Positions 1-35,337 of a stretch of DNA of 35,337 nt are shown here, one piece after another. Below the pieces are notes generated by a model. That model had not been told where the DNA came from. It saw only the letters and a list, made by a program, of their open reading frames with translations, and did not search any database. Each line of letters opens with the position of its first letter. The first letter of the stretch is position 1. Source of the DNA: a virus; the IMG/VR virus record IMGVR_UViG_3300027708_000188, positions 1 through 35,337 of that record; one strand, given 5' to 3'. Position numbers and translations under genes: made by a program.

Positions 1-195
1 ATTTGCACTTGGCTATTCTTGCCATACATAGGCATCAACCGTTCAGCCAAACACCATCTAGCTGCCATTGCATAAGCCTGTGGCAAAACAATCGTGTCAT
101 TGATTGAGTCGTATCTGCGGAAAATCGTGTCCGCAAACAAGTGCATCTCGCCCTGACTTGGGTTAGGCCAAACAAAAATATTGCCCAATGTCTCA
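1..195 (+). repeat. Terminal overlap, left copy
   Basis: These 195 bases recur at 35143-35337 in direct orientation. They differ only at 24 (A; G in the other copy) and 147 (C; T). Both differences are in third codon positions of the gp4-like gene and are synonymous. Confidence 0.9.
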
Positions 196-821
196 GTTGG
201 TTGGTAATACAAGGCTTTAGGCCAAGGACCAGACAGCGTTTTCAATCCGATCATTTCGTAATCTTCTACCGCCAATATTGCTACAGGGTAATCTAAACCA
301 CCATTAACAATAGGAGTACCATTTGAATTAGTATTGATACGAACAAAAGCAGAACTGATAACAAGGGGTCGCTGGTAATAGGCGCTGATTGTTGTTGATG
401 CGGATGTTTGGGAAATGTTGACTGTGTACGTTCCGACTTCATTAACATTACCTCCCGCGCCTGTGGCAAAGCCTGTGATAGTTGTTCCTGATACAACACC
501 AGAACCACTTAGGGTTTGACCCAAAGCAATTGCGCCTGAGTTAATAGAAGTGATAGTCAAAATGTTGCCAGATATACTTCCAACAAAGTTTGCGCCTATT
601 TGCCCGCCTGGTCCAATTGTGTATTGCGTCTGGCCTGGCGTAATTGGAAATACGATTTCGGTCTTATAAAAAACCATCATATCTTCATTTGACCACTGAT
701 CAAGCATATCGTTCAGCATATCAAACGCATCTTGTGATGCTTCTGGCGTAGGTGTTTCACCAGCTTCTAACGCGCCAATATCTTTTAGTGCTCTGCTAAT
801 AATGTCAATTGGTTGTGCCAT
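1..821 (-). CDS. P22 gp4-like head-completion / tail accessory protein, N-terminal part (cut by window edge)
   Basis: Only the first 273 codons are here. The frame runs off base 1 and continues in frame at 35142-34992 if the ends are joined over their 195-bp overlap, giving 323 aa. The N-terminus ([18 protein letters not shown], then a helix around [13 protein letters not shown]) resembles P22 gp4-type proteins, which bind the portal after packaging and form the first ring of the tail. Residues about 80-140 contain an inserted Gly/Ser/Thr module (LGQTLSGSG, then TTITGF and GTYTV) that is not part of classical gp4 and resembles modules in the neighbouring gp10-like protein. The ATG at 821 is supported by AAGGA six bases upstream. 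Its place beside the gp10-like gene is as in P22. Fold family likely, exact role inferred. Confidence 0.75.
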
Positions 822-830
822 TTTTGTTCC

Positions 831-1130
831 TTAAATGTTTGGTGTAAAGACTTTTGGCAACCAAGGTGGATGAGCTGTTACTGGTTTGCTTTGGGTTAAT
901 TGTTTTTGTAAGTTTTCTTTAATTAATCCCTTACTAGCAGTATCTATCCATTCAGCAATCATTTCTTCAGTTACTTGGTCAAACTCAACATTCATTTTTG
1001 GTTCGTCAAATATCCAAGTACCCTCAGTTTCTACTGATAGGTCATCTTCATAAGCCGTACACAAATATTTAGCTTGCGTAATTAAGCCATCGGCAGCGTA
1101 AATATCGGTGATTTTCCAAACGTAATTCAT
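831..1130 (-). CDS. Small phage protein of unknown function near tail genes
   Basis: The protein has 99 aa and starts MNYVWKITDIYAADG. It resembles a group of short phage proteins with an N-terminal YxWKI strand and a C-terminal helical part (TEEMIAEWID), often found beside tail-fibre genes. That resemblance is from memory and is not a functional assignment. The ATG overlaps the stop of the 43-aa gene upstream (ATGA), so translation is probably coupled; no separate ribosome binding site is evident. There is no signal peptide or membrane segment. It may help assembly or trimming of the fibre proteins encoded just upstream in the same operon. Confidence 0.7.
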   Translation of the reverse strand: MNYVWKITDIYAADGLITQAKYLCTAYEDDLSVETEGTWIFDEPKMNVEFDQVTEEMIAEWIDTASKGLIKENLQKQLTQSKPVTAHPPWLPKVFTPNI

Positions 1131-1258
1131 TGTTGTTCTTGCTGTTGTTCTTGCTGTTGCTGTGCCACTGCCGCATCGTAAGCCGCTTGTTCTTCAGCGG
1201 TGTACTCAACTTGAGTGACTTCACCTGTTTCTACGTTAACTACGATTCTGTGTGTCAT
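1127..1258 (-). CDS. 43-aa protein with Gln/Glu repeat tail
   Basis: This short frame reads MTHRIVVNVETGEVTQVEYT, then an Ala/Glu-rich helix and a tail of only Gln and Glu. The tail is encoded by an imperfect 12-bp tandem repeat (TTGTTCTTGCTG on the plus strand, about 1134-1158). The beginning matches a type of tiny phage protein common in tail operons (MTH-x-V-x-N-x-x-TGE-x-x-x-x-EYTAEE). It starts five bases after the upstream gene and its TGA overlaps the next ATG, so it fills the gap exactly. The function is unknown. The repeat could vary in copy number between relatives. Confidence 0.6.
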   Translation of the reverse strand: MTHRIVVNVETGEVTQVEYTAEEQAAYDAAVAQQQQEQQQEQQ

Positions 1259-1263
1259 GATGT

Positions 1264-1794
1264 TTACTCGTAAAAAATATTAACTGTTCCAGCGTCAAAA
1301 GTGTCAGTGCCACCTGCTGTGGTAATTCTTACAGCAGTAAGAGCCGCACCAAGAGCAATTGAGCCATTTGTAAATGATGTAAGTGCCGTTCCTGTTGTTT
1401 GACCTACGCTACCTGATCCAATCCAAATATTTCCTGTAATGTTTGTAAAAACAACTATTCCACTTAACGTATCTGCCGCAAGTACAAGATTATAAAAATT
1501 AAATCCATTTGTATAGGCTAAAGTTCCAACGCTACCAGCTATAAAACTAGAATTTGTAACATAACCAGTAGTCGTAAAAGTTGTTGAACCAGTTCCAAGT
1601 TGCAATATTTTTTGACTTGTTCCACTTGTAGATACACCTTGAAACTGTACAGTAATACGCTTCACCCATGATGGGATAGAAGTGAAGTCAATGCTTGTAC
1701 CACTGGTAGATGCCACAGCAGTACCAGAGGTAATACCCAGTATTGCACCTGAGTTGATTGTTACGCTGTTTGAACCATCAATTACTGTACTCAT
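1264..1794 (-). CDS. Tail fibre / appendage component
   Basis: The protein has 176 aa from the ATG at 1794, which overlaps the upstream TGA as ATGA; a second ATG lies six bases further up. The sequence is rich in Ser, Thr, Gly and small hydrophobic residues, with no Cys, typical of beta-structured trimeric fibres. The stretch ASTSGTSIDFTSIPSWVKRI is a recurrent motif of phage tail-fibre modules. No enzymatic motif is visible. It is one of a run of small beta-rich proteins (1264-7154) that probably build the virion appendages or decorate the tail. Confidence 0.65.
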   Translation of the reverse strand: MSTVIDGSNSVTINSGAILGITSGTAVASTSGTSIDFTSIPSWVKRITVQFQGVSTSGTSQKILQLGTGSTTFTTTGYVTNSSFIAGSVGTLAYTNGFNFYNLVLAADTLSGIVVFTNITGNIWIGSGSVGQTTGTALTSFTNGSIALGAALTAVRITTAGGTDTFDAGTVNIFYE

Positions 1795-2414
1795 GCCCAT
1801 GTCCCCACGTTAGTCGCTGCGCCAGATGCGGAAAGCGGATTGATTCGGATGTAGCTACCAGCAGCTGTTGAATAAGCACCTCCAGGTGCGGCTGACAGCG
1901 TGTACTGCGGAATGAATGTACCGCCAGCGTTGATTGACACTGTGCCTTTTGCTATGAAATAGTTTGTGTTGTTGCCAGAAATAGTCGTGGTTATTACTGT
2001 TGCAGAAGTGGAGTTTGCAACAAATGACCCAGCATTATTAGACTGGCCTGATGGTGTCGATGATGAAAGCTGGTTGGTGTAGCCTTGGTACAAAATATTA
2101 TTGACGGTCGCTGTCCCACCAAAACCCAAAGCAATGGTGTGCGATGTTGATCCTGCGCTTCTGCTTAAATCAACAACAATCTCAAACTCATACACAGTGC
2201 TTGCTGATAGCGTTACGCCAACATTAAACAAGGTTTGTGCGCCAGTTGCATTTGACCCAACATAGTCAGAATTCAATCTATAATACTGCTGAGTCGGAAC
2301 AATGCCTCGCTGTGTGCCGATAGGTGTACCCGTAAAGATGGGGCTTGAGTATTCAATGTTGCCAACGGCTGGCGTACCAATCAGCGTGTCAGAAGTTAAA
2401 ACAAGTATTGACAT
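1791..2414 (-). CDS. Tail appendage / receptor-binding module
   Basis: The protein has 207 aa and begins MSILVLTSDTLIGTPAVGNI. A short N-terminal strand is followed by a jelly-roll-like beta-rich domain from about residue 40 to the end (YYRLNSDYVGSN, YEFEIVVDLSRS). The layout of short anchor plus carbohydrate-binding-like C-terminal domain is common among phage receptor-binding proteins. AGGA lies eight bases before the ATG. The stop overlaps the next start. The role is inferred from composition and position, not from a recognised enzymatic motif. Confidence 0.65.
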   Translation of the reverse strand: MSILVLTSDTLIGTPAVGNIEYSSPIFTGTPIGTQRGIVPTQQYYRLNSDYVGSNATGAQTLFNVGVTLSASTVYEFEIVVDLSRSAGSTSHTIALGFGGTATVNNILYQGYTNQLSSSTPSGQSNNAGSFVANSTSATVITTTISGNNTNYFIAKGTVSINAGGTFIPQYTLSAAPGGAYSTAAGSYIRINPLSASGAATNVGTWA

Positions 2415-2416
2415 GA

Positions 2417-2635
2417 TTAAGTTCCTGAAGTTGAAGCCAACAAATAATATGTTGTTCCGCCGATATTAATGGCAATTTTGTTTGTCACAGTACTTAAAAC
2501 CGAAGCAGAAACAACAGTTGAAGCTAAAATATTTCCAGTTGCCGCTGGTAATGTCAATGTGTTTGACCCCGCAACAGCAGGGGCGGCAAGTGTTACCTGT
2601 CCGCTAGTGTCTCCTGATATAACAACTGAACTCAT
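2417..2635 (-). CDS. Short tail-fibre-type protein
   Basis: The protein has 72 aa and begins MSSVVISGDTSGQVTLAAP, followed by GSNTLTLPAATGNIL. This repeated phage-fibre N-terminal motif (VISGDTSG, then TLTLPAATG) is also present in altered form in the next gene and inside the 980-aa fibre. The end (KIAINIGGTTYYLLAS) resembles C-terminal tips of such fibres. An AGGAGG ribosome binding site sits ideally before the ATG, the strongest in this gene run, so it may be made in quantity. It may be a stand-alone copy of a fibre module. Confidence 0.65.
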   Translation of the reverse strand: MSSVVISGDTSGQVTLAAPAVAGSNTLTLPAATGNILASTVVSASVLSTVTNKIAINIGGTTYYLLASTSGT

Positions 2636-2669
2636 GTGATTCCTCCTAAATCGTATCTAATTTTTATAG

Positions 2670-3224
2670 TCATAAAACAACCCAACGTGAACCCGTTGGA
2701 ACAGTGACTGTTTGACCTGATGCAACCGTGATCGGACCTGTGGACATTGCGTTATTACCCGCTGTGATTGTATAACTTGCGGTCACAGTTTTACCATTTT
2801 CATAGAACACAGCATCACTTCCCGCGCCTGTTGCACCACCCAAAGAAGTCCAAGAAGCACCGTTATAACCCTCATATTTTGACAAACTGCTGTTAAATCT
2901 TATTTTTCCAGTTGCCGCAGATGGGCGTTGAACAGTTGTTCCAACAGAAATTTGGGTAGCCCCAGTCGATGCAAATGAAGAATCTGCCGTAGACGCAAAC
3001 ATAGCACTAGCAGTAAGGTTTGTGCCATCAAAAGTTAAAGCAGAAGAGTTTTGTAATACCCCGCCTGTACCAACATACGGAACTTGTCCCGCAGTTAAAG
3101 CTGACGAACTCCACGCCAAATTACCAGATGCTGCTGGCACATTTAAAGTGTAAGTTCCAGCAGTGTTTGGGCCAAGAAAATTAACCTGACCACCTAAAAC
3201 CGCTTGAAAGACTAAGGTACTCAT
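2670..3224 (-). CDS. Tail fibre protein with repeated fibre modules
   Basis: The protein has 184 aa. Residues 1-40 are a VVISGDTSG-type anchor (VLGGQVNFLGPNTAGTYTLN). A central segment (TAGQVPYVGTGGVLQNSS, then TFDGTNLTAS) matches a widely shared phage tail-fibre repeat. About residues 95-130 carry the GKIRFNSSLSKYEGYNGASW motif found near the C-terminus of many tail fibres. The last segment ends TVPTGSRWVVL, also typical. AAGGA precedes the ATG. It is likely a trimeric appendage protein; receptor specificity cannot be read from sequence. Confidence 0.7.
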   Translation of the reverse strand: MSTLVFQAVLGGQVNFLGPNTAGTYTLNVPAASGNLAWSSSALTAGQVPYVGTGGVLQNSSALTFDGTNLTASAMFASTADSSFASTGATQISVGTTVQRPSAATGKIRFNSSLSKYEGYNGASWTSLGGATGAGSDAVFYENGKTVTASYTITAGNNAMSTGPITVASGQTVTVPTGSRWVVL

Positions 3225-3234
3225 TGTCTATCCT

Positions 3235-4209
3235 TTAAAAAAACGCAAGAAAGTTGCCATTACTTGTAACTGCATCTGCGGTAAGGTAAATAAATAAAAC
3301 CCATCCACCACCACCAGCACCACTTCCAGAAGTTCCAGCACCACCAGCACCAGGCCCAGGTGTGCCATTAAATCCGCCGCCAGGACCGCCGCCAATAGTT
3401 ACATCACCAACGCCAGTGGTTGCATTAGAATAAAGAACGTAAAGACCACCATTATTAGCAGAACTATTTAAACCAGTTGCGCCATAACCACCGCCGCCGC
3501 CTCCTGCACCATTACCACCAGTGCCACCAGCAGTACCATTTGGCGAACCAGAAGTACCCCCCGATCCTCCACTTGCACTTCCATTTCCACCAGTAGCACC
3601 TGAGCCGCCAGCCGAAGAAGTTCCGCTGCCAGAAGAACCACCGCCACCAGTGCCACCGCCACCGCCATGACCTCTATTTGTATTAGTGTTCCAAGCATCA
3701 CCAGCGTTAGAGCCAGCACCAGCAGGTGAGCCAGCACCGCCACCACCACCAGCATTATTTCTTGAACTAGTGCTTCCATTGCCTCCATTACCACCACCAA
3801 ATTGAACATCATATGTATAAATAGTAGTACCAGCACCAAGACCGCCAGTAGATCCAAAACCAGATGAACCAGTACCAGTCCCTACACCTTGAGTTTTTCC
3901 AGCAGGAAAGCCAGGGCTACCAATTTTAATACACGAGCCATAACCGTTGTTTTGTGCGGGACTATCTATAGTGTAATAAATGGTTGTTACACCAGCAACA
4001 ATTGGTACTGTTATTGAACTGCCAAGAGTTTTAGCATATCCACCACCTCCGCCACCAGCATATCTATTTGCTGTGGCAGTGCTAGTTACACCATTTCCAC
4101 CATAACCTAATGCTTCTAATGAAACCAGTGAACCAAAATCGGCAGGGGTTATAAAACTTGAATTAACAGACGATGGTGAATTATAAAAAATATATTTAGT
4201 TACAGCCAT
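3235..4209 (-). CDS. Glycine-rich tail adhesin
   Basis: The protein has 324 aa from ATG 4209 (MAVTKYIFYNSPSSV); a longer frame to 4245 overlaps the upstream gene and is less likely. After a beta-rich N-terminal domain (to about residue 45), the rest alternates Gly-rich runs (GGGGGGYAK, GGGNGGNG, GGGGAG, GGGGGTGGGG) with short Asn/Ser/Thr linkers. Polyglycine segments separated by variable loops are typical of T4-superfamily gp38-type adhesins and similar host-recognition tips, where the loops decide receptor binding. The C-terminus turns hydrophobic (GGGWVLFIYLTADAV). It probably sits at the fibre tip. The glycine codons make a long false frame in another register. Confidence 0.7.
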   Translation of the reverse strand: MAVTKYIFYNSPSSVNSSFITPADFGSLVSLEALGYGGNGVTSTATANRYAGGGGGGYAKTLGSSITVPIVAGVTTIYYTIDSPAQNNGYGSCIKIGSPGFPAGKTQGVGTGTGSSGFGSTGGLGAGTTIYTYDVQFGGGNGGNGSTSSRNNAGGGGGAGSPAGAGSNAGDAWNTNTNRGHGGGGGTGGGGSSGSGTSSAGGSGATGGNGSASGGSGGTSGSPNGTAGGTGGNGAGGGGGGYGATGLNSSANNGGLYVLYSNATTGVGDVTIGGGPGGGFNGTPGPGAGGAGTSGSGAGGGGWVLFIYLTADAVTSNGNFLAFF

Positions 4210-4211
4210 GA

Positions 4212-7154
4212 TTAAGCCTGTGTAGTTACTGCAATAACATCCCAACGAGTGTTATTGGCGTTATAAATACAACCAACATAAGTCGTTTTATTTACCACTG
4301 TCGTTGTTGGCAAGGTAACTCCAATTACAGTGTATGTGGCATTCCAAGTTAATGCTCTAGCTGTTCCGTTATCAAGAATTCGGAATATCAATTTATTTCC
4401 ATCAACAGGTGTTCCTGTCGGCGCATTAATAGTTAACGCAGTTGTTAAACCAGTAATAGCATAAACATCATATGAACTAAAGTCTGGTGTTAATGGGCTG
4501 GTTGGGCTGGCGGCACTTGAAACTCTTGGGTTTATACGTTTGCTTGTCAGTGTTTCAGTACCAGCTAATGTAGCTAATGTTCCACTTGTTGGCAAAGTTA
4601 TAGCGGTTGTTCCAGAAACAGTTAGTGTTGTTCCAAAAGCCCCAGAAATTGTAAGCGTGCTTGATGCGTTATTTGCAACACCTGTACCGCCTTGTGCAGG
4701 AGTAACTGCCGCATTGCTAGTTAATATAGTTGCCGTTGCGTCTGGAAGTGTAAAAGTTCTTTCTGCTGTGGTTGGACCAGAAAACTTGGTAAATCCATTG
4801 CCAGTACCACCATAAGTAGACGCAATAATCTGAGTCAGTGCGGCAGAGCCATCAAAGTTGTTGCCGTATATTGCTCTAGCCGTTGTTAATGTAGCGGCTG
4901 AACCTGTTGTATTTTGATTTAGTGTTCCTATTGCTGTATTAGTAACGCTTGTAACTTGTCCTTGTGCATTTGTAACAAAAACAGGTATTTGCGTGGAAGT
5001 ACCATAAGTTCCCGCTGTTCCAGTATTAGTAATTGAAAACTGGTTTGTTGTAAGGGATAAACCTGTACCAGCAGTGTAGGTTTGAACCGCCGCAAACTGG
5101 ATAAATGTAATGCTGGTTGTACCAACAGTTATTGGCAATAATGTCTGCTGCACCCACGATGTATTTGCATTGGTTGTTCCAGCCAATATAAGCAATAAAT
5201 CGCCCGCATCAATTTCATTTGTGCCTGTGCCGCTTGTGTCGTAATCTGTTGCACGGGTCAACACATATGCAACACTTGCTGTACCCGCTGTTGTTAATGT
5301 ATAAACTCCATTAAATGCGGCGCTTGGTGTGGTGTTATTTGTATATGCGCCAGTTTCATTCTTTATTAAAATTCGCTTGCCAACATCTCCAGATGTAAAT
5401 GTATATCCATCAATCGTTAATGTTCCAACCGCATTAGCAGTTATTGTTGCGCCAACCCCACTTGTGCCATTGTTGTATGTGTAAGCCGCAGATAACGCCG
5501 CTGTTGTTGCATAGTTACAAGCCGCATGAAAGTTAATTCCAGTAGCAATTGAATCAGCATATGACTTATTAACAATGTCTGAGCTTGAGCTTGGCGCTGT
5601 GGATATAGTGCCAGTTGTCAAAGTAACAGATGTAATATCTGTATTTGCACCACTTTGAGCGGCACTTAGATTTGATCTAGCACTTGCGGCAGATGTAGCA
5701 CCAGTACCGCCATTTGCAATCGCAACAGTTCCAGTGACGTTAGCCGCATTACCAGAAATGTTTCCGCTGACTTGTGAGCCAGGTAAGCTTAATGAGCTAA
5801 GAGTTGTTAGCGTACTATTGCTAGATGCCGTGATATTACTAGCTGTTCCTGTGGTATTTTGATTAAATGTTGGCCAAGTAAAAGTTCCAGTAGAAAAATC
5901 ACCAGATTGAGGTGTGCCCAAAATAGGAGTAATAAAACTTGGTGATGTAGCCAACGCTATTACAGTACCACTTCCTGTAGTTGAATATGACGTTCCCCAA
6001 GCAGATCCAGTGGAATTAGCAATACCAGCAGCAGGATAAACCATACCACTTCCACCACCAGTAGAATTAATAGTAATAGCTGTTGAACCATCATAGGTAG
6101 TGCCAGAACTAAACGTGATATTTGTGCCTGCGGTCAACGCATACTGCACTTTTCCAGCGGTCAAAGATGTAGCCGTGCCTGTCAAACTTGCACCAGAACC
6201 GTTAAATCCTGTGGCAGTCAATATTCCGCTAGATGGCTGAAACTGTAACTTAGTAGAACTAACAGTAATAGGCAAATTACCTGTGCTATTACTTAAAATA
6301 GATGGATACCAAGTTGCAGTTGAGCTGGTATTGTCAGTTACCGCCACATTTGTAGCATTTGTCGCCGTAGTAGCCGTGCTTGCTGATCCCGCTGAACCAT
6401 CAATGTTTGTACCTGTCAAACTAATAGACGCTGATGATCTATTCAAAGCTACTGCGGTTGTTCCAATATAAAGCGTTGAATTACCTAATACCGCACTAGA
6501 AATAGTCCCAGATAAATTACCAGCGGTCAAGCTAGTCAAACTTGCGCCCGATCCACTAAAGCCAGTAGCCGTTAAAACGCCCGTAGATGGTACATATTGC
6601 AGTTTGGTGGATGACACATATTGAGTTGACGCATTGCCCGTTGTAACCGCCGCAAACAGCGGATAACGGGTGGTTGCCGTTGTCGTATCGTCCGAAATAG
6701 CCACAGAAGAAGTGGGGTTTGACCAGTACGGTGTTCCAGACCCCGCAGATGTCAATACTTGGCCTGATGATCCATTCCCAATAAAACCTGTTGCGTTTGT
6801 ACCACTTTGATAAGGTATGTTGCCTGCGACACCATTATTAAGATTATTGGCATATGTAGCTGTTCCTGACAATGTGCCTGCAAAATTAGTAGAAGTTAAA
6901 GTCCCACTGTAAGGATTAAAAGATAACTTTGTTGAAGTGACATCTAAAACCGTCACAGCGCCTGTACTTACAGGGCTTAATGTTGGATATAGAGTGGCAT
7001 TTAATGCCGTGACATCTTGAATGCCAAGAGTGTTAGTTCCAGAAACAACAAATGGCTGACCCTGCCCAATAAAGGTATTAAATGTGTTATCGACATTAAA
7101 CAGCGCCTGAACAGGCAGTATGTTTTGATCTAAAACAACAGCAGGATCAGCCAT
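4212..7154 (-). CDS. Large tail fibre protein with tandem repeats
   Basis: The protein has 980 aa, the longest in the genome. The N-terminus (MADPAVVLDQNILPVQALFN) is probably the virion anchor. Residues about 50-340 contain three diverged repeats of a unit with STKLQF-x-PSSG-x-LTATGF-x-GSGA. A middle domain (about 555-690) with DVGKRILIKNETGAY and TRATDYD is a known phage fibre module; the C-terminus (KLIFRILDNGTARALTWNA) is another, common in fibres of marine and freshwater phages. The composition is Thr/Ser/Gly-rich with almost no charged residues. It is likely the trimeric shaft and domain array that carries the downstream adhesins. No depolymerase motif was recognised. Confidence 0.8.
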   Translation of the reverse strand: MADPAVVLDQNILPVQALFNVDNTFNTFIGQGQPFVVSGTNTLGIQDVTALNATLYPTLSPVSTGAVTVLDVTSTKLSFNPYSGTLTSTNFAGTLSGTATYANNLNNGVAGNIPYQSGTNATGFIGNGSSGQVLTSAGSGTPYWSNPTSSVAISDDTTTATTRYPLFAAVTTGNASTQYVSSTKLQYVPSTGVLTATGFSGSGASLTSLTAGNLSGTISSAVLGNSTLYIGTTAVALNRSSASISLTGTNIDGSAGSASTATTATNATNVAVTDNTSSTATWYPSILSNSTGNLPITVSSTKLQFQPSSGILTATGFNGSGASLTGTATSLTAGKVQYALTAGTNITFSSGTTYDGSTAITINSTGGGSGMVYPAAGIANSTGSAWGTSYSTTGSGTVIALATSPSFITPILGTPQSGDFSTGTFTWPTFNQNTTGTASNITASSNSTLTTLSSLSLPGSQVSGNISGNAANVTGTVAIANGGTGATSAASARSNLSAAQSGANTDITSVTLTTGTISTAPSSSSDIVNKSYADSIATGINFHAACNYATTAALSAAYTYNNGTSGVGATITANAVGTLTIDGYTFTSGDVGKRILIKNETGAYTNNTTPSAAFNGVYTLTTAGTASVAYVLTRATDYDTSGTGTNEIDAGDLLLILAGTTNANTSWVQQTLLPITVGTTSITFIQFAAVQTYTAGTGLSLTTNQFSITNTGTAGTYGTSTQIPVFVTNAQGQVTSVTNTAIGTLNQNTTGSAATLTTARAIYGNNFDGSAALTQIIASTYGGTGNGFTKFSGPTTAERTFTLPDATATILTSNAAVTPAQGGTGVANNASSTLTISGAFGTTLTVSGTTAITLPTSGTLATLAGTETLTSKRINPRVSSAASPTSPLTPDFSSYDVYAITGLTTALTINAPTGTPVDGNKLIFRILDNGTARALTWNATYTVIGVTLPTTTVVNKTTYVGCIYNANNTRWDVIAVTTQA
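5720..7050 (-). repeat. Diverged tandem repeats within the large fibre gene
   Basis: Three units of the 980-aa protein share an order of motifs: a line ending in TGN or TGA, then V-x-STKLQF-x-P-x-SG, then LTATGF-x-GSGA (first unit LTSTNFAGTLSG). Limits are approximate. The units differ by many substitutions, so this is old duplication, not fresh slippage. Confidence 0.5.
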
Positions 7155-7157
7155 AAC

Positions 7158-7502
7158 TTAGGATTGGTCAGCCGCAGGAGTCACATACAAAATGCCAGCA
7201 GTTGCAGAATTGCTTTTTGCTGTCAGATAGTATGGTGTTGTAGGCGTAGCCAAAATCAGCGGTGTTGTCATGCCAGCAGCTAAGACAAAATCGCCATTTG
7301 TGCCATCTACTGGGAAAGCGGGTGCGCCAGGATCGGCTGTACCCCATTTCACAGCAATAGGCGCTGCGCCAGTGTTCAAAAACGCAGTGTAGTTGATCTG
7401 GTCATTGGTTGAATCATCAATCAACACAGCCGCATGAGCCGTGCTAGTGACTGACAACGCAACTGTCTGACCAGCATTTCTCTGGACTGATGACTGTGCC
7501 AT
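7158..7502 (-). CDS. Virion accessory protein, unknown function
   Basis: The protein has 114 aa (MAQSSVQRNAGQTVALSVTS). It is beta-rich with small residues and has one notable segment, AAPIAVKWGTADPGAPAFPVDG, of the type found in small phage appendage or decoration proteins. Its start and the stop of the 146-aa gene upstream share one base (TAATG), so the two are translated together. It lies between coat/decoration and fibre genes, which suggests a small structural protein or a connector for the fibre. Confidence 0.6.
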   Translation of the reverse strand: MAQSSVQRNAGQTVALSVTSTAHAAVLIDDSTNDQINYTAFLNTGAAPIAVKWGTADPGAPAFPVDGTNGDFVLAAGMTTPLILATPTTPYYLTAKSNSATAGILYVTPAADQS

Positions 7503-7942
7503 TACAGTTGAGCCACATGAATGATGCCGAAGTTCAAAGTCAAAGCCTCAGACAATGAGCCTGCGCTTGCGTTTGAAATGACAACTGTGAATGAACCGTT
7601 TGCAACAGCGGCAACGCTTAACAAATATGTACCAGCAGTCGCCGCGCCAGAAGCCAAGGCAATAACTGGAATATCGTAAGCGCTGACAGCACTGTTTGTA
7701 ACCACAAAAGCCACTTCAGCACCAGCCGCCAAAGCCGCGTTATTGGTCACAATTTGACCTGCCGCCGCATTGATGGTAACGCCTGTTGATTTGCTGGTTA
7801 ATTGAGTTACAGAAGAAACCGCTGTTGATGGTGAGCCAGTTGTGTAGCCCATCTGACCACTAACTGAGTTAACCAAAGAATAAGTAGCGTCAATAATATC
7901 TTGGTCAAGATATGCAACGCCAATTGCTTGAGAGTTAGCCAT
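7502..7942 (-). CDS. Beta-rich virion protein (fibre- or decoration-type)
   Basis: The protein has 146 aa. Residues 1-60 (LDQDIIDATYSLVNSVSG, then SVTQLTSKSTGVTINAAAGQIV) lead into a beta-sandwich-like C-terminal half rich in Ala, Val, Ser and Gly. The T-S-K-S-T-G-V-T-x-N motif is common in phage structural proteins near coat genes. AAAGGA precedes the ATG at good spacing, and the gene is separated from the coat cluster by a terminator (7987-8015). It may be a head fibre or surface protein. Confidence 0.6.
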   Translation of the reverse strand: MANSQAIGVAYLDQDIIDATYSLVNSVSGQMGYTTGSPSTAVSSVTQLTSKSTGVTINAAAGQIVTNNAALAAGAEVAFVVTNSAVSAYDIPVIALASGAATAGTYLLSVAAVANGSFTVVISNASAGSLSEALTLNFGIIHVAQL

Positions 7943-7986
7943 GATGATTCCTTTACAGAATGAATTGATTGTACTTTAAAAACAGA

Positions 7987-8015
7987 AAAAGCCACCCCTT
8001 TTGAGAGTGGCTTTT
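7987..8015 (-). terminator. Rho-independent terminator after the coat/decoration genes
   Basis: On the minus strand AAAAGCCACTC pairs with GGGTGGCTTTT around a short A-rich loop and is followed by TTTTTCTGTTTTT. The stem is nine Watson-Crick pairs, extended by a G-T and a G-C pair. It lies 20 bases past the stop of the 142-aa gene. It would lower read-through from the highly expressed coat genes into the fibre genes. Confidence 0.8.
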
Positions 8016-8034
8016 CTACTCAGTTATGCCTCAA

Positions 8035-8463
8035 TTAAGAGTAAACAGAGAAGTCGTAACCGTAAACGTAAATGTCCACAGTTCCACCAGTAACAGCAGT
8101 ACCAACCTTAACGTACAGAGTCTGTGCGGTCAGGGCAGTAGTTTTTGTTCCAGCGACAACAGTTGCGTTGGTAACGTAAGTTGAACCAGTGTTGCTAGTC
8201 AAAGTTGCGTTAGTAACGATTTCTGTGCCGCCGCCTGCTGGTGCAGTCCAAATAGCCAATGCGCCAGAGCTAACGTCTTTGTTAGCGTTGGTGATGGCCA
8301 CGTTTTGTACGCAGTAGGTGGTGACGTTCTGAGCAGGCAAAGTGACAGTCGAATCGCCAGTAGCGGAGATAGGAACGCCAGTTGCCACAAACAACAAGCG
8401 GATAGCTTGGTTTGTTGCCAGGTTGCTTGGGTGAATTGTGGTGACGCTATTAGGTGCAGCCAT
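8035..8463 (-). CDS. Putative capsid decoration / head fibre protein
   Basis: The protein has 142 aa (MAAPNSVTTIHPSNLATNQA), rich in Thr, Val and Ala. An apparent single beta domain ends in VDIYVYGYDFSVYS. It directly follows the coat gene, has a strong AAGGAG site, and is closed by a terminator, so it is made at coat-like levels. Small abundant beta-rich proteins in this position are usually head decoration or head-fibre proteins. That role is inferred from position and composition. Confidence 0.6.
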   Translation of the reverse strand: MAAPNSVTTIHPSNLATNQAIRLLFVATGVPISATGDSTVTLPAQNVTTYCVQNVAITNANKDVSSGALAIWTAPAGGGTEIVTNATLTSNTGSTYVTNATVVAGTKTTALTAQTLYVKVGTAVTGGTVDIYVYGYDFSVYS

Positions 8464-8488
8464 GATTTTTCTCCTTGGTTTAGGTTAA

Positions 8489-9733
8489 TTAAGCTGCAAC
8501 GCGGCAGGCCAACTCAGGGTACAGCGGCGCCCAGCCATACAGCACATCCAAACGAGTCGGGATTGAATCGTTGTTGATGGTGTATTGACGAACCACACGC
8601 ATTGACAGACCGATTTCCTTATCGCTTGCACGACCAGCAAAATGCACACCCTCTGGCAATTCCAGATCGGCTACTGCCAAACAGAACGCATTGCGGTGCA
8701 TGATGATGTTTTGTGGGGAAACAGTACCAGTGTTGTTGAACGGTGTAACAGCAGATGCACCAGCGTTTGTAATTGAAACGTTCTGGAACTGACCAGCGGT
8801 GATGACAGCAGGGCTGACGGTCACAGAAGTAGTACCAGAAGTAGAAACGGTCACAGGTGCGGTCACAACAAAGTTACGCAGTTTGTTTGAACCATAAGCC
8901 TGACGGTTTTGTGGGTTGACCGCATAAACGTTGGCGATCTGGATAACGTCACCTTGGTTCAACGATGCGTTGGCAGTTGTAGCTGACAAAGCAATAGTTG
9001 AAGTAGATGCCCAACCAGAAGTCAAAAAGCCTGTTGCAGTTGAAGTGTTGCAAGACAAAGTGGCGGTTGAATAAGAACCGAATGTCTGTGACACCACGTT
9101 CTGATCCATCTTCCAGTTCATGCCTGCGCTGTCACGACCCATCAAACCCTTGCGATACTGCTCGCCAATGGCTTCTTGAGGCACAAACAGACCTTTCAAG
9201 CTGTCCACAATAGTGGCAGATGTAAAGGGTTCAACGATACATGAACGGCGACCGTCACGTGGTGCGCCTTCAGCGTCCAAGTAAGCGGCGGCAGTCAGGT
9301 ATGTAATCAAACCTGTGGGTGGTGTGCCAGCAGTACCAACGATGTTGGCGGTGTTGTTTTTAGCCATGACCAAACCATCACGGTCGATCTTGTTGGCAAT
9401 AGCCGCCACAGCAGGCTTCAACACGCGGTCACTAAACATATCCAAGGACAAAGCCAAGTCTTGTGTAGTGAACTGTGTATCAACGTGAAACTGTGTTGAC
9501 AAAGTTACAGGAACGCTTGTCTCGTTGAAATCTTCAACGTTCAAAGCAGGGCCAGTAGTACCGATGAAACGACCAGGTCTACGGACGTTAACGGTGTTAC
9601 CGATTTTTGCACCTACGACAGCGAATTGATCGTCATAGTTGCGGTCGACTTCCGATGTGAAAGTCAATTCGTTTTCCAAGACCATCAACGCTTCGTTGGT
9701 GATCTTAGAGATGGTTAGCAATTGATTAGCCAT
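8489..9733 (-). CDS. Major capsid (coat) protein, P22 gp5-like
   Basis: The protein has 414 aa, close to the 430 aa of P22 coat. It starts MANQLLTISKITNEALMVLE. Segments follow the P22/HK97-fold coat pattern: an N-terminal arm, a spine-helix region around LKPAVAAIANKIDRDGL, a Gly/Asp loop (about 155-215), a Thr/Ser-rich insertion (about 225-340, with QNRQAYG) in the place of the P22 I-domain, and a C-terminal strand RLDVLYGWAPLYPELACRVA. The ATG has a clear GGAG site. The scaffold and portal lie upstream in the order portal-scaffold-coat, as in P22. It forms the icosahedral shell. Confidence 0.85.
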   Translation of the reverse strand: MANQLLTISKITNEALMVLENELTFTSEVDRNYDDQFAVVGAKIGNTVNVRRPGRFIGTTGPALNVEDFNETSVPVTLSTQFHVDTQFTTQDLALSLDMFSDRVLKPAVAAIANKIDRDGLVMAKNNTANIVGTAGTPPTGLITYLTAAAYLDAEGAPRDGRRSCIVEPFTSATIVDSLKGLFVPQEAIGEQYRKGLMGRDSAGMNWKMDQNVVSQTFGSYSTATLSCNTSTATGFLTSGWASTSTIALSATTANASLNQGDVIQIANVYAVNPQNRQAYGSNKLRNFVVTAPVTVSTSGTTSVTVSPAVITAGQFQNVSITNAGASAVTPFNNTGTVSPQNIIMHRNAFCLAVADLELPEGVHFAGRASDKEIGLSMRVVRQYTINNDSIPTRLDVLYGWAPLYPELACRVAA

Positions 9734-9757
9734 TTTATTTCTCCAAAAAGATTAGGT

Positions 9758-10654
9758 TTACCTGATCTTGCCTGTTCTGCGTTGGGCTTTCCACTGAGCA
9801 TAAGTACCATGAAATTCGCCATCGCTGCCGATTGGTACATCTACTGGTGCAACCCCACCACGGATCGGGCTGATCGGTGCTGGTGCTCGACTTTTAACCA
9901 CAGTCTCTTGTTTAGCAGTTGGCTTTACGGCTAACCGTTCTTCCAATTTCCCTATCTCTCTCAAGGCCGCTTTAGGCGACATACCAGCTATTTTCTTTGC
10001 GAGTTCGTCATTTTCAGCTAGGTGGTACAGAACCTGTGGTCCTACATCACTCTCCAGAATTGCATCTCTAACATCGTCATTCACAACAACATCACTAGAT
10101 GCCACGATCTCATCAAAGTCTGGCAAAGATGCTTTGGCGGCTTGCACTTTTGTCGCCCAAGTCTCAATGACCTTTTGGCGTTCAACTGCTACCTTTTCCT
10201 CTGCATCCCGCCTATCACGTTCCGCTAACGCCTTTTCTGTCGAATATTCCGCTAGGGCTTTCGCATACTCAAACGCGTCTTGGAACTGGCTTGGTTGCGG
10301 TTCTTCGTCTACGTCTTGCGCTTTTGGCGCTGTCGGTTTCTCAAGTGCCGCTAAACGTGCTTCTAATTCTTCCCTACGCTGACGTTCTTGTTGCGCTTCT
10401 TTACGCGCATCTTCACGTTGCTTGGTCAGATCAGAAAACCGTCTCTCAAGTTTCGGGTTCTGCTTCTTTTCCTCTGTGGGTTTAGCTTCTTCCTCTGCTG
10501 TAGGCTCACTCTGGTCTGTATCTGCTACTGGCTCAGTTGGAGTTTCCTCAACAACCGCCTCAGATGCTTCACGATCAGCTAAACCTAATCTTTGTGCATA
10601 AAAATCTGCTGCATTTTCGCTGGTCAATACTGACCCTGCTTCTTTTTCCGACAT
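9758..10654 (-). CDS. Scaffolding protein, P22 gp8-like
   Basis: The protein has 298 aa, highly charged and helical. The first 75 residues are Glu/Pro/Thr-rich (VVEETPTEPVADTDQSEPT). A long coiled coil follows (about 85-190, with QREDARKEAQQERQRREELE), and the C-terminus is basic (WKAQRRTGKIR). A basic C-terminal helix that binds coat is the known feature of P22-type scaffolds, and the length matches P22 gp8 (303 aa). It lies between portal and coat. It would guide procapsid assembly and then leave the shell. No protease gene was seen, which agrees with P22-type release without cleavage. Confidence 0.8.
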   Translation of the reverse strand: MSEKEAGSVLTSENAADFYAQRLGLADREASEAVVEETPTEPVADTDQSEPTAEEEAKPTEEKKQNPKLERRFSDLTKQREDARKEAQQERQRREELEARLAALEKPTAPKAQDVDEEPQPSQFQDAFEYAKALAEYSTEKALAERDRRDAEEKVAVERQKVIETWATKVQAAKASLPDFDEIVASSDVVVNDDVRDAILESDVGPQVLYHLAENDELAKKIAGMSPKAALREIGKLEERLAVKPTAKQETVVKSRAPAPISPIRGGVAPVDVPIGSDGEFHGTYAQWKAQRRTGKIR

Positions 10655-10674
10655 GAGTTACCTCAAGAATTAAC

Positions 10675-10714
10675 CCAGTTGACCCAACTGGTAAGGTTTT
10701 GTGGTTTTTACCAC
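10675..10714 (-). promoter_or_regulatory. Twin hairpins between portal and scaffold genes
   Basis: Two short inverted repeats lie in the 64-bp gap. GTGGT pairs with ACCAC over a four-base loop (10701-10714), and CCAGTTG pairs perfectly with CAACTGG over three bases (10675-10691). No U-tract follows, so a simple terminator is unlikely. Processing or stabilisation of the scaffold-coat mRNA is one possibility. Confidence 0.45.
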
Positions 10715-10718
10715 GAAA

Positions 10719-12821
10719 TCATTGTTGTGTCAATGGATTAGCACCAGAACTTATATCAGTTTCGGCAAATCTCATCGACTCTTGTTGCTCACGGTCACGC
10801 TTGGCAATTTCCTGATTCAATCGAGCTGTGTCCATATGGTGCAACAGCAATTCCATAATGGCTTCAATCTCAATCTTGTTCTGGCTTGTCACCGCGCGGG
10901 TATTCTGGTCATTGACCTTAACCTCTGCCATTGTTTCAGTGTTGTGTGCCTTGGCGGTCTGGCGCATCAATTCGCGCTTAGTCTCGCTATCTTGCTTGAC
11001 TTGCTCAATGTCCTGACGCTGTTTGATGACCATTTGCAATTGCTGTAACTGCTGTGCCATCTGTTCCATTTGTTGCTTGCTTTGTGCCAACTGCATCTGC
11101 ACTTGCGGAGGAATTGGGCTTTTCTCGTCAACTTGTGACAAAGGATTCAGCGTAGCCAAACGGTCAGCAATGGTGTCGGCGCCAGGGAAATCCATGTTGC
11201 GGAATATCAAGTCACCCGCAGTTTGCATCAAAGTCGGGTCAGCGCCCAACATCTGCATCATGGAATTGACAGCTTCTTGGCGCTTGCTGTTGTAGCCTGG
11301 TCCTGTTTCCATCACCACATCGTATTCGCCAACAGTCACATCGTTCAGCACTTCGCCCACTTCTGTGCGTTCATTCAGCGTCACCATATCTGGTTTGCCA
11401 TCATCACCAATAATTCGCAAAACACGCTGTGAATCGTAAATCTTGGGTATCAAGTCCAGAATAATCTTGCCAGTGTGGGAGATTGATCGGGTAAGGTTGT
11501 CGTAATAATCAAAGTTTGTCAGGTCAACCTGTTGTTGCTGACCATTCAATGCCTTGCCTGAGATATTACCTGTGGGCATCTGATTAGGGTCAAAGATACC
11601 CATAATGGCAGACAAATCATCATTGATGACACTTGCTGCAGTAATTACGCCAGCAGGCGGTGGCTCAGGTTGTAGGCGCTGTGGCGGTGGTGCAGGCTGA
11701 CCATCAATGTCACGCTGTTTGTAGCGCAAATAGGATGTGGATTTGACGTTTGCTTGCGCCCATTCATTTTCGTGCCCCTCATCTTGACCCTCTGCCATGA
11801 TCCACTTGGCTTTTGGTGCAAGTGCGATGCTCTCGGTCAAGCTGGTCTGCCAGAAGTTATACATACGCTGCGGGTCTTTGGCATTGCGAATCATGCCAAA
11901 TTTCTTGCGCTTATTGCCAATCACCACATGGCGACCGTAACAAGGGACGATTGGAATGTGGCGACCAGGCCAATCACGTTCCTCAATAACCTCAATGGCA
12001 GTCATCTTCTTCCATTTGATGGTTTTCTTAAAGCTTGCGCGTTCATCAATAACCGACAAGCCAGCCAATTCCAATCGTTGGAAAAAGTCTTTGCCATCAG
12101 CAAACTTCATCGTCCCATCTGACAAGTGATACAACGTTGCTTTTTCCCGCACCGTGTAGAAGTATTCGGCTATGCGTATATCTTCCTTGGTAATCCATTC
12201 AGATTGGCTGTCGCCTGTGCCGCGTTGGGTGAACGATGTTCCGTCATCCAAATCAGGGTACATCTGGCGAAACACCTCTTTCGGCATCATTGTGGTAATC
12301 AGGCACTTTTCAGCGTCTGAACCATCAGGTGCAATGGAATTAGGGTCAAAGTAAACAGTGAATGGGTTATCCACTGGTTCGATATAGATTTCCTGATCGA
12401 ATGAATCTTCACGCACATACTTTGTAGTCACACGCCAGTAGCCCCAACCCATGCGGACAGCGTAATCAAACGCATTGTCGTAGGCATGGTCGGCGTTACT
12501 ATTAACCTCAATGTGTCTAACCACGCCAGATATAACTTGTGCTACCTTGGCATCAGCTTCAGTATTAGTAGCGTGTACCTTGATGCGTGGGCGTTGCTGG
12601 CGCTGTTGGTTAGTAACCTGTCGGCAAAACGTATCTAGCTTATTGATAGTCAGAACTGGTCTTGACTCCAGATTGCGGGAGTTTTGCAGTTCAACAGGCC
12701 ATTGGTCGCCATTGACAAACTTTAAGTCCTCCAAGGCTTCTTGGCGGTTCATTGTGTCGGCATCGTTGCTGAACTTCAGAAAGTCCACCGCTTCTTGAAT
12801 AATCGGGTCGTAATCGTCCAT
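10719..12821 (-). CDS. Portal protein, P22 gp1-like
   Basis: The protein has 700 aa, compared with 725 for P22 portal. The N-terminal part (EDLKFVNGDQWP, then RPVLTINKLDTFCRQVTNQQRQ, about residues 30-80) is the pattern of P22-type portals, followed by the wing/stem core (PVDNPFTVYFDPNS). From about residue 580 to 645 a long Gln/Met-rich coiled coil (QMQLAQSKQQMEQMAQQLQQ) corresponds to the extended C-terminal barrel region. It forms the dodecameric DNA channel and docks terminase. It is adjacent to large terminase, with start and stop codons almost touching. Confidence 0.88.
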   Translation of the reverse strand: MDDYDPIIQEAVDFLKFSNDADTMNRQEALEDLKFVNGDQWPVELQNSRNLESRPVLTINKLDTFCRQVTNQQRQQRPRIKVHATNTEADAKVAQVISGVVRHIEVNSNADHAYDNAFDYAVRMGWGYWRVTTKYVREDSFDQEIYIEPVDNPFTVYFDPNSIAPDGSDAEKCLITTMMPKEVFRQMYPDLDDGTSFTQRGTGDSQSEWITKEDIRIAEYFYTVREKATLYHLSDGTMKFADGKDFFQRLELAGLSVIDERASFKKTIKWKKMTAIEVIEERDWPGRHIPIVPCYGRHVVIGNKRKKFGMIRNAKDPQRMYNFWQTSLTESIALAPKAKWIMAEGQDEGHENEWAQANVKSTSYLRYKQRDIDGQPAPPPQRLQPEPPPAGVITAASVINDDLSAIMGIFDPNQMPTGNISGKALNGQQQQVDLTNFDYYDNLTRSISHTGKIILDLIPKIYDSQRVLRIIGDDGKPDMVTLNERTEVGEVLNDVTVGEYDVVMETGPGYNSKRQEAVNSMMQMLGADPTLMQTAGDLIFRNMDFPGADTIADRLATLNPLSQVDEKSPIPPQVQMQLAQSKQQMEQMAQQLQQLQMVIKQRQDIEQVKQDSETKRELMRQTAKAHNTETMAEVKVNDQNTRAVTSQNKIEIEAIMELLLHHMDTARLNQEIAKRDREQQESMRFAETDISSGANPLTQQ

Positions 12822-14111
12822 TTAGCCCATCCAACTGTTTGCGCTGCCGTACATCGGCATCGGTTTGGGTTTCCTACGTTCTTTGGGTTCATTAATCATC
12901 AGACCAATGTACCTAAAGGCATCAGCACCGTGCGAATACTGGTCATGTAACGGATTGCGGCTGAACTGCTTTGTATCAGGGTCAACCTCATACCGATAAT
13001 GACGCAGACATTGTAAGCCATCATAACAATTTTCTCTATCAAAATAACACGATCTAAAAATAGTTCTTGCGGCGTTAATGCTGTCAACCACTGGCGTTTT
13101 CTCAATAATGCGGGTTTTGTGTCCCGCTGCCCTGACAATTTCCTCAATTGACCGACCATTTGCCGCCAGCGTCTTGTTTTGTGCATCGTGCGGTAGCCAC
13201 AGCGTGTCGTAGACATAGCCAAACTTCTGCATCTCAGCTAAGTAATGGCTGATTGTCTGTTGGTTATCTTCCATATACCTGATTAAGCGGGTTTCCATGC
13301 CAATAAACTGGACAAACCAAATGGCAGTTGCATCTGCCCACCCAAGGTCGAATACAGCGTGTACAGGCTTTGTGGCATCGTAGGGAACGCGGGTAATGCG
13401 GTTTTCCAACTCAGCCATTTGCACCTCTTTAGCAAAGATAGCCCCATCGACTGTTTGCCTGCAAAATCCCTCCCAAACCGTCCTATGTGCTTCTGGATCA
13501 CGCGCCTTTAGGCTTTCCATCTCCAGCTTTAGTGTGTCAGGAAACCAAGGGTTGTCGTTCCAGTTAACCTTAGTCACCACCGCATTTTCTGGCTTGTGGA
13601 CTACAAACCGTTGGTAGGTTTCGTCAGTTTCCAACTCAGGGTTAAATGTCACCCATATTTCGCTGTCTAGCTTACGGATGGTTGGAACTAACACATTCCA
13701 CGATAGCCTGGTCACCGTTTGAGCTTCTTCTACCCAACAAATGTCCACACCCTCATAAGATTTGACGTTGGCTACATTGTTCTTTAGGCCAACAAAGCTG
13801 AATTCACTGCCGTTTTTGCCGCGTATGCTCGCTTGAGTAATCTCATAGAACGTTTGCAAGCCAAGGTCAATGATCTGGTCGGACAGCAGTTTGTGGACTG
13901 AATCCCGCATAGAAGTCATAAACTCCCGCGCACAAAGGATTCGCAATGGTTCTTTGGCGGCTTTAATCAGCAGTGCTCGAGCTACTCCCCAAGACTTAGC
14001 ACCACCTCGACCGCCATGTAATACACGGTATCTAGACTTAGGCGGGTCAAATAAACACGCCAACTTTACAGGAAATTGGGCGTTGCTGAAATCACTCACT
14101 TGGTTTGACAA
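12822..14111 (-). CDS. terL: Terminase large subunit (PBSX / Terminase_3 type)
   Basis: The protein has 429 aa. Walker A is GGRGGAKS at residues 33-40. Walker B with the catalytic acid is VDICWVEEA at 122-130, followed by a Ser/Thr-rich coupling motif and WVTFNPE. The C-terminal RNase H-like nuclease shows FDLGWAD (Asp255, Asp260) and a late HGADAFRY Asp near residue 390. The basic tail is RRKPKPMP. It is the ATP-driven packaging motor and headful or site-specific nuclease. It overlaps the small-subunit gene by 20 bases. Its type differs from P22 gp2, so the packaging module is of different ancestry from the coat and portal. Confidence 0.92.
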   Translation of the reverse strand: MSNQVSDFSNAQFPVKLACLFDPPKSRYRVLHGGRGGAKSWGVARALLIKAAKEPLRILCAREFMTSMRDSVHKLLSDQIIDLGLQTFYEITQASIRGKNGSEFSFVGLKNNVANVKSYEGVDICWVEEAQTVTRLSWNVLVPTIRKLDSEIWVTFNPELETDETYQRFVVHKPENAVVTKVNWNDNPWFPDTLKLEMESLKARDPEAHRTVWEGFCRQTVDGAIFAKEVQMAELENRITRVPYDATKPVHAVFDLGWADATAIWFVQFIGMETRLIRYMEDNQQTISHYLAEMQKFGYVYDTLWLPHDAQNKTLAANGRSIEEIVRAAGHKTRIIEKTPVVDSINAARTIFRSCYFDRENCYDGLQCLRHYRYEVDPDTKQFSRNPLHDQYSHGADAFRYIGLMINEPKERRKPKPMPMYGSANSWMG

Positions 14112-14496
14112 AAGTCACTTGTATGCCTTGCAACAACGGTGCGCCCTCTGCGCCTGTGATCTCTTGCTTTGTGCTTTCACGATACTTCTTCGGAAACCTT
14201 GCAGCCATTGACCGCGACCAGATTGATGCGTTCAGCTTGTCGCTTTCCCTGTTCTCAACCATGTGGGTTTGACCAATTGTTTCCCACCAATCAAGCTCTA
14301 ATTCCTTTGCATATTCCAAGGCGTGCAGAAAATCCTCGTGCTTATCTCTCCAATCGAATAAGACCCTAGTAGAAACCCCTAGATTTGCGGCTATTTGTTC
14401 AATAGATTTACCAATGCGACCAAGTTCTATCGCCCTCTCGCAAAATGCGGGGTCGTATTTGCTTGGTCTACCAACTGGTCGCTTTTCTTCGGTCAT
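14092..14496 (-). CDS. terS: Terminase small subunit
   Basis: The protein has 134 aa. The N-terminal KRPVGRPSKYDPAFCE is followed by a helix-turn-helix at about residues 29-56 (GKSIEQIAANLGVS, then LFDWRDKHEDF), the usual DNA-recognition domain of small terminases. A helical oligomerisation part and AARFPKKYRESTKQEI follow. It lies directly upstream of the large subunit and overlaps it, and its own ATG overlaps the stop of the preceding small gene. It would select the packaging site on the concatemer. Confidence 0.85.
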   Translation of the reverse strand: MTEEKRPVGRPSKYDPAFCERAIELGRIGKSIEQIAANLGVSTRVLFDWRDKHEDFLHALEYAKELELDWWETIGQTHMVENRESDKLNASIWSRSMAARFPKKYRESTKQEITGAEGAPLLQGIQVTFVKPSE

Positions 14497-14657
14497 TTCT
14501 TTGCGGTCTTAGCCGACTCCTTAAATGCTTTGGCGGTTGGTGCGCCCTTTGTGCCAGGCGTTCTCATCTTTTCCACAGGCTTGCCCTCTGCCTTTTCACG
14601 CTTGATGCGTTCTTGTTTGGCGTGGATGTTTGCGTAAAGTCCAGGTTTAGTAGCCAT
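14493..14657 (-). CDS. 54-aa basic protein in the packaging cluster
   Basis: The protein is MATKPGLYANIHAKQERIKR..., strongly Lys-rich, with MRTPGTKGAPTAKAF and KTAKK near the end. I recognise this as a recurring tiny phage protein (GLYANIHAK-x-x-R, then RKPG-x-KGAPTA), without known function. It ends in an ATGA overlap with the small terminase, so it is translated with it. A nucleic-acid or virion-associated role is possible from charge alone. Confidence 0.75.
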   Translation of the reverse strand: MATKPGLYANIHAKQERIKREKAEGKPVEKMRTPGTKGAPTAKAFKESAKTAKK

Positions 14658-14658
14658 G

Positions 14659-14931
14659 TTAACAATTCCAATTCTTTAATGATGCTTTAGCGCGTTCTGC
14701 TGGTCCTTTGGCGTTCTTAACCACGCCCTCCATTCGCGCACAAAATGATGCTTTGCGTCCCTCGTCCTTTTTGGTCTTGGGATTTGGCGCAGGCGGCTTG
14801 AGATTGCTGCCGTTCTTTGCGTTGTACTCAGCACGACCCTTGGCGGTCATTCCTGCACCCTTTTCTGTTGGGTTGTAGGTTTTGCCTTTGCCTGTTGTCT
14901 TATGCTCAATAGGCTTGTCGTGCTTTTTCAT
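14659..14931 (-). CDS. Basic protein, DUF6321-like
   Basis: The protein has 90 aa, Lys-rich. The C-terminus is KASFCARMEGVVKNAKGPAE followed by RAKASLKNWNC, a conserved signature of a family found in phages and annotated DUF6321. The first half (TGKGKTYNPTEKGAGMTAKG) is a basic, probably flexible segment. It is coupled to the 46-aa gene upstream by ATGA. Function is unknown; similar proteins often lie beside terminase or portal genes. Confidence 0.75.
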   Translation of the reverse strand: MKKHDKPIEHKTTGKGKTYNPTEKGAGMTAKGRAEYNAKNGSNLKPPAPNPKTKKDEGRKASFCARMEGVVKNAKGPAERAKASLKNWNC

Positions 14932-15068
14932 TTCTTCTTAGCCTTAGCTTCTGCTTCGCGTTTAACAGCGTAACTGATTGCAACGGCTTGCTTAACAGGT
15001 TTGCCTGCCTTTATTTCCGTTTTGATGTTTTCTTTAAATGCTTTCGGGCTGGTCGACTTTTTCAGCAT
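14928..15068 (-). CDS. 46-aa basic protein, DUF6496-like
   Basis: The protein starts MLKKSTSPKAFKENIKTEIK, then AGKPVKQAVAISYAVKREAE and a Lys tail. The pattern 'N-I-x-T-E-x-K-AGKP-x-KQAVAI' is a familiar small phage and bacterial family of unknown function. GGAG sits seven bases before ATG 15068; a longer frame further upstream has no such support. It overlaps the 54-aa gene (15034-15198) by 35 bases in another frame. Confidence 0.7.
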   Translation of the reverse strand: MLKKSTSPKAFKENIKTEIKAGKPVKQAVAISYAVKREAEAKAKKK

Positions 15069-15198
15069 CGTCTTTCTCCAGTTCTGCCAGCGTCCACTGG
15101 CATTGTTGCAACGCACCATTGATCTGGTGTAACTGTTGTTCCAACTCGCGGCCTTTTGCCATCAAGTCGTTTATACGCATTTGGATGATTTCTTTCAT
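15034..15198 (-). CDS. 54-aa coiled-coil protein
   Basis: The protein reads MKEIIQMRINDLMAKGRELE and continues QQLHQINGALQQCQWTLAEL, then an acidic end. It is predicted to be almost wholly helical. The ATG overlaps the stop of the GroES-like gene (ATGA), which supports translation, and the 3' end overlaps the next gene by 35 bases. The pattern of an E/Q-rich helix followed by a GAxQQCxWxLAEL motif occurs in other small phage proteins. Function is unknown. Confidence 0.65.
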   Translation of the reverse strand: MKEIIQMRINDLMAKGRELEQQLHQINGALQQCQWTLAELEKDDAEKVDQPESI

Positions 15199-15455
15199 GA
15201 TTCCTCAACAATAGCACAAATGTCAGCTTCTTGAATGATTTGGTAGTCCTGTCCGTCAATGCGGTGGGTAGGCCAGTTCAAATAATCCCCATTGCCATAT
15301 TTAATAAAGTCACCCACTGCCGCTTGATCCACTTCTGAACCAACCGCCACAATAGTACCCTCATTAAATGACTCTTTGTTGTTTACCCAAATTATGTCGC
15401 TAAGTATGCGAACCTCTGGTTTGACAACAACTCGATCACGCAGCGGTCGTATCAT
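15195..15455 (-). CDS. GroES-like co-chaperonin
   Basis: The protein has 86 aa; bacterial GroES has about 97. The start IRPLRDRVVVKPE, the core GTIVAVGSEVDQAAVGDFIK, and the end EADICAIVEES match the Cpn10 fold. A short segment LSDIIWVNN (about 18-26) sits where the GroES mobile loop carries its GroEL-binding hydrophobic tripeptide. No chaperonin partner is encoded here, so it would work with host GroEL, probably in folding the coat or tail proteins, as known for phage co-chaperonins such as T4 gp31. It overlaps the Cys-rich gene upstream by 20 bases. Confidence 0.8.
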   Translation of the reverse strand: MIRPLRDRVVVKPEVRILSDIIWVNNKESFNEGTIVAVGSEVDQAAVGDFIKYGNGDYLNWPTHRIDGQDYQIIQEADICAIVEES

Positions 15456-15645
15456 TTTTGACCTTTCTGGTGTATTTGCGTTTTTCCATAGCGTAAATGG
15501 GCAAATCTAATACAACATCTTTTGTTGTGTATTCGCCACACCACTCATTTGCGTGTCTATTTTGGTAGGTCGGAAACCTACGACATTGCCCCATTACTTC
15601 CGTGTTCAGAAAGTGGCAACAGGATTTACAATTCCCATCAGGCAT
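15436..15645 (-). CDS. Cys-rich putative zinc-binding protein
   Basis: The protein has 69 aa. CKSCCHFLN (Cys6, 9, 10), GQCRRFPTY (Cys21) and EWCGEY (Cys36) form the spaced cysteine set of a small phage family whose members read C-x-x-C-x-F, C-RR-P and WCG-E/F. It is likely a zinc-knuckle or rubredoxin-like domain. The C-terminal 25 residues are basic (KRKYTRKVKN). AAGGAG precedes the ATG at good spacing. Function is unknown; binding to nucleic acid or protein is possible. Confidence 0.7.
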   Translation of the reverse strand: MPDGNCKSCCHFLNTEVMGQCRRFPTYQNRHANEWCGEYTTKDVVLDLPIYAMEKRKYTRKVKNDTTAA

Positions 15646-15673
15646 TTCAACTCCTTTTTAGTTGTTTTGCTTA

Positions 15674-15705
15674 GTGGCGCTAGGGCTTTGACCCCTAGTT
15701 GCCAC
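15674..15705. promoter_or_regulatory. Intergenic stem-loop
   Basis: GTGGC (15674-15678) pairs with GCCAC (15701-15705), and CTAGGG (15680-15685) pairs with CCCTAG (15693-15698), with a small internal loop and a seven-base apical loop. It sits between the 110-aa and Cys-rich genes, three bases past the stop. No U-tract follows on either strand, so it is more likely an RNA processing or stability element than a terminator. Confidence 0.5.
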
Positions 15706-15707
15706 GC

Positions 15708-16040
15708 TTATTTGTCTTGTGCGTGTTCGTAACGCTTGTGCTCATAACAAGTGGCTTCGCTTGTGCCACCTTTCATTTCGCCTTTGCGTCCATCGTGCAT
15801 ACCCATGTGACTGGCTTCACGCAAACCAATACCGTCAGCCATTCCCATGCCTACACCGCCTTGGATTTTCATTTTGCGTTCACCACTAGTGTCGCTGCTG
15901 GTCGCGCCTTTGGGTGGTGTTGCGCCTGTCATAGACTTAGCACCGCCGTATTCACGATCCATTTTAGGAACGCTAACTTTCTTTTCACCAGTCATATCAG
16001 AGCTGATTGCTGATGGAATTTTCTTTGCTTCGTAGCCCAT
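15708..16040 (-). CDS. Basic Gly/Met-rich protein of unknown function
   Basis: The protein has 110 aa (MGYEAKKIPSAISSDMTGEK). It repeats a short element, SSDMTGEKKV and SSDTSGERKM, around a flexible Gly/Ser region, then has a Met/Gly stretch (GVGMGMADGIG) and a His/Glu/Lys end. No fold is recognised and disorder is likely. It is the first gene after the candidate late promoter at 16073-16099, with an AAGG site before the ATG. It might be a virion or assembly protein. Confidence 0.65.
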   Translation of the reverse strand: MGYEAKKIPSAISSDMTGEKKVSVPKMDREYGGAKSMTGATPPKGATSSDTSGERKMKIQGGVGMGMADGIGLREASHMGMHDGRKGEMKGGTSEATCYEHKRYEHAQDK

Positions 16041-16072
16041 TTTCTTTTCCTTGCAAGGTTAATGGAAATGCC

Positions 16073-16099
16073 ATTTTATATGAAATTTGCGTTTGTCAA
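16073..16099 (-). promoter_or_regulatory. Candidate late-region promoter with dyad
   Basis: On the minus strand TTGACA (16099-16094) is followed after 15 bases by TAAAAT (16078-16073). The -35 is perfect and the -10 is five of six, with a slightly short spacer. It lies between the early recombination block and the packaging/structural genes. A dyad AATGG/CCATT (16061-16075) overlaps the -10, and a 10-bp palindrome CCTTGCAAGG (16049-16058) covers the leader; either could be an operator. Confidence 0.5.
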
Positions 16100-16101
16100 C
16101 A

Positions 16102-16197
16102 TCACTTTTGGTAAAAATCTAAAAAAATGAAAATTGCTAACAATCCACCAATTCCGATAAATGCACCTAATACTAACAAAATTATTGTATCAATCAT
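16102..16197 (-). CDS. 31-aa single-pass membrane peptide
   Basis: The peptide is MIDTIILLVLGAFIGIGGLL followed by AIFIFLDFYQK. Residues 4-27 form one hydrophobic helix with a GxxxGxG patch; the C-terminus ends in Tyr-Gln-Lys. The ATG overlaps the stop of the upstream 94-aa gene (ATGA), the same coupling used throughout this operon, which is the main reason to accept so short a frame. Function is unknown. It is the last gene of the early leftward block. Confidence 0.55.
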   Translation of the reverse strand: MIDTIILLVLGAFIGIGGLLAIFIFLDFYQK

Positions 16198-16478
16198 GAT
16201 TCACCTTTGGCTTTAATTGTGCTTGGGTCACTTGCCAATGAAATAGAGTCATGGAATTGCCGCAACAATACACAAAACTTTTCACGTTCTTTGGCGGCTA
16301 CCAGTTTGGCAAATCTATAGATGTCTTTATCAACACAAACAAACAATTCACTTTCTTCATCACTTGGCTTTCCATGTGAAACAAATTCAGCTTCTATTGC
16401 CATCTCAATGATTTCATCTTGTGCGGTTGACTTGGGTTGATGTTCCATGATCTGCCGCTTTCGATTAAATGTGCTCAT
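16194..16478 (-). CDS. Hypothetical early protein
   Basis: The protein has 94 aa (MSTFNRKRQIMEHQPKSTAQ). It has a basic first 15 residues, an acidic middle (SDEESELFVCVDKD) and helical ends (FAKLVAAKEREKFCVLLRQF). A second ATG at residue 11 (MEHQPK) is an alternative start, but the first overlaps the preceding stop. No family is recognised. It sits in the early operon with recombination genes. Confidence 0.6.
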   Translation of the reverse strand: MSTFNRKRQIMEHQPKSTAQDEIIEMAIEAEFVSHGKPSDEESELFVCVDKDIYRFAKLVAAKEREKFCVLLRQFHDSISLASDPSTIKAKGES

Positions 16479-16804
16479 ATCAACTCCATTTGTTTAGGTT
16501 TAATACGCCATTCGCGTTCTGCCCGACCTGATTTTGATTTTGTGTTGTTGCCAGTTAACTCTATTTCGCCAATCCGCGCCAACTCAGGCAACCGCCTGGC
16601 CACTTGATTGCCATCAAGCCCTGTTGCCGCAGCTATGCCATCCTTGCCCATAGCGCCACCTTTAAGTGCTTCCACAATGGCTTTATGGTGTTTGCTTGCC
16701 AAGTCTTTAGCTTGGTCAGCCGCTTCAAATGAAGTTATTGGGTCTGTTGCCCTGACCCTTGGAAATGCAAGGTCAGGAAACCAAATTTCTTTAAGTAAAC
16801 TCAT
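16475..16804 (-). CDS. Winged-helix-type DNA-binding protein
   Basis: The protein has 109 aa. After PRVRATDPITSFEAADQAKD, a winged-helix pattern occupies about residues 40-100: KHHKAIVEALKGGAMGKDGI, ATGLDGNQVARRLPELARIG, then a basic wing (KSKSGRAEREWRI). The N-terminal ARATDPxTS element is common in phage proteins that control replication or morphogenesis. It is probably a transcription or replication regulator. It is expressed with the recombination genes and coupled to its neighbours. Confidence 0.65.
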   Translation of the reverse strand: MSLLKEIWFPDLAFPRVRATDPITSFEAADQAKDLASKHHKAIVEALKGGAMGKDGIAAATGLDGNQVARRLPELARIGEIELTGNNTKSKSGRAEREWRIKPKQMELI

Positions 16805-16806
16805 GA

Positions 16807-17055
16807 TTAAAACGGTATGTCATCAGGCATATCATCAAAACCCATCTTGCGTGGCTTTTGTGCTGGCGCTTCTAGTTCATAGCAGTTTGCCCAACCTGTC
16901 CAACCACCGTCTACCAAGGGGATTGTGTCTAGCTTGATCTTTAGGTTTTCACCGTCCTCAAACAAGCTGCCGATGGTCTGGTAACGTTTCTTTTCTTGTC
17001 CGTCTTTGTTGGTGTAAGTGCCAGTAATGACAACTAAGTTTTTGATTTTCTTCAT
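16807..17055 (-). CDS. Putative single-strand DNA-binding protein with SSB-type C-terminal tip
   Basis: The protein has 82 aa. Residues 5-60 are a strand-rich segment (NLVVITGTYTNKDGQEKKRY, then IGSLFEDGENLKIKLDTIPL) that could be a small OB-like fold. The last residues, MPDDIPF, reproduce the acidic DDIPF tip with which bacterial SSB recruits RecQ, RecO, PriA and ExoI. A short phage protein with that tip, next to an exonuclease and an annealing protein, suggests a phage SSB or SSB mimic that brings host repair factors to phage DNA. The tip is plainly visible; the fold is inferred. Confidence 0.6.
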   Translation of the reverse strand: MKKIKNLVVITGTYTNKDGQEKKRYQTIGSLFEDGENLKIKLDTIPLVDGGWTGWANCYELEAPAQKPRKMGFDDMPDDIPF

Positions 17056-17056
17056 A

Positions 17057-17668
17057 TTATGCTTTCAATTTGTTAAGTTTTTGGATTTTGTCCTCAACGT
17101 CCATCAGGAAATTGATTACCTCTTTTTCAAGCTGTGCGACATAGATTGGGTCATATTCCACCCGCTTGATAAATAACTGTAAGCCCTCGTCCATGCGTGG
17201 ATCAAAACTTACAAAGTCGCACCATTGGCGCTGAGTGCAAGCCATTTGCCACTGCATTTGCGTAATGTACTTAGTTGGCACGGTTTGGGTTAACAACGTT
17301 TCAATGTGTGTGGCAGTGTTGGGGCATTTAATCTCCACCAATCCAAACTCACCCACTAAGCCATCAGGAGACGCACCAGCCATTGCAATAGTTGGATGCA
17401 CAGCAAACCCCAACTCGTCTACTAAAACGTCTTTAGCGGCTTCGTAGGCGGCTCTGGCAAAGGGTTCTTGATCTGTACCCCATTGCATTGCCGCATTTGA
17501 ATAAGATTCAGCAGGCTTGCCTGTCATGCGTTCACAAACCAATTGCGCTAAGTAATTCTCGCGGCTAGTGCTGTAACCTGTTTTGGTCTTGGCAATAATG
17601 TCTGCCACGCGGCTGGCGGTGACTTTGCCGCATCGAGCTGCAAACCATTCTTCTGTGCGTTGTTCCAT
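17057..17668 (-). CDS. YqaJ-type viral recombinase exonuclease
   Basis: The protein has 203 aa. It begins EQRTEEWFAARCGKVTASRV, the standard N-terminal motif of lambda-exonuclease-like YqaJ proteins. The PD-(D/E)xK core is visible as GASPDGLVG (Asp102) and LVEIKCP (Glu112, Lys114), followed by the helix with QMQWQMACTQRQWCDFV. It would resect double-stranded DNA 5' to 3' to give a 3' tail for the ERF annealing protein encoded two genes upstream. Start and stop codons touch those of its neighbours. Confidence 0.9.
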   Translation of the reverse strand: MEQRTEEWFAARCGKVTASRVADIIAKTKTGYSTSRENYLAQLVCERMTGKPAESYSNAAMQWGTDQEPFARAAYEAAKDVLVDELGFAVHPTIAMAGASPDGLVGEFGLVEIKCPNTATHIETLLTQTVPTKYITQMQWQMACTQRQWCDFVSFDPRMDEGLQLFIKRVEYDPIYVAQLEKEVINFLMDVEDKIQKLNKLKA

Positions 17669-17862
17669 TATGCTTCCCTCGCTTTCAGCATTGCGTCTGC
17701 CATGTGATATGCGTGTTCTGCAACAACTAAATCATTTGGAGGATAAATATTTCTTGCTATCCAGCCAGATATAAATGATTCCATAGCCCTTGCCGCAAAG
17801 TAATCACGCAATGTCATGCCGTCATTGCCTATTCCGTCTGGAAATGCTGGTGGATTGTTCAT
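17668..17862 (-). CDS. Small phage protein, unknown function
   Basis: The protein has 64 aa: MNNPPAFPDGIGNDGMTLRD, YFAARAMESFISG, then a helical end. The pattern 'PAFP..........GMTLRDYFAA.A' is very widespread in small phage proteins next to recombination genes; no function is established to my knowledge. It shares one base with the YqaJ start (TAATG) and overlaps ERF by ATGA, so all three are co-translated. Confidence 0.75.
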   Translation of the reverse strand: MNNPPAFPDGIGNDGMTLRDYFAARAMESFISGWIARNIYPPNDLVVAEHAYHMADAMLKAREA

Positions 17863-18425
17863 TTCGCCCCCAATTGTGATTTTTTGGCATCTTTCTTAGC
17901 CATAACTTGCTTTTGCCAAACTGGATCGCTATTGGCGGCGGCGTAGGCGGCTTTGTAGGCTTTTTGCAATTCTTCTAGTGTGTTGGTTTCGTCCATTGCC
18001 GCCATTAAGTCAAGAATCTGGTTTTCATTAACAATGGATTTGATTTCAGTTTTGCGGCTGGCGCTGTTGCCATCGTCATCTTCTGGCGCTATGCCACACG
18101 CAGCCATCAGGCTATACCGCCTGGCATAAGTCAATGCTGAACCGTAGCCTTGCGGGTCTTGTTTGCTTGCGGGAACGTGCAAGATGCCACACTCAAGCAT
18201 TTCGCCAGATTCATGCACAAACATGGTTTCCACCATTACTCCATTGGCGCAGTCATAGCATTTCTGGATTAACGCTATGCCGTTGTCGTTTAAGCCAGTA
18301 ATAACCGCTTCCACGCAAGCTGACAGGTCGGCATAACGTGATTTGAAGTGTGGGTTAGTTGATGATTTAAGTGCTGGACCAAAGGCTTTTTGCGCTTTGA
18401 CCAAGGCGGTTGCTATTTTTTGCAT
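17859..18425 (-). CDS. ERF-family single-strand annealing protein
   Basis: The protein has 188 aa. The core NPHFKSRYADLSACVEAV (about 23-40), then GLNDNGIALIQ, DPQGYGSALTYARRYSL and MAACGIAPEDDDGN, is the diagnostic ERF sequence order. The C-terminus is Lys-rich (KKDAKKSQLGAK). It would anneal complementary single strands made by the YqaJ nuclease, allowing circularisation, concatemer formation or repair; P22 Erf is the founding member. A GGAG site lies inside the end of the preceding small membrane gene. Confidence 0.9.
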   Translation of the reverse strand: MQKIATALVKAQKAFGPALKSSTNPHFKSRYADLSACVEAVITGLNDNGIALIQKCYDCANGVMVETMFVHESGEMLECGILHVPASKQDPQGYGSALTYARRYSLMAACGIAPEDDDGNSASRKTEIKSIVNENQILDLMAAMDETNTLEELQKAYKAAYAAANSDPVWQKQVMAKKDAKKSQLGAK

Positions 18426-18542
18426 TTATGCTCTCCAAAAGAAAACGTCAAGAATCACCACAATAATGGCAACAACGGACACAACATATAAGGCGACTTG
18501 CGCCCAATCTGTTGGTTTTGTGTATTTTTCAATTTCAAACAT
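18426..18542 (-). CDS. 38-aa single-pass membrane peptide
   Basis: The peptide starts MFEIEKYTKPTDWAQVALYV and continues VSVVAIIVVILDVFFWRA. Residues about 14-35 are one strongly hydrophobic helix ended by Trp-Arg. It overlaps the upstream 83-aa gene by eight bases and stops directly before the ERF ATG, so it fits the gap exactly. Like the 31-aa peptide it has no recognised family. A role in superinfection exclusion or host membrane takeover is conceivable but unsupported. Confidence 0.5.
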   Translation of the reverse strand: MFEIEKYTKPTDWAQVALYVVSVVAIIVVILDVFFWRA

Positions 18543-18786
18543 AGTCAGCACTTTCATAAAGACTTTTAGGGGCAAATTCACGTTCCAATTCAGCTATTGC
18601 GGTTGCTGACATTACGCCTAACAACTCGGTAGTGCCAAGATAACAGTGCCAAAGGTTGCCAGTTACAGGACAAAAATAACAGTCAACAGGAACTGCCATA
18701 TCGCCGTGTTCAATAGAAAGATGCTCAAGACCTTGGTCGATCATGATTTTTGCGTCTACAAAGGGAAGGGTATCTATGTGTCTCAT
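18535..18786 (-). CDS. Hypothetical early protein
   Basis: The protein has 83 aa (MRHIDTLPFVDAKIMIDQGL). It has two Cys near the middle (DCYFCPVTGNLWHCYLG gives C-x2-C and one more), which could bind metal, and an acidic helical C-terminus (AIAELEREFAP). No family is recognised. It lies second in the leftward early operon. Confidence 0.55.
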   Translation of the reverse strand: MRHIDTLPFVDAKIMIDQGLEHLSIEHGDMAVPVDCYFCPVTGNLWHCYLGTTELLGVMSATAIAELEREFAPKSLYESADYV

Positions 18787-18788
18787 GA

Positions 18789-19010
18789 TTAATCCTTAAA
18801 AATTTTCATTAATTCAATTGCTTCATAGCGGTAAACATTTGCAATGCCATATTGTTGAATTGCTGCATTTATCCAATATTTATCAGGGTAGCGTTTCCAG
18901 CTTTCTTCAATTTCAAAACGCTTTTCGCAATCGGCGGCTTTAGCTATATGCGCCCCTGCAAAACTAAGTTTTTGCAAAACTTTTATTGGTGCTGGTGTGT
19001 GATCAATCAT
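18789..19010 (-). CDS. First gene of the leftward early operon, unknown function
   Basis: The protein has 73 aa (MIDHTPAPIKVLQKLSFAGA), with charged helices (CEKRFEIEESWKRYPDKYW). GGAG six bases before the ATG gives it a good start. It is the first gene after the divergent control region, so it is probably made early. No homology is recognised; proteins in this place are often host-takeover factors. Confidence 0.6.
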   Translation of the reverse strand: MIDHTPAPIKVLQKLSFAGAHIAKAADCEKRFEIEESWKRYPDKYWINAAIQQYGIANVYRYEAIELMKIFKD

Positions 19011-19057
19011 ATTTACTCCTTAAAGACCCTATGCGTTGTGCTGGGGAATGAATGTAT

Positions 19058-19142
19058 TGTTAAGCAAACTAAACAATCATGCAAGCACTTTGTTAAGTAC
19101 CCGACTAATTTGTGGGGATTATGTTGTTTATTTGCCTTAACA
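19058..19142. promoter_or_regulatory. Candidate operator array (heptamer TGTTAAG, three copies)
   Basis: TGTTAAG occurs at 19058-19064 and 19091-19097 (33 bp apart, about three helical turns), and its complement CTTAACA at 19136-19142. One copy covers the -35 of the leftward promoter and the last abuts the -10 of the Cro-like gene. A repressor bound here could switch both directions. The Cro-like protein encoded at 19155 is the obvious candidate; this is inference. Confidence 0.4.
19068..19096 (-). promoter_or_regulatory. Candidate early leftward promoter
   Basis: On the minus strand TTAACA (19096-19091, five of six to TTGACA) is followed after 17 bases by TTTAGT (19073-19068, four of six to TATAAT). 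Transcription would begin about 50 bases before the ATG at 19010 and serve the recombination block. Confidence 0.45.
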
Positions 19143-19148
19143 TACAAT
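19143..19148 (+). promoter_or_regulatory. Possible -10 element of a leaderless Cro-like transcript
   Basis: TACAAT ends six bases before the ATG of the Cro-like gene. If it is the -10, the start of transcription falls on or next to the ATG, so the mRNA would be leaderless. This agrees with the lack of any ribosome binding site before that gene. No clear -35 is present at the right distance. Confidence 0.35.
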
Positions 19149-19154
19149 GCACCC

Positions 19155-19310
19155 ATGACGAAACAACAATTAATCCAGTTGGCAGGCTCACAGACTGAGC
19201 TTGCTAGGCTTTTGGGCATCAATAGGGCGGCTGTTTGCCAGTGGAAAGCAGTGCCTGAGTTGAGATTGCGCCAGCTTAGGGATTTGAAACCTGAGTGGTT
19301 TTTAGTGTAA
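19155..19310 (+). CDS. Cro/Cro-like transcriptional regulator
   Basis: The protein has 51 aa. Residues 11-32, GSQTELARLLGINRAAVCQW, form a helix-turn-helix of the Cro type: small, Ala/Leu-rich, with recognition helix RAAVCQWK, then a short C-terminal part (ELRLRQLRDLKPEWF). The start is ATG 19155; a longer upstream extension would cross the promoter region and has no ribosome binding site. Divergent position against the recombination operon suggests control of early gene direction. No partner CI-like repressor or integrase is visible, so it may act simply as an early switch in a lytic phage. Confidence 0.75.
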   Translation: MTKQQLIQLAGSQTELARLLGINRAAVCQWKAVPELRLRQLRDLKPEWFLV

Positions 19311-19332
19311 GATTGTTTGAAACACGGCTAGG

Positions 19333-19396
19333 CAAGGATTGATCCCCTTGTCGAAAAGAGAACCCACCCCTCCTGCCGAGGTTTCTTTTTGGGTGG
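19333..19396 (+). promoter_or_regulatory. Structured leader between the Cro-like and DUF1376 genes
   Basis: CAAGG/CCTTG (19333-19350) forms one hairpin. Then CCACCC (19364-19369) can pair with GGGTGG (19391-19396) around CCTC/GAGG (19369-19381). Alternatively AAGAGAACC pairs with GGTTTCTTTT, leaving a T-rich run. The alternatives would suit an attenuator or weak terminator, but this is only by eye. Confidence 0.35.
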
Positions 19397-19413
19397 ATTA
19401 TTAGGGCGTGGGA

Positions 19414-20181
19414 ATGCACTTTTACCAATTTCATATTGGCGACTATAAGTCGCACACACATCATCTTTCACCATTAGAAGACTTGGCATACCGCAGGCTT
19501 CTAGATCATTACTATCTTCATGAAGCACCAATCAGGCAGCGTGATATTGCTAGGCAGATTGGTTTGCGTGAATATGAACAAGAGGTTTTGACAGTATTGG
19601 ATGAGTTTTTTGTATCAACAGAAAAAGGGTTTATAAATCCACGCGCTGACGAAGAAATAGCCAAATACCGCAAATTTTCAGAAGATGGCAAAAAAGGGGC
19701 GGCTAAGCGTTGGCATAAGGATGGCAATGGGGAGGCTATTAGCCCCCCTAATGCGACCCCAATAGCAACCAATAACCAAGAACCAATAACCAATAACCAT
19801 AAACCAATAAAAGAGAGAGCAACTATCGTTGCTACGCCTGACGGCGTTTCACAATCTGTTTGGGATGATTTCAAAACTTTAAGAAAAGCAAAAAAAGCAC
19901 CGATAACTCAACGAGCCATTGATGGCATCATTGCCGAAGCAGGCAAAGCAGGCTGGTCATTGGAACAGGCTTTAACTGAATGTTGTGTTCGTGGATGGCA
20001 GGCATTTAAAGCAGAATGGGTTGCTAAACCTGTTAACAAGTTTGATGTTGTGCATACCACCGTACCATCTAGATCAGAACGTGATCCAGAATTGACCAAA
20101 CTTGATGAGGACAGAAAAAAAAGTGTGCCGCCAAATCCTGAGATATTGGCTAAATTAAAATTATTGAGGGGAGTAAATTGA
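19414..20181 (+). CDS. DUF1376-type replication protein
   Basis: The protein has 255 aa from ATG 19414; a GTG two codons earlier is possible. The N-terminus MHFYQFHIGDYKSHTHHLSP, then LEDLAYRRLLDHYYLHE, is the DUF1376 signature, a winged-helix module found at the N-terminus of phage replication initiators. The middle is Asn/Pro-rich (TNNQEPITNNHKPI), a linker. The C-terminal part (SQSVWDDFKTLRKAKKAPIT, then EQALTECCVRGWQAFKAEW) resembles DnaT/O-type C-terminal domains that load host helicase. With no polymerase or helicase in the genome, it is the best candidate to start replication with host machinery. It ends in a TTGA overlap with the methyltransferase start. Confidence 0.75.
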   Translation: MHFYQFHIGDYKSHTHHLSPLEDLAYRRLLDHYYLHEAPIRQRDIARQIGLREYEQEVLTVLDEFFVSTEKGFINPRADEEIAKYRKFSEDGKKGAAKRWHKDGNGEAISPPNATPIATNNQEPITNNHKPIKERATIVATPDGVSQSVWDDFKTLRKAKKAPITQRAIDGIIAEAGKAGWSLEQALTECCVRGWQAFKAEWVAKPVNKFDVVHTTVPSRSERDPELTKLDEDRKKSVPPNPEILAKLKLLRGVN

Positions 20182-21167
20182 ATGAGCTGGCTTTATTCGC
20201 AGGCGCTGGTGGAGGAATACTTGGGGGAAAACTGCTTGGATGGCGAACCGTCTGTGCAGTCGAATGGGAAGCTTACCCAGCAAGCGTATTGTGCGCCCGA
20301 CAAAATGACGGAATTCTCCCGCCTTTCCCGATTTGGGATGACGTACAAACCTTTGACGGAAATCCCTGGCGAGGAATTGTCGATGTCGTCAGTGGTGGCT
20401 TTCCATGTCAGGACATTAGTGCCGCAGGAAAAAGTGCAGGAATTGACGGAGAACGGTCAGGAATGTGGAGAGAAATGGCACGGATTATTGGCGAAGTACG
20501 ACCCAAATACGCATTTGTGGAGAACAGTCCAATGCTCGTTACTAGAGGACTTGAACGAGTCCTTGCAGACCTTACCGCAATGGGGTATGACTGTCGCTGG
20601 GGAATTGTATCTGCTGCCGACATTGGTGCAAACCACAAACGAGAAAGAATCTGGATTGTGGCTAACTCCAAGCACAGTGGACATTCCAACACGGTCAGCG
20701 GATTCAATGAAGAAAAGATTGGAATATCGTCAGAAAATTGGCAGAAATGGAGTGGGCGCAGGATGTCTTTCGGAACAAGTGGAATGGTCGGGAATGGGCA
20801 ATCCAATTGGTTACATAACGAAAGAAACGTGGCCTACGCCAACAGCACACATGGCAAAAGAAACGAATGCGCCCAGCGAACACAACAGGAACACGCCAAC
20901 GCTGACAGCACAAGTGAATTGGCCTACGCCTCAAGCAGCAGATTTCAAAGGGGCAACGAGTGCAGAAGCCATGAGCAAAGCGGCAGCAAGGGGATATGCA
21001 CCGAATTTGCCAGAAGCTACGGCAGCTTCAGTTGGTGGTGGGAAACTGAACCCAACGTGGGTAGAGTGGCTAATGGGGTGGCCGCTAGGGTGGACAGACT
21101 TAAAGCCATTGGAAACGGACAAGTCCCTTTGTGCGCCGCAACAGCATGGAGAATTTTAAGTGAATGA
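20178..21167 (+). CDS. C5-cytosine DNA methyltransferase
   Basis: The protein has 329 aa from a TTG start; no other start precedes motif I. It shows motif I LALFAGAGGG (4-13), motif IV SGGFPCQDIS with catalytic Cys77, motif VI VENSP (114-118), motif VIII HKRERIWIVA (153-162), and motifs IX-X RVANGVAARVDRLKAIGNGQ near the end. The order matches Dcm-like enzymes. The region between VIII and IX (about 165-285), where target recognition lies, is Ser/Asn/Gly-rich and low in hydrophobic residues. It would methylate cytosine in phage DNA, probably for protection from restriction. The start is weak: TTG only four bases after the ribosome binding site. About 98% of the gene is overlapped by another long frame (20182-21159). 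Confidence 0.88.
   Translation: MNELALFAGAGGGILGGKLLGWRTVCAVEWEAYPASVLCARQNDGILPPFPIWDDVQTFDGNPWRGIVDVVSGGFPCQDISAAGKSAGIDGERSGMWREMARIIGEVRPKYAFVENSPMLVTRGLERVLADLTAMGYDCRWGIVSAADIGANHKRERIWIVANSKHSGHSNTVSGFNEEKIGISSENWQKWSGRRMSFGTSGMVGNGQSNWLHNERNVAYANSTHGKRNECAQRTQQEHANADSTSELAYASSSRFQRGNECRSHEQSGSKGICTEFARSYGSFSWWWETEPNVGRVANGVAARVDRLKAIGNGQVPLCAATAWRILSE
20182..21159 (+). CDS. Overprinted 325-aa frame inside the methyltransferase gene
   Basis: This frame is +1 to the methyltransferase and open for 325 codons. It starts at ATG 20182, eight bases after GAGGGGAG, a better start signal than the methyltransferase has. The protein begins MSWLYSQALVEEY and carries SRLSRFGMTYKPLTE (46-60), LWLTP (159-163), WPTP twice (217-220, 247-250), and KLNPTWVEWLMGWPLGWT (288-305). 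From memory the MSWLYSQALVEEY start, the WPTP repeats and the C-terminal Trp-rich motif recur in many phage ORFs. I do not know of a proven function, nor whether those are real proteins or shadows of methyltransferases. It stops six bases before the enzyme's stop codon. Translation is plausible but unproven. Confidence 0.55.
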   Translation: MSWLYSQALVEEYLGENCLDGEPSVQSNGKLTQQAYCAPDKMTEFSRLSRFGMTYKPLTEIPGEELSMSSVVAFHVRTLVPQEKVQELTENGQECGEKWHGLLAKYDPNTHLWRTVQCSLLEDLNESLQTLPQWGMTVAGELYLLPTLVQTTNEKESGLWLTPSTVDIPTRSADSMKKRLEYRQKIGRNGVGAGCLSEQVEWSGMGNPIGYITKETWPTPTAHMAKETNAPSEHNRNTPTLTAQVNWPTPQAADFKGATSAEAMSKAAARGYAPNLPEATAASVGGGKLNPTWVEWLMGWPLGWTDLKPLETDKSLCAPQQHGEF

Positions 21168-21429
21168 AGAACACAGACAAGTCGCCAATTCAATCCTTGC
21201 CCGACTTAAAGACGGTGAAGAATTTAGCCGATCTACCGTTGACCAGGCGCTTAGAGATACAGGAGACATTGCGCCAGATGGAAGCAAAGGATTGGATCAA
21301 GAGATACAACAAGAAATTGACGGAGGATGGGAAACTGGGTGCATTAGCATGGTGGCAGCAAGTCTCATCCGACTTAGTGAAAAAGCGTGGGACGAAAGCC
21401 GTAGAAGAATTACGGAGACGCATGAATGA
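21160..21429 (+). CDS. Possible 89-aa protein overlapping the next gene
   Basis: A GTG follows the TAA of the 325-aa frame without a gap and in the same frame. GGAG lies eight bases upstream. The protein begins MNEEHRQVANSILARLKDGE and is followed by STVDQALRDTGDIAPDG, then a Gly/Asp stretch and a charged helix. It is soluble-looking and helical, but I recognise no family firmly. The 93-aa frame at 21164-21445 covers the same DNA. Either or both could be expressed; the spacing of the ribosome binding site favours this one. Confidence 0.4.
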   Translation: MNEEHRQVANSILARLKDGEEFSRSTVDQALRDTGDIAPDGSKGLDQEIQQEIDGGWETGCISMVAASLIRLSEKAWDESRRRITETHE

Positions 21430-21445
21430 AACTAAAAAAAGGTAA
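21164..21445 (+). CDS. Small basic helical protein downstream of the methyltransferase
   Basis: The protein has 93 aa. Its ATG overlaps the methyltransferase stop (ATGA). The sequence LPLTRRLEIQETLRQMEAKD, then WIKRYNKKLTEDG, LALAWW-like ALAWWQQVSSDLVKKRG and EELRRRMNETKKR, reads like a genuine charged helical phage protein, with a motif (A-x-x-WW, then I/L-x-K-x-RG-x-x-A-x-x-L-x-x-x-MN) that recurs in phage small proteins. Function is unknown. It is the more likely product where two frames overlap. Confidence 0.6.
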   Translation: MKNTDKSPIQSLPDLKTVKNLADLPLTRRLEIQETLRQMEAKDWIKRYNKKLTEDGKLGALAWWQQVSSDLVKKRGTKAVEELRRRMNETKKR

Positions 21446-21447
21446 AT

Positions 21448-21963
21448 ATGATTAAAACAAATTTAAATTTATCGCAAGATATTTTGAACGAACTTTTTGA
21501 GTATCGTGATGGCAATTTATTTTGGAAAATCAATAGGGGCCGTGTAAAAAAAGGCCAGATGTCTGGAACGTTAGCCAATACAGGCTATTGGCAAATTCAG
21601 ATATGTAAGCGCTTTTATTTGGCTCATAGACTTATATTTTTAATGCATAAAAGCTATTTGCCTGATGAACTTGACCATATTGATGGCAACAAGTTGAATA
21701 ATTGCATTGATAATTTAAGAGAAACAACAAAATCGCAAAACCAGTTTAACAAAGGGTTGATGAAAAACAACACCTCTGGTGTAAAAAACGTTCATTGGTG
21801 TAACACATCTAATAAATGGAGGGTATTAATATCTGTTAATGGCAAACAAAAAGATTTTGGTCAATTTAAGGATTTAGAAGTTGCTAAAGTAGTGGCAATA
21901 AATTTTCGCAAGCAACATCATGGGGAGTTTGCAAATCACGGACTTGAAAAAGCATATATATGA
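21448..21963 (+). CDS. HNH homing-type endonuclease with AP2-like DNA-binding domain
   Basis: The protein has 171 aa. The HNH core is LAHRLIFLMHKSYLPDELDH (about 67-86), followed by IDGNKLNNCIDNLRETTKSQ with the conserved Asn/Leu-Arg pattern. The C-terminal part, NTSGVKNVHWCNTSNKWRVL with GKQKDFGQFKDLEVA, is an AP2-like domain, the usual partner in phage homing enzymes. The DNA is richer in A and T than its neighbours, consistent with later arrival. It still fits the operon: a good AAGG site and an ATGA overlap with the next gene. No intron is visible around it. Confidence 0.82.
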   Translation: MIKTNLNLSQDILNELFEYRDGNLFWKINRGRVKKGQMSGTLANTGYWQIQICKRFYLAHRLIFLMHKSYLPDELDHIDGNKLNNCIDNLRETTKSQNQFNKGLMKNNTSGVKNVHWCNTSNKWRVLISVNGKQKDFGQFKDLEVAKVVAINFRKQHHGEFANHGLEKAYI

Positions 21964-22226
21964 GATACGCTAAACGTGTCGATGCAAATCAAGATGCCAT
22001 TGTTGCCGCTTTGCGAGCCGCTGGCGCTTATGTTTGGATTATTGGCTTACCAGTTGACCTTTTGGTGGGATATGGAAATCACACATTTCTAGTTGAAATC
22101 AAAACAGATGCTAAAAAGCGTTTAACCGCCTTACAAGCCGACTTTTTTGAAAATTGGATTGGTGGTACGTTGGCAAGAATTGACAGCCCTGACGCGGCTT
22201 TACGGATGATTGGGGTAATCAAATGA
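21960..22226 (+). CDS. VRR-NUC-like nuclease
   Basis: The protein has 88 aa: KRVDANQDAIVAALRAAGAY, then LPVDLLVGYGNHTFLVEIKT, with Asp33, Glu46 and Lys48 in the PD-(D/E)xK arrangement, then LTALQADFFENWIGGTLARI. This is the compact form of the VRR-NUC / Holliday-junction-resolvase-like fold common in phages. It would cut branched DNA made during recombination or replication. It is coupled to both neighbours by ATGA overlaps. Confidence 0.75.
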   Translation: MRYAKRVDANQDAIVAALRAAGAYVWIIGLPVDLLVGYGNHTFLVEIKTDAKKRLTALQADFFENWIGGTLARIDSPDAALRMIGVIK

Positions 22227-22948
22227 GAATAGTTTGTTGGTTTAGTTGTGGGGCGGCAAGTGCGGTAGCCACAAAGTTGGCAATAGCTGAGAATAATGGC
22301 AAATTACCTTTAATCATTGCTTACACTGAAGTAGTTGAGGAACATCCAGACAACAGAAGATTTTTAAAAGATTGTGAAACTTGGTTTGGTCAAGAAATAC
22401 GAATTTTGCGAAATGATTTTTATCAAGGTTCAATTTACAAGGTGTTTGAAAAAAATTACATCCGCACACCAAAAGGCGCACCGTGCACTCGAGCATTAAA
22501 AAAACAAGTGCGTCAGCGTTTTGAAAAAGCTAACGACCGCCAAGTATTTGGATATACCGCAGAAGAACAAGCACGACTTGATCGGTTTATTGATGCCAAC
22601 AATGATGTGGATATTTGGACACCATTAATAGACAAAGGATTAACAAAAGAAGATTGTTTAGGTATGTTGGAAAATGCCAATATTGAATTGCCAGCGATGT
22701 ATCGTCTTGGGTATCACAATAACAATTGCATTGGTTGTGTCAAAGGCGGCATGGGTTATTGGAACAAAATTAAAGTAGATTTCCCTGATCATTTTGATCG
22801 CATGGCAAAACTAGAACGACATAAAGAACAAACAATATTTAAAGATCGTTATCTAGATGAATTAAAACCATCTGATGGACACTACCCAACTGAGCAAAAT
22901 ATCGAATGTTCAATTTTTTGCCAAATGGCTGAAGAGGATTACAAATGA
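22223..22948 (+). CDS. PAPS reductase / adenine-nucleotide alpha hydrolase family protein
   Basis: The protein has 241 aa. The N-terminal P-loop-like motif WFSCGAASAVATKLA (SCGAAS at 8-13) takes the place of the SGGxDS PP-motif, followed by IIAYTEVVEEHPDNRRFLKD. Three more Cys groups are present: GAPCTRALKK, NNNCIGCVKGG and IECSIFC, which could hold an iron-sulfur cluster or zinc as in DndC-type and related enzymes. Phage members of this family have no agreed function; sulfur-based nucleic acid modification, or nucleotide metabolism against host defence, are possibilities. It lies four genes after the C5-methyltransferase. Confidence 0.8.
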   Translation: MRIVCWFSCGAASAVATKLAIAENNGKLPLIIAYTEVVEEHPDNRRFLKDCETWFGQEIRILRNDFYQGSIYKVFEKNYIRTPKGAPCTRALKKQVRQRFEKANDRQVFGYTAEEQARLDRFIDANNDVDIWTPLIDKGLTKEDCLGMLENANIELPAMYRLGYHNNNCIGCVKGGMGYWNKIKVDFPDHFDRMAKLERHKEQTIFKDRYLDELKPSDGHYPTEQNIECSIFCQMAEEDYK

Positions 22949-23274
22949 AACCAGAAGAAGCAACCCAAGCAATTAGGGACAAAGCCCCACATTATGGGGA
23001 CGCTAAAGCACAGCGTGTGTACCTTGAGGAATTTCGCAAATCAAAGAAAGCTATGTTGATGCGTGATGCTTTACTTAACGGAATAGATGCCGCCAGCCAT
23101 CAAGAACGTGAAGCATATTCCAATCCAGAATATTTAACCGTTATCAAAGGTTTAGCCGAAGCAGTCGAGAAAGAAGAAACATTACGTTGGGAAATAGAAA
23201 GCTACCGACTTGAAGTGGAAATCTGGCGCACCCGTGAAGCTACAAATCGTATGCAAGATAGGTCGCATCAATGA
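22945..23274 (+). CDS. Hypothetical helical protein
   Basis: The protein has 109 aa (MKPEEATQAIRDKAPHYGDA), wholly charged and helical, ending LRWEIESYRLEVEIWRTREA. This 'A-x-AIRDKAP-x-YG-AKA-x-R-x-YLEEFRKSKKA' pattern is common in phages next to HNH and zinc-ribbon genes. No function is known to me; it may be a DNA-associated adaptor. ATGA overlaps are present at both ends. Confidence 0.7.
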   Translation: MKPEEATQAIRDKAPHYGDAKAQRVYLEEFRKSKKAMLMRDALLNGIDAASHQEREAYSNPEYLTVIKGLAEAVEKEETLRWEIESYRLEVEIWRTREATNRMQDRSHQ

Positions 23275-23504
23275 AATGTCCTGAGTGCAATGAAAAAGCC
23301 AAGCCACTAGAAACTAGAACAAGGGATGATGGACTTGTCCGCAGGCGCTACCAATGCCCACAAGAACACAAATTCACCACACTGGAAGCCTTAGTCGATG
23401 ATTCCGAAACACAATTACATAAGAAACAAAAAACTATTAAAACTTGCGGCAGGGCTGGATTGTCAACACTGTGGTTCAGCGTCAGTGGTTCAAGCAGCAC
23501 ATAG
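23271..23504 (+). CDS. NrdR-like zinc-ribbon protein
   Basis: The protein has 77 aa. CPEC (Cys3, Cys6) and CPQEH (Cys29, His33) frame RTRDDGLVRRRYQC, the pattern of the NrdR zinc ribbon (CPxC...TRxxD..RRRxxC..H.FTT). Only the ribbon is present, without the ATP-cone. It probably binds DNA. Its last 36 codons overlap the HNH gene at 23398 in another frame, and that tail is Ser-rich and not family-like. Confidence 0.65.
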   Translation: MKCPECNEKAKPLETRTRDDGLVRRRYQCPQEHKFTTLEALVDDSETQLHKKQKTIKTCGRAGLSTLWFSVSGSSST

Positions 23505-23709
23505 CAATTGGGGCGGTGGTAAGGGGCGTGGCATCAAGTGTGATGACAACCTGATAGCTGCCTTATGCCAAAACTGCCACTATGAAATTGACCAAGGCAA
23601 GAATTTAACCAAAGGTGAACGTCAATCAATATGGCAAGATGCCCACAAAAAAACAGTTAGCTTGCTGTTAGATCGTGGGGAATGGCCTGCCGATGTGCCA
23701 GTGCCTTAA
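23398..23709 (+). CDS. HNH-type nuclease (Ref-like)
   Basis: The protein has 103 aa. CQHC (Cys22, Cys25) is followed by VVQAAHSNWGGGKGRGIKCD (His35) and LCQNCHYEIDQG (Cys57, Cys60, His61). The arrangement is that of small phage HNH proteins related to P1 Ref: a treble-clef zinc site with an Asp/His centre. The basic N-terminal 18 residues probably bind DNA. It would nick or cut DNA in recombination or packaging. Its stop shares the TTAA with the convergent gene. Confidence 0.7.
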   Translation: MIPKHNYIRNKKLLKLAAGLDCQHCGSASVVQAAHSNWGGGKGRGIKCDDNLIAALCQNCHYEIDQGKNLTKGERQSIWQDAHKKTVSLLLDRGEWPADVPVP

Positions 23710-23924
23710 TATTTCCTCATATTAGGCAATGGGGCTGATTTTTGATTGGCTTCATGTGAACGCGGTGGGTGGGCGTGTGCCATATCAGTCTTTTCGTGTT
23801 TTTTTAATTCTTTTTCTAATGCCGCTACTTTGCGAGCTTCTTTCTTATACTCACGTTCAATAGTGTATTCTTTAGCTTCATGTTGCTTAGATTCACCACG
23901 TGTAATTTTAAAATTAGTTGCCAT
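23706..23924 (-). CDS. Small charged helical protein, antisense to the plus-strand operon end
   Basis: The protein has 72 aa from the ATG at 23924, chosen because AGGAG lies five bases before it; a longer frame lacks one. The sequence is MATNFKITRGESKQHEAKEY, then EREYKKEARKVAALEKELKK and a His/Pro/Lys tail (MAHAHPPRSHEANQK). It is helical and strongly charged. It stands alone, converging with the plus-strand HNH gene so that TTAA carries both stops. Function is unknown; a DNA-binding or regulatory role is possible. Confidence 0.6.
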   Translation of the reverse strand: MATNFKITRGESKQHEAKEYTIEREYKKEARKVAALEKELKKHEKTDMAHAHPPRSHEANQKSAPLPNMRKY

Positions 23925-23950
23925 GACTACTCCTGATTTGTCATAAACTA

Positions 23951-23980
23951 AGCATACCATTTTGGTGGCGATTGTGCCAA
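23951..23980 (-). promoter_or_regulatory. Candidate promoter for the 72-aa gene
   Basis: On the minus strand TTGGCA (23980-23975, five of six) and TATGCT (23956-23951, four of six) are 18 bases apart, giving a leader of about 20 bases with an AGGAG site. It fits a stand-alone gene. Confidence 0.45.
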
Positions 23981-24001
23981 ATTTTTTTTTAGGAGTCTTT
24001 C

Positions 24002-24283
24002 ATGTACAAAGTAATTATTGACCTTGGCGATTGGTCTTGGGACGAAGATCAAACTGTGACTATCGAAACAAGCGATTTTGATAAAGTTCAGATCATTCAA
24101 GAATTCATCGAGTTTCAAAAAGATCACGGTTGGGCTGCCGACTATGACTTAGTTGAAGACTACGAAGAAGAAGAAGAAGTTGAAGAAGACGAAGTCGAAG
24201 AAGAAGAAGACGAAATTGCTGAGTACGCAGTTGGCGACATCGTTGAAGATGACGATGGACTTGTATGGGAACTGGTGGGCTGA
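24002..24283 (+). CDS. Extremely acidic protein
   Basis: The protein has 93 aa, of which about 37 are Asp or Glu and only three are Lys, with no Arg. It begins MYKVIIDLGDWSWDEDQTVT, has a short helix (IIQEFIEFQKDHGW), then an almost continuous acidic run (about 52-73, written with Glu/Asp codons only apart from a few Val and Tyr), and ends AVGDIVEDDDGLVWELV. It is expressed from its own unit with AGGAG before the ATG and a strong terminator after. Such charge is seen in DNA mimics and in some histone-like or anti-restriction proteins, but no specific family is recognised. Confidence 0.72.
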   Translation: MYKVIIDLGDWSWDEDQTVTIETSDFDKVQIIQEFIEFQKDHGWAADYDLVEDYEEEEEVEEDEVEEEEDEIAEYAVGDIVEDDDGLVWELVG

Positions 24284-24310
24284 TATACTACCCACGCAGT
24301 TGTTCATTGC

Positions 24311-24336
24311 AGGGGGCGTAATTGCCCCCTTTTTTT
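24311..24336 (+). terminator. Rho-independent terminator after the acidic protein gene
   Basis: AGGGGGC (24311-24317) pairs with GCCCCCT (24324-24330) over a six-base loop and is followed by a run of T to 24336. The T run reaches the stop of the converging minus-strand gene, so the two units meet here. Confidence 0.85.
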
Positions 24337-24544
24337 ATTCAATATCGTGATCTGCCTCTACATCCCTTGCCAGTTGCCGCCAGTCAAGGCTTCGGGTATA
24401 TAGTATGTATATACGTTCATCGGTTAAAGGTTCAGTTCTGCGCTGAAGTTTACTGTTAGCCATTGCCAAGGCAAGCTGTGTCTCTTGCAGTATTGTGTGC
24501 AATTCTTTAATTTCAGATCGAAGATAAGTAACTAGATCAGACAT
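24335..24544 (-). CDS. Small helical protein after the metallophosphoesterase
   Basis: The protein has 69 aa from the ATG at 24544, which overlaps the upstream stop by eight bases; a longer start exists but lies inside that gene. MSDLVTYLRSEIKELHTILQ, ETQLALAMANSKLQ forms a coiled coil. The end (LDWRQLARDVEADHDIE) is helical. Function is unknown. It is the last gene of the leftward late region. Confidence 0.6.
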   Translation of the reverse strand: MSDLVTYLRSEIKELHTILQETQLALAMANSKLQRRTEPLTDERIYILYTRSLDWRQLARDVEADHDIE

Positions 24545-25487
24545 TGTGAATCTTGCCTCTAAACTCAATCTGACCATCTGCCCATGTATGGACGAGTTCA
24601 GGCCATAAAAGACGCCCGTCATGGAATGTCAGAATAGCAAATCCAGACCGCCAGTTGGTTGGCGATAGTTCTAAGTAATTCTCAAACTGTGGTCCTGTTG
24701 GTTCAGCTAAAGTGCCTGTATCCACGCCAAACCTTGTGCCGTGATAATCATCAAAGGGTGTCACTTTTAAGGAATGCAAGTGACCACTTACAAAATTGAT
24801 CCCAGATTGCAGGGTATTGTTGTGAGTAGCATGAATTCCCCCTTTCCATCTATGCTTGACAATAGTATTCTCAGTAGGCCAACAAGCCCAGCAGGGATGC
24901 CAAGCAGGAAAATGGTCTTTAAGGGAAAACCCTTTGACAAACTCATATTGTGGTGCGTTAGCAGCTAATCTATTCTCAAACCTAGCGTCATGGTTTCCAA
25001 GTGTCCAGATCAATTGCGTGTTGTGTCGTGTCTTCTTGGCTACATCTTCAATCTCACCCATTGCTATTTCACAGGCTTTGAGTTCTTGGATTACAGATGG
25101 CACAGAATCCCATCCAATCCTTGGATAACGAGAGATACTAGCCCCATCAAAAATGTCGCCGTTAGCAATAACTGCCACAGGTTTAAACTCTTTAATAGCC
25201 CACAAAAGACCTTTAAATGCTGTCGTATGAATGCCAGGCCAGAAGTGAGCATCACTAAAAACAATGACAGTGCCATTTAACATCCCCAAGTCTTTACGGG
25301 CTGCGCTAGGTTTTGTAGATATAGTTTGTATAGGTTTTTTTGCTTCTAGAGACTCACCATATTTGATTTCCAAAGCTCTACGCCTACGAGAAATATTTCT
25401 GATGTTCATCCCAGTAGCCGCCGCCATGTCAGTCGCTGACTGATACTGTTTCCACAATTCTAAGAATTCTTGGTCATTTATCTTCAT
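24537..25487 (-). CDS. Calcineurin-like metallophosphoesterase with N-terminal HTH-like region
   Basis: The protein has 316 aa. Metal-site motifs are SDAHFW (Asp79, His81), NGDIFD (Asp111), LGNHDARF (Asn165, His166) and VSGHLHS (235-238), with GIHATH between. Before them, residues 1-45 look like a helix-turn-helix (DQEFLELWKQYQSATDMAAA, then MNIRNISRRRRALEIKYGE), so the enzyme may bind DNA. The family includes nucleases and phosphodiesterases; phage members are usually of unknown substrate. AAGG precedes the ATG. It follows the lysis genes, separated by a 54-bp gap. Confidence 0.85.
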   Translation of the reverse strand: MKINDQEFLELWKQYQSATDMAAATGMNIRNISRRRRALEIKYGESLEAKKPIQTISTKPSAARKDLGMLNGTVIVFSDAHFWPGIHTTAFKGLLWAIKEFKPVAVIANGDIFDGASISRYPRIGWDSVPSVIQELKACEIAMGEIEDVAKKTRHNTQLIWTLGNHDARFENRLAANAPQYEFVKGFSLKDHFPAWHPCWACWPTENTIVKHRWKGGIHATHNNTLQSGINFVSGHLHSLKVTPFDDYHGTRFGVDTGTLAEPTGPQFENYLELSPTNWRSGFAILTFHDGRLLWPELVHTWADGQIEFRGKIHNV

Positions 25488-25519
25488 ATATGCGCCTTGT
25501 TAAGTAGGGTGTATTACCA

Positions 25520-25531
25520 CACATATATGTG
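25520..25531. promoter_or_regulatory. 12-bp perfect palindrome
   Basis: CACATATATGTG stands alone in the gap between the endolysin and metallophosphoesterase genes, about 33 bp before the latter's ATG. The core CATATATG occurs again over that start codon (25485-25492). It may be an operator. The gap holds no gene. Confidence 0.35.
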
Positions 25532-25541
25532 ACAATTTAAT

Positions 25542-25970
25542 TTAAGAATATGTCCTAGTGCCTTGTTTATCAATAATTAATGCCATTTTGCGTGGTTCTG
25601 CATTTTCAACATTGGGAATTGACACATGAGTCCAACGATCAAATTCTCTGATTATTTGGTCATACTGCAAATCAGAATTGATAATTGCTTGCACCACTTC
25701 ATCTGGCGTCATATTAGGCACACGAATATCTGCCGCACAACCGCGTCTGTGTTGGCTTGTGTCCTTAGAACCGACCGCAGCGTTGACTTGCTCAGACCTA
25801 AAAGCACTGTTCACCATGATTGCTTTACCACCTAGAAGTTTTTTTACTTCTTCTAAAAATAAACTTAGACGTTTCAGATTTGCTAATTCTTGTTCATTAG
25901 GCGTGTTGTCGTATTCACGATGATCTGTGAACGTCAATTCTTCAAGGGTAAAGTGCAAAGTTAAATTCAT
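25542..25970 (-). CDS. Endolysin, M15-family peptidase (D,D/L,D-type)
   Basis: The protein has 142 aa. The zinc-site motifs of Peptidase_M15_3 are SAFRSEQVNAAVG, SQHRRGCAADIR (His74, Asp81) and RWTHVSIP (His115). The N-terminus FTLEELTFTDHREYDNTPNE is the usual start of this family. It would cut peptidoglycan peptides at lysis. There is no signal peptide, so it needs the holin encoded directly upstream; start and stop codons overlap (ATGA). Confidence 0.88.
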   Translation of the reverse strand: MNLTLHFTLEELTFTDHREYDNTPNEQELANLKRLSLFLEEVKKLLGGKAIMVNSAFRSEQVNAAVGSKDTSQHRRGCAADIRVPNMTPDEVVQAIINSDLQYDQIIREFDRWTHVSIPNVENAEPRKMALIIDKQGTRTYS

Positions 25971-26461
25971 GGTGTAGGGCTTGATTTGTGAAGAAGCTGA
26001 TCTTTGGCTTGGCTACCAGCAGATGAACCAAAATAGAAAGCAATAATGCCCGTCCATGCCGTACCTAGTGACCCAAGCATTAGCATCAGCGCATCAGATG
26101 TTTTAAAGTGTTCGGTCATCAAACCAACCAAAATACCAAAGAATCCAATAGTGACAGCGATAGCCATGATGCCAGGTATCCAAGACTGAGTAGTGGATTG
26201 CATCTGTCTGGCAGACTTACGATCATCAACAGCAATCTTTTCAAAGTCCAGACCCATCTCTTGCGCCCTAGCCGCCATAGCCAATTCAGCGGTCTTAATT
26301 TGGGCTATCTGGTCAGCGGTTAACTTACCCTCGGCAATGGTCTTATTAACGTCTTTAGGGTCGATTCCGACAGCTTTAGATATTGCATCAACAGCAAGTC
26401 CAGCCAATGGACCGCCTAAAGCAGTGGCAATAGTAGGTGCGATTTGTTTAAGCCAATCCAT
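25967..26461 (-). CDS. Holin of the gene-transfer-agent 3TM type
   Basis: The protein has 164 aa. The N-terminus MDWLKQIAPTIATALGGPLA is hydrophobic, the middle is an amphipathic helix (LTADQIAQIKTAELAMAARA), and two membrane helices lie at about 94-115 and 124-145 (WIPGIMAIAVTIGFFGI; GTAWTGIIAFYFGSSAGS). This is the order of the holin family first described in gene transfer agents, with SSAGSQAKD near the end as usual. It would make membrane holes that release the M15 endolysin. Confidence 0.85.
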   Translation of the reverse strand: MDWLKQIAPTIATALGGPLAGLAVDAISKAVGIDPKDVNKTIAEGKLTADQIAQIKTAELAMAARAQEMGLDFEKIAVDDRKSARQMQSTTQSWIPGIMAIAVTIGFFGILVGLMTEHFKTSDALMLMLGSLGTAWTGIIAFYFGSSAGSQAKDQLLHKSSPTP

Positions 26462-26742
26462 TATTTTTCCTTTGCTTGGTCAATTAACTTTTGTACTTGC
26501 TTTTGTTGGTGTTGTGTCTCATGTTTTGCCTCAAGAATGTCCATGTACATCATTCCCATCACTGGCAATATGATGACAAAAACAAAGCACATCACAACTA
26601 ATCCAACTAAAAACCCCATCGAACTTTCCTGTCCAGAACTATCAGATACGCCATTAGATACAGGTACAGAATAACCACCATAGTCGCTATTAGATACAGA
26701 GCCTTGTCTTGCAGTGCGCTTATTATTTGCTTTCGTTGCCAT
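26461..26742 (-). CDS. Membrane protein near the holin
   Basis: The protein has 93 aa. Residues 1-40 are polar and basic/Ser-rich, residues 41-70 form one hydrophobic segment (MGFLVGLVVMCFVFVIILPV), and the end is a charged helix (EAKHETQHQQKQVQKLIDQ). It has a good AAAGG site. The first 45 codons overlap the end of the 173-aa gene (26607-27128), and its stop touches the holin start. It may be a second holin-type or spanin-type component; no motif decides this. Confidence 0.6.
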   Translation of the reverse strand: MATKANNKRTARQGSVSNSDYGGYSVPVSNGVSDSSGQESSMGFLVGLVVMCFVFVIILPVMGMMYMDILEAKHETQHQQKQVQKLIDQAKEK

Positions 26743-27128
26743 TGTTTAAGCCTTTCACGCTGCTGTTGCTCTGCTTCTGCTTGTTCCTGTTCTTCTTGGA
26801 TTACCTTTCGCATTTCTATGAAATCTGTATATATTGCACCCAACTCAGGTGGGCTTTGATATATCAGCGTTTCTCTTAACTCAACCTCCATTTGCGCCAT
26901 TCTTCTTTGCGCTAAAACCCTGTCTAACGCCTGTTGATTTAATGACGCAGTTTTAGGTTTCTTTTCTTCTTCTTTGACAACCTTGGTTAAGGTTTCTTGT
27001 GCAGTAAAGAATTTACCCAAGTGACCACTGATGTCTTGGATAACATCAACCACTTCAGCACCCGTGGCTTTGTATTCTTTATAAAGAGCACAACCTTGTT
27101 TGATGTATCCAACAGCCGTACTTGCCAT
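26607..27128 (-). CDS. Coiled-coil membrane-anchored protein
   Basis: The protein has 173 aa. Residues 50-135 are charged and helical (LAQRRMAQMEVELRE; QEEQEQAEAEQQQRERLKQW), and about residues 145-168 form one hydrophobic helix (LYLIATMVVILYLYLMAYLI). It resembles a family of phage proteins found between tail and lysis genes. Coiled coil plus one membrane anchor is spanin-like, but in spanins the inner-membrane anchor is normally at the N-terminus, so the order is reversed. It overlaps the 93-aa gene by 136 bases. No strong ribosome binding site is seen at its ATG. Confidence 0.6.
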   Translation of the reverse strand: MASTAVGYIKQGCALYKEYKATGAEVVDVIQDISGHLGKFFTAQETLTKVVKEEEKKPKTASLNQQALDRVLAQRRMAQMEVELRETLIYQSPPELGAIYTDFIEMRKVIQEEQEQAEAEQQQRERLKQWQRKQIISALQDKALYLIATMVVILYLYLMAYLIVLDRKVRWGF

Positions 27129-27155
27129 TGCAATAAGAGTGATTGGATCAATTTC

Positions 27156-27359
27156 TTACCCCTTATGTAGCCAGTTGGTTAAATATCCAGCAATGCTAGA
27201 TATGGCAGACACAACCGCCATACCCATCCAAAACCCGCCTTTAGATTGGTTTGCCAACTCTAATAGCCTGTCCATGCTAGTTTCTAGCTTGTCTATTTTG
27301 GCTTCCAAAGATTCAACTTTTTGCCAAAGCACACCATATTTGACGGGATCAATTTCCAT
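27156..27359 (-). CDS. Small coiled-coil/TM protein
   Basis: The protein has 67 aa. VLWQKVESLEAKIDKLETSM with DRLLELANQ is a coiled coil, followed by one membrane helix at about 42-63 (GFWMGMAVVSAISSIAGYLT) and NWLHKG. This form (helix, then one membrane segment, then short basic tail) is widespread in phage lysis regions and is often called a putative holin or anti-holin. It starts just after the collar-protein gene. Confidence 0.6.
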   Translation of the reverse strand: MEIDPVKYGVLWQKVESLEAKIDKLETSMDRLLELANQSKGGFWMGMAVVSAISSIAGYLTNWLHKG

Positions 27360-27361
27360 GA

Positions 27362-27904
27362 TTAGGTTTTCATGATGTAGGCCAAAGAATAGTACAAAGG
27401 CAAGTTTGTACCCGCAGAACTGGTTACAGATGACGTAAAGCCGCCATTACTACCAACTGAATACGATGTGCCTGCACCAACAATAAACCTATCACGCAAA
27501 TCAGGTGTGCCGTTAGAACCATTACACAGAACATAACCAGATGGAATTGATCCTATTGAGCCTGACCACGCAATGATGCCGCCAGACGGAACAGCAGTAG
27601 CAGATGCAATACTTGACGGTATGCCATATAAATTGTCGTAAGTCTGGATCACAGAATTTGATGAATCAGCCAAAACAAATTTGTAAGAATAACTAGAGTT
27701 CAACCAGATTTCTTGCGGTGGACGACCATCAGTGCCAAGCTGAATAGGATTGGTATTCAATGATGCCCCTGCGGAGTCCGTATAGGTCGCTAAAGCCGTT
27801 GTTGAGCCTGCTTGGTAGGTGTAAATGTAGCCGCCATTTAATGGCAGTCCAGTGGTCGTAAAGAACTGGAATCCGTTACCGATGGGTGAAAGTAGATATG
27901 CCAT
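27362..27904 (-). CDS. Tail collar / appendage protein with P22-tailspike-like head-binding N-terminus
   Basis: The protein has 180 aa. Residues 1-85 (PLNGGYIYTYQAGSTTALAT, then YTDSAGASLNTNPIQLGTDG) match the N-terminal virion-binding domain of P22-type tailspikes. Residues 105-150 (WSGSIGSIPSGYVLCNGSNG with TPDLRDRFIVGAG) are a T4 gp12-like collar domain, and the end is LPLYYSLAYIMKT. It is therefore a short receptor-binding protein that attaches to the P22-type tail hub. It lies between ejection and lysis genes, where P22 keeps its tailspike. Confidence 0.82.
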   Translation of the reverse strand: MAYLLSPIGNGFQFFTTTGLPLNGGYIYTYQAGSTTALATYTDSAGASLNTNPIQLGTDGRPPQEIWLNSSYSYKFVLADSSNSVIQTYDNLYGIPSSIASATAVPSGGIIAWSGSIGSIPSGYVLCNGSNGTPDLRDRFIVGAGTSYSVGSNGGFTSSVTSSAGTNLPLYYSLAYIMKT

Positions 27905-27905
27905 G

Positions 27906-30062
27906 TTATTTTCCTATGTCAGAAAGTTTGTTTTTTGGTTTTTGAGATTGTAAATATGCGGCAGCCGCAGCAGTAGGTATTTTCCCAGCGCCTACTTGTT
28001 GCGGTAATTCCAAAACGCTTCTTATTGGCACATTTTGAACACCTTGAGACAAATATCTTCCAAGTGCAGGATTATTTATAACGGCTTGACCAATTTTTGG
28101 CGCAACAACCCCAGCCAATGCACCCTTGCCAGCACTTTCTAAATCGCCTTGATAAAGACCATATCCAATTCCACCAAGAGCAGGCAAAGTAGCTCCTGCC
28201 AAAATTCTTGCCGTAGTTCCACTATTAGGCAGTTTTTCTGGCAATACTACCTTTCCAGCGGATGCCAATTTTGCCAATTGCGGATCGTCTTGGTAAAAAG
28301 AATATCGTTTTCCTTTTGTTGACAAGGAATTCATCAGCAATGATGGACTAACATTTCCCTCTGGGTCTTTAAGGACAACATCTTCAATCTTTTTCATGTT
28401 GCCATATTGTTTATTTGTTTGTTTTAATAAGGCTACATCTGCATCATTTCCAGTTGCTTTAGCGGTACGCGTCAGTCCATCAAGCAATGATTCTTTTAAT
28501 TCTCTTGCATAAGCAGCAATGTCTGTATCGCCTCCACCAGACAATTTATCAAGCACTTTTTTTATTGCTTGGTATTGCTCACCATGTAAGCCACCACCTT
28601 GAGATTCGGCTTTGTTAGTGATATTTGCAATCTGTTTATCAATAGTTGAAAACTGCGTTGGATTTAATACTTGTTCAGCTTCACTACGAATGTCACTTAG
28701 ATGTTTTTGTAATTGATTGTCAAAATGAATTTGATTACGAGACGCAATATCATCATAAATACTGCCTAAACGATCTTTTGCTCTTTGAATTACATCAGGC
28801 GTTATGCTAGACGCATTTTCGCCCATAGTTTTAGCAATTGCTTTGTTGTATGCCTGTTTTTGCACACCGCTTAATTCTTGTTGTGCGCCAGCAGTAATTG
28901 GGTTATCTGACAAAGCTGCTTTGACTCGTTCAAGTAATTTTGAACCAGTTGATTGAGCCAAGTCTAAAGGTACACCAGCTTCACGCAATGTCTTAACTGC
29001 CGCACTGCCAATATCACCTAATTGAGATTGAATTGGTTGAGCTACACGACCTAAAGCATTGACAATTCCTTGTCCAGCAGTTCCTAATAAAGCCCCTGCG
29101 CCAATATTAAATGCTTTATTTTCATCAGGCAATGTTGGTTGTAAAGCACCTTGTACACCGCCAATAGTAGCCGCGGCTTTGTATGTACTAGGATTAATCA
29201 ATGCTTGACCAGCTTCAAGTGCGCCTGCACCTTTTAATGCACCACCACCTAACAAAGTTTGTCCAATCAAACCAGCACCATATCCAAGTTGACCAGGTGT
29301 TGATTCCATCAAATTTTGTGATGCCGCCCTTTCATCAGCAATGGCTTTTTCTGTTTGTGCCGCTGATTGTGCCGCTGTTGGCATACCCATTTCCGCACCA
29401 AATCTAGCAAGTGCAGAATCTTTAAATTGTCTTTCAAGAAATTGAGCAGGCAAATCTAACAATTGCTTTGCACCCATACCAGTGTCCACAAAAGATTTAC
29501 CAACACCTTTTGCAAATTGCCCCATCATTGATGGTTGACTTTGTGCGGCTTGTTGAGGATTAAAATCGGTATATGATCCACGTCCAGCACCTGCACTTGA
29601 CTGGTCTAAAACAATTTTATTTGGGTCAATTTGTGAACCATCAAAAGTAATTTGAGATGGATTTATTTCTTCCTCAAATTGAATCTGACTAGGATCAATA
29701 CGCATATTGTTATTAACTTTAGTCAGGTAATTTCTAGTTTCTTCGTAAGGCGCATCTTTACCTTGCGACACATTTTGACCAGCTTTTACGCCACCGTTGT
29801 AATGTGCTAATGCGGCTTGAAAACTACCATATTGTTTTTTTAGATCAGAAAGATACTTTGCTGCGCCAGTTGCAGAACTAACTGGATCATTTATATCAAC
29901 ACCATATGCCTTTGCAGTGTCTGGCATAAATTGAAAATCACCACTAGCCCCTTTAGGACTTATGGCTTTCATATTACCCGCACTTTCAACTTTACGCACA
30001 GCAGAAAGACTGCCTGGCGGCAAATCATATTGTTGCTCTAAAGATGAATAAAGGTTTTCCAT
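27906..30062 (-). CDS. Ejection protein with lytic transglycosylase domain, P22 gp16-like
   Basis: The protein has 718 aa from ATG 30062, which overlaps the preceding stop as TAATG; a GTG five codons earlier has no good ribosome binding site. Residues 1-115 are an SLT domain: LPPGSLSAVRKVESAGN with catalytic Glu26, GDFQFMPDTAKAYGV, and AALAHYNGG. The rest is Ala/Gly-rich and helical, with Gly-rich apparently membrane-active stretches (AGLIGQTLLGGGALKGAGAL) and a long coiled-coil domain (380-600). It should be carried in the virion, open the cell wall at infection and help build the channel for DNA. Confidence 0.82.
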   Translation of the reverse strand: MENLYSSLEQQYDLPPGSLSAVRKVESAGNMKAISPKGASGDFQFMPDTAKAYGVDINDPVSSATGAAKYLSDLKKQYGSFQAALAHYNGGVKAGQNVSQGKDAPYEETRNYLTKVNNNMRIDPSQIQFEEEINPSQITFDGSQIDPNKIVLDQSSAGAGRGSYTDFNPQQAAQSQPSMMGQFAKGVGKSFVDTGMGAKQLLDLPAQFLERQFKDSALARFGAEMGMPTAAQSAAQTEKAIADERAASQNLMESTPGQLGYGAGLIGQTLLGGGALKGAGALEAGQALINPSTYKAAATIGGVQGALQPTLPDENKAFNIGAGALLGTAGQGIVNALGRVAQPIQSQLGDIGSAAVKTLREAGVPLDLAQSTGSKLLERVKAALSDNPITAGAQQELSGVQKQAYNKAIAKTMGENASSITPDVIQRAKDRLGSIYDDIASRNQIHFDNQLQKHLSDIRSEAEQVLNPTQFSTIDKQIANITNKAESQGGGLHGEQYQAIKKVLDKLSGGGDTDIAAYARELKESLLDGLTRTAKATGNDADVALLKQTNKQYGNMKKIEDVVLKDPEGNVSPSLLMNSLSTKGKRYSFYQDDPQLAKLASAGKVVLPEKLPNSGTTARILAGATLPALGGIGYGLYQGDLESAGKGALAGVVAPKIGQAVINNPALGRYLSQGVQNVPIRSVLELPQQVGAGKIPTAAAAAYLQSQKPKNKLSDIGK

Positions 30063-31459
30063 TATTGGTATCCCCACTGTCCATTTTTAAATATAACTTT
30101 TCGACCGTTGTACATACCAGTTTGCCCCTCTTTGTACATTTGAGTTTGGGGTTGATTGGTTTGTGCAGGTGCTTTACTTGTTGGCATAGCAGGCGTCAAT
30201 CCTTGTTGCCTTGACATTCTTTGCCAATCTGCTTGCCATGTGCCAGGGTTATAAATTCCTTTTTCTTTGGCTTGGGCTTGCGCTTCTAATTCTTTTAAAG
30301 ATACGCCAGCAAGTCTGTCGTAGAAATCTATGAATCGTTTTAGTGTTTTTGGATCGGAATTAATGCCAGGGTTGTTGGCCTCAAAATTCTTAATCTCTGA
30401 TGCAAATGGTGATCCCTCTGATGCTTGTCTAGCCGCAGACATAATGCTGCCAGCCATAAACTTTTGGAAAGTTTGGGTTGCTGATAAATCACCATTAGCA
30501 ACCTTGTTAACCAATTCATCAGGTGCGCCAAGAGCTTGTAGTTTTTGCCCCAAAGCCGCGTAGGTTGCCGCACCAGCACCAGCCTTAAATTGTTCTAAAA
30601 GTGGCTTCATTTCAGATGAACGTTGCATCCAATCAGTAGCCGCTTGAACACGATTTTGCAATCCCTCGTTGTATTTAGCACCCAATTCAACATCAGCCTT
30701 TGGTGGATTGATATTAGGCGCGGCTTGGAATGTTTGTGCTTGATTGGTCGATAAATTGACTGTACCTGGTTGACCAGATGAAAGATTTGTAACTTGTGGC
30801 AAGTTTTGTTGTACCAATGTTGGTGCGCCACCCGCAAGTTGCACTCCCCGTTTAAGAAATGCTTGAAATCCTTGGGGATTTGATAATGCTTGTTGTGATA
30901 AAGAAATACGTTGCATTTCAATTTCTGCGGGGCTTAATCCACCATCTTGCAATCTAGGCACAACTTCTTTATTAATTACACCAACTAAAGAATTCTGTGC
31001 TTTTTTAATTTCATTTGGTGTTGCTTTTGCAGACAAACCACTTGCAGCTACAACATCTGGATGACTAATAATTGAACCGCCAGCTTCTAAAGCTGATTGT
31101 CTTACACCACCAGAAAGTTTTAATTGTTCCATTCTGGCTTGAGCCTGATCTTTTAATAATTGTTGTTCAGCAGATGCCGATGAAGATGCGGCTTGGGATA
31201 TTCTTGGTTGTGCTGTTTGAGAAGCAACATCCGCTTCAGTTGTTGCCCTACCAGCTTCAGCTTTTGCTCTTGTTAATTCTTCTGGTGTTAATTGTTGAAG
31301 TCTAGATAACTCGGCTTGCGCCCTTTGCACTTGCAAAGGATTCATTTGTTGTGCTTGCTGATAACCTTGCACAGCATTAGCCATATTGACCATTTCAACC
31401 AATGACATTTGCTGTGGCGGTTTTGCTTGCGCGGCTACTGGTGCGTAATCTGCCATCAT
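30062..31459 (-). CDS. Ejection (DNA-injection) protein, P22 gp20-like
   Basis: The protein has 465 aa, close to P22 gp20 (471). It is Gln/Ala-rich and almost wholly helical: QGYQQAQQMNPLQVQRAQAE, then LTPEELTRAKAEAGRATTEA. The C-terminus is basic/aromatic (YNGRKVIFKNGQWGYQ), a motif common at the end of such proteins. The two possible ATGs are adjacent (31459, 31456); AGGAG lies just before. The position between the gp7-like and gp16-like genes is as in P22. The assignment rests on position, size and composition. Confidence 0.68.
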   Translation of the reverse strand: MMADYAPVAAQAKPPQQMSLVEMVNMANAVQGYQQAQQMNPLQVQRAQAELSRLQQLTPEELTRAKAEAGRATTEADVASQTAQPRISQAASSSASAEQQLLKDQAQARMEQLKLSGGVRQSALEAGGSIISHPDVVAASGLSAKATPNEIKKAQNSLVGVINKEVVPRLQDGGLSPAEIEMQRISLSQQALSNPQGFQAFLKRGVQLAGGAPTLVQQNLPQVTNLSSGQPGTVNLSTNQAQTFQAAPNINPPKADVELGAKYNEGLQNRVQAATDWMQRSSEMKPLLEQFKAGAGAATYAALGQKLQALGAPDELVNKVANGDLSATQTFQKFMAGSIMSAARQASEGSPFASEIKNFEANNPGINSDPKTLKRFIDFYDRLAGVSLKELEAQAQAKEKGIYNPGTWQADWQRMSRQQGLTPAMPTSKAPAQTNQPQTQMYKEGQTGMYNGRKVIFKNGQWGYQ

Positions 31460-32217
31460 TGATCTCCTATTGCGTTGTAGGATTTCATAAAATTGCTACC
31501 ACTTGTAGGTGATGATGATATTGGATTTCTTTGCCCAAGTAACTGAGACAACATATAAGCGTTGCCTGCACCTTGTAAGCCACTGCCAAGCGCATTACCC
31601 ATTGCGACCTGACCCGCACCCAAAGCAGAACCAACATTAGAAATTGCACCACCTACGCCTTGTGCAGTCTGTCCAGAAAGCTGACCAGTTTGACCAAGTG
31701 ATGTTTGTCCCAAGCCAGCAATAGAAGCTAGTGAGTTGTAAATGTTGCCACGTTGGGTTTGGTAACGATTAAAAGCGTTTTGATATTCTTGGCTTGCTTG
31801 GCCTTGTGTATAGTCTTGCATACCCCTTAAAGCATTACCGCCAATCAAACCACCACCTAAATTGGCGGCACGTTGGTTAGCCATTTGACCTTGTTGCAGT
31901 CGAAATGCGTAGCCAGGGTCCATGCCTTGTTGAAAATCTTCTGCGCCATATTGATGGGTCAGATAAGGTTTCATACCTCCAATGTCTGACAAAGCAGAAT
32001 AACCTTGTTCTCTATATGGTGCTTGTTGTTGATTCTGAATATCAAACATTTGCTTTTGCAAACGCGCGGATTCAAGTGCAGCATTGGCTTGGGTTTGTGC
32101 GCCTCTTTCTGCACTTTTACCGCCAAAAATACCACCAAGCAATGAGCCTGCGCCAGAAACTACCGCACCACCAATAGGGCTATTTAATACACCAAGTGCA
32201 CCTGTAATCCAAGCCAT
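31456..32217 (-). CDS. Ejection (DNA transfer) protein, P22 gp7-like
   Basis: The protein has 253 aa. It begins with a Gly-rich hydrophobic segment (GGAVVSGAGSLLGGIFGG, about 17-34), then QQAPYREQGYSALSDIGG, a core DPGYAFRLQQGQMANQRAAN, LGGGLIGGNALRGMQDYTQG and ASQEYQNAFNRYQTQRGNIY, all hallmarks of a very common podovirus DNA-transfer protein family. The C-terminus is Gly/Ser/Gln-rich. It is probably injected with the DNA and forms part of the periplasmic tunnel. The downstream gene starts in an ATGA overlap. Confidence 0.82.
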   Translation of the reverse strand: MAWITGALGVLNSPIGGAVVSGAGSLLGGIFGGKSAERGAQTQANAALESARLQKQMFDIQNQQQAPYREQGYSALSDIGGMKPYLTHQYGAEDFQQGMDPGYAFRLQQGQMANQRAANLGGGLIGGNALRGMQDYTQGQASQEYQNAFNRYQTQRGNIYNSLASIAGLGQTSLGQTGQLSGQTAQGVGGAISNVGSALGAGQVAMGNALGSGLQGAGNAYMLSQLLGQRNPISSSPTSGSNFMKSYNAIGDQ

Positions 32218-32218
32218 A

Positions 32219-32515
32219 TCAATCCCCTTTAATTAGAACTTGATCCACTTTGTCTGGATCGGTTTCATCTGTTGCGTGTATGCAATACCAAATAACATCG
32301 GTCAAGGCTTTTACGCCGTGATACATACCCGCTTTGATTTCAATGCAAGCTGGCGCTTCAATAATTTGGTTTTCACCAGCATTAGCCACAATAACTTTGC
32401 CACTTGCAATAATTGACAAGTGAGAATATTCGTGCATATGCTGTACTAGCGTTTCGCCAGCAGGAATATGCGTTTCTTTGGCATATAAACCATCAGAAAA
32501 ATGATGAATAATCAT
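32219..32515 (-). CDS. Cupin-domain protein
   Basis: The protein has 98 aa. A small beta-barrel with metal-site histidines is visible: TLVQHMHEYSHLSIIASGKV (G-x-x-x-x-x-H-x-H-x-x-x-H), then a second half with KAGMYHGVKAL and VIWYCIHATDETD. This matches the Cupin_2 pattern. No catalytic role can be read. Its ATG overlaps the preceding stop (ATGA), and it sits inside the tail-hub/ejection operon, unusual for a metabolic protein. It may be a virion surface or assembly factor, or a sugar/metabolite-modifying enzyme. Confidence 0.75.
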   Translation of the reverse strand: MIIHHFSDGLYAKETHIPAGETLVQHMHEYSHLSIIASGKVIVANAGENQIIEAPACIEIKAGMYHGVKALTDVIWYCIHATDETDPDKVDQVLIKGD

Positions 32516-32736
32516 GGGTTGTAATAAGGCACTTTGTACGGTTTTCCAGCAACCGTAATGTTGATGAATCCAACAGGATTAGCAGGCAATGTCGCGCTTC
32601 CCGCTGTCGCTGTTGATGCACTTGACCAATTAAGCAAATTTAAAAACCATTGTTGCCATGCCCTAGACGGTCGATTAGTCGTTTTGTCCAAGAACTCAGC
32701 TTGCGGATACGGTTGGGTTTGTGGGTTGTAAAGCAT
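32512..32736 (-). CDS. Small tail-region protein of unknown function
   Basis: The protein has 74 aa ([20 protein letters not shown]), then NRPSRAWQQWFLNLLNW and a Gly/Pro-rich end (ANPVGFINITVAGKPYKVPY). The pattern 'P.AEFLDKTTGRPSRAWQQWFLNL' and the final 'GxxxITVxGxxYKVPYY' recur in podoviruses of water bacteria next to tail-hub genes. It may help attach an appendage. The ATG shares a base with the upstream stop (TGATG). Confidence 0.65.
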   Translation of the reverse strand: MLYNPQTQPYPQAEFLDKTTNRPSRAWQQWFLNLLNWSSASTATAGSATLPANPVGFINITVAGKPYKVPYYNP

Positions 32737-34982
32737 CAGTTGTCACCCGCACTGGCTTTAAGATTAGCTGACACAATCACGGAATTGATTGGATCAGTAA
32801 TCACAACCTCATAAACACGATCTCTTGCCATACCCAAACGCCTCCAAATTGCACGGTTTTTATATTTGCCAATTTGACCGATTGAGACCCAGTATTCACG
32901 CGACCATGTTGAGCCGCCATCGTTAGACCAGCGTAACATTGCCTGTGGATAAGCTGTCGTGTCGCTTGTGTTAATTTTAGAACCACTTCCGATAACAAAT
33001 ATATCGGTTGCGCCAATAATTAAACTTTTTGTTGCTCCTATTATATAAGGATCAATCAAATATGTGGTAGGAAAATTAACAGATAAACCTGTTGTTCCCA
33101 CACCTGGCTGAAATTGAATCTGCAATTCATCAAAAAACTGCCTTTGCAAATCAGCCACCAAATGCGGTGCTCTGCGTAATCGCCTAATTGTTTGACCGTC
33201 ATCAGTGTAATTTTCTTTGTCTAATTCGTAGATTTTGCCGTTTGCATAGTCACCACACAGCACCAGACCTTGAAAAACCGCTGAACAATTGCCACGATGC
33301 CGACCGTAAACATTATCATTGGTTACATAAAGCCATTTATGCCACATTGTGGTCGTAGCGTCATAAACCCATGTCAGGTTTAACGTAGGGAATGAAATAA
33401 CATAACATTCATGGCCTTCTAGCTGATAAGTCCAAGACACAGCGTCATCAATGTATTGATTTACAAGGGTATTTTCCACTGCATGAGTAGATATTCTTTT
33501 AGGAATATAACCTTCCATTTGCACAATCATGCCCTGACCACGGCTGTTTCTGGATAAATATGCAAAAGAATTACCCAATCTGGACACAGAAAACACAGCA
33601 GCAATGCCGTGCTGAGTAGAAGTGCCAGGTATTCTTTGGAATGGAAATGGCGTTGATCCTACATCCACCCATACCTCTGACGATGTTTCGCCTAGAAGAT
33701 AAATTTCCCTGTGGTCAGCAATCAATGAAACCAAGTTGTCAGGTGATCCGTCTTTAGATGCAAATGACAAACTTGGTGAAATAGGGCTTAATGGATCAGA
33801 TGCACCATATTGTTGCGTGTTAGGGCGGTTGTAAATAAAATAATTGTCAACAATATCAACGGTATTACCACCGCTAAAAGCACCGTCAGTATTAGGAATT
33901 TGCGTAAAATTCAACGCATACATGGATTCAGAGCTAATTTGCTGAGAATTGCTGACCGTATATGTGCCAACACCGCCCGAACCTGTGCCAAATGCCGTAA
34001 TCATGGTGTTGGCTGAAATGCTTGCGCCTTGAATTGTTTGACCAAGGTACAAAGTGCCAGAACTAACCGCCGTTACATTTAGCGTAGTTGGTGCGTATTT
34101 ATACGTCAACCCTGTTGGTGTACCCGCAGTGGTGGTAATTGCCGTGCCGCCAGAAGTAGCTGACAACGTGAAAGTGGTTGAGCCATTGGTGGCAATAATG
34201 TAATAAGTGGTTGGATTGGTATAACCAGTGATTGAGCCTGTGCCGCCAAATGTGCCGCTAATAGTAAGGGATTGACCGACAGCCAACGCAAACGGCGCAG
34301 CAGTGCATGAAAACTGTCCAGCTATGCCTGTAATAGCCACGCCAGTTAAAGTGCCGCCTATGGTTGCTGTAATAATTGCGCCAGCAGAAACGCTAGACAT
34401 AGATTCACTAAAAACTGTTTGTGAAGTGCTAATTGTGTAATTACCAATGCCGCCAGAACCTGTGCCAAATGCCGTTATAACAGTCTCATTTGCTACACCC
34501 AAGCCAAAAATCTGTTGCCCCACCGCTAATGTGCCACTTTGCACAGACGTCACAGTTAGGGTTGTGCTAGACATTGAGCCGTTAAAGGTAGCTGTTGCTG
34601 GTGTGGAAATTCTCCATGTATATCGATATGCGCCATCAACGATATAGACATTTATTCCGTTATCAACTATGCCAACTCTGCCAGTTGATGTATTTAAATA
34701 TCCCACAATGGTAGGGGTAAAATTGGATGTAAGCACATAAACATATGCGCCACAAACCACCACCATTTGAGCACCGCCAGAGACTGTACGCATACCGCGA
34801 ACTTCTGCGGAATTAAGATTCACTTTTGTTGTCAGTCCAGGCGTAGGGTACAAAGCCACCACACCTCGAGTGCCAGGTTCTTTTAATGGATCAATTTCTG
34901 GATAAAAATTAATACATTCCTGCGCATCTTGGTAAATGCTAGGCGCTTCGTAACTTGGTCCAACAAATCCAAAATCTGGCAT
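32736..34982 (-). CDS. Packaged-DNA stabilisation protein, P22 gp10-like, with inserted modules
   Basis: The protein has 748 aa, well above P22 gp10 (472). The N-terminus ([20 protein letters not shown], then FYPEIDP and LYPTPGLTT) and the rest from about residue 360 ([73 protein letters not shown]) fit the gp10 beta-propeller tail-hub family. Residues about 132-355 are three inserted Gly/Ser/Thr modules absent from classical gp10: one at 132-195, one at 210-290, one at 299-355. AAGGA precedes the ATG. It should join the gp4-like ring and hold the DNA in. The additional modules may be surface-exposed. Confidence 0.8.
33925..34005 (-). repeat. Inserted module, copy A (within gp10-like gene)
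   Basis: This segment codes for [20 protein letters not shown] with SESM after it. It is partner to the copy at about 34390-34480; GAACCTGTGCCAAATGCCGT (plus strand) is shared exactly at 33979-33998 and 34456-34475. Confidence 0.65.
34390..34480 (-). repeat. Inserted module, copy B (within gp10-like gene)
   Basis: This segment codes for [20 protein letters not shown] with FSESM after it, the second copy of the module at 33925-34005. A related, more diverged version occurs in the gp4-like gene (about 400-580). Confidence 0.65.
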
Positions 34983-34991
34983 TTTTTATCC

Positions 34992-35337
34992 TTATCTAGC
35001 GAAACCGCCCGACAAAATCCAACCAGCATCTTTAGCTTTACCAACCAACAGAGAATCAGGATACCTAGAAGTTTGTACAGGTCGCATATTGGTGCGCTTA
35101 ATCGTAGCCTTGGCCTGTGCCGCAAAGCCTTGAATCATTGCTATTTGCACTTGGCTATTCTTGCCGTACATAGGCATCAACCGTTCAGCCAAACACCATC
35201 TAGCTGCCATTGCATAAGCCTGTGGCAAAACAATCGTGTCATTGATTGAGTCGTATCTGCGGAAAATCGTGTCCGCAAACAAGTGCATTTCGCCCTGACT
35301 TGGGTTAGGCCAAACAAAAATATTGCCCAATGTCTCA
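34992..35337 (-). CDS. P22 gp4-like protein, C-terminal part (cut by window edge)
   Basis: This is the end of the gp4-like gene whose start lies at 821. The unique part (34992-35142) codes for the last 50 residues (AKATIKRTNMRPVQTSRYPD then AGWILSGGFAR); the part from 35143 repeats bases 1-195. The stop is TAA at 34994-34992, nine bases before the gp10-like start, the usual gp4-gp10 order. The helix [20 protein letters not shown] crosses the overlap and matches gp4-type proteins. Confidence 0.75.
   Translation of the reverse strand, partial: ETLGNIFVWPNPSQGEMHLFADTIFRRYDSINDTIVLPQAYAMAARWCLAERLMPMYGKNSQVQIAMIQGFAAQAKATIKRTNMRPVQTSRYPDSLLVGKAKDAGWILSGGFAR
35143..35337 (+). repeat. Terminal overlap, right copy
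   Basis: This is the partner of bases 1-195. Joining the two gives a circle of about 35142 bp with an unbroken 323-codon gene across the junction. Without it the gene is cut at both window ends. Confidence 0.9.

Follow-up and report, generated by a model that had tools for sequence, protein, structure and literature searches.

A variable island of candidate receptor-binding appendage genes between the coat and gp4 genes of a P22-like freshwater podovirus

The phage and the genes of its coat-gp4 interval

The window, by which we mean the whole analysed stretch of 35,337 nucleotides (IMG/VR record IMGVR_UViG_3300027708_000188), closes circularly to about 35.1 kb, its ends overlapping by 195 bp with two mismatches. 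The gene order TerL-portal-scaffold-coat-gp4-gp10 of a P22-like structural module is present, and the annotations of relatives name a P22-like portal and a P22 coat; the virus is a P22-like freshwater podovirus, a lake phage of bacteria. Its gp10 matches PHROG 578 (Hc3, E 1.5e-99) and PDB 7eeq 'Needle head proteins' (E 1.3e-13), and the coat protein returned no match among PDB sequences. The best TerL matches in genome contigs come from a Legionella MAG (77%) and a Methylococcales MAG (74%), contigs that are possibly misbinned phage. The genes running from the coat to gp4, whose 3' part spans the window ends, and a further binding candidate elsewhere are as follows (G and L numbers denote related genomes and loci):

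8489..9733 (-): coat protein, the upstream border; relatives are annotated 'P22 coat protein', and 122 of 159 related loci have a match
8035..8463 (-): p142, just downstream of the coat gene, with a predicted jelly-roll fold
7502..7942 (-): p146, a variable small protein matching 185-aa proteins of L131 and L133
7158..7502 (-): p114, a conserved small protein and candidate partner of A1-headed fibres, in 32 of 36 intervals
4212..7154 (-): p980, the main fibre, 980 aa, with A1 module, STKL repeats, domain D and tip T2
7035..7154 (-): A1 N-terminal module, p980 residues 1-40
4920..5642 (-): domain D, p980 residues 505-745
4215..4613 (-): tip T2, p980 residues 848-980
3235..4209 (-): glycine-rich adhesin candidate, by composition
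2670..3224 (-): p184, A2 N-terminal module and tip T1
2417..2635 (-): p72, A2 N-terminal module and a very short remainder
1791..2414 (-): p207, a variable Ser/Thr/Gly-rich protein
1264..1800 (-): p178, a variable Ser/Thr/Gly-rich protein
831..1130 (-): p99, DUF7936-like, 99 aa, the last gene before gp4
3..821 (-): gp4-like head-tail adaptor, the downstream border (Pfam SU10_adaptor, 32.0 bits vs a cut-off of 27)
27362..27904 (-): collar-type protein, the second binding candidate, after the ejection genes

A sequence-only reading had described positions 831-7154 as a cassette of eight appendage-type genes. There are in fact seven genes in that stretch, and the seventh, p99, is a charged protein with 16% Ser+Thr+Gly that is not appendage-like in composition. 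The remaining six consecutive genes do encode Ser/Thr/Gly-rich proteins (p178 45%, p207 39%, p72 42%, p184 40%, the glycine-rich protein 54% and p980 43%): this range of 39-54% compares with 14-25% in the coat, scaffold, portal and both terminase subunits, and p142 (35%), p146 (31%), gp10 (32%) and the collar-type protein (38%) are intermediate. As for the sequence pieces that these proteins were said to share, three of the 78 pairs among 13 window proteins were reached by none of 100 composition shuffles (p72-p184, z 5.4; p184-p980, z 4.1; p146-p142, z 3.0); with so many pairs chance alone would yield about one such result, and hence only p72-p184, which BLAST also finds (E 1e-4), is firm. 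These two share a 40-residue N-terminal module, A2, at 42% identity. The proposed STKLQF repeats are not a shared piece: among 27 window proteins searched, STKL occurs three times, always within p980, and PYVGTGG is found only in p184. Stop-codon readthrough between the fibre genes, considered on account of a recurrent 9-nt in-frame gap before A2 genes, was rejected: many A1 genes have the same gap, and the spacer is often TAAGGA, a ribosome-binding site overlapping the stop.

The first protein after the coat, p142, gave an AlphaFold2 model with a pLDDT of 85.7. Foldseek returned nothing under E 0.001, the top entry being chain H of the Pam1 capsid (E 0.016). VIA-align scores the same chain at Z 8.3 and capsid or cement chains of GP4 and KHP30/40 at Z 7.3-7.6, with unrelated jelly rolls reaching 7.9; the sole match of a p142 profile to the PDB is a decoration protein (E 0.16). 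Its modelled fold suggests that p142 is probably a capsid cement or decoration protein. It is kept in some near relatives (98-99% identical in G007 and G005), and in others it is replaced or was not found (34% in G001; no match in G008). The p146 domain is fused to an A1 N-terminus in L131 and L133. The next protein, p114, is 88-96% identical in six relatives and 45% in G006; among the 36 intervals it accompanies A1 in 31, stands alone in one, and both are missing from four, a pattern from which we infer that it may be the partner of A1. The intervals with neither include L114, L115 and L117, which have coats 96-98% identical to one another, and the co-occurrence may reflect shared descent. 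The idea that p114 is a paralogue of p142 gained no support, the profile comparison giving a probability of 2.3% and no pair among ten module alignments exceeding 30%. In a phage collection the matches of p142, p114, p99 and an A1 query were limited to one or two records, uncultured and from Manatee Spring.

In p980 the sole PDB match is that of domain D to 9efk 'orf22' (E 1.8e-23); the accessible text of the phage 7-7-1 paper (PMC12796354) lists PDB entries other than this one. Domain D directly follows A1 in relatives and is displaced from that position in p980. The glycine-rich protein, whose gene directly follows that of p980, has 103 glycines in 324 residues, with six runs of at least four, and has no match to a PDB chain at E <= 1 or to Pfam. 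It had been called a polyglycine adhesin with variable loops: the glycine richness stands, and the loop variation rests on one homologous pair, with a single stretch of low conservation (columns 81-120, 13 of 40 identical). In the scan of viral contigs its relatives are confined to L184, which is the same phage, and the L086/L185 contig. Across relatives, glycine-rich domains are attached to A1 in some cases and to A2 in others, and they also stand alone.

Of the remaining proteins, p178 matches PHROG 29482 (E 3.4e-8), a family of unknown function. Sequence searches with p99, examined as a possible fibre chaperone, led only to DUF7936 (just below the Pfam cut-off) and PHROG 7802, both of unknown function, and to chance-level PDB hits; its model (pLDDT 79) has no clear fold match and a weak likeness to LptE chains (best Z 6.2). 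The second receptor-binding candidate of the sequence-only reading, at 27362, is real: it matches the PHROGs tail collar fibre (E 5e-15), with Pfam Collar below cut-off, lies where the phages PBR31 and P26218 have a tailspike-type gene, and shares an N-terminal PHROG (26190) with the PBR31 tail spike.

Variation of the interval across relatives

Related loci were the best 80 for TerL plus the best 80 for the coat among the matches listed, 159 in total, of which 35 contain, in order, the coat and either gp4 or gp10; because L044 and L099 belong to a single contig, the 36 intervals correspond to 35 contigs. Open reading frames were called mechanically. The gene-by-gene comparison covers the structural side of the genome, and percentages for p980 in it chain separate matches; G004 (L011) gave no gp4 match and was dropped, and G009 (L138) was used in the 36-interval set only.

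Against the nearest relative, G001, the TerL-coat region is 94.7% and p99-gp4-gp10 97.7% identical over 100% of the length, vs just 43% of the 7200 nt from p142 to p178 that aligns at all. Against G008 the TerL-coat region is 95.5% identical and 26% of p142-p178 aligns. TerL, portal, scaffold, coat and gp4 are 96-100% identical in these comparisons, whereas seven (G001) and eight (G008) of the nine proteins from p142 to p178 lack a match, align over barely more than half of their length or less, or fall below 60% identity. Thus, the variable region reaches further upstream than the proposed limit of 7154, namely to p142 at 8463. Its downstream border is sharp against G001 only: in G008 p99 is 43% and gp10 54% identical, and p99-gp10 matches over 81% at 78%.

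The individual genes differ widely in persistence. p184 is 99% identical in G001 and 87% in G002; p142 and p146 are 99% identical in G005, where the variable part begins only at the fibre. The 39-residue start of p72 heads, at 77% identity, a different 171-aa protein in G001. p207 has a full-length relative (67%) in G002, with 27 residues in common with G001 (BLAST), and p178 has relatives of 52-56% in G001 and G002; in the remaining five non-identical genomes compared, tblastn detected none. p99 is 99% identical in G001 and 38-56% in six other non-identical relatives; it is present in 28 of the 36 intervals, in 26 of these as the last gene before gp4.

Across these intervals, whose length ranges from 1.8 kb (L136) to 8.8 kb, we counted A1 in 31, A2 in 17, p114 in 32, domain D in 24, T1 in eight and T2 in three; the HMMs for the modules derive from the very proteins that were counted, and short partial hits occur, such as T2 over 24 residues in G006. 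A1 heads fibres and A2 heads other proteins, and the tips are found on different N-termini. In seven intervals T1 is part of the A1 fibre; in the window and G001 it belongs to an A2 protein, and G002 has it on both. T2 is joined to A1 in the window and G001; in L085 an A2-headed protein has a 35%-identical end, and in L086 a separate protein of 205 aa ends in a stretch 88% identical to T2.

Known receptor-binding or tailspike families are found in the same interval of relatives: a pectate-lyase-like domain in L134, L157 and L159, the endosialidase chaperone S74 in L157, a gp53-like tail fibre C-terminus in L002, SPRY with DUF7483 in L138 and L125, and Gly_rich_2 in L002 and L125. Glycine-rich domains, SPRY/DUF7483 and tailspike-type parts occur on different N-terminal modules or alone. 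The comparison also shows several candidate binding proteins per genome, as the sequence-only reading had suggested for the window. The sequence-only reading had also proposed comparing the cassette among close relatives, with conservation without variation as the outcome that would speak against it; the comparison excludes that outcome and reveals strong modularity and recombination. The interval has the marks of a hypervariable island, namely a sharp loss of similarity between near-identical genomes (downstream, against G001 only) and host-recognition domain families inside it (in relatives); in the window itself the host-recognition content consists of composition, modules and domain D only.

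For a prophage baseline, eight of the 27 genome-contig loci were inspected, and two of them, L208 and L187, are informative; the layout of the cassette is present in L187, a contig of a Methylococcales MAG. L188, L190, L194 and L206 have no match to the window's coat, and L197 and L200 were viewed from base 9500, past the expected coat position.

A probable recombining appendage island and its alternatives

We consider it quite likely that the stretch from p142 (8463) to p178 (1264) is a receptor-binding appendage island that evolves by recombination and supplies several candidate adhesins at once. Its first genes, p142 and its neighbours, would encode probable shell-surface proteins; next would come the main fibre headed by A1, probably working with p114, and then further binding proteins, stand-alone or headed by A2. 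A1 and A2 would dock on the virion, and the tips may bind host surfaces. Recombination would retain the N-terminal modules and the flanks, replace bodies and C-terminal tips, and shift tips between N-terminal modules. The candidate adhesins carried together (p980, the glycine-rich protein, p184, p72, p207, p178 and the collar-type protein at 27362) would then be renewed faster than the structural genes on both sides, and such reshuffling probably lets the phage keep pace with changing bacterial surfaces.

It is conceivable, though on balance unlikely, that the A1-headed fibres are instead capsid structures, anchored by p114 or another decoration protein, that mediate surface or host adhesion like gp8.5 of phi29 or the capsid fibres of phage 7-7-1, leaving receptor binding to the tailspike-position protein at 27362. 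The main fibre may indeed be on the head because domain D occurs in proteins named for head or capsid decoration: it matches a PHROG 'head decoration' in L041 (E 4e-30) as well as genes labelled capsid decoration protein in PSS2 and head decoration in Phrappuccino. Moreover, the genes directly follow the coat and the probable cement protein p142, and the accessible texts on phi29 (PMC7602432) and 7-7-1 (PMC12796354) link their head fibres to host contact. Against this, tailspike-type N-termini lie within the same island in six of the 36 intervals, their HMM matching the annotated PBR31 tail spike (E 4e-29). The FLD module, which is shared with the window's 74-aa protein after gp10 and, weakly, with the genes that follow gp10 in BA3 (E 7.5e-4) and P26218 (E 0.011), stands at the head of island proteins in two of 36 intervals, and the C-terminal part of the L041 fibre matches distal subunits of T4-type long tail fibres. 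We lean modestly towards placing the fibres on the tail rather than the head.

The strong variation in gene content, p207, p178 and p72 being without functional assignment, and the shrinkage of the interval to its minimum in L136 might also fit ordinary mosaic turnover of dispensable genes lacking any common adsorption role. We regard this as very unlikely: most of the large island proteins searched against families matched fibre, tailspike or adhesin types, even if some, such as the 651-aa protein of G001, have no Pfam match, and C-termini change while N-terminal modules stay. Rapid, localised variation behind fixed N-termini could in principle be generated by dedicated machinery, either a diversity-generating retroelement or an invertible segment, to which we give a smaller chance still, as whole domains change rather than scattered codons. 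Since the window's ends overlap and it has no reverse transcriptase match (PF00078, none in the one window vs three of 14 control genomes), the data speak against a retroelement, and retroelement diversification was rejected.

Returning to the recombining appendage island, we tentatively suggest, at somewhat short of even chances, that in a freshwater clade of P22-like podoviruses a combinatorial adhesin locus has come to supplement the usual tailspike. A few short docking modules (A1 with p114, and A2) would accept an open set of bodies and tips, including repeat fibres, glycine-rich domains, SPRY/DUF7483 and sugar-cleaving tailspikes; tips would move between the modules, and one virion would show several adhesins at separate sites. 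If so, exchangeable surface proteins take up a fifth of a genome of about 35 kb, at a location where the four other P22-like genomes examined have small genes only or no gene at all. The conserved N-terminal modules offer a sequence handle for adhesins without a database match, and natural pairs that match on either side of the island, such as the window and G001, would offer a way to test whether the appendage set is tied to the host strain.

Comparison with known systems

Host-recognition islands of phages, modular fibres and gp38-like adhesins are already known. The Rhodoferax phage P26218, the Xanthomonas phage PBR31 and the Thalassomonas phage BA3, inspected here as P22-like comparators with P22 itself outside the comparison, share the order TerL, portal, scaffold, coat, gp4, gp10 and then ejection genes, which in P26218 and PBR31 are followed by a tailspike-type gene. 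However, their coat-gp4 intervals measure 0.7-1.4 kb and contain between one and three small genes on the coat strand, in contrast to the 1.8-8.8 kb with fibres in the window's group. In the four other P22-like genomes with both coat and gp4 in view, these two genes lie 50, 710, 712 and 1375 nt apart, and no coat-strand gene in the gap exceeds 204 aa; phage record MW202557, where the two are not together in the stretch compared, falls outside these four.

Like the capsid cement or decoration jelly rolls of Pam1, GP4 and KHP30/40, p142 has a predicted jelly-roll fold and a gene that directly follows the coat gene, but the likeness is at the level of fold (Z 7-8, with many unrelated jelly rolls similar) and some close relatives have replaced p142. 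The glycine-rich protein recalls the gp37/gp38 tip adhesins of T-even phages, the polyglycine fold of S16 and PP01 as presented in the available text of PMC12892980, in being a separate glycine-rich protein encoded straight after a fibre gene and in having a poorly conserved stretch amid glycine-rich parts. It differs in having no sequence match to a PDB chain at E <= 1 and in that related phages also fuse glycine-rich domains to fibres. Finally, the genomic islands of marine phages seen in metaviromes, where, in the accessible part of the report, near-identical regions lie beside segments with differing host-recognition genes such as tail fibre, carbohydrate-binding and lectin-like genes (Mizuno et al., 2014; PMC3909814), share the near-identical flanks with the present locus. 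Unlike those islands, the one described here emerges from genome comparison rather than read recruitment, belongs to freshwater P22-like phages, lies between coat and gp4, and is built around the recurrent modules A1 and A2.

Gene content between the coat and gp4 genes

The two ends of the window share 195 bp, 2 of them mismatched; therefore, the genome is a closed circle of about 35.1 kb. Its closest GenBank records are uncultured Manatee Spring phages with P22-like annotation, their TerL proteins being 74-76% identical. Mechanical ORF calling gave the following genes from the coat to gp4 (proteins named by their length in residues):

8489-9733, minus strand: coat
8035-8463, minus strand: p142
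7502-7942, minus strand: p146
7158-7502, minus strand: p114
4212-7154, minus strand: p980, the main fibre
3235-4209, minus strand: glycine-rich protein, from its ATG (the mechanical ORF begins at a TTG further up)
2670-3224, minus strand: p184
2417-2635, minus strand: p72
1791-2414, minus strand: p207
1264-1800, minus strand: p178
831-1130, minus strand: p99
after p99, off the window start and continuing at the opposite end, minus strand: gp4-like adaptor

The gp4 protein matches Pfam SU10_adaptor and gp10 the PHROG head closure Hc3. The sequence-only reading had described eight appendage-type genes in 831-7154, where ORF calling gives seven. The run of Ser/Thr/Gly-rich proteins that it reported was borne out: six consecutive proteins have 39-54% Ser+Thr+Gly, with the coat, scaffold, portal and terminases far below that and p142, p146, gp10 and the protein at 27362 intermediate (31-38%). 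Its shared pieces stood in part: p72 and p184 have in common an N-terminal module of 40 residues (42% identical), but among the window proteins STKL is a threefold repeat confined to p980 and PYVGTGG occurs once. Three of 78 protein pairs were unmatched by any of 100 shuffles, p72-p184 being the firm one (z 5.4).

Elsewhere in the genome, reading the ORF list by eye located a candidate GroES-like co-chaperonin gene (15195-15455, minus) upstream of the terminase genes; an annotated GroES has a comparable neighbourhood in MW202674, a Manatee Spring relative, and in Xanthomonas phage PBR31. A GAA-rich short tandem repeat (24151-24214, plus) encodes a stretch of acidic residues within the 24002-24283 ORF. 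A C5 cytosine methyltransferase gene (20178-21167, plus; Pfam DNA_methylase, E 1e-34) is overlapped nearly throughout by a 325-residue ORF in another frame (20182-21159, plus; PHROG 1008, E 2e-26). Both frames are matched at full length in three loci (L061, L079, L059), at 54-60% and 43-57% identity; 17 loci have any match to them, beyond those three mostly fragments. The two are a candidate dual-coding gene pair.

Variation of the interval among relatives

The best 80 matches listed for each of TerL and coat gave at least 156 loci; adding two GenBank loci and the TerL locus of the window itself brought the set searched to 159. Either gp4 or gp10 comes after the coat in 35 of these, which with the window make 36 intervals on 35 contigs (L044 and L099 being one contig). 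The distance from the coat to the gp4 match ranges from 1,773 to 8,824 nt (7,668 nt in the window). Counting an ORF as shared at 40% identity or more over 70% of both ORFs, the mean shared fraction of cassette ORFs is 56% where the two coats are at least 97% identical (13 pairs, including one duplicate contig; range 29-100%) and 27% where they are 84-88% identical (283 pairs). The window and L086, with coats 98.1% identical, have three ORFs in common, out of 10 in one and 11 in the other.

The comparison with close relatives proposed earlier as a check shows strong modularity and recombination. Among the matches listed, the nearest relative is G001. It is 94.7% identical over the full length from TerL to coat and 97.7% over that from p99 to the gp10 start, but of the 7200 nt separating these flanks only 43% aligns. 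At the protein level TerL is 97%, portal 99%, scaffold 100%, coat 98%, and p99, gp4 and gp10 each 99% identical, against 34% for p142, 58% for p980 and 54% for p178; p72 retains 77% over 54% of its length and p207 74% over 13%, and p146 and the glycine-rich protein have no match in this comparison. The exceptions are p114 (93%) and p184 (99%). A 651-residue protein without a Pfam match replaces the glycine-rich protein, and a different 171-residue protein is headed by the first 39 residues of p72. Up to residue 398 the G001 fibre is 90% identical; beyond that it diverges, ending again in the C-terminal tip T2. In G008, TerL to coat are 98-100% and gp4 96% identical, with none of p142, p146, p72, p207 and p178 matched in the protein comparison. 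Against a simple island picture, p142 and p146 are still 99% identical in G005, p99 is only 38-56% identical in all six non-identical relatives besides G001, and gp10 is likewise variable (54% in G008; 40% over 23% in G003). A second contig, L184, carries the same phage: it reaches from within p980 to gp10, with nucleotide identities of 99.8% (6.6 kb) and 99.9% (2.0 kb); thus, the arrangement does not stem from an error in a single assembly. That the coat-gp4 region is a real hypervariable island of the receptor-binding type is strongly supported.

Exchange of fibre modules

Modules were defined from termini and matches and counted on mechanically called ORFs over the 36 intervals, using HMMs whose seeds came from that set itself. 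So counted, the N-terminal modules A1 and A2 occur in 31 and 17 intervals, domain D of p980 in 24, STKL-type repeats in 27, and the C-terminal tips T1 and T2 in eight and three. A1 is present twice in eight intervals (L104, L105, L107, L109, L110, L131, L133, L148). T1 ends the A1 fibre in seven loci (L086, L138, L096, L002, L142, L017, L075). In the window it forms the end of p184, which is headed by A2; G001 likewise carries it on an A2 protein, and G002 on A1 and A2 proteins alike. T2 is the tip of the A1 fibre in the window and in G001; in L085 it closes an A2 protein (35% identical), and in L086 it lies at the end of a separate protein of 205 residues (88%). Domain D spans residues 505-745 of p980 and directly follows A1, at about 65-300, in the relatives compared. 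Members of the glycine-rich class follow A1 in one protein in L148 and L109, follow A2 in L152, L148 and L003, and are separate proteins in the window, L086, L002 (twice), L096, L110, L153, L136 and others. p114 accompanies A1 in 31 intervals, stands alone in one (L090) and is absent with A1 in four (Fisher P 8.5e-5, the intervals being non-independent). Change of the island by recombination, with N-termini conserved, is well supported.

Possible placement on the virion and comparison with known systems

We infer that the island proteins are located in the virion and bind receptors. Among relatives, the products of this interval include proteins of pectate-lyase-like type, others bearing S74 or SPRY+DUF7483, a fibre end resembling gp53, and Gly_rich_2 domains. 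In six of 36 intervals the island contains a tailspike-type N-terminus. The HMM built for it also matches the PBR31 tail spike and gp26 of Rhodoferax phage P26218, and its PHROG 26190 is also matched by the window's 27362 protein; the tail is therefore favoured as the fibre site. Two findings count against this: domain D recurs in proteins whose names refer to head or capsid decoration, and p142, with a predicted jelly roll (Z 8.3 to Pam1 capsid chain H, unrelated chains reaching 7.9; Foldseek gave no match under E 0.001), looks like a capsid cement protein. Weighing both sides, we lean towards the tail, with the head only somewhat less probable.

Two further candidate appendages are a cupin-domain protein (32219-32515, minus) with 'short tail fibre' and 'tail fibre adhesin' PHROG matches, and a 74-residue protein (32512-32736, minus), the start of which, pooled with the island fibre starts of L134 and L157 in one HMM, weakly matches the gene after gp10 in Thalassomonas phage BA3 and P26218. 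A similar beta-rich segment is inserted in the gp4-like (about 378-644, minus) and gp10-like (about 34383-34610, minus) proteins, each matched by PHROGs 21413 and 38233; the gp4 search also matches a second protein downstream of gp4 in relatives.

None of the titles and abstract openings listed from the open-access literature dealt with this phage group or the coat-gp4 interval. Islands of this general kind are described by Mizuno et al. 2014 (PMC3909814), and the gp38 polyglycine adhesins in PMC12892980. The P22-like comparison covered an Alcaligenaceae prophage, P26218, PBR31 and BA3. Only 50 nt separate coat and gp4 in the prophage, and the interval holds small genes in P26218 (1375 nt), PBR31 (710 nt) and BA3 (712 nt). 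Among these small genes, orf23 of PBR31 is related to p108 (E 8e-16), a gene present in 24 of the 36 intervals; hence, the group has a small post-coat gene in common with a phage without a fibre at this site.
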